Shown here: positions 1 to 64,000 of the stretch, piece by piece
Position numbering within the stretch: the stretch's first letter is position 1
Layout of the letters: each line of letters opens with the position of its first letter
Source: Mycobacteriales bacterium
Lineage (GTDB): Bacteria; Actinomycetota; Actinomycetes; Mycobacteriales; SCTD01
DNA: 64,000 nt
Direction: 5' to 3'
Assembly (NCBI GenBank): GCA_030697205.1
Contig: JAUYQP010000055.1
Span: 1 to 64,000 of the forward strand
Notes under the pieces: model-generated
Told to the model about the DNA's origin: nothing
Databases searched by the model: none
Seen by the model: the letters and a program-made list of their open reading frames with translations, nothing else
Made by a program: the position numbers and the translations under genes

Positions 1-55
1 GGGCGCGGGGCGGTCGGGTCGGGGCGGGGCGGGGGCGGGCGGGCGGGGCGGGCTG
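1..55. repeat. G-rich tract (G-quadruplex candidate)
   Basis: The plus strand carries more than four closely spaced runs of three to five G before the dinG stop codon. This fits the loose G-quadruplex pattern, but in a genome this GC-rich such tracts can be neutral. The window edge cuts the region, so its full extent is unknown. Confidence 0.4.
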
Positions 56-2050
56 TCAGGACCGGCGGCGCTGCGACGGGGGCGGGCCGACCGGTGACAG
101 CGGCGCGGCCGTCTCGTCGATGGCCCGCAGCGACGCGAGGACCGCGTCCTTGGACCGCGCGCGGTAGAAGCCGGGCAGCGTGTCGAGCAGGGTGCGGGAG
201 TAGCCGGCGGTCGCGAGCCGCGGGTCGAGCACGGCGACCACGCCGCGGTCCGACGTCGCGCGGACCAGTCGGCCGGCGCCCTGGGCGAGCAGCACCGCGG
301 CTGGCGGCAGGCTCACCTCGCGGAAGCCCGCGGAGCCCGCGTCGGCCAGGCGCGCCTTCTGCAATGGGTCGTCGACGTGGGAGAACGGGATCCGGTCGAT
401 GACGACGAGCTGGCAGGCCGAGCCGGGCACGTCGACGCCCTGCCAGAACGACCGGGTGCCGAACAGGCAGGTCCGCGCGTCGGAGGCGAAGGCGTGCACG
501 AGCGCCCCGACGGAGTCCTCGCCCTGCAGCAGCACCGGCAGGTCGGTCGCGGCACGCACCGACTCGGCCGCGCGGGCCGCGGCGGCTGTCGAGCTGAAGA
601 GCCCGAGGGTCCTCCCGCCGGCTGCCGTGAGGAGCTCAGCGAGCAGCGCATCGACCTCGGCGGCCCACGACGGCTGGGTCGGGGGCGGCAGCTCGGCGGC
701 GATCCACAGCTGGCCCTGCCGCGGGTAGTCGAAGGGGCTGCCCACGTCGACGGAGTCCCAGCGCGGCGCCGGGTCATCGTCGGTCGCGGGCAGGTCGAGA
801 CCGAGCTGGTGGGCGGTGTGGCGGAACGACCCGCCGAGCGTCAGCGTCGCCGAGGTCGCGACGACGGTGCGCTCACCGAACAGCTGGGAGCGCAGGGCGT
901 AGCCGACAGACAGCGGCGACACCCGCAGCGCGCCGGTGGTCGTGACGTAGACCGCGGCCCGCTCCGACGGCGACGCGATCTCGCGGGCCGCGTCGGCGAC
1001 GCCCTGCAGTTGGAGCTTGACCCGCTCGCGGGTGGCCTGCTCGACCTCGTCGTCGCCGTCGGCCCCGGAGCCGACCTCGCGCGCGGCCGCGGTGGCCGCC
1101 TCCTGCACGAGGCCGAGCACGTCGCGCACCTCGTCGGGCAGCTGCGGGATCCACCCGGGTTGCAGCAGGACCTGCACCCCCTCGAAGGCGTCCCGCGCCT
1201 GCTCGAAGCGGTCGAGCACGGTGGCCGACAGGTCGGGCTTCGCGGCGGCACAGGCCCGGCGTACCTCCTGGTGGGTGAGCTCGGAGGTCAGAGCGTCGGT
1301 CGCCGAGTCGACGAACTCGTGCGCCTCGTCGATGACGACCGCGTCGTGCTCGGGCAGGACCGTGACGCCGGTGAAGGCGTCGAGAGCGAGCAGCGCGTGG
1401 TTGGCGACGACGATGTCGGCCTCCTTCGCGGTCTCGCGGGCCTTCTCGGCGAAGCAGTCGACCCGGTCGGGGCACTTCGTGCCGAGGCACTCGCGGGCGC
1501 TCACCGACACCTGCCGCCAGGCGCGGTCGGCCACCGGGAAGGGCACCTCGTCGCGGTCACCGGTCTCGGTCTCGGAGGCCCACTCGCGCAGCCGGAGCAC
1601 CGTGCGGCCGAGGTCGGAGGTCGGGCCGGCGAACAGCTCGTCCTGCTCCGGCTCGCGCGCGCCGGGCCCGTCGTGGAGCTGCTGCAGGCACAGGTAGTTG
1701 CTGCGGCCCTTGGCCAGCGCGTAGGTCGGCGTGCGGCCGAGCTTGGCCGCGAGCGCCTCCACGAGGCGCGGGAGGTCCTTGTCGACGAGCTGCGCCTGCA
1801 GCGCCTTGGTGGCGGTCGCGATGACGACCGTGCGACCGGACGCGAGGGCTGGCACGAGGTAGCCGAGCGACTTGCCGGTGCCGGTGCCGGCCTGCACGAG
1901 CAGGTGCTCGCGGTTGCGCAGCGCCCGGTCGACGGCCACGACCATCTGCCGCTGACCCTCGCGGACCGCGGCGCCGGGCAGCACGCCGAGCGCGGTCTCC
2001 AGCAGGCTCAGCACCCGGCTCGAGACCGCCGGTGCAGAGGTCGGGGCCAC
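56..2050 (-). CDS. dinG: DinG/XPD-family ATP-dependent DNA helicase
   Basis: This 664-residue superfamily 2 helicase resembles DinG and YoaA, which unwind damaged or structured DNA 5' to 3'. Walker A (AGTGTGKS) lies at residues 54-61 and a DEAH box (VIDEAHEF) near residue 238. A cysteine near residue 122 (SNYLC) and three near 187-197 (CLGTKCPDRVDC) match the four ligands of the iron-sulfur cluster of this family. The C-terminal helicase motifs include GRLVR. Length is normal for actinobacterial DinG. It is divergent from the PAC2 gene, with the promoters inferred in the roughly 110-bp gap. The family assignment is firm; the exact paralogue (DinG or YoaA type) is not. Confidence 0.9.
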   Translation of the reverse strand: MAPTSAPAVSSRVLSLLETALGVLPGAAVREGQRQMVVAVDRALRNREHLLVQAGTGTGKSLGYLVPALASGRTVVIATATKALQAQLVDKDLPRLVEALAAKLGRTPTYALAKGRSNYLCLQQLHDGPGAREPEQDELFAGPTSDLGRTVLRLREWASETETGDRDEVPFPVADRAWRQVSVSARECLGTKCPDRVDCFAEKARETAKEADIVVANHALLALDAFTGVTVLPEHDAVVIDEAHEFVDSATDALTSELTHQEVRRACAAAKPDLSATVLDRFEQARDAFEGVQVLLQPGWIPQLPDEVRDVLGLVQEAATAAAREVGSGADGDDEVEQATRERVKLQLQGVADAAREIASPSERAAVYVTTTGALRVSPLSVGYALRSQLFGERTVVATSATLTLGGSFRHTAHQLGLDLPATDDDPAPRWDSVDVGSPFDYPRQGQLWIAAELPPPTQPSWAAEVDALLAELLTAAGGRTLGLFSSTAAAARAAESVRAATDLPVLLQGEDSVGALVHAFASDARTCLFGTRSFWQGVDVPGSACQLVVIDRIPFSHVDDPLQKARLADAGSAGFREVSLPPAAVLLAQGAGRLVRATSDRGVVAVLDPRLATAGYSRTLLDTLPGFYRARSKDAVLASLRAIDETAAPLSPVGPPPSQRRRS

Positions 2051-2162
2051 GGCTCCATCATCGCAGGCGTGACGGGCCCGGACGCTGCCCTGTGGAAGCG
2101 TCCCGGCGGGTCGCGCGTTGGCCTTGACGACGGCCCCGAGAACCCTGGTGGAGACTGATCAC

Positions 2163-3074
2163 GTGCGCGACCCCGCTGAGCTGTTCGACCTCGACCCCGA
2201 CCGCCCTGAGATGGGCCGGCCGGTGCTCGTGCAGGCCCTCGACGGCTTCATCGACGCGGGCGGCGCCAAGCGGATCGCCGTGCAGCACCTGCTCACGTCA
2301 CTGCCGTCGCAGGTCGTCGCGCGCTTCGACGTCGACCTGCTCCTCGACTACCGCGCGCGCCGCCCGATCATGCTCTTCGCCGAGGACCACTGGGAGTCCT
2401 ACGACGACCCCTCGCTCGCGCTGCACCTGCTCCACGACGCCGCCGGCACGCCCTTCCTGCTGCTCACCGGCCCGGAGCCCGATGTGCAGTGGGAGCGCTT
2501 CGTCGCGGCGGTCCGCATCCTCGTCGACCGCCTCAAGGTCCGGCTGTCGGTCGGCCTCAACGCCATCCCGATGGGCATCCCCCACACCCGCCCGCCGGGC
2601 GTCATCGCCCACGGCTCGCGCCCGGAGCTGCTCGAGGGCTACCAGCCGTGGATCAGCTCCGTGCAGGTCCCTGCGTCGGCCGGTCACCTCATCGAGTTCC
2701 GGCTCGGTCAGGCCGGCTACGACACGATGGGCTTCGCCGCCCACGTGCCGCACTACCTGTCGCAGACGGAGTACCCCGCGGCCGCGGTCTCGCTGCTGCG
2801 CGAGGTCGCCAAGGTCGGTGGGCTCGTGCTCCCCCTCGACGAGCTGGTCGCCGCCGCCGAGACGACCCGGGTGTCCATCGACGAGCAGATCGCGGGCTCC
2901 GAGGAGGTCAGCGCCGTCGTCACTGGCCTCGAGGAGCAGTACGACGCCTTCGTCGCCGGGCAGGGGCGCTCGCTGCTGGCCGAGTCCGAGCTGCCCTCCG
3001 CCGACGAGCTCGGCGCCGAGCTCGAGCGCTTCCTCGCCGAGCAGCCGCGCCCCGGCGACACGCCCCCCGTCTGA
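2163..3074 (+). CDS. PAC2 family protein
   Basis: The protein belongs to the PAC2 (proteasome assembly chaperone 2-like) family, common in actinobacteria and without a settled role there. The diagnostic pattern is visible: VQALDGFIDAG near the N-terminus, a FDVDLLLDYRARRP segment, a LTGPEPDVQW segment and IPHTRP followed by HVPHYL. I chose GTG at 2163 because GGTGGAG sits nine bases upstream. A TTG at 2118 would add 15 residues but has no comparable ribosome site. The C-terminal third is acidic and probably helical. It ends 16 bp from the convergent DUF1990 gene. Confidence 0.85.
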   Translation: MRDPAELFDLDPDRPEMGRPVLVQALDGFIDAGGAKRIAVQHLLTSLPSQVVARFDVDLLLDYRARRPIMLFAEDHWESYDDPSLALHLLHDAAGTPFLLLTGPEPDVQWERFVAAVRILVDRLKVRLSVGLNAIPMGIPHTRPPGVIAHGSRPELLEGYQPWISSVQVPASAGHLIEFRLGQAGYDTMGFAAHVPHYLSQTEYPAAAVSLLREVAKVGGLVLPLDELVAAAETTRVSIDEQIAGSEEVSAVVTGLEEQYDAFVAGQGRSLLAESELPSADELGAELERFLAEQPRPGDTPPV

Positions 3075-3090
3075 CCAGCCCGGGATCCCG

Positions 3091-3783
3091 TCAGGCGTCG
3101 GGCTGGTTGACCTCGATGCGGGTGGCTGCCCGACGCACGCCACCCGAGCTCCCACCGGCGAGCAGCTCGGCCTCTACGAGGCGACGCATCCGCGACATCG
3201 AGCGGCGGACGAACAGCACCTGCATCGCACGGCCGAAGGTCGCCCAGCCCAGGCGCACCACCGGGTTGGGGATGCGGCCGGTCTTCATGTAGCGGCAGAC
3301 CCGGAACTGCACCTCACCGGTGTCGAGCAGCTTGACCACGCGCCAGCACATCTCGCCCGCCTCGAGGTGGCCGTGCAAGGTGCGGTAGCACCAGCCGTAG
3401 ACCTGCAGCAGTCGGCCGTCCTCGACGACCTGCTCGTCGACGACGGACGACACCCGCACGCCGAGCAGGAAGCGCAGCGGGCCGAAGCGGCCGGACAGGA
3501 GCATGTCGCGCTGCTCGAGCGGGCTCTCCGGCAGCCACACCGCCTTGATGATGGCGGGGTCGGCGAACTCGTAGTCGCGCACCAGCCGGCACGCGACAGC
3601 GAAGGCACCGCCGGGCTCGGGCGGGCCGGGGGCCTCGACGGCGAGCTTCTGGCAGTAGTCGTCGAACGACCACCCGTCCTCGACCGTCGGTGCGCCCTCG
3701 AGGACGTAGTTGACGTCGACGTCGTGCAGCTTGGCGAGCTCGGCCAAGGCGTCGTGCGAGCCGAGCAGCCGGACGTCAACCAC
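3091..3783 (-). CDS. DUF1990 family protein (second of pair)
   Basis: This 230-residue protein is a DUF1990-type protein of unknown biochemical role. Recognisable segments are VYGWCYRTLHGHLEAGE and a C-terminal basic helix with RRSMSRMRRLVEAE. Its start overlaps the end of the upstream DUF1990 gene by 8 bp, so the two are translationally coupled. The two proteins share the pattern LxGHxEAGE but are otherwise divergent, which suggests an old duplication. Confidence 0.75.
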   Translation of the reverse strand: MVDVRLLGSHDALAELAKLHDVDVNYVLEGAPTVEDGWSFDDYCQKLAVEAPGPPEPGGAFAVACRLVRDYEFADPAIIKAVWLPESPLEQRDMLLSGRFGPLRFLLGVRVSSVVDEQVVEDGRLLQVYGWCYRTLHGHLEAGEMCWRVVKLLDTGEVQFRVCRYMKTGRIPNPVVRLGWATFGRAMQVLFVRRSMSRMRRLVEAELLAGGSSGGVRRAATRIEVNQPDA

Positions 3784-4534
3784 GGGGCCACCGCCAGGTC
3801 GTCGCGGTCACTCCGTCGGGGGCGTTGCCGCCGGCCATCCGCACCGCCGCCTCGCAGACCTGCGTCCACATGTGCAGCTGCATCTCGCGCGCGAGCGGCA
3901 CCTTGTCGTAGAGCAGGTCGAACAGCCGGTCTCCGCTGCGGGTCCACGACTCGATCTCGAACAGCAGCCGCCCGCCGGGCGCGTCCGACGCGCGGAACTC
4001 GATCTCGCCGGCCTCCATGTGGCCGCGCAGGGTCGCGAGGCGGAACGACGTCGGGGTCCGCTCGACGACCCGCACCGGCGCGTCCCACGGGCCGGGCATC
4101 CGCACCGCGAACTCCGCGCCGGGCGAGCGGTCGCGCGAGACCGCCTCGAACGTCGCGACCTCCGTCGGCGACGCCCGGTTGGGGTCGACGAGCAGCCGCG
4201 ACACCAGCTCCTGCGGACCGACCCGCGCGTCGTCGACGACGACGGCGTAGAGGCGTCGGTAGGTGCGACCTCGACCCTGGGTGCGACGCAGCAGCGACGC
4301 CTCGTCACCGGGAAGGGGTCGATCGCCGTCGGGAGCGGGTGGCGTGCCCTGACAGTCGATGACGCTGCGCCTGACGAGCGCGGTGCTGCGGGTCCAGCGC
4401 CAGGTGGTGAGCGCCATGCCGGGCAGCCGGCGGGCGAGCGAGACGGTGCTGGCCAGCAGCTGCCGCGGGCTCGGCGAGCGCTGCCGCCCGTCGGGGGCCG
4501 TGCGGTCATCGGCCGCGACAGGTGAGGTCGTCAT
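3776..4534 (-). CDS. DUF1990 family protein (first of pair)
   Basis: This 252-residue protein contains the DUF1990 core in its C-terminal two thirds, with LRGHMEAGEIEF and a FEIESWTRSGDRLFDLLYD segment. The latter resembles coenzyme-binding START-like folds, but no function is established. The N-terminal 60 residues are basic and less conserved. It is the first gene of a coupled pair with the next DUF1990 gene and follows the FmdB gene in the same direction, about 40 bp downstream of it. Confidence 0.7.
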   Translation of the reverse strand: MTTSPVAADDRTAPDGRQRSPSPRQLLASTVSLARRLPGMALTTWRWTRSTALVRRSVIDCQGTPPAPDGDRPLPGDEASLLRRTQGRGRTYRRLYAVVVDDARVGPQELVSRLLVDPNRASPTEVATFEAVSRDRSPGAEFAVRMPGPWDAPVRVVERTPTSFRLATLRGHMEAGEIEFRASDAPGGRLLFEIESWTRSGDRLFDLLYDKVPLAREMQLHMWTQVCEAAVRMAGGNAPDGVTATTWRWPRG

Positions 4535-4576
4535 GCCGTCGGGGCTACCCCGGCAGGGGTGCCGGCAAGCGTGATC

Positions 4577-4774
4577 TCAGCCGCAGCAGCCGCCGCCGCA
4601 GCAGCCGCCCGCGGGAGCAGGCGCCGCTGCCGAACCGCCAACGGCCACCGCGGTGAAGACCCGCGAGCAGTCGGTGTGACCGTCAGGGCAGCTGGCGGGA
4701 GCCGTGTCGGTCATCGACCGGGTCACCTCGAAGGAGGCGTCGCAGGTCCGGCAGCGATAGTCGTAGCGGGGCAC
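4577..4774 (-). CDS. FmdB family zinc-ribbon protein
   Basis: This is a 65-residue FmdB/CxxC_CxxC_SSSS-type small protein. It begins MPRYDYRCRTCDASFEV, with the first CxxC pair at residues 8-11, and has a second, less regular pair (CPDGHTDC). The tail GGCCGGGCCG is the Gly-Cys-rich end typical of actinobacterial members. FmdB proteins are regarded as putative regulators or metal-binding proteins, with no firm role. It is divergent from the FUSC gene, with starts about 30 bp apart. Confidence 0.85.
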   Translation of the reverse strand: MPRYDYRCRTCDASFEVTRSMTDTAPASCPDGHTDCSRVFTAVAVGGSAAAPAPAGGCCGGGCCG

Positions 4775-4803
4775 GCCCCGATCCTACGGAGCCGACCGGC
4801 AGG

Positions 4804-5901
4804 ATGAGCGGCGTGAGGCAGACCCGGACCAGAGGCGAACGGCGCGTGACCGCGCTGCAGATCCTCAAGACCGCGCTCGCTGCCACCCTCGCCTGGGAGT
4901 CCGCGCGGCTGCTCACCGGCGAGCAGACACCGGTGTTCGCCCCGCTGACTGCCCTGCTCGTCGTGCAGATCACGGTGCGCCGATCAGTGCGCGAGGCGGT
5001 GGAGCGCTTCGTCGGTGTCGTGGCCGGCGTCCTCGTCGCACTGCTGCTGGCCCGGGCCGTCGGCCTGTCGGCGCTGTCGATCGGGCTGCTGGTCGCGGGC
5101 GGGCTGGTGGTCGGCAGGCTGGTCCGGCTCGGACCGGCCGGGGCGGTGCAGGTCCCCGTGAGCGCGCTGCTCGTGCTCATCGTCGGCACCCAGGGCGACG
5201 TCGTCGTCGCCCGCGTCGAGGACACCGCGATCGGCGCGGTCGTCGGGGTGCTCGTCAACCTGGCCGTCGCGCCGCAGATCCGGCTCGGTCCGGCCGAGGC
5301 GGCCGTCGCGGCGCTCACCGCCGACCTTGCTGCGTTGCTGACGACGCTCGGCTCCGGCGTCGCGACCCGCTTCGACCAGCCGACGGCGCGCGGCTGGCTG
5401 ACCGCCTCGCGACAGCTGCCGGGCAGCCTCGACCGGGCCCGCTCCGCGCTCGACGCCGCGCACGACAGCCTGCGCTTCAACCCGCGCAAGAGACGCGCAG
5501 CCGACCGGGTCGACCGGCTCGCCGAGGCCGTCCTCGCGCTCGACCACGTCGTCACGCAGGCCCGCGGGACGACCCGCACGCTGTTCGACCTGGCCCGGGT
5601 CCACGGCGAGGTCGAGCTCCCGGCGGTCTACCCCGCTGCCCTGTCGGCGGTCGGTCGGGCACTGCTGGTCCACCAGGCCGTCGTCCGCCAGGACAGCCCC
5701 GCCGACCAGCTGGATCGGGCGGTGGAGCAGGCCCGAGAGGCGCTCGCGACCGCGGTGGCCCACGGGCCGCAGACCGGCGCCCTGCGCGACGACGCGTGGC
5801 TCGCGCGCGGCGCGATCCTGTCCGACCTCACCCGGCTGGTCCGCGAGCTCGACCCGCGCGGACCGCACCGCGCGGCCTTCCGGCAGGATCAGGCCGCATG
5901 A
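4804..5901 (+). CDS. FUSC/aromatic acid exporter family membrane protein
   Basis: This 365-residue integral membrane protein has about six hydrophobic segments in the first 165 residues, followed by a soluble helical C-terminal half. That layout matches the FUSC/ArAE (DUF939-like) exporter family. The segment ALAATLAWESARLL and the following FAPLTALLVVQ resemble the family's first two helices. The substrate is unknown; relatives export aromatic acids or are uncharacterised. The TGA stop overlaps the ATG of the next gene (ATGA), so the serine hydrolase is translationally coupled. Confidence 0.8.
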   Translation: MSGVRQTRTRGERRVTALQILKTALAATLAWESARLLTGEQTPVFAPLTALLVVQITVRRSVREAVERFVGVVAGVLVALLLARAVGLSALSIGLLVAGGLVVGRLVRLGPAGAVQVPVSALLVLIVGTQGDVVVARVEDTAIGAVVGVLVNLAVAPQIRLGPAEAAVAALTADLAALLTTLGSGVATRFDQPTARGWLTASRQLPGSLDRARSALDAAHDSLRFNPRKRRAADRVDRLAEAVLALDHVVTQARGTTRTLFDLARVHGEVELPAVYPAALSAVGRALLVHQAVVRQDSPADQLDRAVEQAREALATAVAHGPQTGALRDDAWLARGAILSDLTRLVRELDPRGPHRAAFRQDQAA

Positions 5902-7115
5902 AGGTGACCGCAGACCCCGCCGAGCTCGGCTTCGACCCGGCGCGGCTCGCCCGCATCGACTCCCACTTCGCGCGCTACGTCGACGACGACCTGCTCAGCG
6001 GCTGGCAGATCGCGGTGACGCGCAGGGGCCAGGTCGTCCACGCCTCCACCCACGGCCTGCGCGACCGCGAGGCCGGCCTGCCGGTCGAGCCCGACACCCT
6101 GTGGCGGATCTACTCGATGACCAAGCCGGTCACGAGCGTCGCGGCGATGATGCTGTGGGAGGAGGGCGCCTTCCAGCTCACCGACCCGGTGTCGCGCTGG
6201 ATCCCGTCCTTCGCCGACCTGCGCGTCTTCGACAAGGGCTCTGCGGCCAAGCCCTTCACGGTGCCGGCGGCCGAGCCGGTGCGCGTCTGGCACCTGCTCA
6301 CCCACACGGCCGGTCTCACCTACGGCTTCCTCGGCACCTCGACCGTCGACGCGATCTACCGGGCCCACGGCTTCGAGCTGGGGGCCCCCGAGGGCATGGA
6401 CCTCGCGGCCGCGTGCGACGCCTGGGCGGGCCTGCCGCTGCTGTTCCAGCCGGGCAGCGCCTGGGGCTACTCCGTCGCGACCGACGTCCTCGGCCGGCTC
6501 ATCGAGGTCGTCAGCGGGCAGACCCTCGCGGAGTTCTTCGCCGAGCGGATCACCGGGCCGCTCGGCATGACCGACACCGCTTTCTGGTCGGACTCGCCGC
6601 GGCTCGGCGCCCTCTACGCCCCCGACCCGACCACGGGCAGGGCACTGCGCTACGACGCCCTCGGCGACCGCGCACGCACCGAGCCCGCGATGCTGTCCGG
6701 CGGCGGCGGGCTGGTGTCCTCCGCCGACGACTACCACCGCTTCACCCAGCTGCTGCTGCGCGGCGGGGAGCTCGACGGCGTCCGCCTGCTCGGCACCCGG
6801 ACCCTGGCCTACATGGCCCGCAACCACCTGCCCGGCGGGCTCGACCTCGGCCACCACAACACCGGCGGCTTCGCCGAGACCGTCTTCGACGGGGTCGGCT
6901 TCGGCCTCGGCTTCGCCGTGATGGAGGACCCGCGGCCGGCCAAGACGATGTCGAGCCCGGGCGAGCTCTTCTGGGGCGGGCTCGCCTCGACGGCGTTCTG
7001 GGTCGACCCGGTCGAGCAGGTCACGGCGCTGCTGTTCACCCAGCTGGTGCCCTCGAGCACCTACCCGTTGCGCCCGCAGCTGCGCCAGCTCGTCTACAGC
7101 GCCCTGGTGGACTGA
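5898..7115 (+). CDS. Class C beta-lactamase-fold serine hydrolase (EstB-like)
   Basis: The 405-residue protein belongs to the beta-lactamase-related serine hydrolases, which include EstB-type esterases. The nucleophile motif SMTK has Ser73 and Lys76. Tyr191 in GYSVATDV is the catalytic tyrosine position, and FWGGLAS near the end replaces the KTG motif of true beta-lactamases. No signal peptide is present, so a cytoplasmic esterase role is more likely than antibiotic resistance. The ATG at 5898 overlaps the upstream stop by 4 bp. An in-frame extension to 5796 lies inside the exporter gene and is rejected. Confidence 0.85.
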   Translation: MKVTADPAELGFDPARLARIDSHFARYVDDDLLSGWQIAVTRRGQVVHASTHGLRDREAGLPVEPDTLWRIYSMTKPVTSVAAMMLWEEGAFQLTDPVSRWIPSFADLRVFDKGSAAKPFTVPAAEPVRVWHLLTHTAGLTYGFLGTSTVDAIYRAHGFELGAPEGMDLAAACDAWAGLPLLFQPGSAWGYSVATDVLGRLIEVVSGQTLAEFFAERITGPLGMTDTAFWSDSPRLGALYAPDPTTGRALRYDALGDRARTEPAMLSGGGGLVSSADDYHRFTQLLLRGGELDGVRLLGTRTLAYMARNHLPGGLDLGHHNTGGFAETVFDGVGFGLGFAVMEDPRPAKTMSSPGELFWGGLASTAFWVDPVEQVTALLFTQLVPSSTYPLRPQLRQLVYSALVD

Positions 7116-8081
7116 CTACCGGACGACGTGCGGCATGAGGGCGCCCGGCGGGATGGCGCCGAACGTGCCGGACTGGAAGTCCTCGACGGCCTGCTGCAGC
7201 TGCCAGCGGGTGTTCATGACGAACGGGCCGTACTGCGCGACCGGCTCCCGGATCGGCTGACCGCCGAGGACCATCACCTCCAGCGCGCCGTGGCGCGACT
7301 CCTGGCTCGCGTCGGCGCGCACGACCAGCCGGTCACCGGCGCCGAGCACCGCGGTCTGCCCGGTGCGGATCGGCTGTCCGCCGATCGTGCCGGTGCCACC
7401 GAGGACGTAGACGAGCGCGTTGAACAGCGGGTTCCACGGCACGTCGAGCTCCGCGCCCGGGCTGATCGAGGCGTGCGCCAGGGTGATCGGGGTGCGGGTC
7501 GAGCCGGGGCCGACGTGGCCGCCGAGGTCACCGGCGATGAGCCGGATCAGCGAGCCGCCGTCGGAGGATGCGAGCAGGACCGAGTCGCCGCCCTCGAGGT
7601 TCTGGTAGGCCGGGGCGGTCATCTTCTCGACGCCCGGCAGGTTGACCCACAGCTGGATGCCGTGGAAGACGCCGCCGGACTCGACCAGCTCGGCGGGCGG
7701 GGTCTCGATGTGCAGGATCCCCGAGCCGGCGGTCATCCACTGCGTCGCGCCGTCGGTGATCATGCCGCCGCCGCCATGGCTGTCCTGGTGCTGGAAGGCG
7801 CCGTCGAGGATGTAGGTGACGGTCTCGAAGCCGCGGTGAGGGTGCCAGTTCGTGCCCTTGGGCTCGCCCGGCGCGTACTCCACCTCGCCCATCTGGTCCA
7901 TCATGATGAAGGGGTCGAGCTCGCGGGTGTCGACGCCGGCGAAGGCGCGGCGGACGGGGAAGCCCTCGCCCTCGTAGCCCTGCGGCGCGGTCGTCACCGA
8001 CCGGACCGGTCGGACGACGTCGCCGAGCCCGGCAGGGGACACGCGGGGCAGGGTCAGGGTGTCAGCGGTGACAGCGGGCAT
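7116..8081 (-). CDS. Pirin family protein
   Basis: This 321-residue bicupin is a pirin. The N-terminal cupin carries NWHPHRGFETVTYILDG and the HQDSHGG segment with the expected metal-binding histidines; a C-terminal pirin domain follows. Some pirins are quercetin 2,3-dioxygenases and others are redox-sensing regulators, so the reaction cannot be assigned. I start at ATG 8081, which has GGAGG five bases upstream. The ATG at 8093 overlaps that ribosome site. It is divergent from the TrmH gene and ends one base after the convergent serine hydrolase gene. Confidence 0.88.
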   Translation of the reverse strand: MPAVTADTLTLPRVSPAGLGDVVRPVRSVTTAPQGYEGEGFPVRRAFAGVDTRELDPFIMMDQMGEVEYAPGEPKGTNWHPHRGFETVTYILDGAFQHQDSHGGGGMITDGATQWMTAGSGILHIETPPAELVESGGVFHGIQLWVNLPGVEKMTAPAYQNLEGGDSVLLASSDGGSLIRLIAGDLGGHVGPGSTRTPITLAHASISPGAELDVPWNPLFNALVYVLGGTGTIGGQPIRTGQTAVLGAGDRLVVRADASQESRHGALEVMVLGGQPIREPVAQYGPFVMNTRWQLQQAVEDFQSGTFGAIPPGALMPHVVR

Positions 8082-8095
8082 CAGGTCCTCCATGT

Positions 8096-8123
8096 GGTTG
8101 AACTCGCAACCATCACAACCATC
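8096..8123. promoter_or_regulatory. Repeats in pirin/TrmH divergent promoter
   Basis: CAACCATC occurs twice with a 9-bp period (8107-8114 and 8116-8123). The complementary half GGTTG stands at 8096-8100. The arrangement is consistent with a regulator site between the divergent starts, but no regulator gene is adjacent. Confidence 0.3.
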
Positions 8124-8152
8124 GTACGACGGATCTGCTTCCCTGTCGTGCT

Positions 8153-8821
8153 GTGACCACCGCCGAGCCCGTGCGCCTCGAAGGGTTCCACGCCGTCAAG
8201 CACGCGCTGCGCTTCGCCCCGGACCTCGTGGTGTCGGTCCGCGTCGCCGACCGCGACGCGGCCGCGGCGCTGGCCCGCGATCTCGCCCCAGACGTGGCCG
8301 AGGCCCTGCTCGACCGCGCCGAGGTGGGCCCGGTCGAACACCCGACAGGCGTCGAGGGCACGGCCACGCGTCCGGCGTACGACGGGGGTGTGCTCCTCGC
8401 CCGCACCGCTCCCCTGGTGCTGCTCGACGGGGTGCGCCACCCCGGCAACGCGGGCGCGGCGGTGCGCGTCGCGGCCGCCGCCGGCGCGAGCGGGGTGGCG
8501 GTGCACGGCGCGCTCGACCCTTGGCACCCGGCGGTCGTGCGTGGCTCGGCCGGGCTGCACTTCGCGCTGCCGGTGCTGCGCTGCTCCCCCGCCGACGTCA
8601 CCGGGCCGGTGGTCGTGCTCGACGCCGACGGCGAGGACTGGAGCGGTCTCCCCCACGACGCGGTGCTGGTCGTCGGCAGCGAGCGGCACGGCGTCGGTGA
8701 CGAGGCGCGGGCCCGGGCCGACGCGGTCGTCGCGCTGCCGATGCGGGCGGGGGTGAGCAGCCTCAACCTCGCTACCGCGGTCGCGGCTGCTCTCTACGCC
8801 TGGCGGCTGCCTGCGCCTTGA
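8153..8821 (+). CDS. TrmH/SpoU family RNA methyltransferase
   Basis: The 222-residue protein is a SPOUT-fold 2'-O-ribose methyltransferase. Motif 1 (HPGNAGAAVR) contains the conserved Asn and Arg, motif 2 is VVGSERHGV, and motif 3 is SSLNLATAVA. Together they form the knotted SAM-binding site. Which tRNA or rRNA nucleotide is modified cannot be told. The N-terminal 75 residues form the short substrate-binding part. It starts with GTG and ends 50 bp inside the convergent HTH gene. Confidence 0.85.
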   Translation: MTTAEPVRLEGFHAVKHALRFAPDLVVSVRVADRDAAAALARDLAPDVAEALLDRAEVGPVEHPTGVEGTATRPAYDGGVLLARTAPLVLLDGVRHPGNAGAAVRVAAAAGASGVAVHGALDPWHPAVVRGSAGLHFALPVLRCSPADVTGPVVVLDADGEDWSGLPHDAVLVVGSERHGVGDEARARADAVVALPMRAGVSSLNLATAVAAALYAWRLPAP

Positions 8822-9575
8822 TCTCGGCCCAGCTGCCGATGCGGTTGGTGAGGGTGTTGAGGGCCGGCGCGAAGGGGTTGCCCTCGGCGTAGCTGTTCCA
8901 CTGGGCCGGTGTGCTGCCCAGGCCGTCACCGTGCGGCCGGACCAGGAAGCGGCCGACCTCGTCGAGCATCGCCTCGCGGGTCCAGGCACGGGGCAGGTCG
9001 CTGCGGACGAGGTCGGGCAGCGGCTGACCTGCCACCTCGAGGAAGAGCAGCCAGCCGCCGAAGCGGTAGCCCAGCGACGCTGCCGACGGAACCTCGTCTC
9101 GGTCGCGCTCGCGGTCCCAGCGCCCAGCCGTGACGGTGCCCGTGGCGGCCAGCGCCGAGGCGATCGCGAACAGCTCCTCGTCGGTGATGCCCTGCAGGCG
9201 ACGGCGCTTCTCACCGGGCTCGTGCTTGTGCATGCGCTTCTTCTGGGCCGCGGTCAGCAGCGGCCGCACCTCGGCCTCGCTCACTCCGGCGTGGGCCGCG
9301 AGGTCGCGCATGAGGACGGTGCCCTTGGTCTTCGCGAGGTACTCGCGCACGGCCTTCTTGACGCGCATCTGCTCGAACAGGCTGCGGCTGCGGTTGCGCT
9401 CGATGAGCCGGTCCTGCAGCGTCGGCGCGTCCTTCACCCCGCGCAGGTAGGTGCTGACGGTCTGCGTCGTGATCCCCATCTCCTGGGCCACCTGCTCCAT
9501 CGTCAGCCCCTGCAGGCGCAGCTCGAGGATGCGGGCCTCGCGGGCGACAGCGGTGGCGTGCGTGACTCGGGGCAC
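8772..9575 (-). CDS. Helix-turn-helix domain protein, unknown function
   Basis: The protein of about 267 residues has an N-terminal sigma-70 region 4/LuxR-like helix-turn-helix (LTMEQVAQEMGITTQTVSTY) at about residues 19-38. A second helical DNA-binding-like segment (LMRDLAAHAGVSEAEVRPLL) lies near residue 95. The C-terminal half is unassigned and contains an RFGGWLLFLEVAGQPLPD stretch. I placed the start at GTG 9575 because AGGA lies seven bases upstream; the ATG at 9602 has no such site. It overlaps the convergent TrmH gene by 50 bp. A transcription factor or phage-type DNA-binding protein is likely, but no target is evident. Confidence 0.65.
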   Translation of the reverse strand: MPRVTHATAVAREARILELRLQGLTMEQVAQEMGITTQTVSTYLRGVKDAPTLQDRLIERNRSRSLFEQMRVKKAVREYLAKTKGTVLMRDLAAHAGVSEAEVRPLLTAAQKKRMHKHEPGEKRRRLQGITDEELFAIASALAATGTVTAGRWDRERDRDEVPSAASLGYRFGGWLLFLEVAGQPLPDLVRSDLPRAWTREAMLDEVGRFLVRPHGDGLGSTPAQWNSYAEGNPFAPALNTLTNRIGSWAEIKAQAAARRREQPRPR

Positions 9576-9582
9576 GGCGACA

Positions 9583-9593
9583 TCCTGCCAGGA
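9583..9593. promoter_or_regulatory. Palindrome serving as two opposing ribosome sites
   Basis: TCCTGCCAGGA is a perfect inverted repeat around a central C. Its AGGA half lies just upstream of ATG 9601 on the plus strand. Its complement supplies AGGA upstream of GTG 9575 on the minus strand. The two starts are 25 bp apart, so both promoters must lie inside the opposing coding regions. Confidence 0.55.
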
Positions 9594-9600
9594 TGGGCGC

Positions 9601-10056
9601 ATGACCTCCGACCCTCGTGTGGACAGGATCCAGGCCCTGGTGGGCACCCGGCTCGGCCCGAGCGACTGGCTGCTCGTCGACCAGGAGCGGGTCGACCGCT
9701 TCGCCGACGCCACCGACGACCACCAGTGGATCCACGTCGACGTCGAGCGCGCCGCGACGGGCCCCTTCGGGGGCACCGTCGCGCACGGCTACCTCACGGT
9801 GTCGCTGCTGCCCGCGCTCGCGTCACCGCTGATGCCGACAGAGGGCTTCGCCTCGCGCCTGAACTACGGCAGCGACAAGGTGCGCTTCCCCGCGCCGCTG
9901 CGGGTCGGCACCCGGGTGCGCGCCTGGTCGACGCCGGTGTCGGTCGACGTCACCGACCGTGGCGTGCTCGTGAAGCAGCGCGTCGAGATCGAGGCGGAGG
10001 GCTCCGAGCGCCCCATCTGCGTCGCCGAGGCCCTCGCCCTGCTCATCCCCGGCTGA
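9601..10056 (+). CDS. MaoC family dehydratase
   Basis: This 151-residue single hot-dog protein belongs to the MaoC/(R)-specific enoyl-CoA hydratase family. The hydratase signature is visible as DATDDHQWIHVD, followed by GPFGGTVAHGYLT, with the catalytic Asp and His in the first segment. Length is typical of the single-domain form. It probably hydrates a 2-enoyl-CoA, although no fatty-acid genes lie beside it. ATG 9601 has AGGATGG upstream. It overlaps the end of the convergent ltrA gene by 14 bp. Confidence 0.88.
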   Translation: MTSDPRVDRIQALVGTRLGPSDWLLVDQERVDRFADATDDHQWIHVDVERAATGPFGGTVAHGYLTVSLLPALASPLMPTEGFASRLNYGSDKVRFPAPLRVGTRVRAWSTPVSVDVTDRGVLVKQRVEIEAEGSERPICVAEALALLIPG

Positions 10057-11299
10057 CCTCGTGCTCGGCGTGGCGGATGCGGTCGCGCGCCTCCGAGAAG
10101 CGCAGCGACTCGAAGGCCACGAGCCCGAGCAGCACGACGGCGAGCAGGCCGAGCGAGGCCAGCGCGGGCAGCCTCGTCGCCAGCAATGACAGCGACACCA
10201 GGCCGACCGCGACGACCAGCCGCGCCTTGTTGAGGGTGCGCACGTTGCGCAGCCGGAAGGCGATGTGGGCGAGCAGGTAGACCGAGGCGCCGCCGTAGAG
10301 CAGCCCGAGCGGGATGCCGGTGAGCGGGTCGGACAGGTCGTGGCCCTCGGTGTCGGCGACGTAGGACACGACCTTCTTCATGCCGACCGCCATGAAGATG
10401 ATGGCCGCGACCATCGGCAGGTGGAGGTAGCTGTAGGAGTCGCGCGCGAGGCTGTTGCGCTCTTGGCCCTCCTTGCTCGTGAGCACCCGCTCGGCGACCA
10501 GCGCGACGACGTCGAAGTAGGTCCACCACAGGGCGACGCTCACGGCCAGCCCGAGGACGGCGGCGAGCACGACCGCTCCGGTCAGGGGCAGACCGCCCAC
10601 GCCGACACCGATCGCGACGATCGACTCGCCGATCGCGATGATGACGATGAGACCGTGCCGCTCGGCGAAGTGGGCGGGAGCCGAGAGCCGCCAGTCCGCG
10701 GCGTCACCGATGCGGTAGGCGGCCATGTCGACGGCAGCGGCCGCGAACCACAGGAGCACCTGACCGCCACCACCGACCAGCGCGCCCGCGACCAGCAGCG
10801 AGCAGGCCAGGGCGACCGGCACCGCGGTGACCCCGAGCTGGCGCAGCAGGGCCCGGTCACCGTCCGCGGCCACGGCGTAGACAACGAGGTGCGACAGCCG
10901 CACGAAGGTCAACGCGAGCGCCAGCAGCAGCGGCGCGCTGACGCCCTCGCCGGCGTCGCCGTAGGACTCGGGGATGGCCAGCGCCACGACGAACAGCCCG
11001 GCCATCGCCGCGACCAGGCCCAACCGCAGCACGCCCTCGTCGGCCTTGGCCTGGTTGCCGAGCCAGGAGAAGCTCGCCCACGCGAACCACAGCAGCACGA
11101 GGAGCAGCGAGCCCTTGACCACGCCGTCGGCGGTGAGGTCGGCCGCGACGAACGCCGTGACCTGCGTGATGGCGAAGACGAAGACGAGGTCGAAGAACAG
11201 CTCGAGCGTCGTGACGCGGTGGGCCTCGTCGGTGGGCCGCGACAGCAGCGCGGGGCGGATCCGGGCGAGGGGGCTCGACATGGGGTGATCGTCGGGCAC
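10043..11299 (-). CDS. ltrA: Low temperature requirement protein A (LtrA) family
   Basis: This integral membrane protein of about 418 residues has roughly ten to twelve hydrophobic helices. It opens with the LtrA signature TTLELFFDLVFVFAITQ and carries the conserved FAERHGLIVIIAIGES segment in the middle. LtrA was named from a Listeria mutant with poor growth in the cold; its molecular role is unknown. I chose GTG 11299, which has GAGG six bases upstream; ATG 11281 is an alternative six codons later. It is divergent from the MDMPI gene. Confidence 0.88.
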   Translation of the reverse strand: MPDDHPMSSPLARIRPALLSRPTDEAHRVTTLELFFDLVFVFAITQVTAFVAADLTADGVVKGSLLLVLLWFAWASFSWLGNQAKADEGVLRLGLVAAMAGLFVVALAIPESYGDAGEGVSAPLLLALALTFVRLSHLVVYAVAADGDRALLRQLGVTAVPVALACSLLVAGALVGGGGQVLLWFAAAAVDMAAYRIGDAADWRLSAPAHFAERHGLIVIIAIGESIVAIGVGVGGLPLTGAVVLAAVLGLAVSVALWWTYFDVVALVAERVLTSKEGQERNSLARDSYSYLHLPMVAAIIFMAVGMKKVVSYVADTEGHDLSDPLTGIPLGLLYGGASVYLLAHIAFRLRNVRTLNKARLVVAVGLVSLSLLATRLPALASLGLLAVVLLGLVAFESLRFSEARDRIRHAEHEVSRG

Positions 11300-11333
11300 G
11301 GTGGGCCTCGACGCCAGCACTAGCCTCGACCGC

Positions 11334-12014
11334 GTGTCCCTCTCATTGCTCGCCTCCCTCGAGGCGTCGACCGCTGCCTTCGGGCAGCTGCTCGGCTGCA
11401 GCGACCTCAACCGCAGGGTGACGACCTGCCCCGACTGGCGGGTGCTCGACCTCGCGCACCACCTCGGCAACGTCCACCGCTGGGCCGTCGCCGCCACGCT
11501 CTCGGACTCCCCACCGGTTGTCCCCGAGGACGCACCCGGCCCGTCCGCCGTCCAGGACTGGTACGCCGGCTCCGCCGCCGCGCTGGTCGACCGGCTGACG
11601 TCGGCCGACCCGACCGACGCGTGCTGGCACTTCGGCGCACCTCCCCGCCAGGTCGGCTGGTGGGTCCGGCGCCAGGCCCATGAGGCGGCGGTGCACCTGT
11701 GGGACGCGCAGGCCGCGCTCGGCACCGGGGTCCCGCTCGACCCCGCGCTGGCCGCGGACGGCGTCGACGAGGTGCTCGACGTCTTCGTGCCACGCCAGGT
11801 GCGGATGCAGCGGATCCCCCCGCTGACCGCGGCCGTGCGGCTGGTCGCGACCGACGCGCCGCTCGACCGGGTGCTCGGCGACGGCGGCGTCGCCGCGACG
11901 GTCAGCGGCACCGCGTCCGACCTCGTGCTGCTGCTGTGGAAGCGGGTCCCGCTCGAGCGGGTGACCGTCGACGGCGACCCCACCACGGTCCTGTCCGCGA
12001 GGCTCGTCCCCTGA
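11334..12014 (+). CDS. Maleylpyruvate isomerase family mycothiol-dependent protein
   Basis: This 226-residue protein has the DinB/MDMPI four-helix N-terminal domain with the metal-site histidines in LAHHLGNVHRW and QAHEAAVHLWDA. A C-terminal MDMPI domain follows. The family includes mycothiol-dependent maleylpyruvate isomerase; most actinobacterial paralogues have no known substrate. The conserved CPDWRVLDL segment at the start of the fold supports the call. A GTG start is used. It lies directly upstream of the helicase gene, with six bases between its stop and the helicase start. Confidence 0.8.
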   Translation: MSLSLLASLEASTAAFGQLLGCSDLNRRVTTCPDWRVLDLAHHLGNVHRWAVAATLSDSPPVVPEDAPGPSAVQDWYAGSAAALVDRLTSADPTDACWHFGAPPRQVGWWVRRQAHEAAVHLWDAQAALGTGVPLDPALAADGVDEVLDVFVPRQVRMQRIPPLTAAVRLVATDAPLDRVLGDGGVAATVSGTASDLVLLLWKRVPLERVTVDGDPTTVLSARLVP

Positions 12015-12019
12015 CCGCC

Positions 12020-14467
12020 GTGCTGACGCTGCCCGACGACCGATCGCCCGACGCGGTCGTCGACGCCTTCGTCGCCTGGGCGACCTCCCAGGGGCTGTCG
12101 CTCTACCCCGCGCAGGAGGACGCGCTGCTCGCGCTGGTGTCGGGCGAGCACGTCGTGCTGGCGACACCGACCGGCAGCGGCAAGTCGCTGGTGGCGACGG
12201 CGGCGCACTTCGCCGCGCTCGCCGACGGGCGCCGGTCGTTCTACACCGCGCCGCTGAAGGCGCTGGTGAGCGAGAAGTTCTTCGCGCTCTGCGACGTCTT
12301 CGGCGCCGAGCTCGTCGGGATGGCCACCGGTGACGCCTCGGTCAACCCGGGCGCCCCGATCATCTGCGCGACCGCAGAGGTCCTCGCCAACCAGGCCCTG
12401 CGCGAGGGCGCGGCGGCCGACGTCGGACTGCTCGTCATGGACGAGTTCCACTACTACGCCGACCCCGACCGCGGGTGGGCCTGGCAGGTGCCGCTGCTCG
12501 AGCTGACGTCGACCCAGATGCTGCTCATGTCGGGCACCCTCGGCGACACCACCGAGCTGCGCGCCTCGATGGAGCACCGGAGCGGTCGGCCCGTCACCGA
12601 GGTCGCGTCGGTCGAGCGGCCCGTGCCGCTGTCGTTCACCTTCTCGCTGCAGCCGGTCCACGACGCGCTGACCGAGCTGCTCGACACCCGCCAGGCACCG
12701 GTCTACGTCGTGCACCCCACCCAGGCCGGAGCGGTCGAGCAGGCCCAGGCGCTGATGTCGCTCAACGTCTGCACCCGCGAGGAGAAGGACGCGATCGCCG
12801 CCGAGCTCGGGGCCTTCCGCTTCGCCAAGGGCTTCGGGCCGGTGCTGTCACGGCTGCTGCGCCACGGCATCGGCGTGCACCACGCCGGGATGCTCCCGAA
12901 GTACCGCCGCGTCGTCGAGCGGCTCACCCAGGCCGGGCTGCTCAAGGTCGTCTGCGGCACCGACACCCTCGGCGTCGGCATCAACGTGCCGATCCGCACG
13001 GTGCTGATGACGTCGCTGTCGAAGTACGACGGGACGCGCGTGCGGCTGCTCACGGCCCGCGAGTTCCACCAGGTCGCCGGGCGGGCAGGGCGGGCCGGCT
13101 TCGACACCGCGGGCTACGTCGTCGTCCAGGCCCCGCAGCACGTCATCGACAACGAGCGCTCGATCGCCAAGGCCGCCGGCGACCCGAAGAAGCTCAAGAG
13201 CATCAAGAAGAAGACGCCCCCGCAGGGGATGGTGTCGTGGGGCCAGCCGACCTTCGAGCGGCTGGTCGCCGCCGACCCTGAGCCGCTGCGGTCGCAGATG
13301 CGGGTGTCGCACTCGATGCTGCTGCAGCTCGCCTCCCGCGGACCCGGTGCGGTCACGGCCGCGAAGCGGCTGCTGCTCGACAACGACGAGTCGCGCCAGC
13401 GCCAGCGGGTCCTCGTGCGACAGGCCGTTGCGGCGTACCGCTCCCTGCTCGCGGCCGGGGTCGTCGAGCGGCTCGGACCCGACGACGTGCAAGTGACCGT
13501 CGACCTGCAGCGCGAGTTCGCCCTCAACCAGCCGCTGTCGCCCTTCGCCCTCGCCGCGCTCGAGCTGCTCGACGCGGAGTCCGACACCTTCGCGCTCGAC
13601 GTCGTGTCGGTCGTCGAGTCGGTGCTCGACGACCCGCGGCAGGTCCTGTCGGCGCAGCGCCACAAGGCCCGCGGCGAGGCGGTCGCGGAGCTCAAGGCGC
13701 AGGGCATGGAGTACGAGGAGCGGATGGAGCGGCTCGAGGAGATCTCGCACCCGATGCCGCTCGCCGACCTGCTGCTGCCCGCCTACGAGCTCTACGCCGG
13801 AGGGCACCCGTGGGTGCGCGACCACGAGCTGCGGCCGAAGGCGGTGGTGCGCGACCTGTGGGAGCGGGCCATGACCTTCACCGAGTACGTCGGGTTCTAC
13901 GGGCTGGCGCGCTCGGAGGGGCTGGTGCTGCGCTACCTCGCCGACTGCTACCGCGCGCTGCGCCAGACCGTGCCCGCCCCGATGCGGACCCCCGAGCTCG
14001 ACGACCTGATCGAGTGGCTCGGCGAGCTGGTGCGCCAGGTGGACTCGTCGCTGCTCGACGAGTGGTCCGACCTCGTCGCCGGCGTCCTGCCGGAGCAGTC
14101 GGTCGCGGCCACTCCCCCACCGGTCACCCGCAACGAGCGGGCCTTCCGGGTCCTGGTGCGCAACGCGCTGTTCCGCCGGGTGGAGCTGTTCTCGCTGCGC
14201 CGCCCCGACCTGCTCGACGAGCTCGGTGACGACGTCGACTGGGTGGCCGCGATGGAGGGCTACTTCGAGGAGTACGCCGTCGTCGGCACCGGACCGGACG
14301 CGCGCGGGCCGGCCTTCTTCAGCTTCGACGGCACGACGGCCGTGCAGCTGCTCGACGACCCGGCCGGCGACCGCGACTGGCGGATCGTCGCGGTCGTCGA
14401 CCCGGTGGCGTCCGACGAGGCCGGCGAGCCGGTCCTGGTGTCGCTGTCGGTGGGCCCCGTCAGCTGA
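12020..14467 (+). CDS. DEAD/DEAH-box helicase with DUF3516 domain
   Basis: This is a Ski2-like superfamily 2 helicase of about 815 residues. Walker A (ATPTGSGKS) lies near residues 49-57 and a DEFH box (MDEFHYY) near residue 140. Motif III is SGTLGD. The motif V-VI region includes CGTDTLGVGIN and HQVAGRAGRAG. The long C-terminal part corresponds to the DUF3516 domain found only behind such helicases in actinobacteria. An RNA substrate is likely by analogy with Ski2/Mtr4 proteins but unproven. The GTG start lies six bases after the upstream stop, indicating one transcript with the MDMPI gene. Confidence 0.88.
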   Translation: MLTLPDDRSPDAVVDAFVAWATSQGLSLYPAQEDALLALVSGEHVVLATPTGSGKSLVATAAHFAALADGRRSFYTAPLKALVSEKFFALCDVFGAELVGMATGDASVNPGAPIICATAEVLANQALREGAAADVGLLVMDEFHYYADPDRGWAWQVPLLELTSTQMLLMSGTLGDTTELRASMEHRSGRPVTEVASVERPVPLSFTFSLQPVHDALTELLDTRQAPVYVVHPTQAGAVEQAQALMSLNVCTREEKDAIAAELGAFRFAKGFGPVLSRLLRHGIGVHHAGMLPKYRRVVERLTQAGLLKVVCGTDTLGVGINVPIRTVLMTSLSKYDGTRVRLLTAREFHQVAGRAGRAGFDTAGYVVVQAPQHVIDNERSIAKAAGDPKKLKSIKKKTPPQGMVSWGQPTFERLVAADPEPLRSQMRVSHSMLLQLASRGPGAVTAAKRLLLDNDESRQRQRVLVRQAVAAYRSLLAAGVVERLGPDDVQVTVDLQREFALNQPLSPFALAALELLDAESDTFALDVVSVVESVLDDPRQVLSAQRHKARGEAVAELKAQGMEYEERMERLEEISHPMPLADLLLPAYELYAGGHPWVRDHELRPKAVVRDLWERAMTFTEYVGFYGLARSEGLVLRYLADCYRALRQTVPAPMRTPELDDLIEWLGELVRQVDSSLLDEWSDLVAGVLPEQSVAATPPPVTRNERAFRVLVRNALFRRVELFSLRRPDLLDELGDDVDWVAAMEGYFEEYAVVGTGPDARGPAFFSFDGTTAVQLLDDPAGDRDWRIVAVVDPVASDEAGEPVLVSLSVGPVS

Positions 14468-16055
14468 GCCGGCGGCGGACCAGCGCTGCGGCACCGAGCA
14501 CGACGAGGCCGGCCAGCGGCAGCAGCGGGGTGGCGCCGGTGGCCGGCAGAGGGCCCGCCGAAGGCTGCTTCACCGGTGCGGGCGGCGCGGCCGGCGGGAC
14601 CGGGGTCGTGGGCGGCACGACTGCGGCGGCGCGCAGGTTGTTGGCGCAGCGCAGCGCCTCGACGGTGTCTACCATGCCGAAGCCGGAGTGGATGTCGCGG
14701 CCGACGGCGAGCAGGTCGGCGGCGGTGGTGGTCAGGCAGCGCTCGGCCTGCGCGGGCAGCAGCTCGGGGTTGACCTGCTGCATCAGGGCGACGACACCGG
14801 CGACGTGCGGGGCGGCCATCGACGTACCGGAGATGCAGTAGTAGAGCGGCTCGGCCGGGTCCGCGCACTCGGTGAGCGGGGCGAGCACCGATGGCGAAAC
14901 TGGCGCGAGGATCTGGTCGCCGGGCGCGGACACGTCGACCTGCGGACCGGTGCCGTCCGCGGCCCCACGGCTCGAGAAGCCGGTGATCTGGCCGGCCGGG
15001 CACGACCCGCCCTGACCGGGGGCGTTGCCCTTGCAGGCCGCAGCGACGGTGATGGCCGACGGCGTACCTCCTGGGTCCTTGTTGATGGAGCCGGGCTCGG
15101 GTCCGTCGTTGCCGGCGGAGAAGACCATCGTGACGCCGGCCGCACTGGCCTTCTCGACCATCGCGTTGGCGGCGTCGAAGTCGGTCGGCATCCCGCCCGG
15201 GATCGTGCCGGGCTCGGCGTCGAGCAGGCCCCAGGAGTTGTTGGTGAGGCGAATGCCGAGGTCGGGGTGGCGGATGACGTAGTCGATGGCCGCGAGGGCG
15301 TTCTCCTCGAAGCCGATGTCCTCGACGACGCCGTTGACGGCGCTCGCGATCTTCAGCGAGACCAGCGAGACGTCCGGGGCGACACCGGACAGGTCGCGGT
15401 CGGTCTGCGTCCCGCCGCCGTCGCCGCCGACGGTGCCGGCGACGTGCGTGCCGTGGCCGACCTCGTCCTGCAGGGCGAGCTCGCCAGTCGACTCCGAGTA
15501 GGTGTCGAGCTGGGCGGTCGTCAGCAGGCCCGCGTCAGCGAGGCTCGACAGCTCGAAGTTGTAGCCGCCGACGACGCGGTCACCGAAGCCGGGGTGGGGC
15601 GCGAAGATGCCGGAGTCGATGATACCGACCGTCACGCCCTCACCGGTGACGCCGTCGCGCGTGCGCTGCGCGCCGCCGCTGGTGTAGGTGTCGGGCTCGG
15701 CGACGCCGTTGGCGCGGATCTGCTCCTTGGAGCGGTAGAGGTCGAGCGTGATCTTGCGCTGCGGGACGACAGCCGTGACGCCCGGGAGCGCACGCGCGGC
15801 CTGAAGGACAGCCATTGGCGCGGTGACGGCGACCGCGTCGATGCTGCGCAGCTGTACGCCGCTGACGACCCCGAGGCGCTCCAGCCCCAGCAGGTCCGCC
15901 CGATCCGTCGGGGCGTCGAACGCGACGATCGCCTTGACGAGCGGGCCTGCGACTGCGGGCGCCGCGGTCGCCCCTGCCTGCCCCGGGAGGGCGGCGGCGC
16001 CGGCGAGGCAGGCGGCGGTCAGCAGGAGGGCGGCGGGGGCGGTGCGGCGGGACAC
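14460..16055 (-). CDS. Secreted S8 subtilase with LPATG cell-wall anchor
   Basis: The 531-residue preproprotein has an N-terminal signal peptide (RRTAPAALLLTAACLAG) and an inhibitor-like propeptide. The subtilisin domain has Asp147 in GIIDSGI, His201 in GHGTHVAGT, the oxyanion Asn in NNSWG, and Ser412 in GTSMAAPH. A Pro-Ala-rich linker precedes a sorting signal: LPATG at residues 503-507, a hydrophobic helix and a RRRLS tail. The mature enzyme should therefore be cell-wall attached by a sortase. I used GTG 16055, which has GGAG eight bases upstream; GTG 16088 would lengthen the signal peptide oddly. It converges with the helicase gene, overlapping by 8 bp. Confidence 0.92.
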   Translation of the reverse strand: MSRRTAPAALLLTAACLAGAAALPGQAGATAAPAVAGPLVKAIVAFDAPTDRADLLGLERLGVVSGVQLRSIDAVAVTAPMAVLQAARALPGVTAVVPQRKITLDLYRSKEQIRANGVAEPDTYTSGGAQRTRDGVTGEGVTVGIIDSGIFAPHPGFGDRVVGGYNFELSSLADAGLLTTAQLDTYSESTGELALQDEVGHGTHVAGTVGGDGGGTQTDRDLSGVAPDVSLVSLKIASAVNGVVEDIGFEENALAAIDYVIRHPDLGIRLTNNSWGLLDAEPGTIPGGMPTDFDAANAMVEKASAAGVTMVFSAGNDGPEPGSINKDPGGTPSAITVAAACKGNAPGQGGSCPAGQITGFSSRGAADGTGPQVDVSAPGDQILAPVSPSVLAPLTECADPAEPLYYCISGTSMAAPHVAGVVALMQQVNPELLPAQAERCLTTTAADLLAVGRDIHSGFGMVDTVEALRCANNLRAAAVVPPTTPVPPAAPPAPVKQPSAGPLPATGATPLLPLAGLVVLGAAALVRRRLS

Positions 16056-16084
16056 GGAAGGGACTCCAGGCAGGTCGAGGGCTG

Positions 16085-16909
16085 TCACCCTCTCGTTTCG
16101 CCACCGGCACGCCGGTCCCTGCTCCGCAGGACCCGCTCCGTCTCGGCGTCGGCCGGGAAGAACGACTCGACGGTGAGCTCGGCAAGCGTGACGTCCGCGG
16201 CCGTCCCGAAGGTCGCCGCGGTCGTGAAGAAGCTCAGCACGCCGTCCGGCGTCTCCAGCTGCACCGGGAGGACCACGCCCGGGTGGTCGGTGAACGGCTC
16301 AACCTCACTCACCCCGGGCAGGGCGGCGAGCTCGTCGTAGAGCGCCTGCAGGACCGGGTCGCCGGTGAGGGCGAGCTGGCGGCGCAGTCGACCGAGGACG
16401 TGACCGCTGAAGGCGTCGAGGTCGCGGATGCGACTGCCGAGGCCGTCGGGGTGCAGGGCGGCCCGCAGCACGTTGACACCGGGCGCGAGCACTTCCGGGG
16501 CGACGCCCTCGAGCAGGACCGTCGCTCCCTGGTTGGCGAGCATGAGGTCCCAGCCGCGGTCGACGACGACCGCGGGGTAGGGCTCGTGGTGACCGAGCAC
16601 CAGCTCGAGGGCTTGGCGGACCGGCGCCATCTGCGGCGCGTCGAGATCGGTCTCGCCGTAGAGCGGGGCGAAGCCGGCCGCGACCAGCAGCTCGTTTCGG
16701 CCGCGCAACGGCACGTCGAGGTGCTCGGCGACGTGGAGCAGGAAGGACCGGCTGGGCCGGCTGCGGCCGGTCTCCACGCACGACAGGTGCCGGGTGCTCA
16801 CCTCGGCCAGGCACGCAAGGTCGAGCTGGGACATCCGGCGTCGGGTGCGCCAGGTCCGCAGCAGGTCACCGGGCCCGGTGCTCGTCGTCGTGCGGGCCCG
16901 GTTCGTCAT
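16085..16909 (-). CDS. XRE family regulator with MmyB-like ligand domain
   Basis: The 274-residue protein has an N-terminal XRE helix-turn-helix (MSQLDLACLAEVSTRHLSCV) at roughly residues 26-45. The C-terminal domain is MmyB-like and PAS-related, with AVVVDRGWDLMLANQG and the following VNVLRAALHPDGL typical of that family. Such regulators usually repress a divergent gene and respond to a small ligand. Here the divergent gene encodes a small membrane protein, and the gap between them holds a perfect palindrome. Confidence 0.88.
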   Translation of the reverse strand: MTNRARTTTSTGPGDLLRTWRTRRRMSQLDLACLAEVSTRHLSCVETGRSRPSRSFLLHVAEHLDVPLRGRNELLVAAGFAPLYGETDLDAPQMAPVRQALELVLGHHEPYPAVVVDRGWDLMLANQGATVLLEGVAPEVLAPGVNVLRAALHPDGLGSRIRDLDAFSGHVLGRLRRQLALTGDPVLQALYDELAALPGVSEVEPFTDHPGVVLPVQLETPDGVLSFFTTAATFGTAADVTLAELTVESFFPADAETERVLRSRDRRAGGETRG

Positions 16910-16943
16910 GTGGGCACGGTGCCACGACGAGGTCACTGCGGCC

Positions 16944-16960
16944 ATGACCTCGGAGGTCAT
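16944..16960. promoter_or_regulatory. Perfect palindrome, probable XRE operator
   Basis: ATGACCTCGGAGGTCAT is an 8-1-8 inverted repeat in the gap between the XRE gene and the divergent membrane-protein gene. The half site GAGGTCA recurs at 16929-16935 and at 17016-17022. The last copy overlaps the ribosome site of the membrane-protein gene. The clustering favours an operator bound by the adjacent regulator; this is inference. Confidence 0.5.
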
Positions 16961-17024
16961 CGACACCGTGCGATCGGGAGCCGACCCTGCTGTCGTCCGA
17001 TCCACCCACGACCTGGAGGTCACC

Positions 17025-17447
17025 ATGACCGCTACCACCGCCCACGCCCCTTCCGTCACCTCAACCAGTGCGAGCGCCTCGATGCGCCGCGTGCTGCTCG
17101 CCGACGCCGTCGTCACTGCTGGCTTCGGAGCGCTCGCCCTGCTCGCCCCGACCTCGTGGTTCGACGCGGGCTGGCTGCCCCGAGCCGTCGGAGCCGTCCT
17201 GCTCCTCGTGGCCGTTGAGGTCGGGCTCGCGTCGCGGTGGAGCGGCCGCCGACTTCGGCTCGCCGGCACCGTCACGGGCGAGCTCGCCGTCGCCTGGGTC
17301 ATCGGCGCGCTCGCCGTCGCCGTCCTGGTGGACCTCCCCACCACAGGCGCTGTGGTGCTCGAGGTCTCGGCAGCGGTGACCGTCGTCTTCGCGGTCCTCG
17401 AGCTCCGCCTCGCGCGCCTTATGCGCGCGGATGACGGCCAGAGCTGA
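17025..17447 (+). CDS. Small four-helix membrane protein, unknown function
   Basis: The 140-residue protein has a Thr/Ser-rich N-terminus and four hydrophobic segments, including LLADAVVTAGFGALALLAPT and VGAVLLLVAVEVGLA, which predict four transmembrane helices. No catalytic motif is visible. ATG 17025 is supported by TGGAGG eight bases upstream; longer in-frame extensions run into the XRE gene. As the divergent partner of an XRE/MmyB regulator it is probably that regulator's target. I cannot name a function. Confidence 0.75.
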   Translation: MTATTAHAPSVTSTSASASMRRVLLADAVVTAGFGALALLAPTSWFDAGWLPRAVGAVLLLVAVEVGLASRWSGRRLRLAGTVTGELAVAWVIGALAVAVLVDLPTTGAVVLEVSAAVTVVFAVLELRLARLMRADDGQS

Positions 17448-17575
17448 AGGCACGCTCGCTGCTCGCGAAATGTCCACGGCTGCATGCAGCTACGGGTGCA
17501 GGGATTCCTCCGTTGGGCGCTGCAGATACTGGCTCGCTACGTACCGAAACCGGTCTGGTCGCGGACACCAAATAG

Positions 17576-17616
17576 TTGTCCACACCCCTTGCGATCCCGC
17601 AGATCCGGGTTACTAT
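17576..17616 (+). promoter_or_regulatory. Promoter for DUF222 gene, with a DnaA-box-like site
   Basis: TTGCGA (17589-17594) and TACTAT (17611-17616) are separated by 16 bp and lie about 30 bp before the DUF222/HNH start. This is a reasonable sigma-70-type promoter in an unusually AT-containing gap. TTGTCCACA at 17576-17584 matches the actinobacterial DnaA-box form but stands alone, so it does not indicate an origin. Confidence 0.5.
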
Positions 17617-17646
17617 TAGCACAAGCGTTCGGGTGCCGGTACGGGG

Positions 17647-19176
17647 GTGAGGGTGGTGCAGGCGACAGCGGGGGTCCCGACTGACGCGCGCGTGACCGCT
17701 GCCCGTGCTGCGCTGCAGGCCGCGATCGAGCCTTCTGCTGACGGGCTGGTCGCGGCGGCTGATGTGCACGAGCTGCTGGCGATGCAGGCCGAGATCGCGG
17801 CCGCTCTCGCGGCCCGGTTGCAGGTCGTGGACGCGACCCAGACGTGGCAGCAGACCGGGTCGAAGGCGCAGTGGGCGTGGCTCGCCCGTCATTCGGCGAC
17901 CGAGACGTCCGCCCCGATGAGCCCGTCGGAGGCGCGCCGGTGGGCGAAGCTCGCCCGCGGCCTGCGGGAGCGGCCGGACGTGGAGCGGCTGGTGCGGTCC
18001 GCGCGGATCAGTGCCGCGCACGCCTCGGTGTTGCTCACCCAGCTCGACCTCCTCGACAAGCGGGTCATCGGGACGGCGTTGCACAGCCCGGAGTGGTTGG
18101 CGGAGCAGCAGCAGGCGTTCTGCGATCTCGCGGAGCTCACCGACCCCCTCGTCCTGCAACGCGAGCTCGGCAAACGCCTCCGAGCCCTCGCTCCCGAGCC
18201 GGCAGCGCAGGAGGACCGGGACAAGGTCACCGAGCGCAAGGCCTCCCTGACCGAGGGCTTCGCGGGGATGTGGAACCTGATCGGGACCTTGGACCCGCAC
18301 AGCGGGCAGGTCCTGAAAGCCGCGTTGAGCGCGTGGCGCCGCAACGACCACACCGCCGGGGACACCCGCAGCCCCGCGCAACGTGACGTCGACGCGCTCG
18401 TCGGGATCGCCAGCTTCTGGATGAGCCGGACCGAGACCGTGACCCGAGGCCGCGGCGTGCAGGTCGTCGTCACCGTCCCCGAGGCCCGACTCGCGGCGCA
18501 CCAGAGCATGCGCGACCTCTACGGCGTCCCGGTCACGTGCCCGGACACCGGGGCCAGGCTCCCGGATCCGAGGACCCAGCCGTTGTTCAGCCGCGACGGG
18601 CAGCTCCTCCCGCACACCGACACCACCGGGCCAGACCCGGTCTTGCCTCCGGAGCTGCTCGGGGACCCCGTCCCACCCGCGACCTACCCCGACGGGTCAG
18701 CGGTCGCGGAGTCGACGCTGGAGATGCTGCTGTGCAACGCGACCCTCACCCGGGTCGTGCTCGACCAAGACAGCGCCGTGCTCGACGTCGGCCGGGGAAG
18801 CCGGGTGTTCACCCACCCGCAATGGCTCGCGAGCATGACCCAGTGGGACTGGCAGTGCGCCACCGACGGCTGTCAAGCCCCCGCTGACCGCCTCGAGCTG
18901 CACCACGCGCTGTGGTGGCGCAACGGCGGCACCACCGACCTCGTCAACTGCGCCCCGCTCTGCACCGGCAGCAGCAGCTGCCACAGCCGTGTCCACGACG
19001 GCGCCACCCTGCGACTACGCGACGGCCGGCTCCTCGACCAGCACGGCTTCCGACCCGCCGAGACCCACGAGCAGGTCTGGCCGCCACCCCTGCCAGCACC
19101 GCCAACCCAACAGCCCCGCGCCACAGCAGCAGCGACCTACCGCCTCCACGCCATCCTCAGCACCACCGCTGCCTGA
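17647..19176 (+). CDS. DUF222/HNH endonuclease (13E12 repeat family)
   Basis: This 509-residue protein has a helical DUF222 domain covering most of the first 350 residues and a C-terminal HNH nuclease. The nuclease carries CATDGCQAP as a zinc knuckle, His419-His420 in LELHHALWW, the central Asn in TDLVNCAPLC and the final His in SCHSRVHDG. All three HNH positions are present, so it should be active. The family expanded in actinobacteria, as in the Mycobacterium 13E12 repeats, and its role is unclear. No target-site duplication or intron boundary was recognised. The start is GTG 17647 or GTG 17653. Confidence 0.88.
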   Translation: MRVVQATAGVPTDARVTAARAALQAAIEPSADGLVAAADVHELLAMQAEIAAALAARLQVVDATQTWQQTGSKAQWAWLARHSATETSAPMSPSEARRWAKLARGLRERPDVERLVRSARISAAHASVLLTQLDLLDKRVIGTALHSPEWLAEQQQAFCDLAELTDPLVLQRELGKRLRALAPEPAAQEDRDKVTERKASLTEGFAGMWNLIGTLDPHSGQVLKAALSAWRRNDHTAGDTRSPAQRDVDALVGIASFWMSRTETVTRGRGVQVVVTVPEARLAAHQSMRDLYGVPVTCPDTGARLPDPRTQPLFSRDGQLLPHTDTTGPDPVLPPELLGDPVPPATYPDGSAVAESTLEMLLCNATLTRVVLDQDSAVLDVGRGSRVFTHPQWLASMTQWDWQCATDGCQAPADRLELHHALWWRNGGTTDLVNCAPLCTGSSSCHSRVHDGATLRLRDGRLLDQHGFRPAETHEQVWPPPLPAPPTQQPRATAAATYRLHAILSTTAA

Positions 19177-19331
19177 CGAAGAGACACCGCCCCGCGCAGA
19201 AGCGGACAAGGACACGAGGCTCTATCGCCTTCCTGCACGGACGTGTTCGCTACAGGGCAAAGGCCACGAGGTCGGGCCTGTGCAAAGCGATCAGCTCGGC
19301 GCGCGTCCCGGTCGCCTGCCTCTTGGCCGGA
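19177..19331. other. Gap with a possible short gene remnant
   Basis: About 155 bp lie between the HNH gene and the small membrane-protein gene. On the minus strand a stretch of about 28 codons reads ADPAKRQATGTRAELIALHR and a little further before a TAG stop. It looks protein-like but has no start. No promoter or terminator is convincing. Confidence 0.25.
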
Positions 19332-19742
19332 TCAGCTAGCGACGTCGGCGTCGCTCGCTTCGCGTCGGTGCGCGTACACCCCGAGAGCAGCCTGCGCGGC
19401 CGCCATGAGGAGCGACAACACGAAGGGCAGCACCTTTCCCTGGGCGAGCCCGAAGACCACGCCGAAGAAGATCCATCCCAGACAGGTCACCGCAAGGAGG
19501 CCACGGATGTCTCGTCCCCGCATCGGCCTCGACTGCGTAGGCGAGCCGATCCGGAGCGAGCGGGAACGTCGCAACGCCCACCAGCAGAAGGCCAACAGCG
19601 TCGAGGCGAGGACGAAGGCGAGCGCGGCCCACAAAGGATCATTGCGCCGGTAGAACGCTGCGTAGTAAAAGAACGGAACCACCAACATCATGAGTAGCGC
19701 GCCGTTGCGCATCTGCCTCGGGTCCTTGGTCAACAGCGCCAT
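19332..19742 (-). CDS. Small multi-pass membrane protein, unknown function
   Basis: The 136-residue protein has four hydrophobic stretches: LLMMLVVPFFYYAAFY, LWAALAFVLASTLLAFCWWA, LLAVTCLGWIFFGVVFGLA and PFVLSLLMAAAQAALGVYA. A basic loop separates the two pairs. Codon use is less GC-biased at third positions than in most neighbours, hinting at later acquisition together with the HNH gene. No family was recognised and the ribosome site is weak. Confidence 0.6.
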   Translation of the reverse strand: MALLTKDPRQMRNGALLMMLVVPFFYYAAFYRRNDPLWAALAFVLASTLLAFCWWALRRSRSLRIGSPTQSRPMRGRDIRGLLAVTCLGWIFFGVVFGLAQGKVLPFVLSLLMAAAQAALGVYAHRREASDADVAS

Positions 19743-19752
19743 ACGTCACGTA
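19742..19752. promoter_or_regulatory. Short palindrome at divergent starts
   Basis: TACGTCACGTA is a perfect 5-1-5 inverted repeat at the start of the leftward membrane-protein gene and just before the rightward small ORF. It could be an operator, but it is short enough to occur by chance. Confidence 0.25.
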
Positions 19753-19767
19753 CTACCCACCGTCGCC

Positions 19768-20109
19768 GTGCAGAAGTCCGTGGTGGCACCACACCGCATC
19801 GGGTGGTCCTGCGTTCTCGCGCTCAGTGCGGCCTGGGTGGCCGTCCTCCGCTGGCGACTCCAGGCCGAGGGGTACGACGGGCCGCTGGTCTGGCCGATCA
19901 GGGCCATGGCGGGGTTGCCGGCGGTCGTGGGGGTCGCCGTGCTGTTCGTGCCCGCGCTGCGGGCAAGTCGATTCACGGGGCGGGTCGGCGCCTGCACCGC
20001 CGTCGAGCTCTTGAGAGTGACGGTCTACGCCGCCGTCGCGGACCTCTCCGGCGAGACGCAGTCCTGCTTCGGGCCGCCCGCTGCCTGCGAGGAGCTGCTC
20101 GGTCGCTGA
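19768..20109 (+). CDS. Small membrane protein, hypothetical
   Basis: The protein of about 113 residues has hydrophobic segments SCVLALSAAWVAVLRWRL and GLPAVVGVAVLFVPAL and a C-terminal region with two cysteines (SCFGPPAAC). Third codon positions are strongly GC-rich in this frame, which supports coding. No known family was recognised. The start is uncertain: GTG 19768 and GTG 19780 are both possible and neither has a clear ribosome site. Confidence 0.5.
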   Translation: MQKSVVAPHRIGWSCVLALSAAWVAVLRWRLQAEGYDGPLVWPIRAMAGLPAVVGVAVLFVPALRASRFTGRVGACTAVELLRVTVYAAVADLSGETQSCFGPPAACEELLGR

Positions 20110-20175
20110 CAGCAGCGGCGCTGGTGGGCAACCACGGACCAGACCTGTCAGACGTGCGTGGCAGGGTGCTGCGAC

Positions 20176-20628
20176 ATGACGTCCTGGTCCGACTTCGCCG
20201 CTGACCAACCCGACCTCGCCGCCCGGGTCCGGGCCCGTTTCGAGGCCACCAAGCACAAGACGATGGCCACCCTGCGCAAGGACGGCTCGCCACGCATCAG
20301 CGGCACCGAGACCGCGTTCGACGCGACCGACCTGACGCTCGGGTCGATGCCCGGCTCGGTCAAGCTCGCCGACCTGCAGCGCGACCCGCGCGTCGCCCTG
20401 CACTCGACCACCGTCGACCCCGTCGACGGCCAGGAGGCGCAGTGGCCCGGCGAGGCCAAGGTCGCCGGCCGGGCGGTCGCGATCCCGCAACCGGGCGGGC
20501 CTGACGGCGCCTACTTCCGGGTCGAGCTGGAGGAGGTCGTCCTCACGACCATCACCGACAGCGGCAAGGAGCTGCGCATCGAGTCGTGGCACCCGGCGCA
20601 CGGCTACCGCGAGCGGGTCCGCGCCTAG
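20176..20628 (+). CDS. Pyridoxamine 5'-phosphate oxidase family protein
   Basis: The 150-residue split-barrel protein belongs to the PPOX/FMN-binding family. MATLRKDGSPRISGTETAF is the first strand pair and LADLQRDPRVALHSTT is the typical second segment. FMN or F420 binding is possible. Members range from flavin reductases to heme-degrading enzymes, so no reaction is assigned. ATG 20176 is preferred over GTG 20158. The gene overlaps the convergent 2'-5' RNA ligase-like gene by 4 bp. Confidence 0.85.
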   Translation: MTSWSDFAADQPDLAARVRARFEATKHKTMATLRKDGSPRISGTETAFDATDLTLGSMPGSVKLADLQRDPRVALHSTTVDPVDGQEAQWPGEAKVAGRAVAIPQPGGPDGAYFRVELEEVVLTTITDSGKELRIESWHPAHGYRERVRA

Positions 20629-21119
20629 GGGACGACCTCGGCGACCAGCTCCCACGGACCGCCGCGGTACCACCACAGCCCCAGCCCGCGGACCGTCACC
20701 GGCCACGGTGCGAACGACGACGACAGCGACTCCAGCAGCGAGCGGGCGACAGTCGGCGGGACCTTGTTCGCCACCGTCACGTGCGGCCGCAGCCCCTGCG
20801 TGTCCTGCGCGGTCAGCCAGCCGGCGAAGCGCCGCCGCAGGCCCGCGTGCAGCGAGACGAGCTCGGGGCAGTGCACGTCGTACGCCACTCCCCTGCCGAG
20901 CGAGCGGACACCGGCCACGACCCCGTCGTACGACGACACGACGCTGTCGCGCAGCGCCTGCTCGACCGCGACGACCTGCTCGCCGGGCAGCGCGTGGAAC
21001 AGCGTCAGGTGAGCCGCGACGTGGTTGCGGCTCGGCGGGAAGTGCTCCTGCCGCAGCGCGTCGAAGCGGGCCTGGGACCGGTCGTCCAGCAGCGCCGTGA
21101 CGACCAGCGGGTCAACCAC
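20625..21119 (-). CDS. 2'-5' RNA ligase/2H phosphoesterase family protein
   Basis: The 164-residue protein has two H-x-T motifs, HLTLFH near residue 37 and HVTVAN near residue 113, which define the 2H phosphoesterase fold of LigT and cyclic phosphodiesterases. It could hydrolyse or form 2',5' or 2',3'-cyclic linkages in RNA. Its GTG start overlaps the end of hrpA by 8 bp, so it is translationally coupled to an RNA helicase. That coupling suggests a shared role in RNA processing or repair. Confidence 0.85.
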   Translation of the reverse strand: MVDPLVVTALLDDRSQARFDALRQEHFPPSRNHVAAHLTLFHALPGEQVVAVEQALRDSVVSSYDGVVAGVRSLGRGVAYDVHCPELVSLHAGLRRRFAGWLTAQDTQGLRPHVTVANKVPPTVARSLLESLSSSFAPWPVTVRGLGLWWYRGGPWELVAEVVP

Positions 21120-24100
21120 TGATCGCGTCCATCGCCTTGTAGATGCGCTGCTCCGAGACGGGGTAGCGGGTCTTGAGGTCCGGGGCGAACAGCGACACCC
21201 GAAGCTCCTCGACCATCCACCGCAGCTCCTCCACCGCGGGCGTCCCGACCAGGGTTCGAGGCACGCCGGTCAGGAACGCGACCCGCTCCTGCTCGACAGC
21301 CTCGACTCGCCGTTGCGACTGCCCGTCGCGAACGGGGTCCCGGGGCAGGCGGTCGAGGCGTCGGAGAACGCCGCGCAGGTAGCGCTCGACGTCGCGCAGC
21401 CGGCCCGCCCCGACGGCGGCGACGAAGCCCGGCCCGACCAGAGCGGACACCTGCGCGGTCATGTCAGCCACCGCCGACCGCAGCGGAGGCCGCGTCTCCG
21501 CGGCCAGCGCCGCCGTCAGCTCGTGCCAGACCGACAGCACCCTCTCGGTCGAGGCCACCACCGTCGCCACCGAGCCCGGCAGCGCCTCCTTCACCGAGGC
21601 GAGCTGCGCCGCGAAGTCCGCTGCGATGCGCACCGGCTGCACCAGCCCGTCGACCGCCGCGACGACGACGTCGTCGAGCAGCGCCGTCACCGAGCCGTGC
21701 GGGTTGCGCGACAGCGCGAGCTTCTGCGCCGTGGTCAGCCGGTCGGAGATCCCACGGACCGGTGACGGCACTCCGAGCAACAGCAGCCGCCTGACCCCGA
21801 GGCGGTGCGCGGCCTCAGCCGCGGCCGGAGTCGGCAGCACGCGCAGGGCGACAGAAGCCCCCTCGTCGACGAGAGCCGGGTAGCCGCGGACCGCCCCGTC
21901 GGACACCTCGACCGGCACCGGCTCGGCGGGGAAGGCCGTCAGCCCCGCCACCTCGATCGAGACCGCCGACGACAGCGCCTTCGCGACCCGCGGCGCCAGC
22001 GACGTCTGCAGCGCGGCGAGGTCGCGCCCCTCCCCCAGCACCTCGCCTGCAGCGTCGACGACGCGGAACAGCGTGCGCAGGTGACCGGGCACCCGCTCCC
22101 ACTGCCAGTCCTCGCGCCGCACCATCAGCCCGCGCAGCACCCGCAGCTCGCGCTCCAGCGCCGGCAGCAGCTCCTCCTGCCGCGGGTCGACCCGTGCGAG
22201 GATCTCGCGCGCCGCGTCGGGTGCCGGCCCGACCTTCACCCGCAGCTGCTTGGGCAGCGACTTGAGCAGTGCGGTCACCAGCTCCTGACGCAGTCCCGGG
22301 ACCTGCCACTGGAAGTCCTCGGACACCAGCCGGTTGAGCACCTCGACCGGCACCTCGACCGCGACGCCGTCATCGTCCGCGCCCGGGTCGAAGGCGTAGT
22401 CCAACTCGAGCACGAGGTCACCTGACGACCACGCCGACGGGTAGTCGCCCGGGGTCACGTCGACGGCGGCGGCGGAGAGCAGGTCGTCGAGCCGCATCGT
22501 CAGCAGGTCGGGGGTGTCGCGGCGTACGTCCTTCCACCACGCGTCGAAGTGCCGGCCCGAGACCACGTCGGCCGGGATCCTGCTGTCGTAGAAGTCGTAG
22601 ACCGCCTGGACGCCCACGACGAGATCACGTCGGCGGGCCCGCTCCTCGAGCGCCTCGACGTCGCCCAGCAGCGCCTGGTTAGCCGCGAAGAACGCGTGAT
22701 GGGTGTCCCACTCGCCCTCGACCAGCGCGTGCCGCAGGAAGAGATCGCGCGCGGTCTCCGGGTCGATGCGGCCGTAGTCGACGCGGCGCTGCGCGACGAG
22801 TGGGATGCCGTAGAGCGTGACCCTTTCGTAGGCCTGCGCACCGGCGCGCTTGCGGCTCCAGTGCGGCTCGCTGTAGACCCGCACGACGAGGTGCCCGGCG
22901 AGCTGCTCGACCCACTCCGGCTGCACCTTCGCGACCATCCGCCCCCACAGCCGGTTGGTCTCGACGAGCTCGGCGGCCATGACCCAGCGCGGCTGGCTCT
23001 TGGCCACGGCGGAGTCGCGTACGACGGAGAAGCGCGCACCGCGGGCGCCCAGGTAGTCGCGCCGCTCCCCCTCCCGCAGTCCCACGTGGGAGAGCAGCCC
23101 GGCGAGCAGCGCCTGGTGGATGCGGTCGTCATCGGCGCGCGAGGTGTCGAGGGCCATCCCCTGCTGGCGGCACACCGACCGCAGCTGGCTGTGGAGGTCC
23201 TGCCACTCGCGGATCCGCTGGTGGTGCAGGAACTCCGACCGGCAGCGTCGCCGGAAGGCGCTCGACGACAGCTCCTGCCGCAGCTCGCGCACGTGGTCCC
23301 ACAACCGCAGCACCGACAGGTAGTCCGACGTCGGGTCGGCGAAGCGCGCGTGCTGCTCCGCGGCGGCCTGCTGCTTGTCCGAGGGCCGCTCGCGGACGTC
23401 CTGGATCGACATCGCCGCGACGAGCACGAGCACCTCGGGCAGGCAGCCGAGCCGGTCGGCCTCCACCACCATCCGGGCGAGCCGCGGGTCGACGGGCATC
23501 CGCGCGAGAGTGCGGCCCATGGGGGTCAGCGCGTCGTTGACGTCACGGGCCACCGGGTCCAGCGCCCCCAGCTCGTAGAGCAGGTCCTTGCCGTCCTTGA
23601 CCGCGCGCCGGTCGGGTGGCTCGACGAAGGGGAACGCCTCGACGTCGCCGAGGCCGATCGACGTCATCTGCAGGATGACGCTCGCGAGGGAGGTGCGCAG
23701 GACCTCGGGCTCGGTGAACTCCGGCCGACTGGCGAGGTCCTCCTCGTCGTACAGCCTGATGGCGATGCCCGGGGCGACGCGCCCGCAGCGGCCGGCGCGC
23801 TGGTCGGCCGATGCCCGGCTGATCCGCTCGATCGGCAGTCGCTGCACCTTCAGCCGCTGGCTGTAGCGGCTGATCCGCGCGGTCCCCGGGTCGACGACGT
23901 AGCGGATCCCCGGGACCGTCAGCGAGGTCTCCGCGACGTTGGTCGCGAGCACGACGCGGCGCTGCTGGTGCTGCTCGAAGACGCGGTGCTGCTCGGCCGC
24001 GGACAGCCGCGCGTAGAGCGGCAGCACCTCGACGTGGTCGGGCAGCGAGCCGCGCAGCACCTCGGCGGTGTCGCGGATCTCGCGCTCCCCGGACAGGAAG

Positions 24101-24807
24101 ACGAGCACGTCGCCCTGCCCCTCGGCGCACAGCTCGTCGACGGCGGAGGCGATCGCCTGCGGCTGGTCGAGCTCCTCGTCCGGCGGCCGGTAGCGGACCT
24201 CGACGGGGTAGGTGCGGCCGGTGACCTCGATGACCGGGGCGCCGCCGAAGTGCTGGCTGAAGCGGGCCGTCTCGATGGTCGCCGAGGTGATGACGAGCTT
24301 GAGGTCCGGCCGCTTCGGGAGCAGCTGGGTGAGGTAGCCGAGCAGGAAGTCGATGTTGAGCGACCGCTCGTGGGCCTCGTCGACGATGATCGTGTCGTAG
24401 CGGCGCAGCAGCCGGTCCGACTGCAGCTCGGCGAGCAGGATGCCGTCGGTCATGACCTTGACCAGCGTGTCGTCGCTGGACCGGTCGGTGAAGCGGACCT
24501 TGTAGCCGACCGCCTCGCCCAGCGTCGTCCCGAGCTCCTCGGCGATCCGCTCGGCGACTGACCGCGCGGCGATCCGGCGCGGCTGGGTGTGGCCGATCGT
24601 GCCGTGGACGCCGCGGCCGAGCTCGAGGCAGATCTTCGGCAGCTGGGTGGTCTTGCCGGAGCCGGTCTCGCCCGCTACGACGACGACCTGCGAGGACGCG
24701 ATGGCGGCCGCGATCTCGTCACGGGCCGCCGACACCGGCAGGTCCGGAGGGTAGCTGATCGTGGGGACGAGCGAGCGCCGTCGGGCGGCGCGCGCGTCGT
24801 CGTTCAT
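21112..24807 (-). CDS. hrpA: ATP-dependent RNA helicase HrpA
   Basis: This DEAH/RHA helicase of about 1231 residues is close to the length of E. coli HrpA. Walker A (GETGSGKT) occupies residues 46-53; DEAHERS, SATIE and the QRAGRCGR motif VI follow. Winged-helix, ratchet and OB regions are next, then the long DUF3418-type C-terminus (for example RLVSEDFQWQVPGLR) that is specific to HrpA. HrpA acts on ribosome- and RNA-linked structures. ATG 24807 is directly abutted by AGGAGG, so the ribosome site has no spacer; there is no better in-frame start. It is divergent from the ligase gene. Confidence 0.92.
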   Translation of the reverse strand: MNDDARAARRRSLVPTISYPPDLPVSAARDEIAAAIASSQVVVVAGETGSGKTTQLPKICLELGRGVHGTIGHTQPRRIAARSVAERIAEELGTTLGEAVGYKVRFTDRSSDDTLVKVMTDGILLAELQSDRLLRRYDTIIVDEAHERSLNIDFLLGYLTQLLPKRPDLKLVITSATIETARFSQHFGGAPVIEVTGRTYPVEVRYRPPDEELDQPQAIASAVDELCAEGQGDVLVFLSGEREIRDTAEVLRGSLPDHVEVLPLYARLSAAEQHRVFEQHQQRRVVLATNVAETSLTVPGIRYVVDPGTARISRYSQRLKVQRLPIERISRASADQRAGRCGRVAPGIAIRLYDEEDLASRPEFTEPEVLRTSLASVILQMTSIGLGDVEAFPFVEPPDRRAVKDGKDLLYELGALDPVARDVNDALTPMGRTLARMPVDPRLARMVVEADRLGCLPEVLVLVAAMSIQDVRERPSDKQQAAAEQHARFADPTSDYLSVLRLWDHVRELRQELSSSAFRRRCRSEFLHHQRIREWQDLHSQLRSVCRQQGMALDTSRADDDRIHQALLAGLLSHVGLREGERRDYLGARGARFSVVRDSAVAKSQPRWVMAAELVETNRLWGRMVAKVQPEWVEQLAGHLVVRVYSEPHWSRKRAGAQAYERVTLYGIPLVAQRRVDYGRIDPETARDLFLRHALVEGEWDTHHAFFAANQALLGDVEALEERARRRDLVVGVQAVYDFYDSRIPADVVSGRHFDAWWKDVRRDTPDLLTMRLDDLLSAAAVDVTPGDYPSAWSSGDLVLELDYAFDPGADDDGVAVEVPVEVLNRLVSEDFQWQVPGLRQELVTALLKSLPKQLRVKVGPAPDAAREILARVDPRQEELLPALERELRVLRGLMVRREDWQWERVPGHLRTLFRVVDAAGEVLGEGRDLAALQTSLAPRVAKALSSAVSIEVAGLTAFPAEPVPVEVSDGAVRGYPALVDEGASVALRVLPTPAAAEAAHRLGVRRLLLLGVPSPVRGISDRLTTAQKLALSRNPHGSVTALLDDVVVAAVDGLVQPVRIAADFAAQLASVKEALPGSVATVVASTERVLSVWHELTAALAAETRPPLRSAVADMTAQVSALVGPGFVAAVGAGRLRDVERYLRGVLRRLDRLPRDPVRDGQSQRRVEAVEQERVAFLTGVPRTLVGTPAVEELRWMVEELRVSLFAPDLKTRYPVSEQRIYKAMDAISG

Positions 24808-24845
24808 CCTCCTGGAGCCTAGCCAGTTCTCCCCCGACAGAAGCG

Positions 24846-24904
24846 GCTTGTGCGCGGCTCTCGGCGCAAGCCCGCCCGCGTAGCGCCGACAGAGGCGCAC
24901 AAGC
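24846..24904. repeat. Imperfect inverted repeat between hrpA and ligase gene
   Basis: Two 22-bp arms (24846-24867 and 24883-24904) pair as ten outer base pairs (GCTTGTGCGC with GCGCACAAGC) and six inner ones (CGGCGC with GCGCCG). A poorly matched middle and a 15-bp loop complete the structure. It lies between divergent starts, so a terminator role is unlikely. It may be a dispersed palindromic element or a regulatory structure. Confidence 0.55.
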
Positions 24905-24913
24905 GGAAGGACA

Positions 24914-24944
24914 GGGGCGGGGGCGGGGCGGGGCGGGGCGGGGG
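24914..24944 (+). repeat. Tandem G-run tract (G-quadruplex candidate)
   Basis: Six runs of four to five G separated by single C bases stand about 20 bp before the ligase start. The regular one-base loops make this a strong quadruplex-type pattern. Whether it affects ligase expression is unknown. Confidence 0.5.
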
Positions 24945-24961
24945 CGTGGCAGGGTGAGGCG

Positions 24962-26437
24962 GTGCTGCTCGCCGAGGTCGCTGCCGCATCTGCGGCCGTC
25001 GGGGCGACCCGGTCCCGCACGGCCAAGCTGGGCCTGCTCGCCGACGTCCTGCGGGCCGCGGCTGCAGCGGAGGTCGCGCTGGTCGCGGCGTACCTGTCCG
25101 GCGAGCTCCCGCAGCGGCGCACCGGCGTCGGCTGGCGCTCGCTCCAGCAGCGCCCCGACCCGGCGACCGACCCGACGCTGACCGTCATCGCCACCGACGA
25201 GCGCATCGCGGCGCTGGCGGCGCTGTCCGGCCCCGGGTCGAGCTCCGCGAGGCAGGCCCCGCTGGCCGAGCTGCTCGGGCTCGCGACCGCCGACGAGCAA
25301 CGCCTCCTCGTCGGTCTGCTGTCCGGCGAGCTGCGGCAGGGCGCGCAGACCGGGCTCGTCACCGACGCCGTCGCCCGCGCCGCCGGCGTGCCGCTCGCCG
25401 CGGTCCGCCGCGCCGTTCTGCTCTGCGGCTCGCTGCCCGAGGTCGCCACGACCGCGCTCACCGGCGGAGGCCTGTCGGCGTACTCCCTGGTCGTGGGTCG
25501 TCCGCTGTCGCCCATGCTCGCCTCCCCCGCCAGGGGCCTCGCCGAAGCGCTGGCCGGCGAGCGCGCGGTCGAGTGGAAGCTCGACGGGATCCGGGTGCAG
25601 GCGCACCGCGACGGCGACGAGGTCGGCGTCTTCACCCGCAGCCTCGACGACATCACCGAGCGGGTGCCCGAGCTCGTCGCCGCGGTACGCGCCCTGCCCG
25701 TGACCGCGGTCGTACTCGACGGCGAGGCCCTGGCGCTCGACGGCGACGAGCGGCCGCTGCCCTTCCAGGTCACGGCGTCGCGGACGGCCAGCCGCGAGGG
25801 CGTCGCGCTGACGGCCTTCTGGTTCGACGTCCTGCACGTCGACGGCACCGACCTGCTCGACGCGCCGCTGGCCGAGCGCGTCGCGGTCCTCGACCGCCTC
25901 GTGCCCCGACCGGCGCCGCGACTGGTGACCGCCGACCTCGCCGCTGCGGAGGCGTTCGCGGCGGACGCAGTCGCCCGCGGTCACGAGGGCGTCGTGGTCA
26001 AGGACCTCACAGCGTCGTACGACGCGGGGCGCCGCGGATCGGCCTGGCAGAAGGTGAAGCCGCGGCACACTCTCGACCTCGTCGTGCTGGCCGTCGAGCA
26101 CGGCTCGGGTCGGCGCCGCGGTTGGCTGTCGAACCTGCACCTGGGCGCCCGCGACGGCGACGGCTTCGTGATGCTCGGCAAGACCTTCAAGGGCCTGACC
26201 GACGAGCTGCTGCGCTGGCAGATCGAGCGGTTCCGCGAGCTCGAGGTCAGCGACGACGGCGGGGTCGTGACGGTCCGGCCGGAGCAGGTCGTGGAGGTGG
26301 CCTTCGACGGCGTGCAGACCTCACCGCGCTACCCGGGTGGCGTCGCGCTGCGCTTCGCGCGGGTGCTGCGCTACCGCGACGACAAGCCGGCCGCCGAGGC
26401 CGACACCCTCGACGCCGTGCGCGATCTGCTCCCCTGA
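24962..26437 (+). CDS. ligB: ATP-dependent DNA ligase, LigB type
   Basis: The 491-residue protein has an N-terminal DNA-binding domain (residues 1-180), then the nucleotidyltransferase core and an OB domain. This layout matches mycobacterial LigB (about 500 residues). Motif I EWKLDGIR contains the adenylated Lys206. Other core motifs are VLDGEALAL (motif III region), FWFDVLHVDG (IIIa), HEGVVVKDL (IV) and WQKVKP (V). It is not needed for Okazaki joining in relatives, where NAD-dependent LigA does that job; a repair role is inferred. The GTG start has AGGG upstream. Confidence 0.9.
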   Translation: MLLAEVAAASAAVGATRSRTAKLGLLADVLRAAAAAEVALVAAYLSGELPQRRTGVGWRSLQQRPDPATDPTLTVIATDERIAALAALSGPGSSSARQAPLAELLGLATADEQRLLVGLLSGELRQGAQTGLVTDAVARAAGVPLAAVRRAVLLCGSLPEVATTALTGGGLSAYSLVVGRPLSPMLASPARGLAEALAGERAVEWKLDGIRVQAHRDGDEVGVFTRSLDDITERVPELVAAVRALPVTAVVLDGEALALDGDERPLPFQVTASRTASREGVALTAFWFDVLHVDGTDLLDAPLAERVAVLDRLVPRPAPRLVTADLAAAEAFAADAVARGHEGVVVKDLTASYDAGRRGSAWQKVKPRHTLDLVVLAVEHGSGRRRGWLSNLHLGARDGDGFVMLGKTFKGLTDELLRWQIERFRELEVSDDGGVVTVRPEQVVEVAFDGVQTSPRYPGGVALRFARVLRYRDDKPAAEADTLDAVRDLLP

Positions 26438-26500
26438 GGTTCTCCACAGATCCGACATCCGGCGGTCACGCGGCCGCTTGCGGTGCCAGGGTCGTGCGCC

Positions 26501-26824
26501 ATGGAGATCACACCCGAGTTGAGCGAGACCGAGGTGTTCGTGCTGAGCGCCTACCGCGACTACCCGATGGACCCCGGCGACGTGACGCTGCTCGTCGACG
26601 GCGTCGCAATGGAGGTGGCCGGCCTCGCCGACCACTGGGACACCGTGCTGCGCGACAACATCGCGCTCACCCTGCGCGAGCTGCCCGTCGACCGCGTCGT
26701 CGTGGCGATCGCCCGGCCGGGAGCCGAGCTGCGGCCCGGCGACCACGTGCTGTGGGCCGAGCTGCGCGAGGAGCTGCTCGGCGAGGTCGACGTGGTGCCG
26801 CTCGTCGCGCTGCCGGCCGCCTGA
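26501..26824 (+). CDS. Hypothetical acidic protein
   Basis: The 107-residue protein starts MEITPELSETEVFVLSAYRD and has a mixed alpha/beta appearance, with MEVAGLADHW in the middle and PGDHVLWAELREELL near the end. Third codon positions are strongly GC-biased, supporting coding. No signal peptide, membrane helix or known motif was seen. It follows the ligase gene by about 60 bp. Confidence 0.6.
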   Translation: MEITPELSETEVFVLSAYRDYPMDPGDVTLLVDGVAMEVAGLADHWDTVLRDNIALTLRELPVDRVVVAIARPGAELRPGDHVLWAELREELLGEVDVVPLVALPAA

Positions 26825-26849
26825 CCCGCAGGGCCACGACCCGTGCCGG

Positions 26850-28040
26850 TCAGCCGAGCAGCCGGTCGCTGACGATCCGGCGCTGGATCTCGCTGGTGCC
26901 CTCGAAGATGGTCGTCAGCCGGGCATCGCGCCAGTAGCGCTCGACGCGTCGCTCGGTGGTGTAGCCGTTGCCGCCGTGCAGCTGCATCGCCTGCCCGGTC
27001 ACCCGCACCGCCATCTCGGTCGCCTGCAGCTTGACCATCGCCGCCTCCGACTCGCACGGCACGCCCTCGTCGAGCAGGTGCGCGACCTGCAGCCAGTAGG
27101 CACGGGCCTGTGCCACATCGGCGGCCATGTCGGCGACCGCGAAGCGCAGCGCCTGGAAGTCCGCGATCGGCCGGCCGAACTGCTCGCGCTCGAGCAGGTA
27201 GGCGGTGGTGTCCTCGAGCGCGCCTCGGGCGACGCCCACCGCCCGGGCTGCGGTGTGGACCCGCGCGATGTTGAGGGAGCGCTGCACGGCGGCGAAGTCG
27301 CCCTCGTCGGCCTGCGCGCCGGCATCGGCGTAGAGGCCCGTGAGGCGGTCGCTGTCGGGCACCCGGACGCCGTCGAGGACGAGGTCCCAGGTGAGGAAGC
27401 CGTGGTAGCCGATCTTGTCGATCGTGGTGCCGGTCATCCGGTCGGGGAAGACGCCTCGCTCCTTGACGACGAGGAAGGGCTCGAGGCCGGCAGAGCGCGG
27501 CTCACCGGGCTCGGGATCGCGGACCCGCGCGAGCACCTCGACGAAGTCGGCCGCGAGCGCGTTGCCGGCCCAGCGCTTGTGCCCGGTCAGCACCCAGTCG
27601 TCGCCGTCGCGGACCGCGCGGGTCTGCACACCCGCGAGGTCCGAGCCCGCGTCCGGCTCGGACAGCGCGATCGCGCCGATCCACTCGCCAGTGGCCGAGC
27701 GCTTGAGCAGCTCCGCACGGCGATCGGCATCGCGCACCTGCGTGCCGAGCCCCTGGGCGCGGGCCAGGATCGACCCCACCGACAGCCAGCCGCGGGCCAG
27801 CTCCTCGGAGACGAGGCAGTACTCCAGGACACCAAGCCCCTGGCCGCCGTGCTCGGTCGGGATCGTCAATCCGAACCACCCGCGCGCCGCCATGTCCTCG
27901 ACGAGCTCGCGGGGCATCTCGCCCTTCACCGGGTCGAGCGCATCGGCGACCGGCAGCACCACGTCGCGGGCGAAGGCATGCGCCTCCTCCTGGAGCGCCA
28001 GGCGAGCGGAGGTCGACCAGGGCGGCAACAGCGGTGTCAT
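26850..28040 (-). CDS. Acyl-CoA dehydrogenase family protein
   Basis: The 396-residue flavoprotein has the full acyl-CoA dehydrogenase layout: an N-terminal helical domain, a middle beta domain with AIALSEPDAGSDLAGVQTRA and DKIGYHGFLTWDLVLDGVRV, and a C-terminal helical domain with QLHGGNGYTTE. The family position for the catalytic base is the Glu in IFEGTSEIQ. It introduces a 2,3 double bond into an acyl-CoA; chain length cannot be told. No electron-transfer flavoprotein gene is adjacent. The start ATG 28040 has GGGGAAGAG upstream, and a palindrome lies 18 bp upstream. Confidence 0.9.
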   Translation of the reverse strand: MTPLLPPWSTSARLALQEEAHAFARDVVLPVADALDPVKGEMPRELVEDMAARGWFGLTIPTEHGGQGLGVLEYCLVSEELARGWLSVGSILARAQGLGTQVRDADRRAELLKRSATGEWIGAIALSEPDAGSDLAGVQTRAVRDGDDWVLTGHKRWAGNALAADFVEVLARVRDPEPGEPRSAGLEPFLVVKERGVFPDRMTGTTIDKIGYHGFLTWDLVLDGVRVPDSDRLTGLYADAGAQADEGDFAAVQRSLNIARVHTAARAVGVARGALEDTTAYLLEREQFGRPIADFQALRFAVADMAADVAQARAYWLQVAHLLDEGVPCESEAAMVKLQATEMAVRVTGQAMQLHGGNGYTTERRVERYWRDARLTTIFEGTSEIQRRIVSDRLLG

Positions 28041-28057
28041 GACCGTGCTCTTCCCCG

Positions 28058-28113
28058 AGGTGACACCGATGTCACCTACGTGGCACGACCGCCTGAGATA
28101 TGGCGCGTGCCAC
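28058..28113. promoter_or_regulatory. Palindromes upstream of the acyl-CoA dehydrogenase gene
   Basis: AGGTGACA (28058-28065) and TGTCACCT (28070-28077) form a perfect 8-4-8 inverted repeat about 18 bp before the dehydrogenase start. A second perfect 8-bp inverted repeat (GTGGCACG at 28080-28087, CGTGCCAC at 28106-28113) follows. The first is a good operator candidate for a TetR or FadR-like repressor encoded elsewhere. Confidence 0.45.
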
Positions 28114-28170
28114 AGTCTGCCCGGTCCGTCCCAGCGCCCCGACACCGTCGCCGACCTCGGAGGTCCCCTC

Positions 28171-28580
28171 GTGCGCGTCCCCCTCACCCTGCTCGCCTCC
28201 GGAGCCTTCGTGGCCGGCACCCTGCCAACGTCACCGCGAAGACGACCGCGATCAAGGACGCGCTGCTCAACGTGCGCACCGCGATGCGCAACTCCGGCCA
28301 CGCCGACTCCGCCTGGTCGCTCGTCGTCCAGACCTACGAGTCGCCGCTCCCCAACGGCTCGGGCATCCGCTACTCGGAGAGCGGCTACACGCGGCAGAAC
28401 ACCGTTGGCTGCGGCTTCTGGAACGCCGTCGCGCAGTCCGGCATCACGGGCGCGAAGGTGCTCGACGTCGCGAGCGCCTTCAACGGCCGCCGGCTGTGCG
28501 AGACGACCGTAGGCCTGCTCGAGGAGAAGGGCCGGACCTCGTGGACCCAGGCCGGCGCCTCGGACGTGACGGAGTCGGCA
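28171..28580 (+). pseudogene. Truncated SGNH/GDSL-type secreted hydrolase
   Basis: A GTG at 28171 with GGAGG upstream starts a signal-peptide-like reading (RVPLTLLASGAFVAGTLP). From 28227 in another frame the sequence reads as the C-terminal part of an actinobacterial SGNH hydrolase: IKDALLNVRTAMRNSGHADS, then CGFWNAVAQSG, AFNGRRLCE and TSWTQAG. The catalytic GDS block and most of the protein are missing, and the reading is lost after about 28580. I infer an internal deletion that joined the two parts out of frame, plus loss of the 3' end. Confidence 0.65.
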
Positions 28581-28718
28581 CCGCGCGACGAGCCGCGCGG
28601 TGTCGTCCGAGCCGTCCGGCGCGAGGTCGGTGAGCACCCCGCGCAGCGCCTCGGCGGCGGCGGCGGACCCGGACGTGCGGCAGCACGACATCCCCCACCG
28701 CGCTCTTCGGCCGTGGAT
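28581..28718. other. Gap beyond the SGNH pseudogene
   Basis: No gene is supported here. On the minus strand (about 28691 to 28580) one frame reads SAAAAEALRGVLTDLAPDGS and then DDTARLVAR. This resembles the end of a SpoIIE-type phosphatase and could be another remnant. The similarity is weak and no start or end fits. Confidence 0.25.
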
Positions 28719-29222
28719 CTAGGCGAGGTCCAGCAGCATGCGGGTGTTGCCCAGGGTGTTGGGGCGCACCCGCGCGAGGTCCAGGAACTCCGCGACGCCC
28801 TCGTCGGGCGACTGAAGCAGCTCCGAGGCGACGCCGGGGTCGACCGGGATGTCGCTCGCCTCGACGAAGCCGTGCCGGCCGAAGAACGCGGTCTCGAAGG
28901 TGAGGCAGAAGACCCGTCGTATGCCGAGCTCGCGAGCGCCTTCCAGCAGCGCGCGGAGCACCGCGCTGCCGATGCCCCTGCCGTGGTGCGCCGGGTCGAC
29001 GGCGACGGTGCGGACCTCCGCGAGGTCCTCCCACATGACGTGCAGCGCCCCGCAGCCGACGACCTCGCCGGCGAGCTCGGCGACCCGGAACTCCTGCACG
29101 TCCTCGTAGAGGACGACGGTGGCCTTGGACAGCAGCCTGCGGTCGGGCGCGTAGGTGTCGACCAGGGCTCGGACCGCGGGCACGTCGGACGTGCGCGCAC
29201 GGCGCACGGTCAGCTCTGTCAC
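28719..29222 (-). CDS. argA: Amino-acid N-acetyltransferase (N-acetylglutamate synthase)
   Basis: The 167-residue GNAT protein matches the short actinobacterial N-acetylglutamate synthase, which starts arginine biosynthesis from glutamate and acetyl-CoA. The acetyl-CoA loop is VAVDPAHHGRGIGSAVLRAL (residues about 74-93). LTFETAFFGRHGFVEASDIP is the characteristic ArgA-like segment, close to that of Mycobacterium Rv2747. It starts with GTG and lies 20 bp after the end of the large secreted protein gene in the same direction. No other arg gene is nearby. Confidence 0.85.
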   Translation of the reverse strand: MTELTVRRARTSDVPAVRALVDTYAPDRRLLSKATVVLYEDVQEFRVAELAGEVVGCGALHVMWEDLAEVRTVAVDPAHHGRGIGSAVLRALLEGARELGIRRVFCLTFETAFFGRHGFVEASDIPVDPGVASELLQSPDEGVAEFLDLARVRPNTLGNTRMLLDLA

Positions 29223-29242
29223 GCGGTCCAGCCTGCCAGGGC

Positions 29243-31807
29243 TCAGAGCGTGACGACCTTCGCCACGCGCTCGTCGGCGCCGAAGACGACCGCGACACGG
29301 CCCTTGTCGGTGCAGTACTCGAAGCGGTCCCCGACCCGCACGCTGGGCTGGCCGAGGGTGAGCAGCACGCCTTCGGGGCTCTGAGCATCGAGCTTCTTGA
29401 GCGCCTCGTCACCGAGGTCGGCGACGTCGGCCCGGCAGGCGTCGCCCTTGACGCCGATCGCGCGCTCCCACATCTGCAGGAAGGCCTCCGGTCCGCGCTC
29501 GAGGTCGGCACGGAAGGCCTCGGGGTCGGAGGCGGACCGGATCGCGTGCTCGGCCCAGTCGGCGTAGAGGCCGTAGTGGTCGACGCCCTCGACGTTGTAG
29601 TCCCAGGTGCGGGTGCCGGTCGAGCTCTTGTCGACGACCGCACCACCGAAGCCGGTGAAGGGGTAGGTGACCTTCGGAGCCGACGCGGAGACCGGTCGGC
29701 CCTGCGTGCTGAAGCCGTTGATGTCGGAGCCGAAGCCCAGGCCGAACGCGAAGCGGTCGTCACGGGCCTTGCGCAGGAACGGCCAGTCGCTCTTGGCGAA
29801 TCCCTCGGACCCACCGGCGTGCGGGGTGACGACGCCGCCCATGGTGAGGATGCGCTGGTAGATCGTGTCGTCGGACCAGGTGTGGCTCGACACGACGCCG
29901 GAGTAGTTGGCCCGGCTCAGCTCGTCGAGCGCCTCCCGGCGGGCCTTGGAGCTCATGTGGTCCGGGTCGAAGAGCATCCCGCGCTTGACCATTCCCTTGA
30001 GGAACTCACGGCCGAGCTCGGTGAGGCCGATCGTGTTGCAGTGCGGGCCCGGGCCATAGGCCGGACTGACGCCTGTGGCACCCGCGGACTGCAGGACCCC
30101 GGCGAAGATGGAGTCGCGGCCCTGCCCGCTCGGGTCCTCGTCGAGCAGGTTGAGCTGCTGCTTGTCGTGGTCCTCCGGGTCGACGCGACCCTCGCAGGAG
30201 TCCATCTGCCAGTAGTGGCCGGTCTCGCCGCGGTTACCGGTGTTGACGATGAGGCCGGTCGCGCCGCCGTCGCCGGTGACGCCCGTGAACCCGTTGTCGA
30301 ACTTGTTGGTCATCTCCATCTGGCGCACGCCGAGGTCGTAGACCTCCTGCATCCGCTGGTCGACGAGCGCGGCGTCGCAGGCGGAGGTGTCACCGAGGTA
30401 CTCCCGGCAGTCGAGCGGCACGGAGACCTCGATGCCCATCACGACCGCGAGCTTGCCGGCGTTGATGACGCGACGCGCCTCGAAGGGGTCGAGCACGATC
30501 CGGAAGAAGCCCTTGCCCGGGCCGCCGGCCTGCGCGTCGATGTAGCGCTCGAGCTCGCGCAGCCGCTGTGCCTGGAGCCGGACGCCGTCCATCTCGTTGC
30601 AGCTGTTCTTCTTCAGCGGGTAGAGCTCGCACAGCTGGCCGTTCTCGACGAGCAGGTTGGTGAACATGCGCAGACCGCCGAGGTGCGCGCGCTCCAGCCA
30701 GCGGTAGTAGACCTGCTCGTGCGTGAGCGAGTCGTACTGCGGCCAGTAGCCGAAGCTCGGGTAGCCGACGGTGTCGTGGCCACTGCCGGGGGTCTTGCCG
30801 GACACGATGTCCTCGAGCGCGGAGCCGCGACCGCCGGGGCCATGGTCGTCGCAGTCGACGAGCGCCTTCGCGATGCCGTAGGGGTGCCACGGCCGGCCGC
30901 AGCGGGCCTTCCCACCGAGGAACTCGAAGGCCATCATGTGCAGGTGCGCGTCGAGGTAGCCGCGCGTCTCGGTGTAGCCGGTCGAGCCGAGCAGCACCGG
31001 CCCGGCGACGTCGAGGTCGGCCTCGGGGAAGACCGCGCAGCCGGTGGCGGGCTCGAGCGCGAAGCGCGCGGTCGCGCTCGCGTCACGACCGGGTACGACG
31101 GACAGGGCGCCGTCGGTGGCCGCGCTGAGGGTGCCGGCGATCGGCGGGTCCACGGGGCCGGGGTTCTCCGGCTCTCCGTCGTCGACGGGCAGCTCGAGGG
31201 AGAACGCGCCGGGGGCGCCCTTGACGACCCACTCGGCCGCCGCGGAGGGCTCCGCGGCGATGACCGTGGCGCTGCCGCGGACCTCCTCACGGACCGGGGC
31301 GGTGGCGTCGAGAGCCCCGACCTGCGCCTCGCCGAGCGCGCCGAGCAGCGGGTCGCGCACCGCGTCGACCTGCTCGTCGGAGGTGCCGGCCACCGTCCCC
31401 GTGGCCGTGCGGCCGGCGAGCGAGACGGCCGTGCCGAGGTCGTCCGGGGAGGCAGCGAGGTAGTCCGCGCCCGTGCCGTAGAGGAGGTACTTCCCGAGGT
31501 CGAGGGCCTGGAAGCGGAACGGCTCGGCGGCCGACGGCGACGCTGCCGTCGCCGCGAACGCCTCGGCTCCGCGGGCGACGTACCTACCGTTGCTCGCCTT
31601 GAGCGCCCAGCAGCCCCCCGCGAGGGAGTAGCGCGGCTCCGCGGGCGCAGCGGCCGGGTCCGCCGGGTCAGTCGCCTGCGCGGCGGCGGTGCGGGCCAGC
31701 GCGAGGTCGGTCGTGAAGCCCGTGCCGGCGCTCGTGACGGCGGTGAGCGAGCCGGCGCCGAGGGCACCGAGCAGCAGGGAGATGAGCAGCGGGCGGCGAG
31801 CCGGCAC
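29243..31807 (-). CDS. Large secreted M19 dipeptidase-like hydrolase
   Basis: This 854-residue protein has an N-terminal signal peptide (LLISLLLGALGAGSLTAVTS). About 250 residues of beta-rich sequence follow, then a metal-dependent TIM-barrel hydrolase. The barrel begins near residue 285 with YLDAHLHMMAFEFLGG (HxH metal motif). It later shows MLFDPDHMSSKARREALDE and VVSSHTWSD, which resemble the metal-site strands of membrane dipeptidase (M19). The likely activity is hydrolysis of a peptide or amide outside the cell. The substrate is not evident. Several Cys pairs suggest disulfides. Confidence 0.7.
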   Translation of the reverse strand: MPARRPLLISLLLGALGAGSLTAVTSAGTGFTTDLALARTAAAQATDPADPAAAPAEPRYSLAGGCWALKASNGRYVARGAEAFAATAASPSAAEPFRFQALDLGKYLLYGTGADYLAASPDDLGTAVSLAGRTATGTVAGTSDEQVDAVRDPLLGALGEAQVGALDATAPVREEVRGSATVIAAEPSAAAEWVVKGAPGAFSLELPVDDGEPENPGPVDPPIAGTLSAATDGALSVVPGRDASATARFALEPATGCAVFPEADLDVAGPVLLGSTGYTETRGYLDAHLHMMAFEFLGGKARCGRPWHPYGIAKALVDCDDHGPGGRGSALEDIVSGKTPGSGHDTVGYPSFGYWPQYDSLTHEQVYYRWLERAHLGGLRMFTNLLVENGQLCELYPLKKNSCNEMDGVRLQAQRLRELERYIDAQAGGPGKGFFRIVLDPFEARRVINAGKLAVVMGIEVSVPLDCREYLGDTSACDAALVDQRMQEVYDLGVRQMEMTNKFDNGFTGVTGDGGATGLIVNTGNRGETGHYWQMDSCEGRVDPEDHDKQQLNLLDEDPSGQGRDSIFAGVLQSAGATGVSPAYGPGPHCNTIGLTELGREFLKGMVKRGMLFDPDHMSSKARREALDELSRANYSGVVSSHTWSDDTIYQRILTMGGVVTPHAGGSEGFAKSDWPFLRKARDDRFAFGLGFGSDINGFSTQGRPVSASAPKVTYPFTGFGGAVVDKSSTGTRTWDYNVEGVDHYGLYADWAEHAIRSASDPEAFRADLERGPEAFLQMWERAIGVKGDACRADVADLGDEALKKLDAQSPEGVLLTLGQPSVRVGDRFEYCTDKGRVAVVFGADERVAKVVTL

Positions 31808-31912
31808 GGGGACGTCCTTCGATGCGGGGGGTGGAACGGGTTCTCGTTCCTCACCCTGTTCGCCGTCTCGCCCGCGTTTCCTGCCTGTGCCACCCGCTTC
31901 TCCCGATCAGGG
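31808..31912 (-). terminator. Possible stem-loop between WS/DGAT and hydrolase genes
   Basis: GGAACG (31833-31838) and CGTTCC (31845-31850) form a six-base-pair stem with a 6-base loop in the 105-bp gap. It could end the acyltransferase transcript, but it lacks a T tract and is close to the next start. No other feature was seen in the gap. Confidence 0.25.
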
Positions 31913-33334
31913 TCAGGCGGCGGAGAGGAGGTCCTTGAGCTCGTCCGCGAGGTAGCCGGCCAGGGCGTCGAGGTCCGGCACGAGATAGCGGTCGGCGATC
32001 AGCCCGAAGTGCAGCTCGCCGTCGTAGGACATGACCGTGATGTTGAGGCCCTGGCCGTCGGCGATGGCCGACAACGGGTAGTAGGCGAGCAGCCGCGCCC
32101 CGGCGTAGTAGAGCGGGACGGGCGGGCCCGGGACGTTGCTGATGATGAGGTTGAAGGCGCTCACCCGCTCGACCAGCCGCAGCCGGGCCGCGAGCCGCGC
32201 GGCTTGACCGGCCAGCGCCGGCGCGGCGAACTGCGTGACGTCCGACAGCAGGTCGGCGGGCAGCGCGCCGTGCTGCGACTTGGCGTGGCCCATCGCGGCG
32301 CGGACCGCCTGCAGCCGCTCGACCGGGTCGGCCAGCTGCGTCGGAAGCGCCGCGAGCATGCTCGACACGCGGTTGCCGCCCGCTCCCTTCTCGGCATCGG
32401 AGCGCACCGACACGGGCACGCCGGCGACCAGCGGGGCCTCGGGCAGCGCGTCGTGGTCGAGCAGCCAGCGACGCAGGGCCCCGGCCGAGAGCGCCATCAC
32501 GACGTCGTTGACGGTGGTGCCGTGGGCGTTCTTCACGGCCTTGACGTCGTCGAGCGAGAGGCTGACGAAGGCCCACCGGCGGTGCGGGCCGATCGAGCGG
32601 TTGAACGGCGTCGCGGGGGCCCGCAGGCCGGGGCGCGACAGCACGTCGGCGTGCTCGCGGCGCAGCAGCCGATCGATGACCGGGAGTCGCGGCGCGGCGG
32701 CGGCGAGGTCCGGGGCGGAGCGCAGCAGCGACAGCCCGACACGGGCCGCCCGCACGGGGTGTCCGGCGAGCGAGACCCCGCTGCGGGCGAGCAGCCGCGC
32801 GGCGCTCGGGGGCCGCTCGACGGGCGGCCGGTCGACCCGCTCGTCCGGGCGCCCCTCCGGCGTGAGGTCGAGAACCGCGGCGAGGATGTCGTTGCCCGAC
32901 ACCCCGTCGATCGCGGCGTGGTGGACCTTCGAGTAGACCGCCTTGCGGCCACCGGACAGGCCGTGCACGAGGTAGAGCTCCCACAGCGGCCGGCGCCGGT
33001 CGAGCGCCCGCGCGTGGAGCCGCGCGCACTGGTCGGCGAGCTGTCGGTCGTCACCGGGGGCGGGCAACGCAAGCTCCCTGACGTGGAACTCCACGTCGAA
33101 GTCGGGGTCCTCGATCCAGTAGGGCTGGTCGAGGCCGAGCGGCACCTCGACGAGCCGCCTCCGGAACGGCGGGATGAGGTGCAGCCGTGACTCCACGAGG
33201 TGAGTGAGCCGCTCGAGGGTCAGCTCGTGGTCGGCGGTCGACGGGTCGAGCACGCAGACGCTGCCGACGTGACCGAAGACCGAGGAGGTCTCCATGGCGA
33301 GGAAGGCGGCGTCGAGGCCGGTCAGCTGCTGCAC
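31913..33334 (-). CDS. WS/DGAT wax ester synthase/diacylglycerol acyltransferase
   Basis: The protein of about 473 residues belongs to the bifunctional WS/DGAT family that makes wax esters or triacylglycerol from acyl-CoA. It starts QQLTGLDAAFLAMETSS, the usual family opening. The active-site motif HHAAIDG lies near residues 136-142. FNLIISNVPGPPVPLYYAGA and the PLSAI segment are the conserved C-terminal blocks. Longer in-frame starts run into the divergent dioxygenase gene, so I use GTG 33334. The gene suggests storage-lipid synthesis. Confidence 0.9.
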   Translation of the reverse strand: MQQLTGLDAAFLAMETSSVFGHVGSVCVLDPSTADHELTLERLTHLVESRLHLIPPFRRRLVEVPLGLDQPYWIEDPDFDVEFHVRELALPAPGDDRQLADQCARLHARALDRRRPLWELYLVHGLSGGRKAVYSKVHHAAIDGVSGNDILAAVLDLTPEGRPDERVDRPPVERPPSAARLLARSGVSLAGHPVRAARVGLSLLRSAPDLAAAAPRLPVIDRLLRREHADVLSRPGLRAPATPFNRSIGPHRRWAFVSLSLDDVKAVKNAHGTTVNDVVMALSAGALRRWLLDHDALPEAPLVAGVPVSVRSDAEKGAGGNRVSSMLAALPTQLADPVERLQAVRAAMGHAKSQHGALPADLLSDVTQFAAPALAGQAARLAARLRLVERVSAFNLIISNVPGPPVPLYYAGARLLAYYPLSAIADGQGLNITVMSYDGELHFGLIADRYLVPDLDALAGYLADELKDLLSAA

Positions 33335-33398
33335 GTCCTGCGTTGTACTGCAGTTGCGCCCGCAGCACCAGCCTGCGGCCGCCTGCGAGAGTGAGCGC

Positions 33399-34124
33399 AT
33401 GAGCGACAGTCGCGTCACCTACTCGTCGTACCTGCGGGTCGAGGAGCTGCTGACCCTGCAGCAGGAGCCCCGGGCCCACGACGAGCTGCTCTTCGTGGTC
33501 CTGCACCAGAGCCACGAGCTGTGGTTCAAGCTGGTGCTCCACGAGCTCGACGACGCGACCGCGCTCATCGCCGCCGACCGCTTCCCGCAGGCCGAGACCC
33601 GGCTGCGCCGGATCGTCACGATCATGCGCCAGCTCATCGCGCAGTGGGACGTGCTCGGCACCATGTCCCCCGCCGGCTACCTCGAGTTCCGCCACGCGCT
33701 CGAGGGCGGCAGCGGCTTCCAGTCGGCGCAGTGGCGCGAGGTCGAGTTCGCCAGCGGCCTCAAGGACGAGGGGTACGTCGACTCCGCCTGGCTCTCGGCC
33801 GAGGAGGTGGCGCGGCTGCGCGCCAGGCTCGCCGCCGCCTCGCTCGCCGACGTCTTCGACGGGGCGCTGGCCCGCCACGGGGTGGCCGACGTCGCCGACG
33901 TCCTGCGCGGCGGACCCGACCACGCGCTGCTGATGATGCTCGCCGAGACGCTGCTGGACTACGACGAGGCGGTCGGCCACTGGCGGCACCGCCACGTGCT
34001 CGCCGTGGAGCGCCAGATCGGGCTCAAGCCCGGCACCGGCGGCTCCTCCGGCGCGGCCTACCTGCGCTCGACACTCACCCGGCGCTTCTTCCCGTCGCTG
34101 TGGGAGGCCCGCACCCGGCTGTAG
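33399..34124 (+). CDS. kynA: Tryptophan 2,3-dioxygenase family protein
   Basis: The 241-residue heme dioxygenase opens the indole ring of tryptophan to N-formylkynurenine. Conserved segments are TYSSYLRVEELLTLQ, LLFVVLHQSHELWFK (with the distal His and substrate-contacting residues) and FRHALEGGSGFQSAQWRE. RHRHVLAVERQIG carries the proximal His region, and GTGGSSGAAYL is the family's C-terminal loop. Length is slightly short but complete. No kynureninase or formamidase gene lies next to it, so the rest of the pathway must be elsewhere. ATG 33399 was chosen over upstream in-frame starts that enter the divergent gene. Confidence 0.9.
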   Translation: MSDSRVTYSSYLRVEELLTLQQEPRAHDELLFVVLHQSHELWFKLVLHELDDATALIAADRFPQAETRLRRIVTIMRQLIAQWDVLGTMSPAGYLEFRHALEGGSGFQSAQWREVEFASGLKDEGYVDSAWLSAEEVARLRARLAAASLADVFDGALARHGVADVADVLRGGPDHALLMMLAETLLDYDEAVGHWRHRHVLAVERQIGLKPGTGGSSGAAYLRSTLTRRFFPSLWEARTRL

Positions 34125-34133
34125 CGGCTGTGG

Positions 34134-34763
34134 TCAGAGACCGAGGGTGAGGACCGTGTCGGAGCGCTCGACGTCGGTCTTGGCCGGGGCAGTGCCGAAC
34201 AGCCGGTCCGCGCCGATCCGGCTGACGCCGAACCAGTAGTGCTCGTTGCGGTAGTGGTGCAAGCGGTGGTGGACGTAGAGGCGGCGGTAGGCGGCGCGCC
34301 GGGGCTTGTAGTCGGTGTGGACGAGAAAGTGCACCCACTCGTAGGCCAGTGAGGTGGCCGCGACGGCGGCGACGAGCGCCCAGCGGGTAGCCGCGCCGGG
34401 CAGCGCGAGGCACAGCGCGCCGACGACCGCGGCGCCGGCGAGGTGGCCGCGCAGCGGGATGAGCAGGATGTCGAGGTCGCGGGGCGCGGCGTGGTGGGCC
34501 CGGTGCTTGCGGGCCTGGTAGAGGTCGACGGTGCGCCCGCCGACGGTGAGCGGGCGGGCGTGCAGGACGACGACGTGGATGACCCACTCGACGACTGGCT
34601 GGGCCGCGAGGACGGTCACCACGACGAGCAGCTGGCCGGCCGTCGGCCCGGCGGACAGCGCGCCGGCGAGTCCGACGGCGAGGGCACCGGCCAGCGCCCA
34701 GGGCGAGCTGTGCCCGACGAAGCGACGGGCGGCCTGGCGCAGCGTGCGGACGTCCTCGGTCAT
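34134..34763 (-). CDS. Sterol desaturase/fatty acid hydroxylase family protein
   Basis: The 209-residue membrane protein has four hydrophobic helices and the histidine boxes of the fatty acid hydroxylase superfamily: EWVIH, KHRAHH, EWVHFLVH and HHRLHHYRNEHYWFGV. These bind a di-iron centre that hydroxylates or desaturates lipids; carotenoid hydroxylases share the pattern. The substrate is unknown. It is divergent from a TetR gene, and a palindrome lies in its promoter region. Confidence 0.85.
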   Translation of the reverse strand: MTEDVRTLRQAARRFVGHSSPWALAGALAVGLAGALSAGPTAGQLLVVVTVLAAQPVVEWVIHVVVLHARPLTVGGRTVDLYQARKHRAHHAAPRDLDILLIPLRGHLAGAAVVGALCLALPGAATRWALVAAVAATSLAYEWVHFLVHTDYKPRRAAYRRLYVHHRLHHYRNEHYWFGVSRIGADRLFGTAPAKTDVERSDTVLTLGL

Positions 34764-34782
34764 CGACCGACCGTAGGATATA

Positions 34783-34795
34783 TTGGATAATCCAA
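34783..34795. promoter_or_regulatory. Perfect palindrome, probable TetR operator
   Basis: TTGGATAATCCAA is a 6-1-6 inverted repeat in the 71-bp gap between the sterol-desaturase-fold gene and the TetR gene. The surrounding bases are strikingly AT-rich for this genome (TATATT to its left), as expected of a promoter. A TetR dimer bound here would cover the promoter of the leftward gene and its own. Confidence 0.55.
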
Positions 34796-34834
34796 CAAGT
34801 CGCCAACCTCAATCATCGACGCTACCGTCCGCGC

Positions 34835-35482
34835 GTGTCCCCCGCGACTGCCTCCGCACCCTCCCCGGACGAGCCGTCGCAGGGACGTGTCTACGCCGGC
34901 CGACGACCCGACGAGCGACGCGCCGCCCGCCAGCAGGCGATGCTCGACGCCGGTCTGGAGGTCTTCGGCACCCACGGCTTCGCCGACGCCACCATCGGGC
35001 TGCTCTGCTCGACCGCCCGGGTCGGCACCCGGGCGTTCTACGAGGCCTACGACTCCCGCGAGTCGCTGCTGCTCGAGGTCGCGACGATCGTGGTCCTCGA
35101 AGGCGTCCGAGCGCTGCAGGACGCCGTAGACGCGGCCCCGCCGACGCTCGAAGGCCGGGTGCGGGCGGGCCTGTCGGCGTACCTGTGCTTCCTCACCGAC
35201 GACCCGCGCCGGGTGCGGGTGGCCTACTCCGCGGCACCTGCCGCGGGCGAGCTGACCGCGGACCGGCACCGCGCCTGCCTGGGCTTCGCCGAGCTCATCG
35301 CCGAGCAGACTGCGGGCCTCGTGATCGCCCCGCGGGCCGTGCGCAACCCGCTGCTCGCGCTCGCCCTCACCGGGGCAGTCGGCGAGCTGCTCGGCTGGTG
35401 GGCCGACCAGCCCGCTCCCCCGCCCGTCGAGGACCTCGTCGAGGAGCTCGTCGAGCTGTTCCTGCGGGCCCTGCGGCCGTGA
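34835..35482 (+). CDS. TetR family transcriptional regulator
   Basis: The 215-residue protein has an N-terminal TetR helix-turn-helix (residues about 30-75), with AGLEVFGTHGFADATIGLL followed by GTRAFYEAYDSRESLLLEV. A helical ligand domain with several Trp and Cys residues follows. It likely represses itself and the divergent lipid hydroxylase through the palindrome at 34783-34795. Its stop overlaps the GTG of the next gene (GTGA), so the ribokinase-like gene is coupled to it. The ligand is unknown. Confidence 0.88.
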   Translation: MSPATASAPSPDEPSQGRVYAGRRPDERRAARQQAMLDAGLEVFGTHGFADATIGLLCSTARVGTRAFYEAYDSRESLLLEVATIVVLEGVRALQDAVDAAPPTLEGRVRAGLSAYLCFLTDDPRRVRVAYSAAPAAGELTADRHRACLGFAELIAEQTAGLVIAPRAVRNPLLALALTGAVGELLGWWADQPAPPPVEDLVEELVELFLRALRP

Positions 35483-36294
35483 CGCTGACCGTCGTCGGGT
35501 CCCTCAACGTCGACGTCGTCGTGCGGGTCCCGGCCCTGCCACGACCCGGCGAGACGCTGCTCGGGACCTCGGTCGCGCGACTGGCCGGCGGCAAGGGCGC
35601 CAACCAGGCCGCGGCGCTCGCGGCCCTCGGCGTCCAGGTCGCGCTGGTGGGGGCCGTCGGCGACGACGCCGACGGCGCGCTGTGCCTCGCCTCGCTCGAC
35701 GGCGTCGACGTCAGCGGGGTGCGCCGGGTGGCCGCGCCGACCGGGCTCGCGCTGATCGAGGTCGACGACGCGGGCGAGAACACCATTGTGGTGGTGCCGG
35801 GCGCCAACGCGCTGGCCGAGGCGCCCGCCGTCGTCGGCGACCTGCTGGTGCAGCTCGAGGTGCCGCTCGACGTGGTGACGCTGTCGGTCGAGCGGGCCAC
35901 GGGCCTCGTCGTCCTCAACGCCGCGCCCGCCGTTGCCCTGCCAGTGAGCCTGCTCGCGCGGGTGGACGTGCTGGTCGTCAACGAGGGCGAGGCCGCGCTG
36001 CTGCCCGCCGAGCCGCCGGTGCGCCGCGGGGTCGTCACCACGCTGGGGGCGCGCGGGGCGGTCGTGGCGGCAGCGGACGGCAGCCACACGGAGGTGCGGG
36101 CGCCGGTCGTCCGCGCGGTCGACACCGTCGGTGCGGGCGACGCCTTCGTCGGGGCCCTGGTCGCCGCGCTGCTCGACGGTCACGACCTCGTCGAGGCCAC
36201 CCGGCACGGCTGCGCCGCCGGAGCGCTCGCCGTCACCCGGCCGGGGGCCCGGTCTGCACCGACCCGCGACGAGCTGGCCTCAGCCCTCGGGTAG
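35479..36294 (+). CDS. rbsK: PfkB family sugar kinase, ribokinase type
   Basis: This 271-residue kinase has the ribokinase pattern: VGSLNVDVVVRVPALPRPGE at the start, the GGKGANQAAALA substrate/phosphate motif and DTVGAGDAFVGAL with the catalytic Asp. It is about 30 residues shorter than typical RbsK, mainly in the lid and middle region. It should phosphorylate ribose or a related sugar at O5, but specificity cannot be told. It is translationally coupled to the TetR gene by a 4-bp overlap, and no ribose transporter is adjacent. Its end overlaps the convergent YkvA gene by 15 bp. Confidence 0.85.
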   Translation: MTLTVVGSLNVDVVVRVPALPRPGETLLGTSVARLAGGKGANQAAALAALGVQVALVGAVGDDADGALCLASLDGVDVSGVRRVAAPTGLALIEVDDAGENTIVVVPGANALAEAPAVVGDLLVQLEVPLDVVTLSVERATGLVVLNAAPAVALPVSLLARVDVLVVNEGEAALLPAEPPVRRGVVTTLGARGAVVAAADGSHTEVRAPVVRAVDTVGAGDAFVGALVAALLDGHDLVEATRHGCAAGALAVTRPGARSAPTRDELASALG

Positions 36295-36675
36295 CCGCGC
36301 GGCACGGCGCACCAGCCCGAGGCCCTCCGGGGTCCCCGGCCAGTGCCGCTCCAGGGCAAGCGGACCGGCCCGTCGCACGACCACCCGTAGCACGAGCAGG
36401 ACGAGCACGACGTCGTCGGCCCAGCCGAGGACCGGCACGACGTCGGGGACGAGGTCGACCGGCGACGCGAGGTAGGCCACGACCAGCCACAGGCCGACCC
36501 GGGTACGCCGGGGCAGCGCCCGGTCGCGGGCCAGCCGGCCCACCAGCCGCACGAGGTCGGGCACGAGCCGCGCGGCAGCGCGCATGTCGAGGCTCCGGCT
36601 GCCCCGCCACAGGGCGAGCACCAGCAGCAGCCAGCCGACCAAGACGCCACCCACCCCCAAGACGACCGGCCTCAT
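36280..36675 (-). CDS. YkvA/DUF1232 family membrane protein
   Basis: The 131-residue protein has an N-terminal transmembrane helix (VVLGVGGVLVGWLLLVLAL) and the DUF1232 core AYLASPVDLVPDVVPVLGWADD near residues 68-89. Function is unknown. Its ATG overlaps the stop of the upstream gene (ATGA), so it is the last gene of the leftward transcript that begins with the transporter genes. Confidence 0.85.
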   Translation of the reverse strand: MRPVVLGVGGVLVGWLLLVLALWRGSRSLDMRAAARLVPDLVRLVGRLARDRALPRRTRVGLWLVVAYLASPVDLVPDVVPVLGWADDVVLVLLVLRVVVRRAGPLALERHWPGTPEGLGLVRRAARLPEG

Positions 36676-37721
36676 CGCGCAGCGAGCCAGCCCAGGACGG
36701 ACCCGAGCGCGGCGGCGGTGCGCAGCCGGAGCAGGTCCTGGCCGTCGGCGACCTCGACGACTACCCCGCCAGCGGTCCCACGGGCCCGGCCGGGTCGGGT
36801 CCCGACGAGCAGCGGCTCGTCACCGACGGGCGCCGTCAGGTCACGCCCGCTGATCCGGTCGAGGACGACCGGCTGGCCGTCGCAGTCGGCCACCTGGCGG
36901 GTCGTGGTGCGGGCCAGCTCGGTCGTGCCCGGCGCCGCCGCGAGCACCCTGGCCGCGCCGGTCCAGGAGCAGCCCGGTGGCGGCTCGCCCTGGGGCACGG
37001 CGCTCTGCACGGCCGCGATGCGCAGCCGCGGGTCGAGCTCCGACGGCGACTGGCCGTCGAGCGGGTCGAGCAGGGCCAGCGCGGTCACCGACGTGGCGGT
37101 GCGGGTGCGCAGGTCGGTGCCGCCGGCCTGCCAGGTGTCGGCGAGCAGCCGGCCGGCTGCGTCCACGCAGGAGCGCGCCCGGTCGGCCGCGGTGGCCGCC
37201 GCGACCGGGGCGGCGTCGAGCGGCTCGCGGGTCAGCCACCAGGTGCAGCCGGCCCCCGCGACCCTGCCACTGCCGTCCCGACGGGCCCGCCCGACGCCCT
37301 CGGCCCAGGCCAGCGTGGCGGTCAGCCGCAGATCGGAGCCGGTTTCGCCCGGGGCGACGGCGGCCAGCTGCCGCCAGGTCCCGTCGACGCGGTCGTAGAC
37401 GGCCGACGGCGTCGTCGCCGTCCCCGCACCGCCGGGCAGCAGATGGCGGCTCGCGGTGCCGCCCGCGACCTGCGCGACCTCGACCACCTCCTGCGCGGTC
37501 GTGCCCGCGACCAGGTCCCTCACGTCGTAGGCGATCCGGTAGCCCGCAGGCTCGACACCGGGGCCGGGGTGGGGACCGCCGTCGCCGTCGCCGTCGGCAC
37601 GCAGGAGCACGATGCCCGCGACCGCCAGCGCGACGACCAGCGCGACGACCACCGCGACGACCACCGCGACCGCGGCGACTGGCGCGGGGCGCCTCCTCAG
37701 CGGTGCGACGGACCGACCCAC
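36672..37721 (-). CDS. Membrane-anchored protein, unknown function
   Basis: The protein of about 349 residues begins with a basic stretch and one long hydrophobic helix (VAVVVAVVVALVVALAVAGI), then a Gly/Asp-rich linker and an extracytoplasmic domain of about 290 residues. That domain has about six Cys residues, for example CTWWLTREP and CSWTGAARVL, suggesting disulfide bonds. GTG 37721 overlaps the end of the preceding gene by 25 bp; the AGGAGG downstream of it is too far from any later GTG. No family was recognised. Its position suggests linkage to the secreted protein upstream. Confidence 0.65.
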   Translation of the reverse strand: MGRSVAPLRRRPAPVAAVAVVVAVVVALVVALAVAGIVLLRADGDGDGGPHPGPGVEPAGYRIAYDVRDLVAGTTAQEVVEVAQVAGGTASRHLLPGGAGTATTPSAVYDRVDGTWRQLAAVAPGETGSDLRLTATLAWAEGVGRARRDGSGRVAGAGCTWWLTREPLDAAPVAAATAADRARSCVDAAGRLLADTWQAGGTDLRTRTATSVTALALLDPLDGQSPSELDPRLRIAAVQSAVPQGEPPPGCSWTGAARVLAAAPGTTELARTTTRQVADCDGQPVVLDRISGRDLTAPVGDEPLLVGTRPGRARGTAGGVVVEVADGQDLLRLRTAAALGSVLGWLAAR

Positions 37722-39454
37722 AGCGGCAAGGGTGCCAGGTCGGGCTCGGCGACCTCGGTGTAGTAGCGGATCGTCCAGTAGGGCGTGAGGTAGTCGACGC
37801 CGGGCGCGGCGTGCGTCGGGCCCTCCTCGCCGTCGAGTTGCGTCGGCGGGCGCTGCCACAGGAAGTCGGTCGGCGTGCGCAGCGCGACGGGCAGCGGGTT
37901 GCGGGCGCGCATCTGCGGCTGCGGGTCGGGCTCGAGCGTCGCGGAGTCGGGCACCGTGACGGTGCCGGCAGCAGTGTCGACGTCGAGCTGGTTGGCCGGG
38001 ACGCACTCGAGCTCGGTGCCGCAGCGCTCGCTGTTGCGCACGACCCGACCCGCGGCCGAGTGGGTCGTCGCGCGGTAGTCGAGCCACTCGTCGAGGTGCC
38101 GCACCGCGTCGTCGATGCGGTGCTGCTCACCGGTGCGGCCGAAGACGATCGACTCGAAGTGCGCGTTTCCGTCGTCACCGGTGGTCGCGTCCATGACCGC
38201 CAGCCCACGCGACAGCTCCTCGCGCACGACCGGGTCGCCCTCGAGACGGATCGTGTTGGAGAGAGTGAGGTGGTTGAGGTTGTACTTGTAGTAGCCGTCG
38301 TTGGGCATCGCCGCGTCCACCTCCATGGCGACGGCGTAGACCGGCAGCTGCGAGGAGACCTCCTCGACCCACACCGCCTCCCACACGGCCTGCTGCTCCG
38401 GCGTCCCGTCCGCCGCGACGTGGCGCGCGGACTGCGTGACGTGCAGCCGCGCCGACGGGACCTGCTGCATGAAGGCCGGTGAGATGAAGTTGTCGAAGTC
38501 GTGCCCGTTGAAGCCGGTCACCGGCACGTTGAGCGGCAGCTTCGGGACCGAGATGTTGCCGTGCGGGCGTGGGAAGGACCAGCCGAACTTCACCAGCCGG
38601 GTCGCGAGCGCCAGCACGTCGGCGCGGATCTGCGCGCGCAGCGCGGGGTCGTCCTCGCCGACGAGGTCGTAGGCGTGCAGCAGGCCGTAGAGCGTCCCGG
38701 CGTAGGAGTCGCGGCTCGGCGCGGTCTCGCAGTAGTACTCGCCGTCGGGGATCTCACCGGTCAGCCCGTCGTCGACCCAGGTGAACGGGCCGAAGATGCG
38801 CTTGTTGCCGCCGGGCGTGATGCCGATCCCGTCGGGGGTGTCGGCGGGGGCGGGCGCGCAGCCGCGCATGAGCATCCCCTCCTCCCCCTGAAAGGCCGGG
38901 ATGCCGCCGCCGAACGACGGCGGGCCGCCCGCCGGGGAGGTCGGGTCGTACGACGTGTTCGGTGCGAACTCGGTCTGCCACGCGCGGCCGATCCGGGTGA
39001 GCAGGTGGAACTTGTCGCTCATGAGGCGGACCCGCGCCAGCGCCTCGGAGCGCTGCGCCGTCCAGTAGGCCCGCTGCTCGTCCGTCAGCGGCGTACGCCC
39101 CTTGGCCTTGCCCTTGCCCTCCTTCGGGCCACCGAGCTTGTCGTCGGCGACGGCGTAGCGCATCGACTCGCCCGCGAGGTAGACACCGGTCCACAGCGCC
39201 GAGTCGCCCCAGGCACCGCCGCTCACGACCTGACCGAGGACCCGCTCGGGGGTGGCGTAGTCGATCTCGAGGACCTGGCCGTAGCGCAGGTGGTCGGTCA
39301 TGCGCCGCTCGAGCTCGAGCACCGCGCTGTCGTCGGCGCAGGCGAGCGGCCCGTCGCAGACCGGCGGGGCCGGCTTCTGGTCCGGCTTCGCGACGGCGAC
39401 CGTCGAGGGCACCGCCACGGCGACGGCGGTCAGGAGCAGGGCGAGTCGGCGCAC
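37697..39454 (-). CDS. Large secreted protein, unknown function
   Basis: The 585-residue protein has a clear signal peptide (RRLALLLTAVAVAVPSTVAVA). Its mature part is rich in aromatic residues and helices. Segments such as AWGDSALWTGVYLAGESMRY, HNLNHLTL-like sequence (YNLNHLTLSN) and DGNAHFESIVFG are reminiscent of alpha/alpha-barrel glycan-active proteins. I cannot assign a family from sequence alone. It lies 17 bp after the MFS-LivF gene in the same direction and is followed by a membrane-anchored protein, so it may work at the cell surface with the transporter. Confidence 0.65.
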   Translation of the reverse strand: MRRLALLLTAVAVAVPSTVAVAKPDQKPAPPVCDGPLACADDSAVLELERRMTDHLRYGQVLEIDYATPERVLGQVVSGGAWGDSALWTGVYLAGESMRYAVADDKLGGPKEGKGKAKGRTPLTDEQRAYWTAQRSEALARVRLMSDKFHLLTRIGRAWQTEFAPNTSYDPTSPAGGPPSFGGGIPAFQGEEGMLMRGCAPAPADTPDGIGITPGGNKRIFGPFTWVDDGLTGEIPDGEYYCETAPSRDSYAGTLYGLLHAYDLVGEDDPALRAQIRADVLALATRLVKFGWSFPRPHGNISVPKLPLNVPVTGFNGHDFDNFISPAFMQQVPSARLHVTQSARHVAADGTPEQQAVWEAVWVEEVSSQLPVYAVAMEVDAAMPNDGYYKYNLNHLTLSNTIRLEGDPVVREELSRGLAVMDATTGDDGNAHFESIVFGRTGEQHRIDDAVRHLDEWLDYRATTHSAAGRVVRNSERCGTELECVPANQLDVDTAAGTVTVPDSATLEPDPQPQMRARNPLPVALRTPTDFLWQRPPTQLDGEEGPTHAAPGVDYLTPYWTIRYYTEVAEPDLAPLPLWVGPSHR

Positions 39455-39471
39455 GGAGCGGTCCCCCAGGG

Positions 39472-41505
39472 TCAGGTGGTCACGAGGGGCGCGTCGGTGC
39501 GCCCTCCGAGGAAGACGGAGCGGAGCAGGTCGTCGCGGTGCAGGAGCTCGGCGGTCGGGCCCTCGAAGCGGACCGTGCCCTTCTCCATGAAGTAGGCGCG
39601 GTCGGCGAGGGTGAGCGCGACGTTGACCGACTGCTCGACGAGCACGATGGTCACGCCCTCGGCGTTGAGCCGGCGCACCGTCGCGAGCAGCTCCTGGACG
39701 ACGATCGGCGCGAGGCCGAGCGAGAGCTCGTCGATGAGCAGCAGCTTCGGCTTGAGCAGGAAGGCCTGGGCGAGCACCAGCTGCTGGCGCTGGCCGCCCG
39801 ACAGCGCGCCCGCGCGCAGGCCCAGCAGCGGGCGCAGCGCGGGGAAGACGTCGAGCACCTCGTCGAGGCGGGCCGCGAGCAGCGCCTTGTCCTTGCGCAG
39901 CAGGAAGGCACCGAGGCGCAGGTTCTCCTCGACGGTGAGACCGGGGAAGATGCCGCGACCGCCGGGGGCCTGCACGATGCCGCGGGCGGTGGTGCGCTCC
40001 GGCGGCTCACCGGTGATCGGCACGCCGCCGAGCCAGACGTTGCCGCCGTCGGGCTCGACCAGGCCGTTGATGGCGTTGAGGGTCGTGGACTTGCCGGCGC
40101 CGTTGGTGCCGAGCAGCGCGACGATCTCGCCCTCGCGGACCTGCAGGTCCACGCCGAAGAGCACCTGCACCCCGTCGTAGGAGACGGTGAGGTCCTTGGT
40201 CTCGAGCAGCAGCACGCTGCCGTCGGCCGCGGTGCGGGCCCCCTCGTCGACATGGGTGGGGTCGCGACGGGCGACGTCGGCGTCGATGTAGCGGGCGACG
40301 GTGAGGATGTGGAACACCCCGCGGGTCAGGCACAGGGCCGCTGCAGCGAAGGCCCAGCCGTAGCCCCCCTGATCCGCGATGAGGGCGATCAGCAGGGCCG
40401 GGATCGCGCCGAGCAGCCAGATCACCTGCCCGATGGAGTACGCCGACGACCGCAGCTCGGGCGGCGCGATGAGCGTGCCGATCGTCGCAAGCAGCGGGCT
40501 GATCAGTCCAAACAGCGCGAACAGCCCGAACAGCAGGGGCATCGTGATCCACAGCGTCGGCGCCAGGCCGAAGACCCCCAGCACGCCCGCGGACACGAAC
40601 ATGACCGTGGCGATCCAGCGCACTCCGACGTGGGGAGCCTCGTTGAGGCGCTCCTGCGCGATCCTCGCCCCGATGAACGTCGAGACCATGGCCCCAAGAC
40701 CGGCGACCGCACCGATCACCCCGACACCGAAGGCACCGATGTCGTAGGTCTCCTTGAAGTAGAACGGCAGGATCAGCACCGAGCCCAACGTGCCGCCGCC
40801 GACGATCCAGATGCCGGCGAACCAGACGTAGCGCTGCGAGCGGATCGCGTAGAGCCGCGGGAAGACCTCGCGGAAGGGCAGCTGCTCCTCGGTCTCGCGG
40901 CGCTCGTGGCTACCGCGTGCCGGCTCGGCCACCTTGCGGACCGCGAGGATCGTCAGCAGCGTGGGGATCGCCAGCACGACGAAGGCCGCGCGCCAGCCGA
41001 AGAACTGCGCGATCACCCCCGCCCCGAGGGCGCCGAAGATCGCACCGACGGTGTTGGCCTGGGAGTGCACGCCCAGGGCCTTCGCGCGCACCCGCGGCGG
41101 GTAGAAGTCGGCCAGCAGCGACAGCTGCACGGGGTAGCTCACGGTGCGGCCGAGCGACGAGCCGATCCGCGCGAGCACCAGCAGCGTCAGCGTGAACGCG
41201 GCAGCGGAGGCGAGCGAGAAGACCGCCCACGTCGCGGCGCAGGCGATCGCGATCGGCATCCGGGCCCGCCGGTCGGCGGCCAGCGACACCGGGATCGCGA
41301 TGAGCGGCGCGACCACGAGCACCAGGATCCCGATGACGCCGAAGGCGCCGACGCCCTTGCCGAAGGACTCCGCGATGATCGGGCCGAGCCAGATGAAGGT
41401 CGCGTTGTCGAGCTCGTCGACGGCGTTGAGGCCGAACATCGCCGCGGCCGGCTTGGGGTCCTCGCCGTCGAGGTAGCCCCGCAGCCGCGACATGGGTCCC
41501 CTCAT
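39472..41505 (-). CDS. MFS permease-LivF ATPase fusion protein
   Basis: This 677-residue protein joins two transporter types. Residues 1 to about 420 form a complete 12-helix major facilitator domain (for example SSLGRTVSYPVQLSLLADFY). Residues from about 432 form a LivF-type ABC ATPase: Walker A GTNGAGKST near 464, signature LSGGQRQQL near 567, Walker B LLLIDELSLGLAP near 588. The ATPase half would pair with the LivH-LivM gene upstream, whose stop overlaps this ATG (ATGA). How the MFS half contributes is unknown. Similar fusions are known in actinobacterial liv-like operons; the arrangement is not a frameshift or assembly artefact, because one frame stays open throughout. Confidence 0.88.
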   Translation of the reverse strand: MRGPMSRLRGYLDGEDPKPAAAMFGLNAVDELDNATFIWLGPIIAESFGKGVGAFGVIGILVLVVAPLIAIPVSLAADRRARMPIAIACAATWAVFSLASAAAFTLTLLVLARIGSSLGRTVSYPVQLSLLADFYPPRVRAKALGVHSQANTVGAIFGALGAGVIAQFFGWRAAFVVLAIPTLLTILAVRKVAEPARGSHERRETEEQLPFREVFPRLYAIRSQRYVWFAGIWIVGGGTLGSVLILPFYFKETYDIGAFGVGVIGAVAGLGAMVSTFIGARIAQERLNEAPHVGVRWIATVMFVSAGVLGVFGLAPTLWITMPLLFGLFALFGLISPLLATIGTLIAPPELRSSAYSIGQVIWLLGAIPALLIALIADQGGYGWAFAAAALCLTRGVFHILTVARYIDADVARRDPTHVDEGARTAADGSVLLLETKDLTVSYDGVQVLFGVDLQVREGEIVALLGTNGAGKSTTLNAINGLVEPDGGNVWLGGVPITGEPPERTTARGIVQAPGGRGIFPGLTVEENLRLGAFLLRKDKALLAARLDEVLDVFPALRPLLGLRAGALSGGQRQQLVLAQAFLLKPKLLLIDELSLGLAPIVVQELLATVRRLNAEGVTIVLVEQSVNVALTLADRAYFMEKGTVRFEGPTAELLHRDDLLRSVFLGGRTDAPLVTT

Positions 41506-43469
41506 CGGCCCGCCCCGACGAGGACGGGCTGCGGCTCGAGCTCGGGCTCGGGCTCGGGAACCGGCTCGACCCGCGGCCTCGCCTCGACCCCGGTGACGAG
41601 CAGCGCGACCCGGTCGCGGACCGCGAAGGCGACCCGGGCCAGCCCACCCGGCAGCACGAGGACGAGCACGAGCAGGCCGACGCCGGTGGAGAGGATCCCG
41701 AAGTACGGCGAGACGTCGGCGGCGAAGTAGGGGATGCCAAGGAGGTACGCCGTGCCGAGCACCGCCCCGCCGACCGAGCCGAGGCCGCCGATGATCGCCG
41801 CGGCCAGCAGGCCGAGCGAGCGGTGGGCGGGGAACGCCTCGGGGCTCGCGGTGGTCACCCCGGCTGCCCACAGGAAGCCGGCGAGGCTCGCCAGGGTGCC
41901 CGACAGGACGAAGGTCGTGAGCTTCGTGCGGACCACCGCGATGCCCATCGCGGCGGCCTGCGCGGGGTTGTCGCGAACGGCCACGACGTTGCGGCCGAAG
42001 CGCCCGCGCTGCAGGGTCCGCACCCCGAGCATGACGACGACGAGGAAGACGAGGCAGACGTAGTAGTAGGTGTCGATGCCTATCCAGGCGGGGCGCTCGA
42101 GGACACCGGTACCGGCGAACCACGGCTGGTCGAACAGCCAGGTGGAGCACACGACCGCGAAGCCGAGCGTGACCACCGCCAGCAGCGGCCCGGGCAGCCG
42201 CAGGGCCGGGAGTCCGAGAAGCAGCGAGATCAGCCCCCCGAGCGCACCGACGGCGAGGAAGGCCAGCCAGAACGGCACGCCCAGCACCTCGTGGAGCCGG
42301 CTGCCGAGGACGCCGCCGACGCCGGCCAGCGCCCAGTGGCCGATGGACAGCTGACCGCCCCAGCCGGACAGCACGGTCAGGGCGATCGTCACGACGCTGA
42401 CCGCACCGATGGTGGCCAGCAGGAAGGTGCTCGAGGAGCTGAGCACACCGGGCGCGAGCAGGAGCAGGGTGGCGGTGACGCCGACGCTCGCGAGCACGAC
42501 GCCCCGCCAGCGGCGGTCGCCGGTGATCTCGGGAGGCAGCGCGCGCACCGGGTCCGAGACCGCCCACGACGACTCCTCCGAGGCCGTGGTGCGGCGCTTC
42601 TCGAAGCGGCGCAGGAGCAGCACGACGAGCACCACACCGAGCACGACCGCGTCGGTGACGCCGCTCTTGCCTGTGTAGAAGATCGCGAGCTGGTCGACGA
42701 GGCCGAAGACGAGCCCGAGCCCGAAGGCGAGCCCGACGGACTCGAAGCGCGCGACCGTCGCGGCGGCCAGGCCGCGGGCCAGCAGCGGCAGGCCGACCGC
42801 CTCGGTGCTCGAGAAGCCGACGATCGGGGCCAGCAGGATCGCGCCGATGCCGGCGAGCAGGCCACCGATGACCCAGGCCAGGGTGCTGACCCGGCGGACC
42901 GGGATGCCGAGCAGCTGGGCGCGCGCGGAGTTCTCCGCCGACGCGCGCATCGCGATGCCGTAGACGCTGCGCCGCAGGAAGAGCACGACGCCGAGGACGG
43001 CGAGCGGGCCGACGACCAGGACCATCAGGTGCTGCGGCCCGATGATGACGCGCCCGAACTCGAAGGACGGCTCGCTGAAGGGGACGGGGAACGACGTACC
43101 GCCTCCGGCGAAGACCGCGTCGTCACCGTTCTTCGGCTTGGGCAGGACCAGCCGGCCGACGGTGACGACCTGGGCGACCCCGACCGTCGCGATGAGCACG
43201 ATGAGGCGAGGGCTGCGGAACAGCCGCTGGATGACGGTGCGCTCGATGGCGGCGGCAAGCAGGGCGGTGCCGGCGAGGCTCGCCAGCAGCGCCGGCCAGT
43301 AGGCCCAGTCGAGGACCTGGGTGAAGGTGAGCATGAGCGCGACCGCGAAAGCGCCGATCTCGCCGTGGGCGAAGTTGACGACGCGGTTGCTCATGTAGAT
43401 GAGGACGAGGCCGACGGCGAGCAGCGCGTTGGCCATCCCGATCGTGAGACCGAGCAGGACGAGGTCCAA
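41502..43469 (-). CDS. LivH-LivM fused ABC permease
   Basis: The 655-residue membrane protein fuses both permease subunits of a branched-chain amino acid-type (LIV/HAAT) ABC transporter. The N-terminal LivH half contains MSNRVVNFAHGEIGAFAVAL and AMRASAENSARAQLLGIPV. The C-terminal LivM half contains LSGWGGQLSIGHWALAGVGG and AVRDNPAQAAAMGI, the EAA-type ATPase contact. A Pro/Glu-rich cytoplasmic tail ends it. The start is a TTG directly after the TAG of the substrate-binding protein gene. Substrate cannot be read from the permease; the nearby GlcNAc genes suggest an amino-sugar compound. Confidence 0.9.
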   Translation of the reverse strand: MDLVLLGLTIGMANALLAVGLVLIYMSNRVVNFAHGEIGAFAVALMLTFTQVLDWAYWPALLASLAGTALLAAAIERTVIQRLFRSPRLIVLIATVGVAQVVTVGRLVLPKPKNGDDAVFAGGGTSFPVPFSEPSFEFGRVIIGPQHLMVLVVGPLAVLGVVLFLRRSVYGIAMRASAENSARAQLLGIPVRRVSTLAWVIGGLLAGIGAILLAPIVGFSSTEAVGLPLLARGLAAATVARFESVGLAFGLGLVFGLVDQLAIFYTGKSGVTDAVVLGVVLVVLLLRRFEKRRTTASEESSWAVSDPVRALPPEITGDRRWRGVVLASVGVTATLLLLAPGVLSSSSTFLLATIGAVSVVTIALTVLSGWGGQLSIGHWALAGVGGVLGSRLHEVLGVPFWLAFLAVGALGGLISLLLGLPALRLPGPLLAVVTLGFAVVCSTWLFDQPWFAGTGVLERPAWIGIDTYYYVCLVFLVVVMLGVRTLQRGRFGRNVVAVRDNPAQAAAMGIAVVRTKLTTFVLSGTLASLAGFLWAAGVTTASPEAFPAHRSLGLLAAAIIGGLGSVGGAVLGTAYLLGIPYFAADVSPYFGILSTGVGLLVLVLVLPGGLARVAFAVRDRVALLVTGVEARPRVEPVPEPEPELEPQPVLVGAGR

Positions 43470-45080
43470 CTAGGGCTTCTTCCAGGTGTCGTCGAACAGC
43501 GGACGCAGGTCCTCGCCACCGGACTTCCCCGGTCCGAAGCGGCTCCAGTACTTGGGGTACTCCGGGAAGGAGTAGTCGCCGGCGTTGCGGTCCCACCGCA
43601 CCACGGTCTGGTGGTCGTAGCCGGTGAAGTCGAACGGCCGCGCCAGGCTGGTCGGGACGGTGTAGGTCATCGGGACGTGCGCGTCGTAGTAGAAGTCGCG
43701 CTTGATGGCGTTGACGCCGACCTGCAGCGAGTTGGCGGTGAGCACCCCGGTCAGGTCCACGGCCCGCTCCATGGCCTCCGTCGAGGTGAGGATGGCGATG
43801 CAGGCGATCAGCACCGATGCCGAGCCGGACTGGCCGTCGCCCGGGTAGTACTTCTCGTAGATCTTCGTGCAGTTGTCCTCGTTGGGGTGGTCACCGGGCT
43901 TGATGCGCGGCGACAGCCCGATCGCGTTGACCCACTGGTTCTGGTTCATCAGCGAGCCGCCCAGCGCGGCGTCGATGAGCGCGGTGCGGCCAGTGAAGGT
44001 GTAGATCGGGTGCCAGTCCTGCTGCTCGGCGGCGTTGCTGAAGAAGATCATGCCGATCGCGTTGTTGGCGACGAACCAGACCTGGCCGCACTTGCCCTTC
44101 ATCCGGATGACCGCGGCGGTGGCCTGCTGCTGGGCCGTCGAGGCGTCGTCGGCGTAGCGGATGACATCGGCGAAGGACAGGCCCTCGGCCTTCATCAGTG
44201 CGACCAGGATCTTCTCCTGGTTGTTGAAGTCCTCGGTGTCGGGGTGCACGAAGCAGGCGCGCTTCTCGACCGGGCCGTCCGGCGACGTACCGAGGTAGTG
44301 GCGACCGAAGCTGGCCCAGTTGGCGAAGTCGCTGTCGGCGTCCTGGAAGAGCTGGAACTGCCCGATCCCGCGGCTCTTCTGCTCGGCCTTGGTCGAGCGT
44401 CCGCCGAAGATCGGGATCTTGCGCTTGAGGACCGCGTCGCCGACGGGGTGCAGGCCCACCAGCGCCATGAAGACCTTGTGCTGGTCGACCATCTCGATGG
44501 CGGCCGCGGTGTTGCGCTCGGGGCACTGCAGGCCGCCGTCGTCGACGGTGACGGTCGACAGGGTCCGGCCGCGGACGCCGCCGGTGTCGTTGACGTGGCG
44601 GGTGAACGCCGCCACCGCCTTCTCCGGGTCGCCGACCACCGCCGGGCCGAGGGCCGCCTCGAGAGCGCCCGCGTCGCCGCAGCCGGACTTGTTGTAGTCG
44701 AGACCGATCTTCACCGAGGTCGGGGTGACGCCCTGGGTGCGGAGCCCGAAGTCGGGGACGGCCACGGTAGAGCCGGGCTTCACCGTGGTCGGGACGCTGC
44801 CAGGCACGGTCTGACCCGGGCGCGTGCCCGGGGTGGAGCCGGGCTGCTGCGCGCCGGGCCCCGTCGTCGCCGTGGCCGACGCGGTGGGGATCGGCTGGCC
44901 GTCGGGGGTCGTGGAGCTCTCCCCCGGCACCACGACCTGGTCCGGCGCGCCGGCCAGCGCGTCGGGGCCGGACGCCTTCTGCTGGTCGAGCTCGTAGCGC
45001 ACCTGCCCGACCGACAGCAGGGACGTCACGAGGACTGCGGCAGCCGCGATCGCGACAGGCTTCGTGCGGGGATCCGTCAC
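43470..45080 (-). CDS. LIV-type ABC transporter substrate-binding protein
   Basis: The 536-residue protein is a periplasmic-binding-protein-fold receptor of the LIV (type I) family. It has an N-terminal hydrophobic segment (VAIAAAAVLVTSLLSVGQV) without a lipobox, then a Pro/Thr/Ser-rich linker (residues about 50-105), then the binding domain starting GVTPTSVKIGLDYNKSGCGD. A long spacer of this kind often lets the receptor reach through the cell wall. It lies first in the transport operon, one base before the permease start. A promoter is visible upstream. Confidence 0.88.
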   Translation of the reverse strand: MTDPRTKPVAIAAAAVLVTSLLSVGQVRYELDQQKASGPDALAGAPDQVVVPGESSTTPDGQPIPTASATATTGPGAQQPGSTPGTRPGQTVPGSVPTTVKPGSTVAVPDFGLRTQGVTPTSVKIGLDYNKSGCGDAGALEAALGPAVVGDPEKAVAAFTRHVNDTGGVRGRTLSTVTVDDGGLQCPERNTAAAIEMVDQHKVFMALVGLHPVGDAVLKRKIPIFGGRSTKAEQKSRGIGQFQLFQDADSDFANWASFGRHYLGTSPDGPVEKRACFVHPDTEDFNNQEKILVALMKAEGLSFADVIRYADDASTAQQQATAAVIRMKGKCGQVWFVANNAIGMIFFSNAAEQQDWHPIYTFTGRTALIDAALGGSLMNQNQWVNAIGLSPRIKPGDHPNEDNCTKIYEKYYPGDGQSGSASVLIACIAILTSTEAMERAVDLTGVLTANSLQVGVNAIKRDFYYDAHVPMTYTVPTSLARPFDFTGYDHQTVVRWDRNAGDYSFPEYPKYWSRFGPGKSGGEDLRPLFDDTWKKP

Positions 45081-45132
45081 GCTCGTCCACCTTCAGGGCA
45101 GGATGGTGAGTGCAGGGCTTATTTGTAGCAGT

Positions 45133-45160
45133 AGATTACATTGTTCGCCGCCAGGGTCAA
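45133..45160 (-). promoter_or_regulatory. Promoter of the transport operon
   Basis: On the minus strand TTGACC (45155-45160) and TAATCT (45133-45138) are separated by 16 bp, about 55 bp before the GTG of the substrate-binding protein gene. The short AT-rich stretch 45119-45143 supports promoter function. The ROK repressor gene starts 15 bp to the right, so the regulator probably binds here; TGTA and TACA half sites flank the -10 box. Confidence 0.55.
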
Positions 45161-45174
45161 CGAGGAGTGTTTCG

Positions 45175-46350
45175 GTGTCGGTGACCACGGTCCTGCTCAG
45201 CAACCGGCAGATGGGTGACGTCAACCGCTCCCGGGTGCTCAGCGCGCTGTGCGACCACGGGCCGCTGTCGCGCGCCGAGCTGGCCCGACTCGCGGGCGTC
45301 CCTCGCGCCACGATCGGCACCATCGCCCAGGGCCTGGTCGACGACGGGCTGCTGGAGGAGAGCGAGCCGGTGCGCGGTTCGGGCAAGGTCGGCAAGCCCG
45401 GCCGGCCGCTGTGGTTCCGCCGCGACGCGGGGATCTGCGCGGCCGTCGCGTTCGGCAGCGACGCCGTCGAGGCCGCGCTCGTCAACGCCCGCGGTGACGT
45501 CCTCATCCGCGTCGAGGTCCCCTGCGACACCGCCCGCGCGGGCAGCGACGAGCTGGTCGCCGCCGTCCTCGAGGGCGTCGCCCGCGCGGTCACCGGCGCG
45601 CCCGCCGCGGTCCTCGGCATCGGCGTCGCCGTGCCGGGCGTCTGCGACCCCGCCACCGGCACCGTCGTCGGCTCCGGTCCGGTGCCCGGCGCCCGGGGCC
45701 GCGCCCTCGCGACCGCGCTCGAGCAGGCCCACGCGCTGCCCGTGCTCGTCGACAACGACGCCCGCGCGCAAGCCCTCGGGGAGAAGTGGTTCGGCGACGG
45801 CCGCGGCGTCGCGACCTTCGCGTCGGTGCAGACCGGCTCCGGTCTCGGGGTCGGCCTCGTCCTCGACGGCGAGCTCTACCGCGGCGCCGACGGCGCGACC
45901 GGCGAGCTCGGTCACACCGTCGTCGCCCTCGATGGCGAGCCCTGCTCCTGCGGGCTGGTCGGCTGCTGGGAGACCGTCGCGACGCTGCGCTGGCTGCGCA
46001 CCGAGGCCGCCGCGCTCGGCCTGCCCGGTGCGGTCTCCCTCGACGCCGCCGCGCTCGTCGCCCTCGACTCCGACCCGGCGCGCGCGCTGCTGGCCCGCTA
46101 CGCCGACCACCTCGCGGTCGGCCTCGTGACGCTGGTGCACCTGCTCGCGCCCACACGACTACTGCTGCACGGCGACGTCGTCGGTGGCGGCGAGGTCCTG
46201 CGCGCGCTCGTCGCGGAGCGGGTCGCCGCGCGCTCGCTGCCGCACGTCCGCGAGTCGGTCGAGGTGCTGCTGTCCTCGCTCGACCAGGACGCCAGCCTGC
46301 TGGGCGCGGCCGGACTCGTGCTGTCCCAGCGCTTCACCCTGGCGGCCTGA
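45175..46350 (+). CDS. ROK family transcriptional regulator (NagC/XylR type)
   Basis: The 391-residue protein has an N-terminal winged helix (SRAELARLAGVPRATIGTIA, about residues 33-52) and a ROK sugar-binding domain. ROK marks include GIGVAVPG, the DNDARAQALGEKW segment and the zinc motif CSCGLVGCWE. It is a likely amino-sugar- or sugar-responsive repressor of the divergent transport operon. GTG 45175 has GAGGAG seven bases upstream, which decides the start against other GTG codons. NagC-type regulators typically sense GlcNAc-6-phosphate; here this is inference. Confidence 0.88.
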   Translation: MSVTTVLLSNRQMGDVNRSRVLSALCDHGPLSRAELARLAGVPRATIGTIAQGLVDDGLLEESEPVRGSGKVGKPGRPLWFRRDAGICAAVAFGSDAVEAALVNARGDVLIRVEVPCDTARAGSDELVAAVLEGVARAVTGAPAAVLGIGVAVPGVCDPATGTVVGSGPVPGARGRALATALEQAHALPVLVDNDARAQALGEKWFGDGRGVATFASVQTGSGLGVGLVLDGELYRGADGATGELGHTVVALDGEPCSCGLVGCWETVATLRWLRTEAAALGLPGAVSLDAAALVALDSDPARALLARYADHLAVGLVTLVHLLAPTRLLLHGDVVGGGEVLRALVAERVAARSLPHVRESVEVLLSSLDQDASLLGAAGLVLSQRFTLAA

Positions 46351-46369
46351 CCCCGTCGTACGCCCTCGG

Positions 46370-46415
46370 ATGTGGCGATCACGCGAGCGTCCGCCCGCGT
46401 GCATGATCGCCACAT
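46370..46415. repeat. Perfect inverted repeat, 12-bp arms
   Basis: ATGTGGCGATCA (46370-46381) and TGATCGCCACAT (46404-46415) are exact reverse complements around a 22-bp loop, 20 bp after the ROK gene stop. There is no T tract. It could stop transcription as a hairpin, or be a dispersed palindromic element of the genome. Confidence 0.6.
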
Positions 46416-46468
46416 CTGCCCCCGTCGTGCCCCCAGCGGCCCCTCCCGCTGCCGCCGCCCCAGCCCCG

Positions 46469-46530
46469 TGATCATCAGGGGGTCTGCACGAAACACCCCG
46501 GCGAGTTCCGTGCAGGCCACCTGTTGATCA
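46469..46530. repeat. Imperfect inverted repeat, 22-bp arms
   Basis: Two 22-bp arms (46469-46490 and 46509-46530) match at 19 of 22 positions around an 18-bp loop. The outer ends are TGATCA and the inner ends CTGCACG/CGTGCAG. It lies between the convergent ROK and LivG-type genes and may act as a bidirectional terminator or be a REP-like element. Confidence 0.6.
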
Positions 46531-46595
46531 TGAACGCGGGGCGGCGCGGGTCGGGCGGTGGGCGAGTGCAGGGGGTGGCAGCGGGAGGGCCCGCG

Positions 46596-47384
46596 TCAGC
46601 CGGAGCGGTTGATGGCGGCGGGGTCGGAGCCGAGGTAGGAGCGCACGACGGCCGGGTCGCGCACGACGTCCTGCGGCTCGCCCTCGGCGATGACGCGGCC
46701 GGTCTCGAGGGCGTAGAGGCGGGTTGTGAGCGAGAGCACCAGCGGCATGTCGTGCTCGATGAGGACGAGCCCGCAGCCGAGGTCGTCGCGCACCCGCAGC
46801 AGCAGCGGGGCGAGCTGCTCGGTCTCGCGCTGGGCGATCCCCGACGACGGCTCGTCGAGCAGCACGACCTTGGGCCGCGCGATGAGCAGGCAGGCCAGGT
46901 CGATGATGCGCCGGGTGCCGGTGGAGAGCTCGCCGACGAGCTTGTCGCGGTAGCCCCCGAGCGAGAAGACCTCGACGAGCTCCTCGGCGCTGCGGGTCGC
47001 GACCTGCTCGCCCTCGCGGACGCGGCTGCCACCGAGCAGGGTGCCGAGCAGCGACGACCCGACCGGGCGGTGCCGCTCGGAGGCGGCGCGCAGCGTGTCG
47101 AGCACCGACATCGAGTGGAAGAGCCGCGCGTCCTGGAAGGAGCGACCAAGACCGGCGCGGGCCCGCGCGTGGATCGGGGCGCCTGACACGTCGACCCCGT
47201 CGAGCAGCACCGTGCCCTCGCAGGCCGTGATGCCCGACAGGCAGTCGAACAGCGTCGTCTTGCCGGCGCCGTTGGCCCCGATGACGCCGACGACCTCTCC
47301 GGCCTCGACGGTGAGGTCGACGCCCTGCAGCGCCTTGACCCCACCGAAGGACACTGCGATGCCACGTGCCTCCAGCACCGTCAC
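46596..47384 (-). CDS. LivG-type ABC transporter ATP-binding protein
   Basis: The 262-residue ATPase matches LivG of branched-chain amino acid-type transporters: Walker A GANGAGKTT, signature LSTGTRRI, Walker B VVLLDEPSSGIAQRE and the H-loop LIEHDMPLV. The adjacent transport operon encodes a LivF fused to MFS but no LivG, so this protein is the obvious missing subunit. It is the last gene of the leftward amino-sugar operon and starts in a GTGA overlap with the GH84 gene. GTG 47384 has GGGAG seven bases upstream. Confidence 0.88.
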   Translation of the reverse strand: MTVLEARGIAVSFGGVKALQGVDLTVEAGEVVGVIGANGAGKTTLFDCLSGITACEGTVLLDGVDVSGAPIHARARAGLGRSFQDARLFHSMSVLDTLRAASERHRPVGSSLLGTLLGGSRVREGEQVATRSAEELVEVFSLGGYRDKLVGELSTGTRRIIDLACLLIARPKVVLLDEPSSGIAQRETEQLAPLLLRVRDDLGCGLVLIEHDMPLVLSLTTRLYALETGRVIAEGEPQDVVRDPAVVRSYLGSDPAAINRSG

Positions 47385-48664
47385 GATCGGGCTCCCGTCA
47401 GTCGGGCGAGGGCCTCGCGGCACATCGCATCCAGGATCGTGTCACCGCGGACGAGCCCGGCGGGGTCGACGAGCTCGGCGTCGCCGTCGCGCCGGGTCAG
47501 CGGGTAGAGCGCGAAGCGGGTCCCGAACAGCTGCCGCTCCTGCGCGAGGCCGCGCCGCCAGACCTCGGCGACGGTGAAGGCCGCGCCGGGCGAGCCGCCG
47601 CGCAGCGCCTCGAGCAGCACCGGCACCGCCATCGCGTGCCACTCCCAGGCCTCGAGCCAGGGCTCGAGGTCGGCGACCCACTCGGCGGGCAGGCCGTCGC
47701 GGCAGCCCGCGGCGAGGAAGGCCTCGAGGCGGCCGTCGCCGTCGAGGGCGGCGAGGGCCCACCCCAGCAGCTCCGGGTCGGGGCCGGGATCGGTGAGCCA
47801 GGACCGGCAGGCCCGGGCGAGCGGCGTGAGGCCCGGGACGGCCGCGAGCTCGGCCTCCCACACCACGGTCCGGTCCTGCGACGGGTCGGCCCACCAGCGC
47901 AGCGCGGCCGCGGCCGGCAGCCGGGACGCCACCGGTCGCGGGCCGAGGTTGAGCAGCAGCCCGCCGAGAGCAGCCGGCAGGTCGGCCGGCCGGTGCGGGT
48001 AGGGCCCGAGGTGCAGCAGCCCCGCCATCGGCCCGTCGGAGACCGGGAAGTTGTCGGCGAGCAGCAGCGGCCGCCCGAGCTCGCGCGACAGGTCCTGCGC
48101 CAGCGAGGTCGGCACGTCGGCCGACAGGATCCCCGGCCCGGTCCAGTAGACGTCGACATCGGCGGGCAGCGCGCCGACGAACCCACGCAGGTACGACGTG
48201 ACGCGGTCCGTGCCGTAGTCGACCGGGCAGGTCGCCCACTCCACGTCGTCGGGGAGCCCCGCGACCGCAGCGGCCACCGCCTCGCCATGGACCCGCCCGA
48301 GGTCCTCGCCGCCGGGCGGCACGTCGTCGAAGGCCACCCCGAGCAGCCGCGCCCCGAGGTCGTGGAACGCCTGCAGCTTCGCGACCAGTGCGGCCTCGTC
48401 AGCCGGCGCCCAGTCGAGACCCGGTGAGACGACGAAGCCGACGCGTACGCCGTGACGCTCCCCCGCCGCGAGCAGCTCGGCGAAGTGGGCCATCCGGTCG
48501 GGTGGGTAGGGCTCGCGCCAGCGTGCCCGCTGGAACGGGTCGTCCTTCGGGGCGTAGACGTAGTCGCGCCCGCCGGCGGTCGGCAGCCAGGCGAGCAGCG
48601 CCAGCCGGGCGTCGTCGGCGTAGGGCTCGCCGTAGAAGCCCTCGAGCACGCCGTGGACGGTCAC
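47381..48664 (-). CDS. GH84 beta-N-acetylglucosaminidase (O-GlcNAcase-like)
   Basis: The 427-residue protein starts VHGVLEGFYGEPY, the GH84 signature. It carries the paired catalytic aspartates in GVAFDDVPP near residues 112-113, with VVSPGLDW and YVYAPKDDP also as in the family. It should remove N-acetylglucosamine by substrate-assisted catalysis. No signal peptide is present, so the substrate must be taken up first. It is coupled by 4-bp overlaps to both neighbours. The aspartate pair strongly favours hydrolysis of a GlcNAc- or GalNAc-containing conjugate. Confidence 0.88.
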   Translation of the reverse strand: MTVHGVLEGFYGEPYADDARLALLAWLPTAGGRDYVYAPKDDPFQRARWREPYPPDRMAHFAELLAAGERHGVRVGFVVSPGLDWAPADEAALVAKLQAFHDLGARLLGVAFDDVPPGGEDLGRVHGEAVAAAVAGLPDDVEWATCPVDYGTDRVTSYLRGFVGALPADVDVYWTGPGILSADVPTSLAQDLSRELGRPLLLADNFPVSDGPMAGLLHLGPYPHRPADLPAALGGLLLNLGPRPVASRLPAAAALRWWADPSQDRTVVWEAELAAVPGLTPLARACRSWLTDPGPDPELLGWALAALDGDGRLEAFLAAGCRDGLPAEWVADLEPWLEAWEWHAMAVPVLLEALRGGSPGAAFTVAEVWRRGLAQERQLFGTRFALYPLTRRDGDAELVDPAGLVRGDTILDAMCREALARLTGARS

Positions 48665-49767
48665 GCCGCCGCCAGCGCGTCGAGCAGGGCGCGCAGGGCT
48701 GGGGCGCCGAGACCGAGTTCGTCCTCGTAGCCGCCGTCGAGCGCGTCGGGGTGCGGAAGGTAGCCGTACCAGGACGGCGCGAGGCCGACGGGCACGACGG
48801 TGCCCGGCCGGGTCACCTCGGCCGCGAAGGCCCCGAGCGGCTCGCCCGGCATCGACACCAGGTGCGCGGTCCCGACCTGCCACTCCAGCAGCTCGGCGAC
48901 GACGGTGGCCTGACCCCCGGAGACCAGCCGCGACAGCTCGGCCTCGGCGACGGGCAGCTCGATCGCGCGGTGCGACAGCTCGAGGTGGACCCCGCCGTCG
49001 GTGACCCGGGCGGCGGCGGCGACCGCGAGGGCGGCCACCGCGGCACCCACCGAGGCCGCCAGCGACGGGCCGCCGCCGGCCCGGTCGTAGCCGTCACCGC
49101 CCGGCGGGTTGACGTCACCGAGCGCGCCGGCGACGACGACCGCCGTGCCGCCGAGCGCCGCCTCGAGGGCGGTGCGGCAGTGCCCGACCCAGTCGGCGGT
49201 GACCACGTGCACGTCGGGCCCGTGGGTGACCGGGTGGATGCCGACGCCGATGACGGAGGCGAGCCGCGACCCGGACCGCCACAGGTCGAGCAGCTGCAGG
49301 CGAGGGACGTGGGACCGGCCGCGCCGGTTCACCGCGAGCGTGACCGGCACGTCGACCTCGGCGATGCCGAGCGCCACCGGAGCGAGGTCGGCCAGAGCAC
49401 GGGAGGCCGCATCGACGCAGGCCGCGGCGAGCAGCTCGGGGTAGCCGGGGTGCAGGTCCATCCCGAGCAGCGTGTCGGGGCCGGAGTGCGTGTGGGTGCA
49501 CGACGTCAGCACCCGCTCGACGTGCACGCCGGTGGTGGAGGAGACGGCGAGCCGCAGCGCTGCCCCGGCCTCGGCGGACAGGCCCACCAGGTCGAGCACG
49601 AGCAGCACGGCGGTGGCCGCACCGTCGGACAGCGCGACCGCACGCACCTGCAGCGGGTCTGCGACGACGAGCCGAGGGACGGCCGGCTCGCGGTGCAGGA
49701 AGCCGGCCAGGCGCACCGCGGCGGTGGGCGTGATGTCGGCGACGGCGACCCCGGCGAGCAGCGTCAC
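48661..49767 (-). CDS. Neutral/alkaline ceramidase-like N-terminal domain protein
   Basis: The 368-residue protein begins with VAVADITPTAAVRLAGFLHR and has SCTHTHSGPDTLLGMDLH and IGVGIHPVTHG. These match the N-terminal domain of neutral/alkaline non-lysosomal ceramidases, where such His residues bind zinc. Many bacterial proteins with this domain are not ceramidases and sit beside sugar-catabolic genes. Without a signal peptide, an intracellular amidase acting on an N-acyl amino sugar is a reasonable guess. It overlaps both neighbours by 4 bp. Confidence 0.75.
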   Translation of the reverse strand: MTLLAGVAVADITPTAAVRLAGFLHREPAVPRLVVADPLQVRAVALSDGAATAVLLVLDLVGLSAEAGAALRLAVSSTTGVHVERVLTSCTHTHSGPDTLLGMDLHPGYPELLAAACVDAASRALADLAPVALGIAEVDVPVTLAVNRRGRSHVPRLQLLDLWRSGSRLASVIGVGIHPVTHGPDVHVVTADWVGHCRTALEAALGGTAVVVAGALGDVNPPGGDGYDRAGGGPSLAASVGAAVAALAVAAAARVTDGGVHLELSHRAIELPVAEAELSRLVSGGQATVVAELLEWQVGTAHLVSMPGEPLGAFAAEVTRPGTVVPVGLAPSWYGYLPHPDALDGGYEDELGLGAPALRALLDALAAA

Positions 49768-50711
49768 GCGACCGTCACCGGCGCCCCGGTGCGGGCCGAC
49801 TCGTAGCCCGCGAGGACTGCGGCGAGCGCGGCCCGTCCGTCGCGGCCGTCCGCGACGAGCGGCGAGCCGGTCGCGACCGACCGGGCGAAGGCTCCGGCGG
49901 TCCCCCGCAGCTCGGGCTGCCCGACCTCGACCTCGGCGCCGTCCTGCAGCAGTCGGCCGCCGTCCACCTCCAGGGTGCCGCGCGCCCCCGTGAAGCGGAA
50001 CGAGAACTGCTGCTCGGGCGCCTGCCACGAGACGACCACCGACGCCGGGGTGCCACCGACGAGGCGCAGCTCCAGCGACGCCACCTCCTCGACCGGCCCG
50101 GTCAGCTCGGCCGACACGACCTCCTCGAGGTCGGCGAGCGTCCAGCGCAGGGCGTCGAGGACGTGCACGCCCAGGTCGATGAGGACCCCACCCCCGGACA
50201 GCGCGGGGTCGCGGAACCACCCGCTGTCCGCAGACCAGGACTGCGGACCGGCGTGGCCGAGCGAGACCTCGACGCGCTCGACCTCACCGATGGCCGGCAC
50301 GCGGCGGCGCAGCTCCTGCAGGCCGGGCGAGATGCGGCCCTCGAAGCACTGACCCAGCAGCAGCCCCTCCCGGTCGGCGAGGGCGACGAGCTCATCGGCG
50401 TCGCGCAGCGTCGTGGTGAGCGGCTTCTCGACGAGGACGTGCTTGCCGGCCCGCAGCGCAGCGAGAGCCACCTCGTGGTGCAGCACGTTGGGCACGCAGA
50501 CGTGCACCGCGTCGACGTCGGGGCGCGCGACGGCGGCCCGCCAGTCGGTCGTCGCGTCGCCCGACCCCCACGCGTTGCGGGCGAGCTCGGCACTGCGGGC
50601 GCTTCGGCTCGCGAAGGCCACGACGTCGGCGTCGCCGCCCAGGCGCAGCGACGGCAGGTGACCGGTGCGCGCGACGGTGCCGCACCCGACGACGGCGACG
50701 CGGACGGTCAT
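49764..50711 (-). CDS. Gfo/Idh/MocA family oxidoreductase
   Basis: The 315-residue NAD(P)-dependent enzyme has an N-terminal Rossmann fold (VRVAVVGCGTVARTGHLPSL) and the EKPLTTTLRDADEL segment whose Lys is catalytic in the family. A C-terminal beta-sheet domain carries GGGVLIDLGVHVLDALRW. It oxidises or reduces a sugar or cyclitol hydroxyl. Lying next to a DegT aminotransferase, it could form or consume a keto-sugar that is then transaminated. It overlaps both neighbours by 4 bp. Confidence 0.87.
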   Translation of the reverse strand: MTVRVAVVGCGTVARTGHLPSLRLGGDADVVAFASRSARSAELARNAWGSGDATTDWRAAVARPDVDAVHVCVPNVLHHEVALAALRAGKHVLVEKPLTTTLRDADELVALADREGLLLGQCFEGRISPGLQELRRRVPAIGEVERVEVSLGHAGPQSWSADSGWFRDPALSGGGVLIDLGVHVLDALRWTLADLEEVVSAELTGPVEEVASLELRLVGGTPASVVVSWQAPEQQFSFRFTGARGTLEVDGGRLLQDGAEVEVGQPELRGTAGAFARSVATGSPLVADGRDGRAALAAVLAGYESARTGAPVTVA

Positions 50712-51973
50712 GCGGGCACCCCGCTGGCCATCCCGTGCAGCACCCCGTCGGCGACCTTGCGCAGGGCGGTCGCGACGTCGTCGCAGTCGCTGTCGTCGTA
50801 CGCCGGTGAGACCCCGATGCGCACGGTGCGGCGGAGCAGGTCCTCGGTCTGCGGGCACATCCCCATCGCGTAGGGCGCGACGCCGGGGACGTGCCAGGGG
50901 TGGCCCTTCATCGAGGCGGTGCGCTGCTCGAGGACGGCGGGGGTGGCGTAAACGGGCAGCCCGCCGTAGGGCGAGCCGGCCGGCACTCCCTCGGCGCACA
51001 GCGCCTCGGCGAAGCGCGCCGCGGTCGCGCTGTCGGGAAGCAGCAGGGCGATGCCGGAGCCGCCCTCCCCGAGCGGGTCGGGGTAGCGGCGCCGCGCCAC
51101 GCCGTCGAGCGGTCCTACGGTCGCGAGGATGCGGGCCTTGGCCGCCCGCATCCGGTCGAGCAGCCCGTCGAGGCGGGCGAGCTGCGCGCGGGCCAGCGCG
51201 CCCTGTAGCTCGGTGAGCCGCAGGTTGTCGCCGACGAAGGGCTCCGGCGCGTGGTCGCGACCGGCGCCGTGCTGGGTGAGGAAGTGGCCCCCCTGGTCCT
51301 GGAAGGCCGCAGCACGCAGAGCGAGCCGCTCGTCGCAGGTGACGACGACGCCGCCCTCCCCGGTGGTGATGTTCTTGTCGAGCTGCATCGAGAAGGCACC
51401 GATGTCGCCGATGGTCCCGAGCCGGCGGCCGTGCAGCGTCACGCCCATCGACTGGGCGGTGTCCTCGACGATGGCGACGCCTGCGGGGCCGGTGACGGCG
51501 AGCAGCGCGTCGAGGTCGGCCTGGCCGTTGTCGAGGTGCACCGGCATGACGGCGGCGGTGCGCGGCGTGAGGACCGACGCGACCGAGGCGGCGTCGAGGC
51601 AGAGCGTGTCGTCGACCTCGGCGAAGACCGGCAGCGCCCCGGCGAGCACGACCGCGTTGACCGAGGCGACGAAGGTGCAGGCCGGCACGACGACCTCGTC
51701 ACCGGGCCCGATCCCCAGCGCCGCCAACGCGGTGCGCAGCGCTGCCGTGCCGGACGACACCGCGACCGCGCGGGCGCCGAGCAGCGCACCCACCTCGGAC
51801 TCGAAGGCCGCGACCTCCTGCGGCGGCACCGGCCCGTAGTAGCGGAAGAGCGCGCCGCGGTCGAGCACCCGCAGGACCGCCTCGCGCTCCTGCGCACCGA
51901 GCAGCTCGCTGCCCTTGCCGGTCGGCAGCGGGCGGGTGCGGACCGGGGTGCCCCCGTCGAGGGCGAGCGTCAC
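50708..51973 (-). CDS. DegT/DnrJ/EryC1/StrS family aminotransferase
   Basis: This 421-residue PLP enzyme is a sugar aminotransferase of the DegT family. The PLP lysine is Lys200 in SMQLDKNITTGEGG. SSGTAALRTALAALGIGPGD and IVEDTAQSMGVT are the phosphate-binding and Asp segments. The GTPVRTRPLP opening is typical of the StrS/AHBA-like branch. With the adjacent Gfo/Idh enzyme it could interconvert keto and amino sugars. In catabolism it would remove the amino group from the released amino sugar; a biosynthetic role is equally possible. Confidence 0.88.
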   Translation of the reverse strand: MTLALDGGTPVRTRPLPTGKGSELLGAQEREAVLRVLDRGALFRYYGPVPPQEVAAFESEVGALLGARAVAVSSGTAALRTALAALGIGPGDEVVVPACTFVASVNAVVLAGALPVFAEVDDTLCLDAASVASVLTPRTAAVMPVHLDNGQADLDALLAVTGPAGVAIVEDTAQSMGVTLHGRRLGTIGDIGAFSMQLDKNITTGEGGVVVTCDERLALRAAAFQDQGGHFLTQHGAGRDHAPEPFVGDNLRLTELQGALARAQLARLDGLLDRMRAAKARILATVGPLDGVARRRYPDPLGEGGSGIALLLPDSATAARFAEALCAEGVPAGSPYGGLPVYATPAVLEQRTASMKGHPWHVPGVAPYAMGMCPQTEDLLRRTVRIGVSPAYDDSDCDDVATALRKVADGVLHGMASGVPA

Positions 51974-52824
51974 GACGCCTCCAGGTGGTCGAGCAGGCGG
52001 CGCGCCGTCTGGCGGCGCAGCGAGAGCGGGAACGCGTGGCCGACCCCGGGCAGGACCTCGAGCCGCGCGCCCGGAAGGGTGTCACGGTGGTGCTCGCCGT
52101 GGGCGAGCGGCACGACGGTGTCGGCGTCGCCGTGCAGGACCAGGGCAGGTACGCCGGGTCCGGCGGGCCAGTCCGCCGGCTGGCGCGCGGTGTGGAAGGC
52201 GCGCAGGTCGTTGCGCAGTCCCGTGACCGACCGCAGGGCGCGGGCGCGCGAGCCCGCGAACTCGAGCAGGTCGGCCTCGACGTCGGCGTCGACCTGCTCG
52301 CGCTCCGAGGGCCCGAGCTCGGCGACGCTCTGGGCGACCACTGCCGCGGGGTCGCGCAGCGCAGCCTGCGCCCGGCGGGACGCGAGGGTCGCGAAGGCGT
52401 CCCAGAGCAGGGGCACGCCGGCCAGCGCGCGCATGCCGCGCGGCACCGTGATGAGGTGCTCGGCGACGGCGCACAGCAGGGCGAGGTGGGTGACGCGGTC
52501 GCGGTGGTGGGCGGCGAGGGCCCGCGACGACGGCCCGCCGCCGCTGATGCCCACGACCGCGGCCCGCTCGATCCCGAGCGCGTCGAGCAGCGCGGCGTAG
52601 GCGTCGGCCTGCTCCCGGGGGGTCCGGCCGGTGCGCAGCGGGGTCGCGCCGTAGCCGGGTCGAGAGGGCAGCAGCACCCGGTGCGTCGAGGACAGGTCGC
52701 GGGCGAGCGCGACTGCCTGGGTCCAGTCGCCGGGAGAGCCGTGCACCAGCAGGACAGCCGGGCCGCTCCCGCTCTCCGCGACCTCGACCGGCCCGCGGGC
52801 CGTCTCGACCACCCGCGGCGTCAC
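51970..52824 (-). CDS. Alpha/beta hydrolase (leftward operon)
   Basis: The 284-residue cytoplasmic alpha/beta hydrolase has the oxyanion segment VLLVHGSPGDW, the nucleophile elbow GISGGGPSS and the acid-His pair region HGDADTVVPL and GVGHAFPL. The elbow GISGGG is the unusual GxSxGG type with Ser nucleophile. It probably hydrolyses an ester or amide of the imported conjugate. It is coupled to nagA and the DegT gene by 4-bp overlaps. A second alpha/beta hydrolase gene lies in the rightward operon. Confidence 0.85.
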   Translation of the reverse strand: MTPRVVETARGPVEVAESGSGPAVLLVHGSPGDWTQAVALARDLSSTHRVLLPSRPGYGATPLRTGRTPREQADAYAALLDALGIERAAVVGISGGGPSSRALAAHHRDRVTHLALLCAVAEHLITVPRGMRALAGVPLLWDAFATLASRRAQAALRDPAAVVAQSVAELGPSEREQVDADVEADLLEFAGSRARALRSVTGLRNDLRAFHTARQPADWPAGPGVPALVLHGDADTVVPLAHGEHHRDTLPGARLEVLPGVGHAFPLSLRRQTARRLLDHLEAS

Positions 52825-53900
52825 TGGAGCACCCCCGCGACGAGCACGCGGCGCACCCGCAGGTCGGCGTCGAGCACGACGACGTCGGCGACCGCCCCCG
52901 GCCGCAGCGCGACGTCGAGGCCGAGCGCACGGGCCGGGGTGGTGGACGCCATCGCGAGGGCGTCGGCGAGCGGCACGCCCCAGGACACCACGTGGCGCAC
53001 CGCGTCGGACAGCGACAGCCCCGAGCCGGCGAGGGTGCCGTCGGCCAGCCGCAGGACGTCCCCGTCGCGGACCAGCCCCTCGGGCGCGCAGCCGTCGACG
53101 CAGTCGCTCACCAGGGCCACCCCCTGCGGGCCGCGGGCGGCGACGAGCGCCCGGACCGACGCCGGGTGGACGTGGACGCCGTCGGCGATGACCTCGACGA
53201 CCAGGTCGGGCTCGGTCAGCGCGAGCCCGACCAGCCCGGGCTCGCGACCGGTCAGCGGCGACAGGGCGTTGAAGCAGTGGGTGACGCCGGTAGCGCCGGC
53301 CCGCACCGCCGCCACGCCCTCGGCGTAGGTCGCGGTGCTGTGGCCCAGGGACACCCGCACCCCGCGGTCGGCCAGCGCCCGCACGAGGTCGAGCGCACCG
53401 GGCAGCTCGGGTGCGACGGTGACGCAGCGGACGTCGCCGGCATCGAGCAGCGCCAGCGCCTCGGCGACGTCCGGCACACGCAGGGCCTCGGGCGGCTGGG
53501 CTCCCGCGGCGGCGGGCGAGAGCCACGGGCCCTCGAGGTGCACGCCGACGCAGCGTGCGCCCTCGCTCGGGCGGGGGGCGGTGACAAGCGCGCGCAGCTC
53601 AGGCAGCGGGGCCGCGAAAGCCGTGGCGAGGTACGCCGTGACGCCCCCGCGCGCGAGCGCCCGGGAGACGGCCGGCAGGTCGGCCCGCGGGCCTTGGCAG
53701 GGCGCTCCCCCGGCGGCGTGGACGTGCAGGTCCACCAGGCCAGGTGCGACGACGCAGCCGGTGACGTCGAGGACCTCGACCGGGTCGCGTCCGGCATCGG
53801 GGCCGGCGTCGGGGCCGGCGATGCGGTCGCCGTCGACGAGCAGGTCGGCGTCGGACCAGCCGTCGGCCGTGAGCACGCGGCCGCCGCGCAGCGCCAGCAC
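52821..53900 (-). CDS. nagA: N-acetylglucosamine-6-phosphate deacetylase
   Basis: The 359-residue amidohydrolase matches NagA: DLHVHAAGG (HxH), GVHLEGPWLSP (metal Glu), GHSTATY and THCFNALSPLTGREPG (metal His and substrate loop), and VSDCVDG with the catalytic Asp. It removes acetate from GlcNAc-6-phosphate in the cytoplasm. GTG 53900 has a strong GGAGGA upstream. It is the first gene of the leftward operon, so it is the best guide to the pathway. It is slightly shorter than E. coli NagA. Confidence 0.88.
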   Translation of the reverse strand: MLALRGGRVLTADGWSDADLLVDGDRIAGPDAGPDAGRDPVEVLDVTGCVVAPGLVDLHVHAAGGAPCQGPRADLPAVSRALARGGVTAYLATAFAAPLPELRALVTAPRPSEGARCVGVHLEGPWLSPAAAGAQPPEALRVPDVAEALALLDAGDVRCVTVAPELPGALDLVRALADRGVRVSLGHSTATYAEGVAAVRAGATGVTHCFNALSPLTGREPGLVGLALTEPDLVVEVIADGVHVHPASVRALVAARGPQGVALVSDCVDGCAPEGLVRDGDVLRLADGTLAGSGLSLSDAVRHVVSWGVPLADALAMASTTPARALGLDVALRPGAVADVVVLDADLRVRRVLVAGVLQ

Positions 53901-53921
53901 CGGGTCCTCCTCCTGCGTCGT

Positions 53922-53954
53922 CCTGTCAGGGCCGTCGGCCTGTCAGGGTCGTCG
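53922..53954. repeat. Two tandem 16-bp repeats in the nagA leader
   Basis: CCTGTCAGGGCCGTCG (53922-53937) recurs with one mismatch at 53939-53954, a 17-bp period. Each copy contains the small palindrome CCTGTCAGG. They lie between the nagA start and the shared promoter region and could be regulator sites or a simple duplication. Confidence 0.5.
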
Positions 53955-53971
53955 CTGTGTCGCGTCGCACC

Positions 53972-54013
53972 TTGACACCGGCGTCGTCAATTTGCAAACT
54001 GTCCATGCAAACT
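53972..54013. promoter_or_regulatory. Promoter and direct repeats for the divergent operons
   Basis: TTGACA (53972-53977) is a good -35 box for the rightward operon; 17 bp later CAAACT is a weak -10. TGCAAACT occurs twice, at 53993-54000 and 54006-54013, 13 bp apart, overlapping that promoter. The repeats suit binding by a ROK, GntR or LacI-type regulator. Only the repeats and -35 are seen; binding is inference. Confidence 0.45.
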
Positions 54014-54044
54014 ACTGCATCCCCCTCGACGAGCGGAGCCTTCC

Positions 54045-54773
54045 GTGGCCACCCACCCGACAGCGCCGGTGGCGTGCGTCGAGGTCGGGGGCGGCAGCAC
54101 GCAGACGGTGGTGCTCGGCAGCGGCGAAGCGCGGGTGCTCGACGGCGCGGTGCCTCCGCCCGGGGTGCCGCTGCTCATGGCGGTCCCCGGCCTCATCGAG
54201 GGAGACCGCGTGCTCGCGGCCAGCAACCTCGGGTGGTTCGACGTCGACCCCGCTGAGGCCCTCGGCCTCGGCCGGTCGGCCGCGCTGCTCCTCAACGACG
54301 CCGAAGCAGCCGCGCTCGGCGAGTCCGCGCTGCGCGACGGAGCGCCGCTGGTCTTCGTCGGCCTCGGCACCGGTGTGGGTGGTGCCGTCGTACGCACCGG
54401 CCCGGTCGTTGCCGCCGCCAACCTGCTCGGCCACACCACCGGCTTCGGCGACGCGCTGTGCCCCTGCAGCCGCACCGGCTGCCTCGAGACGGTCGCTGCC
54501 GGATGGGCGCTGCCCGACCCGCTGCCGGAGTCACGCATCGGCCCGCTGGCAGCTGCCGTCGCCCGGGCGGTGCGGCTCGAGCCGCTCGCCGACCCGCCGC
54601 TCGTGGTCGTCGCCGGTGGCCTCGCCCGCCGCTACCCGGCGATCGTCGACGCGCTCGCCGCCGCGCTGCCCGACCGCGACGTGCAGCCGACCGCTGCTGC
54701 GCCGGAGCTCAAGTCCGCATCGGCCTACGGCCTCGCGCTGGCCTACGCGCAGCTGCAGGAGCGGGTCGCGTGA
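54045..54773 (+). CDS. ROK family sugar kinase-like protein
   Basis: The 242-residue protein has a ROK kinase fold with LNDAEAAALGESAL (catalytic Asp), VGLGTGVGGAVV and the zinc motif CPCSRTGCLETV. No DNA-binding domain is present. The usual N-terminal phosphate loop DxGGTx is altered to EVGGGSTQT, and the protein is about 50 residues shorter than typical GlcNAc kinases. It may phosphorylate the amino sugar released by the GH84 enzyme, or it may have lost activity. It is the first gene of the rightward operon; the next gene overlaps it by 4 bp. Confidence 0.75.
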   Translation: MATHPTAPVACVEVGGGSTQTVVLGSGEARVLDGAVPPPGVPLLMAVPGLIEGDRVLAASNLGWFDVDPAEALGLGRSAALLLNDAEAAALGESALRDGAPLVFVGLGTGVGGAVVRTGPVVAAANLLGHTTGFGDALCPCSRTGCLETVAAGWALPDPLPESRIGPLAAAVARAVRLEPLADPPLVVVAGGLARRYPAIVDALAAALPDRDVQPTAAAPELKSASAYGLALAYAQLQERVA

Positions 54774-55576
54774 GGGTCGCGGTCGAGGCCGACGTGGAGC
54801 TCGAGGCCGAGGTCGTCGGCGAGGGGCCGGAGCTGGTCTGGCTGCACGGCCTCTCCGGCAGCCTCGAGGACGGCCGCCCGGTCGTGGACCGGCTGTCGCA
54901 CCGGTTCCGGGTGCTGCACTACTCCACCCGTGGCCACGGCCGGTCGACGCCGCTGCTGGACCGCAGCCGCTACGGCTACGACCGGATCGCCGCGGACCTC
55001 TCCACCGTCCTCGACGAGGTCGGCTTTACCCGACCACTGCTGGTCGGCGGCAGCCACGGCGCCAACACGATCCTGCGCCACGAGACGCTCCACCCGGGCC
55101 GGGCCCGCGGCCTGCTGCTCATCGCCCCGGGCGGCAACGCCCTGCGCCGACCCCCGCGGCTGCAGTTCGCGATGCTGCGCGCGGCCCTGTGGCGCGGGTC
55201 CCGCAAGGGCCTCGACGGCGTGATCGAGCTCTGCACGGGCTTCCACCCCGACGACCCGCGGGCCGACCCGCACCTGGTCGCCGCGATGCGCACCCACGAC
55301 CTCGCCTCGCTGCGGGTCGCGATGCGCCGCATCCCCGACCAGCAGGCCGTCGACCCGGCGGCGCTGCCCGGCTTCCAGGTCCCGACCCACGTGGTCGCGT
55401 GGGACGGCGACCCAGTCATCCACCCGATCGCGGTCGCCCGCGAGGTCGCCCGGCTCGTGCCCGGCGCGACCTTCGCCGAGATCGAGCGAGTCGACGGGCT
55501 GTCCGCGGCGCAGGTCGCCGACGTGGCCGCCACCGAGGTGCTCCGCTGGGCCGACACCGTGGTCGCCCAGTCCTGA
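54770..55576 (+). CDS. Alpha/beta hydrolase (rightward operon)
   Basis: The 268-residue protein has the alpha/beta hydrolase pattern LVWLHGLSGSLEDGRPVV, RGHGRSTPL and the nucleophile elbow GGSHGANTIL with Ser. The acid (AWDGDPVIHP) is visible, but the expected late His is not in the usual GHxP setting (VDGLSAAQ is found there). That may mean an altered active site. It is coupled to the ROK gene by GTGA and followed by the secreted PHP protein gene after 11 bp. Confidence 0.78.
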   Translation: MRVAVEADVELEAEVVGEGPELVWLHGLSGSLEDGRPVVDRLSHRFRVLHYSTRGHGRSTPLLDRSRYGYDRIAADLSTVLDEVGFTRPLLVGGSHGANTILRHETLHPGRARGLLLIAPGGNALRRPPRLQFAMLRAALWRGSRKGLDGVIELCTGFHPDDPRADPHLVAAMRTHDLASLRVAMRRIPDQQAVDPAALPGFQVPTHVVAWDGDPVIHPIAVAREVARLVPGATFAEIERVDGLSAAQVADVAATEVLRWADTVVAQS

Positions 55577-55587
55577 GGAGGTCGTCC

Positions 55588-58053
55588 GTGCTCCGTCCCC
55601 GTCGTGCCCTCACCGGTGCCGCACTTGTCCTGCTGGCAGTCACTCCGCTGCCCGCCCTGTCGCTCGTCGGCGCGCCGGCCGGTGCCCCGCTGGTCCCCGC
55701 CGGCCACGTCGAGCTGGTCGGGCCGCTGCACGAGCACAGCGGCTACTCCGACGGCTGGCCCGGGTCGACACCCGAGGACTACTACGCCGCTGCGAAAAGC
55801 ACCGGCAACGACTTCCTCATGGCGGGCGAGCACAGCGACACCCTCGGCGTGCCGCTCGTCGCCAACGACGAGTGCCTCGGCCCGGGCGTCACCGGGTGCG
55901 CGGTCGCCGACAGCGACCCCGTCAAGGCCGCCACCAAGTGGGAGGCGATGGCCGACTACGCCGAGGCGGCCACGACGGAGGACTTCGTCGGCGTACGCGG
56001 CTTCGAGTGGACCAGCGACCGCTACGGCCACATCAACACCTACTTCTCGAAGCACCAGACCGGCGCGAAAGTCGACGGCGGCTATGCCTCGATGGCGACG
56101 TTCTACCGCTGGCTCACGACCCGCCCGGAGCTCGGCGGTGGCGGCGACGGGCTCGCGACCTTCAACCACCCCGGCGCCAAGGCGCTCCAGGTCGTCGGGG
56201 GCAGCGACCCCGGCCGCGACTGGAACGGCTTCGCCTACGAGCCCACCGCCGACCGCCAGATGGTTGGGCTCGAGGTCTTCAACGACACCGACCACTACGG
56301 CGACCGGCTCGACGACGCGCTCGACCAGGGCTGGCACGTCGGCGCTGTGGGCGCGGAGGACCTCGGGCACAAGCGCACCGACGACTGGGGCGGGCCGTCG
56401 TGGGCCAAGACCGTCGTGCTCGCCCGCGACCGGTCCGCGCCGGCGCTGCGCGAGGCGATGCAGGCCAGGCGCTTCTACGCCGTACGCACCCCTGACGTGC
56501 GGCTCGGGCTCACCGTCGACGGCGCCGTCATGGGCAGCCGGCTCGTCGCGCGCGACCGTCACCTGGTGGCTGCGTCCGCCCGCGCGACCGGCCGCACCGG
56601 CCTGACGCTCGAGCTCGTCACCACCGGCGGCCGGGTCGTCGCGACCGGCACCGACGACCTCACGACGACGGTCACCCGCGCTGCCGGTGACCGCTACCTC
56701 TTCCTGCGAGTCCGCGACGGCGCGACCCCGGTCGGCTACAGCTCGCCGGTCTGGCTCGAGGCCGGCACGGCGGCCCCCACCGGCGAGTGGCTCGCCGGTG
56801 ACCTGCACGTGCACACCTGCTACTCCCACGACGCCTACTGCGGGCCGGACGACGACAACACCGCGCCCGAGGAGGCCTACACCGCAAGCGGTTCGCCGAC
56901 CGAGCGCTTCGCGGAGGCGTCCGCGAAGGGCCTCGACTACCTCGCCCTCACCGACCACCACTCCGACTCCGCGCCGCAGGAGAGCGGCTACGACTCGGTG
57001 AACGACCCGGGCTTCGGGACGAGTGGCGTCATCGGGGTGAAGGGCTACGAGAACTCGATCGGCGGCCACGCGCAGATGCTCGGGGCGCAGCGGGTCTACC
57101 CGCGAGCCGGCGACACCGACGACGCGATCCGCGCGATGGCCGACGCGCTGCGGGCCGACGGCGGGCTGTTCCAGGCCAACCACCCCGCGGACGACGTCAC
57201 CGCTCCGGTGGAGGACTGCTCCGCGTTGCCGTCGATGCACTGGAAGTACGGCCTGCGAGTGCCTGTCGACTCCGTCGAGGTCTGGAACATCGGCCACCAC
57301 CTCCAGCCGCCGCTGCCCGCCGGCACCTCCAACGGCGACGCCCTCGCCTACTGGGAGTGCTGGCTGTCCTCGGGCGCCCGGGTCGCCCCGACCGGCGGCA
57401 GCGACTCGCACTGGCTGTCCACCGCCGCGGTGCAGGGCGTCGGCAACCCGACCACCTGGGTCTTCGCAGAGGAGCGCAGCCAGCGCGGGGTGCTCGAGGC
57501 GATCCGCGCCGGGCGCACCTCGGTGTCGTTCCGCCCGCCGGCGGCCGGCGGCGCACCGCTGCTGCTCGAGGCCGACCGCGACGGCGACGGGCGCTACGAC
57601 GCCCTCGTCGGCGACACCGTCGAGCCGGGCACTCCGCTGCGGGTGCGCTCACTCGACCCCGCCGCCACGGGCCTGGTCGACCTGCGGTCCAACGGCCGCA
57701 CCGTCCTCGCCGGCGCGACCCTCACCCCGGGCGGGACCGTCGACCTGGTCCTCGACGAGCCGGGCTGGGTCTGGGCCCAGCTCTACGCCGACGAGCCCGC
57801 CGACGCCACCAACGCCGGGACGGGTCCGCGCGCGCAGGCCTGCGAGCCGGCGCTCGGGACGCAGACGAGCTACTGCCGCAACCGGGTCGGTGTGCTCGCC
57901 ATGACGGCCGCGCTCTACCTCGCCGAGACCGTCGACCCGACGCCCACGACGGACCCCACCCCGACCACGACGGCGACCCCCGAGCCGACCTGCCCCCCGA
58001 AGCCGCGACCGACCGGCAACCCCCAGGCAGGCAAGGAGAAGTGCAAGCCGTGA
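55588..58053 (+). CDS. Secreted protein with two PHP-type domains
   Basis: The 821-residue protein has a signal peptide (ALTGAALVLLAVTPLPALSL). It carries two PHP (polymerase and histidinol phosphatase) metal-hydrolase domains. The first begins GPLHEHSGYSDGWPGS near residue 50, the second GDLHVHTCYSHDAY near residue 405 with the matching LTDHHSD. GSDSHWLS is a late metal motif. A Pro-Thr repeat (PTPTTDPTPTT) and a KCKP end follow, without a sortase signal. GTG 55588 has GAGGAGG upstream. The likely activity is extracellular phosphoesterase; the target is unknown. Confidence 0.85.
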   Translation: MLRPRRALTGAALVLLAVTPLPALSLVGAPAGAPLVPAGHVELVGPLHEHSGYSDGWPGSTPEDYYAAAKSTGNDFLMAGEHSDTLGVPLVANDECLGPGVTGCAVADSDPVKAATKWEAMADYAEAATTEDFVGVRGFEWTSDRYGHINTYFSKHQTGAKVDGGYASMATFYRWLTTRPELGGGGDGLATFNHPGAKALQVVGGSDPGRDWNGFAYEPTADRQMVGLEVFNDTDHYGDRLDDALDQGWHVGAVGAEDLGHKRTDDWGGPSWAKTVVLARDRSAPALREAMQARRFYAVRTPDVRLGLTVDGAVMGSRLVARDRHLVAASARATGRTGLTLELVTTGGRVVATGTDDLTTTVTRAAGDRYLFLRVRDGATPVGYSSPVWLEAGTAAPTGEWLAGDLHVHTCYSHDAYCGPDDDNTAPEEAYTASGSPTERFAEASAKGLDYLALTDHHSDSAPQESGYDSVNDPGFGTSGVIGVKGYENSIGGHAQMLGAQRVYPRAGDTDDAIRAMADALRADGGLFQANHPADDVTAPVEDCSALPSMHWKYGLRVPVDSVEVWNIGHHLQPPLPAGTSNGDALAYWECWLSSGARVAPTGGSDSHWLSTAAVQGVGNPTTWVFAEERSQRGVLEAIRAGRTSVSFRPPAAGGAPLLLEADRDGDGRYDALVGDTVEPGTPLRVRSLDPAATGLVDLRSNGRTVLAGATLTPGGTVDLVLDEPGWVWAQLYADEPADATNAGTGPRAQACEPALGTQTSYCRNRVGVLAMTAALYLAETVDPTPTTDPTPTTTATPEPTCPPKPRPTGNPQAGKEKCKP

Positions 58054-58994
58054 CCCCGCTCGGAGCCGGCTTCGCCCTCGACCTCGGCGAGCAGCCCGCC
58101 GTCCTCGCGCGGGTCCTCGACACCAACGCCGACGCCCTGTCCGAGGCCCGCCGGCTCGTCGCCGCCGCTCCCTCGGTCCGGCTGCTCGGCACCGGGTCGA
58201 GCCGCCACGCCGCAGGGGTCGGAGCCGCGGCCCTGGAGCTCGCCGGCATCCGTGCCGACGTGCCGCCCGCTCCCGGGGCGGCAGTCCCGCCGCCCGTGCT
58301 GCGGTCCGGCGACGTGGTCGTCGCGGTGAGCCAGTCGGGCGAGACCCCGGCGCTCGTCGCCGAGGTGCGGCGCGCGCAGGACCTCGGCTGCCGGGTCATC
58401 GCCGTCACCAACGCCGGCGGCACCCTCGCCCGGCTGGCCGACGTCGCCCTCACCTGCGCCGCTGGGCCGGAGCGGGTCGTCGCCGCGAGCAAGTCGGTGA
58501 CCGCGACCGTCCTGCTGCTGCGGGCCCTCGCCGGCCCGGTCGACCCCCGGCTGCTCGCCGACGCGGTGACCGCGCTGCTCGCGCTCGACCCCGCGCCGCT
58601 GGTGCGGGGCGCCCACCCGACCCACGTCGTCGCCGGCGGTCTCGGCGCCGAGCACGTCGCCGCCGAGGTCGCCCTCAAGCTCGCCGAGACCGGCGGCCGG
58701 CTGCTCAGCAGCGAGCCGCTCGTCGAGCACCTGCACGGTCCGGTCGCCGTCCCTGCCACGACACTCGCGCTCGTGCACCCCGACGACCCCAACACCGCAG
58801 CGCTCGCCGGTGACGTCGTGCGGATCGGGCCGCACCCGTCGTACGACGTGGTGCTCCCCCAGCTCGACGACCCAGCCTGCGCGGCCGTGCTGTCCCTGGT
58901 CGCCGGACAGGTCGCGGCACTCGCCTGGTCGCGTCGCGGCGGGGTCGACGCCGACGCGCCGCGCGGTCTGTCGAAGGTGACCCGCACGGCATGA
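58050..58994 (+). CDS. SIS-domain sugar isomerase/deaminase-like protein
   Basis: The 314-residue protein contains two SIS (sugar isomerase) halves like the C-terminal part of GlmS or AgaS-type deaminases, without the glutaminase domain. LLGTGSSRHAAGVGAAALEL and VAVSQSGETPALVAEVRRA bind the sugar phosphate. AASKSVTATVLLLRAL and KLAETGGRLLSSEPLVEHLHG are the GlmS-type core. In this operon it could convert glucosamine-6-phosphate or a related amino sugar phosphate to a ketose phosphate and ammonia. It overlaps both neighbours by 4 bp. Confidence 0.85.
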   Translation: MTPLGAGFALDLGEQPAVLARVLDTNADALSEARRLVAAAPSVRLLGTGSSRHAAGVGAAALELAGIRADVPPAPGAAVPPPVLRSGDVVVAVSQSGETPALVAEVRRAQDLGCRVIAVTNAGGTLARLADVALTCAAGPERVVAASKSVTATVLLLRALAGPVDPRLLADAVTALLALDPAPLVRGAHPTHVVAGGLGAEHVAAEVALKLAETGGRLLSSEPLVEHLHGPVAVPATTLALVHPDDPNTAALAGDVVRIGPHPSYDVVLPQLDDPACAAVLSLVAGQVAALAWSRRGGVDADAPRGLSKVTRTA

Positions 58995-60316
58995 GCGGCC
59001 TGCTGCTCGACCCGGAGCAGGTGCGCGCCCTCCTGCTGACCGCGCTGGACGACGCCCGCGAGCAGGGCCTCGAGGTCACCGACCTGGCCCGCGCGCTCGA
59101 CGCCGCACCCGCCTCGCTCGACGCCCTGGCCGACCTCGCGCGCCGGCTGCAGGAGGCCCCGGTCGCGGAGGGCTGGCCGCACGTCGAGCCGCTGGCGCTC
59201 GACGAGGTGCTCTCGGAGTGCCCATCGCTGCCCTCCGCCCGACGACCCGGTTCCGACGTCGGCGACCGGGTGCGTGCGGCCTGGGGGGCACGGGTCGCGG
59301 GTTGCGTGCTGGGCAAGCCGTTCGAGTACGACCCGACCCTCGCCGAGCTGCGCGCCGCCCTCGAGCCGGCCGGCGAGTGGCCGTTCACCGACTACGTCAC
59401 GGAGGCCACCAGCGAGGGGCTGCGCGACCGCCAGCCGCAGTGGCCGGAGTGCGTCCGCGAGCGCATCGCGCACGTCCCCGAGGACGACGACCTCGGCTAC
59501 ACCGCTCTCGCGACGGTGGCCCTCGAGCGGCACGGCGACGCGTTCACCCACGACGACCTGCTGCGGCTGTGGCTGCTGAACCTCCCCGTCCTTGCGACCT
59601 TCGGACCCGAGCGGGTCGCACTGCTCGCCGCGGGGCTGGCGTCCTCGACGGGCGCGCCGTTCAGCCTCGGTGCGCTCGTCCCCGGCACGGAGCAGTGCGG
59701 GGCGCTGATCCGCGTCGACGCCTACGGCTACGCCCACCCCGGCGACCCGGTCGCGGCCGCCTCCCTCGCCTATGTCGACGCGTCGCTGACCCACCGCCGC
59801 ACCGGCGTCTACTCCGCGATGTGGGCCGCGGCCGCGGTCGCCACCGCCCTGGTCGCCGACGACTGGGAGGACGTCGCGCTCACGGCCGCCTCCGTCGTAC
59901 CCCAGCAGTCGAGGCTGCGAGCGGTCCTCGACGAGTCGCTCGCGCACGTGCGCGCGGCCGACGACTGGCTCGACGCCCACGACCGGCTGCACACCCGCTT
60001 CGCGAGCTACGGCCACTGCCGCGTCGTGCAGGAGCTCGGCACCCTGCTCGTGACGCTGCGCTTCGCGCGCGGCGCGACCGACGGCATCGGCCTGCAGGTC
60101 AGCCAGGGCAACGACACCGACAGCTTCGGCGCGACCGCCGGCTCGCTGCTCGGGGCCCTGCACGGCCCAGCCGGCTTCGACCGCGACCACTGGCTCGGCC
60201 GCTTCGGCGACCGCATCCACCTCGCGCTCGCCACCACCCACGACGACTCGATCACCTCCTGGGGCGACCGGATGGCGGCGCTGCACCTGCGGAAGCAGTC
60301 CTACCCGGCGGGGTGA
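58991..60316 (+). CDS. ADP-ribosylglycohydrolase family protein
   Basis: The 441-residue protein has an N-terminal helical extension of about 85 residues and an ADP-ribosylglycohydrolase fold. GARVAGCVLGKPFE, PEDDDLGYTALA (metal Asp cluster) and QGNDTDSFGATAGSLLGAL (the second metal motif) are the family marks. Family members split N- or O-glycosidic bonds to ADP-ribose, but several sit in sugar-catabolic operons and act on other glycosides. It is coupled to the SIS gene by ATGA and likely works on a glycoside in this pathway. Confidence 0.85.
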   Translation: MSGLLLDPEQVRALLLTALDDAREQGLEVTDLARALDAAPASLDALADLARRLQEAPVAEGWPHVEPLALDEVLSECPSLPSARRPGSDVGDRVRAAWGARVAGCVLGKPFEYDPTLAELRAALEPAGEWPFTDYVTEATSEGLRDRQPQWPECVRERIAHVPEDDDLGYTALATVALERHGDAFTHDDLLRLWLLNLPVLATFGPERVALLAAGLASSTGAPFSLGALVPGTEQCGALIRVDAYGYAHPGDPVAAASLAYVDASLTHRRTGVYSAMWAAAAVATALVADDWEDVALTAASVVPQQSRLRAVLDESLAHVRAADDWLDAHDRLHTRFASYGHCRVVQELGTLLVTLRFARGATDGIGLQVSQGNDTDSFGATAGSLLGALHGPAGFDRDHWLGRFGDRIHLALATTHDDSITSWGDRMAALHLRKQSYPAG

Positions 60317-60340
60317 CACGGCCCCCACCTCGGCGGACCG

Positions 60341-62938
60341 ATGCATCGGGGCATGAGCCCAGGGACGGGACGGCGGCGCCTCGCCGTGCACGCAGGAGCA
60401 ACGTTGGTCCTCGCACTGGTCGGCGCACAGCTCGTGGCAGTCGCCGCTGCGCGACCGCCTGCGGTTGCGGACCCCTGCCCCGGCGGCAGCACCGCTCCGG
60501 TGTGGCCCGGCGCGCCGCGCGCCTGCATCCACGTCGACGAGACGCCACCGGGCATCGACGTCGAGCGCCCGGTGTCGACGTCCGAGCTCGGGGCCCGCGA
60601 CGGCGCCTCGGCCGAGGCGGTGCTCGCCGCGCAGGAGAGCGGGACGCCCACCCCGACGTCCTACGCCGCCGGGTCCACCGTCGCCTGCGACGGGGACGGG
60701 ACCAGCGGCTACCGCGTCCAGGCGATGTACGTCGTGGCCGCCGACCGTCCCAACCGCTTCGCCGACCTGCGCGCCTCGATCCAGCAGTGGGCCGCCGGCG
60801 TCGACGACGTCGTCAACCGCAGCGCCGCCCTCACCGGCGGGGTGCGCCGGGTCCGCTACGTCACCTCCGACAACGGTGACGGGACCTGCAGCGCCGACGT
60901 CCTCAACGTCACGGTGCCCACCGGCGCCAACGCGTCGTTCTCCTCGACGATCTCTGCGGTGAGCGCGCTCGGACACACCAGCCCTGCCCGCAAGTACCTC
61001 ATGTGGGTCGACGCGAGCGTGCTGTGCGGCGTCGGGCAGGTCTACCCCTACAGCACCGACGGGCAGAGCAACCCCAACAACGGCAGCTACCCGCAGATGT
61101 CGCGCATCGACACGGGCTGCTGGGGGCTCGCCGGCTCGGTCGAGGCGCACGAGCTCGTGCACACCCTCGGTGCCGTCCTGCCGGGCTCACCGCACCGCAC
61201 GACCAACGGCCACTGCTACGACGAGTCCGACCGGATGTGCTACTCCGACGGCTCGGGTGTGGCGATGCAGCAGGTCTGCGCGAGCGACAACGAGGTGCTG
61301 CTCGACTGCCGCGCCGACGACTACTTCTCGACGGCGCCGACGGCCGGGTCCTGGCTCGACACCCACTGGAACGCCGCCGACAGCCGCTTCCTCATCGGCG
61401 GTGGCGACGGCAGCGGCGGCGGGTCTCCCGGCACCGTGACGAGTCTCGGCGTGACGCTCGCGGTCAACAACCCCGGCCTCGCCGGGCTCGCGACGCAGGT
61501 CACCGCGACGCCCGTCGTCCCTGACGGTCGCACCGCCACCGTGCGCTGGACCAGCGCCCGCACGGACTGCACCTTCTCCGACCCGACGCTGCTGCAGAGC
61601 GAGGTCACCTGCAGCGCGGCCAACCTCACCGCCACCACCGTCACGGTCACCGCGACCGACAGCACTGGCGCGACCGCGCGGGCGACCGGTGCCTTGACCT
61701 TCTCGTCGCAGCAGCGCACCTCGGCGACCTCACTGCTCGTCGACGGGCGGAGCGGATCCGCCTACTCCGGCTGCACCGGCTCGCTCGTCGCCCTCACCGG
61801 GACCGTCCTCGACAGCGCCAGCTCGGCCCCGGTCAAGGGCGTGCGCGTGGAGTTCCTCAAGAGGGCGGGTACGACGACGACCGTCATTGGCAGCGCCGTC
61901 ACCGATGCTGCGGGTGTGGCCCGCAGTGCGCTGCAGACCGTCGTCTCCGGCGTCGCCTACACCGCCCGCAGCGTCGCGTCGACGGCATGGACCGCCGCTT
62001 CCTCCACGGAGACAGCCGTGACCTCGACCGCGCCGTGCGCCACGTCGCTGACGTCCGTGCCCGCCACGACGAGCATTGGCTACGCCGCCCCGCTGCGGAT
62101 TACGGGTCGCCTGCTCAAGACCTCCGGCGGCGTCACCGACGGCGCAGCCGGACAGGTCGTGTCGGTGCGACTGCTCCCGACGGGCGCGACCACCACCGTC
62201 ACGCTGGGCAGTGCCAGCACGGCGTACGACGGGACCTGGGCGGTCACCGTCACCCCGAAGACGAGCGGTGCCCTCTACGCCGAGCTCCCCACGAAGCCCG
62301 CTCTGCTCGGCGCGCGCAGCACCTCGAGCAGCCTCGCGGTGGCGAGCTGGACCCCGGCCGTGACCGTCACCTCTGCCAGTCCGACAGCTCTCGCCTACGG
62401 CGGCGCCATGACAGTGAAGGGATCGGTGACCAAGACGGCCTGGGGCGTCACGTCCGCCGCCGCCGGCGTGAAGGTGACCGTGACCCAACAGGCCACTGGT
62501 CAGGCCGAGACCACCGTCGGCACGGCGCTCACCCTGACCGACGGCAGCTTCTCCGTCCTGGCCAAGCCGACGCTGTCGTCGGTGGTGCGCGTCCGCGTCA
62601 CCGGGGTCGTCGGCTACGGCACCGCCGTCGCCGCCCAGACCACCGCGGTGACCGTCACGCCCCGCCTGGCGCTCTCGGCGGTCTCCTCCGCGCTGGGCGG
62701 TGCGCCCATCACCTGGACGGCCCGGATCACCCCGCTGCGCTCGGTCTCGCTGTCGCTGCAGCGACAGTCGGGGACCTCCTGGGACAGCGTCGCGACGATC
62801 CCCGTCGTCAACGGCGTCGGCTCCGTCGTCACCGCGGCCCCGTCGACGCTCGGCACCTGGAGCTACCGGCTCTCGTTCGCCGGTGACTCGCTGTCCGCCG
62901 CGACCACCAGCCCCGTCAGGGCGCTCAAGACGACCTGA
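60341..62938 (+). CDS. Secreted metalloprotease-like protein with Ig-like repeats
   Basis: The 865-residue protein has a signal peptide (AVHAGATLVLALVGAQLVAVA), then a domain of about 330 residues with a zinc motif HELVHTLG (His270, Glu271, His274) and a Met-turn-like DRMCYSD. The third zinc ligand is not at the classic metzincin spacing; His285 is possible. The rest is a series of Thr/Ser/Ala-rich beta-sandwich repeats like those in bacterial surface proteins (for example TATVRWTSARTDC, then VTVTSASPTALAYGGAMTV). It follows the glycohydrolase gene by 24 bp and may be co-transcribed. ATG 60353 is an alternative start. Confidence 0.8.
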   Translation: MHRGMSPGTGRRRLAVHAGATLVLALVGAQLVAVAAARPPAVADPCPGGSTAPVWPGAPRACIHVDETPPGIDVERPVSTSELGARDGASAEAVLAAQESGTPTPTSYAAGSTVACDGDGTSGYRVQAMYVVAADRPNRFADLRASIQQWAAGVDDVVNRSAALTGGVRRVRYVTSDNGDGTCSADVLNVTVPTGANASFSSTISAVSALGHTSPARKYLMWVDASVLCGVGQVYPYSTDGQSNPNNGSYPQMSRIDTGCWGLAGSVEAHELVHTLGAVLPGSPHRTTNGHCYDESDRMCYSDGSGVAMQQVCASDNEVLLDCRADDYFSTAPTAGSWLDTHWNAADSRFLIGGGDGSGGGSPGTVTSLGVTLAVNNPGLAGLATQVTATPVVPDGRTATVRWTSARTDCTFSDPTLLQSEVTCSAANLTATTVTVTATDSTGATARATGALTFSSQQRTSATSLLVDGRSGSAYSGCTGSLVALTGTVLDSASSAPVKGVRVEFLKRAGTTTTVIGSAVTDAAGVARSALQTVVSGVAYTARSVASTAWTAASSTETAVTSTAPCATSLTSVPATTSIGYAAPLRITGRLLKTSGGVTDGAAGQVVSVRLLPTGATTTVTLGSASTAYDGTWAVTVTPKTSGALYAELPTKPALLGARSTSSSLAVASWTPAVTVTSASPTALAYGGAMTVKGSVTKTAWGVTSAAAGVKVTVTQQATGQAETTVGTALTLTDGSFSVLAKPTLSSVVRVRVTGVVGYGTAVAAQTTAVTVTPRLALSAVSSALGGAPITWTARITPLRSVSLSLQRQSGTSWDSVATIPVVNGVGSVVTAAPSTLGTWSYRLSFAGDSLSAATTSPVRALKTT

Positions 62939-63005
62939 TCACCCTGCGATCGGTTCGCTCGACGGAGAAGTCGTGCGCGACCCAGTCCTCCCGCGCGGTC
63001 ACCCT
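62939..63005. other. Gap after the metalloprotease gene
   Basis: Nothing convincing was found here. No stem-loop with a T tract follows the stop codon. Confidence 0.3.
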
Positions 63006-63190
63006 TCACACCATGACCCGCTGCGTCGAGAACAGCACCGGGTCCCAGACGCTCACACCATCCGTTGTGAATCCCAGGCCGCCCTCGTGCGTGAGGCCGA
63101 TGGTGTGCCAACCATCGTCGCTGACGAACCGACGGTGGGCTCCCCAGCTGCGGGAAATAGCGGCACGTACTCCCGGTTCGGGGCAGCCTG
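63006..63190 (-). pseudogene. Possible gene remnant, unknown family
   Basis: A minus-strand reading ends at a TGA (63006-63008) and includes SDDGWHTIGLTHEGGLGFTT and then DGVSVWDPVLF. It is open for about 59 codons back to a stop but has no usable start codon. The amino-acid pattern looks like folded protein, and the downstream half has GC-rich third positions. It may be the 3' end of a decayed gene; no family was recognised. Confidence 0.35.
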
Positions 63191-63200
63191 ATCTACAGCC

Positions 63201-63671
63201 CTATCGGGCCGCGCACGCCTTCGAGAGGGCGGTTCGCGCTTCCGCAAGCGAATTGAACGCCTGGACGGGTCCAGGAGCGAACCTAGGGTGCGTGATCTTC
63301 TCGAACTCCTGCCTTCGCCCTGGAAACTGCTTGTTGATGATCGCGAGGTCGATTGTGGCGGGGAGCACGATGCCAATTTGCAGAGCATCGCGCTCCGCTT
63401 GGTCGAGGCCCCGAGAGGTCCCAAGGGATGGACGAATCGCGGTATCGACGGCCGCTCTGAGTGACTTCAGCTCCTCGACAGTCCCGTCCACAGGCACCCC
63501 CAACCGACAGAGCTGGTCGACGGCGACCTGGGCCGCCGAAGACTTGTCAGGTCCCGGGACGGACGGTGCGCAGGAAGCGGTCCCTAACACGGCCAGCGAG
63601 CTGCAGAGGGTCGTCACCACCGCGCGAACTGGCACGAAGCCGAGGTTAGTCCTTCGATTGGCGTACCTCAT
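63201..63671 (-). CDS. Putative lipoprotein, unknown function
   Basis: The 156-residue protein has a basic N-terminus, a short hydrophobic stretch and a lipobox LGTASC with the lipidated Cys near residue 34. The mature part is mostly helical, with VDQLCRLGVPVDGTVEELKS and KITHPRFAPGPVQAF. No family was recognised. Codon use is less GC-biased than in the main genes, as in the rest of this end of the window. Confidence 0.6.
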   Translation of the reverse strand: MRYANRRTNLGFVPVRAVVTTLCSSLAVLGTASCAPSVPGPDKSSAAQVAVDQLCRLGVPVDGTVEELKSLRAAVDTAIRPSLGTSRGLDQAERDALQIGIVLPATIDLAIINKQFPGRRQEFEKITHPRFAPGPVQAFNSLAEARTALSKACAAR

Positions 63672-63716
63672 GGATCGGTACGTGGCCTGGCCAATCGCGG
63701 CGGGCCTCGCGAACCG

Positions 63717-63935
63717 TTACCGGAGGCGGTACGCCGATCGGCTGATCGTGAAGCCATGGTCGTTGTCGAGATGGTCGCAGCGCACACCTTCACGTTCGCT
63801 GGCGCACTGGATGTTCCCGAAGCGCAGCGCCTCGGCGTAGGGAAGGACCTGCTTGGCGCTCCAGTCATACGGAGCCGCATCTGACGCGCACCTGAAGCTG
63901 GCTCTGCCTGTGCGACCTAGTGGTGTGTCGCGCAT
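63717..63935 (-). pseudogene. C-terminal fragment of a DUF6636-like secreted protein
   Basis: The reading contains ASFRCASDAAPYDWSAKQ, VLPYAEALRFGNIQCAS and GVRCDHLDNDHGFTISRSAY. This matches my recollection of the C-terminal half of small actinobacterial secreted proteins of the DUF6636 type, with their Cys residues and the GHGFTISR ending. The N-terminal half and a signal peptide are missing, although the frame stays open to the window edge. It is either a truncated remnant or the end of a gene starting beyond the window. Confidence 0.45.
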
Positions 63936-63967
63936 TTGAGTAACTAGTTCTGCGATAGTGTTCGTAG

Positions 63968-64000
63968 ATGACCGCAGCTGCCGATTCGTTGGTGATGTCG
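63968..64000 (+). CDS. Possible 5' end of a gene running off the window
   Basis: ATG 63968 opens a frame reading MTAADSLVMS to the window edge. The preceding 35 bp (63930-63967) are AT-rich for this genome, as promoters here tend to be. There is no clear ribosome site, and only eleven codons are visible. Confidence 0.3.
   Translation, partial: MTAAADSLVMS

Follow-up and report, generated by a model that had tools for sequence, protein, structure and literature searches.

Within the window, the 64,000-nucleotide stretch of a Mycobacteriales contig analysed here, a single unbroken ORF on the reverse strand (39472..41505, starting from an ATG at 41505 with a second ATG at 41493) was found by ORF calling, Pfam and AlphaFold2 to encode a 677 amino acid protein that joins an MFS carrier to a LivF-type ABC ATPase. 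The carrier, a Spinster-like domain of 12 predicted helices delimited by Pfam, profile comparison, AlphaFold2 and Foldseek, occupies residues ~18-412 (40270..41454, same strand as all features below unless stated) and is matched by Pfam MFS_1 over residues 32-368 (E 1.2e-36). Alignment places in it the TM1 motif NAVDELD (residues 27-33; 41407..41427), whose final residue D33 is equivalent to Asp41 of HnSpns, and MFS motif A, D78-R79...R82 (41260..41274). A linker of ~18 residues (~413-430; 40216..40269), evident in the AlphaFold2 model, leads into the ATPase domain (residues ~431-668; 39502..40215), recognised by Pfam (ABC_tran, residues 451-593, E 8.5e-26), NCBIfam and its motifs.

The preliminary description had reported a complete twelve-helix MFS domain followed in frame by a complete ABC ATPase, and both halves of that statement hold. 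The AlphaFold2 model of the whole chain, built with 48 related sequences, has a mean pLDDT of 90.7 and a pTM of 0.85 and contains twelve long MFS helices; the MFS half modelled alone reaches a pLDDT of 94, and the linker, which is similar in length throughout the fused family and poorly conserved in sequence, has a pLDDT of ~68. In the ATPase the Walker A (GTNGAGKS at residue 466; 40087-40110), signature (LSGGQ at 568; 39790-39804) and Walker B (LLLIDEL at 588; 39724-39744) motifs are all intact, and the switch His position is occupied by Gln (VEQS), as is normal in LivF proteins. Its nearest NCBIfam families are UrtE (4e-58) and then LivF (1e-51), with scores under both curated cut-offs. A chance in-frame run or an assembly error can be excluded as the same architecture is present in dozens of other genomes, some of them single-contig replicons, and an oddity confined to the source genome was rejected since 91 of 110 distinct related MFS genes are fused to LivF.

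All the parts of a Liv/HAAT importer, the ABC type named for branched-chain amino acids (LivFGHMJ), lie in the one locus: two BPD_transp_2 permease halves, LivH and LivM, the two ATPases LivF and LivG, and a Peripla_BP_6 binding protein. The permease is itself a LivH-LivM fusion, as had been described, with BPD_transp_2 found by Pfam twice within one 655 amino acid ORF (41502..43469) whose stop overlaps the start of MFS-LivF by 4 bases (ATGA). It is preceded by the gene for the substrate-binding protein (43470..45080, Pfam), for which no solved structure was matched at E<=0.01, so that the attempt to deduce the substrate from it was set aside. LivG (46596..47423, its start perhaps nearer 47384; Pfam, NCBIfam and motifs) lies ~5 kb upstream of MFS-LivF and, like LivF, has its ATPase motifs, the signature reading LSTG. 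The window thus differs from other Liv/HAAT importers in having LivH and LivM in one chain and a LivF that bears an MFS domain, and its proteins score under the LivF, LivG, LivH and LivM equivalog cut-offs, so the substrate class is not fixed by family.

Between LivG and the binding protein, and divergent from the latter, is a gene for a NagC/Mlc-like ROK regulator (45064..46350, forward strand), whilst upstream of LivG there is a GH84-type beta-N-acetylglucosaminidase (47381..48664, with a GTG start at 48664 inferred) that matches bacterial and human O-GlcNAcases, carries an FDD motif and, when read by eye from the probable start, lacks an evident signal peptide. The run continues after MFS-LivF with a 585 amino acid protein (37697..39454) that has a signal-peptide-like start, is recognised by neither Pfam nor NCBIfam and finds no convincing counterpart in PDB, and which is kept next to MFS-LivF in the related loci L011-L013 (59-71%) and L014 (38%). 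The order GH84, LivG, ROK, binding protein, LivHM, MFS-LivF recurs in L012, L013 and L243 (L013 and L239 being apparently one locus), with neighbours at 49-84% identity. Further out, GFO/IDH/MocA oxidoreductase, DegT aminotransferase and alpha/beta hydrolase ORFs follow in a row upstream of GH84 (49767-53526, reverse strand), and a tryptophan 2,3-dioxygenase gene is found at 33294-34124 on the forward strand.

Occurrence and history of the fusion

The fusion recurs in many actinobacteria, next to an importer channel that is itself fused. Among 396 phylum genomes searched with the MFS half, 16 gave matches at E<=1e-25, as did 10 of 200 from the order, the genus-level search covering the source genome only. 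An MFS-only profile at E<=1e-20 matched 32 of 149 phylum genomes, and reading of the loci assigned 32 of its 37 matches of at least 150 bits to fused genes, in 11 of the 149 genomes, and 5 to free-standing ones. At class level (E<=1e-45) 33 of 296 genomes were matched, with 16 fused and 4 free-standing genes in the 20 loci examined among the 56 matches, and a scan of named genomes gave 40 loci. Taken from 244 sequences (the loci and the window slice), the 110 distinct MFS genes of at least 150 bits comprise 48 encoding MFS-LivF-LivG, 43 encoding MFS-LivF and 19 whose ORF contains no LivF, some of these on short loci. No account of an MFS-LivF fusion was found in the literature searched, a search made by listings and abstracts with most subscription papers outside its coverage; both halves belong to known superfamilies and it is their combination that was found nowhere in that literature, though domain databases may carry the architecture unremarked.

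How often the fusion occurs together with fused permeases had been proposed as a check, and the association proved consistent. The neighbour is a one-ORF LivH-LivM for 53 of the 91 fused genes and a one-ORF LivH-LivM-LivG for another 20 (73 together), and at the remaining 18 the locus ends first, 16 showing part of the partner ORF and 2 none; there were no contrary cases. Two gene orders occur, LivHM then MFS-LivF(-LivG), and MFS-LivF then LivHM-LivG, the second being that of Embleya sp. NBC_00888, which serves as a named-strain example. Seven loci (L028, L029, L031, L034, L036, L037 and L045) have LivH-LivM-LivF-LivG in one ORF of ~1235-1555 amino acids, so that one polypeptide comprises an entire Liv importer apart from its binding protein. 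The locus L015 is labelled Acidobacteria; as a near-identical MFS gene is present in G010, a genome of the phylum of the window, that label is probably wrong.

In the MFS tree, a quick tree with SH-aLRT support only and a root inferred from the distant rows, distant free-standing carriers lie on one side and fused genes on the other, with 4 changes, and free-standing genes are nested among the fused ones (L083, L084 and the set L086/L088/L089/L090). In the LivF tree, which has long outgroup branches and several weak forks, eight MFS-less LivH-LivM-LivF(-LivG) chains form one group inside the MFS-LivF-LivG genes (95*). Read plainly, these trees would mean that the fusion arose once, that the carrier escaped from it a few times later on and that the carrier was lost at least once, and the nesting of both kinds of gene among fused ones suggests that the protein is made of two separable modules. 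A free-standing MFS gene and an MFS-less Liv chain were also considered as a split pair, an idea rejected as inconsistent over the genomes of L086/L088/L089/L090: whole-chain matches were long in G485, consisted of parts only in G504 (including its own triple fusion), were weaker and partial in G553, and were absent from G455, the L089 genome (99% complete, 4% contaminated), where the one-chain Liv transporter went unmatched at E<=1e-60.

It could be argued from this history that the fusion merely fixes the stoichiometry or co-localisation of two independent, uncoupled transporters, for the MFS gene is able to leave the fusion and the linker keeps its length rather than its sequence. It would seem very improbable that this is all that holds the two together, as the fusion has been retained whilst the MFS halves diverged to ~25-30% identity, and across both operon orders and two fusion styles.

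Kinship and conserved residues of the carrier half

By both profile and fold the MFS half is Spinster-like. A profile of 40 MFS sequences matches HnSpns (6e8j) at 2.2e-38, human SPNS1 at 2e-26, DgoT at ~4e-25 and SPNS2 at ~2e-16. As Foldseek results for the whole chain were dominated by ATPases, the MFS half was folded and searched alone, and its top 8 matches were all Spns structures, with TM-scores of 0.61-0.80. A generic drug/H+ antiporter was rejected as the closest kin because Spns is nearer, even though the NCBIfam matches are scattered and every one lies well under its cut-off. Carriers of this type are related to animal lipid exporters, and proton-coupled transport of lipids or drugs is characteristic of Spns. 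The source genome also has a free-standing Spns-like carrier, L149 (contig C6, ~8748-10031), with equivalents of Asp41, Arg42, Asp60 and Arg122 and an Asp at the place of Glu129.

The proton network of Spns, as set out in PMC9440201 and in a preprint (PMC13192786), comprises Asp41, Arg42, Arg122 and Glu129; Asp142 belongs to the inner gate, and an Asp60-Arg289 pair lies outside. In common with the Spns carriers (TC 2.A.1.49: HnSpns, MsSpns, SPNS1, SPNS2), the protein in the window has by alignment the TM1 Asp41-TM4 Arg122 pair (D33 and R113), Asp142 (D133) and EPxRG; it differs in being fused to an ABC ATPase, in the extra TM1 acids D30/E31, and in having Arg for Glu129 (R120), Val for Asp60 (V52) and Asn for Arg42 (N34). 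As these last three residues are not those of Spns, the protein has not been filed as a Spns member.

Among the relatives, the Glu129 protonation switch is E in 3, D in 4 and K or R in 33 of 63 fused rows, and as the near free-standing kin are also mostly non-acidic there (D in 3 of 11), its loss would be older than the fusion or unlinked to it. The substrate residue Arg42 is R in 27 of the 63. An Asp stands at the Asp60 place in 10 of 61 fused rows, as against 10 of 16 free-standing ones; the raw counts suggest a fusion-linked loss of Asp60, but with only 4 independent pairs on the tree the difference is not significant, and no such loss is claimed. With Glu129 replaced by Arg120 and Asp60 by Val52, proton coupling through the known Spns relay is unlikely.

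In the 61 fused rows the motif-A Arg (R82) is present in all, the motif-A Asp (D78) in 54, an acid equivalent to Asp41 in 52 and one equivalent to D30 in 53, the corresponding figures in the 16 free-standing rows being 16, 16, 16 and 15; the TM4 Arg is found in 52 of 63 fused rows. The exception is a fused clade of seven (L033, L136, L137, L140, L142, L146 and L147, with LivH-LivM-LivG as partner) in which the motif-A Asp is changed in every member, and Asp41 and Arg122 in all except L136. Loss of conserved MFS motifs across homologues had been put forward as the sign that the MFS half is only a membrane anchor, and the outcome is mixed: such a role does not follow for the protein in the window, where the motifs are kept as in most of the family, and is plausible in the clade of seven, in whose members a carrier may have become a scaffold or sensor.

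The two halves also change at different rates. Against the close relatives L010-L012 dN/dS is 0.12-0.20 for the N half of the MFS domain, 0.20-0.31 for its C half and 0.09-0.13 for LivF; for LivH-LivM, compared with L011 and L012, it is 0.19-0.25. These close values count in favour of a working carrier. Against L013 and L075 the figure is 0.53-0.70 for MFS and 0.20-0.28 for LivF, and the MFS C half reaches ~1.0 against L014 and L015, although distant values are unreliable given high G+C and saturation. These distant pairs point against a working carrier, allowing for that unreliability, and the faster change of the MFS half, which is 39% identical to that of L014 where LivF is 74% identical, must likewise be counted against it.

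A transporter turned receptor, in which the MFS half transports nothing and acts as a membrane anchor or as a ligand-sensing domain tuning the LivF ATPase, would account for this drift, for the missing equivalents of Glu129 and Asp60, and for a clade that has stayed fused with most of its motif gone. Nevertheless we consider it rather unlikely, as motif A, the TM1 Asp and the TM4 Arg are kept in the window and in most fused rows, free-standing genes that branch off from among the fused ones imply a carrier that works, and twelve full helices would be a costly anchor.

A possible role for the carrier half

What the sequences themselves show is the fusion together with its partners, that it recurs, and which residues are kept or lost; from these we infer the rest. 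The reading we prefer, and to which we would give an even chance, is that of a Liv/HAAT-type ABC importer with a complete Spinster-like MFS carrier joined to the N terminus of its LivF, the carrier being tethered, probably active and rewired with respect to protons. A Liv importer requires both LivF and LivG under LivH-LivM, and the C terminus of a twelve-helix MFS protein is cytoplasmic, which is where LivF must be; the fusion is therefore topologically sound and would place one carrier beside each importer. LivF would pair with LivG beneath LivH-LivM as in any Liv importer, with one MFS carrier held alongside each importer by the short cytoplasmic linker. The MFS half may still change conformation, given its inner-gate motif and TM1 Asp/TM4 Arg pair, and the kept gate residues together with the free-standing offshoots favour a carrier that is still moving something; the absence of the proton switches speaks against its being run in the Spns manner, so that the full proton relay would no longer be used. 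What it moves could be a partner, small or amphipathic, of the import substrate. Release of a product or counter-substrate ranks as our first choice for this movement, and a regulatory role as the second.

That the MFS half might instead take up the same substrate by a second route of low affinity, leaving the ABC half for times of scarcity, would fit with the shared operon and the constant partnership with one type of permease. We think it unlikely: sister one-chain Liv importers exist that have no MFS domain, and the Spns relatives named in the papers drawn on (PMC9440201, PMC3924187, PMC3654945, PMC13192786) are mostly exporters.

A bolder proposal is a hybrid class of transporter in which the LivF ATPase drives or gates the conformational cycle of the MFS half in place of protons, ATP binding at LivF-LivG then timing both import through LivH-LivM and a counter-movement by the carrier. 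It is prompted by the fused carriers being mostly devoid of the outer and inner proton switches of Spns (Asp60 and Glu129) whilst keeping the mechanical gate, and at present we would regard it as decidedly unlikely.

It is usual to regard primary transporters, which are ATP-driven, and secondary ones, which are gradient-driven, as distinct machines. LplT-Aas is an MFS fusion of another kind. So too is the Sensor Kinase-MFS family, TC 2.A.1.34, as listed in a table of PMC3924187; both have a secondary carrier and a partner domain in one chain, the partner there being a kinase or an acyltransferase and in MFS-LivF the ATPase of a primary transporter. MFS-LivF is a widespread and long-kept covalent join of a primary and a secondary transporter, with free-standing and MFS-less versions for comparison and a mostly motif-lost clade as a natural control, and it opens to direct test the idea that a single ATPase times a secondary carrier, or that a carrier becomes a regulator.

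As to what is imported, the apparently cytoplasmic GH84 enzyme with no evident signal peptide and the NagC-like ROK regulator, conserved together in L012, L013 and L243, suggest a locus for the uptake of a GlcNAc conjugate by a Liv-type importer. This link is limited to the close clade of the window. The triple-fusion loci are found near genes for ECH (enoyl-CoA hydratase), AMP-binding, SDR, PhyH, FAA hydrolase and MoCo oxidase proteins, and with such acyl-CoA and redox genes as neighbours the substrate probably varies between clades and would not always be a sugar.
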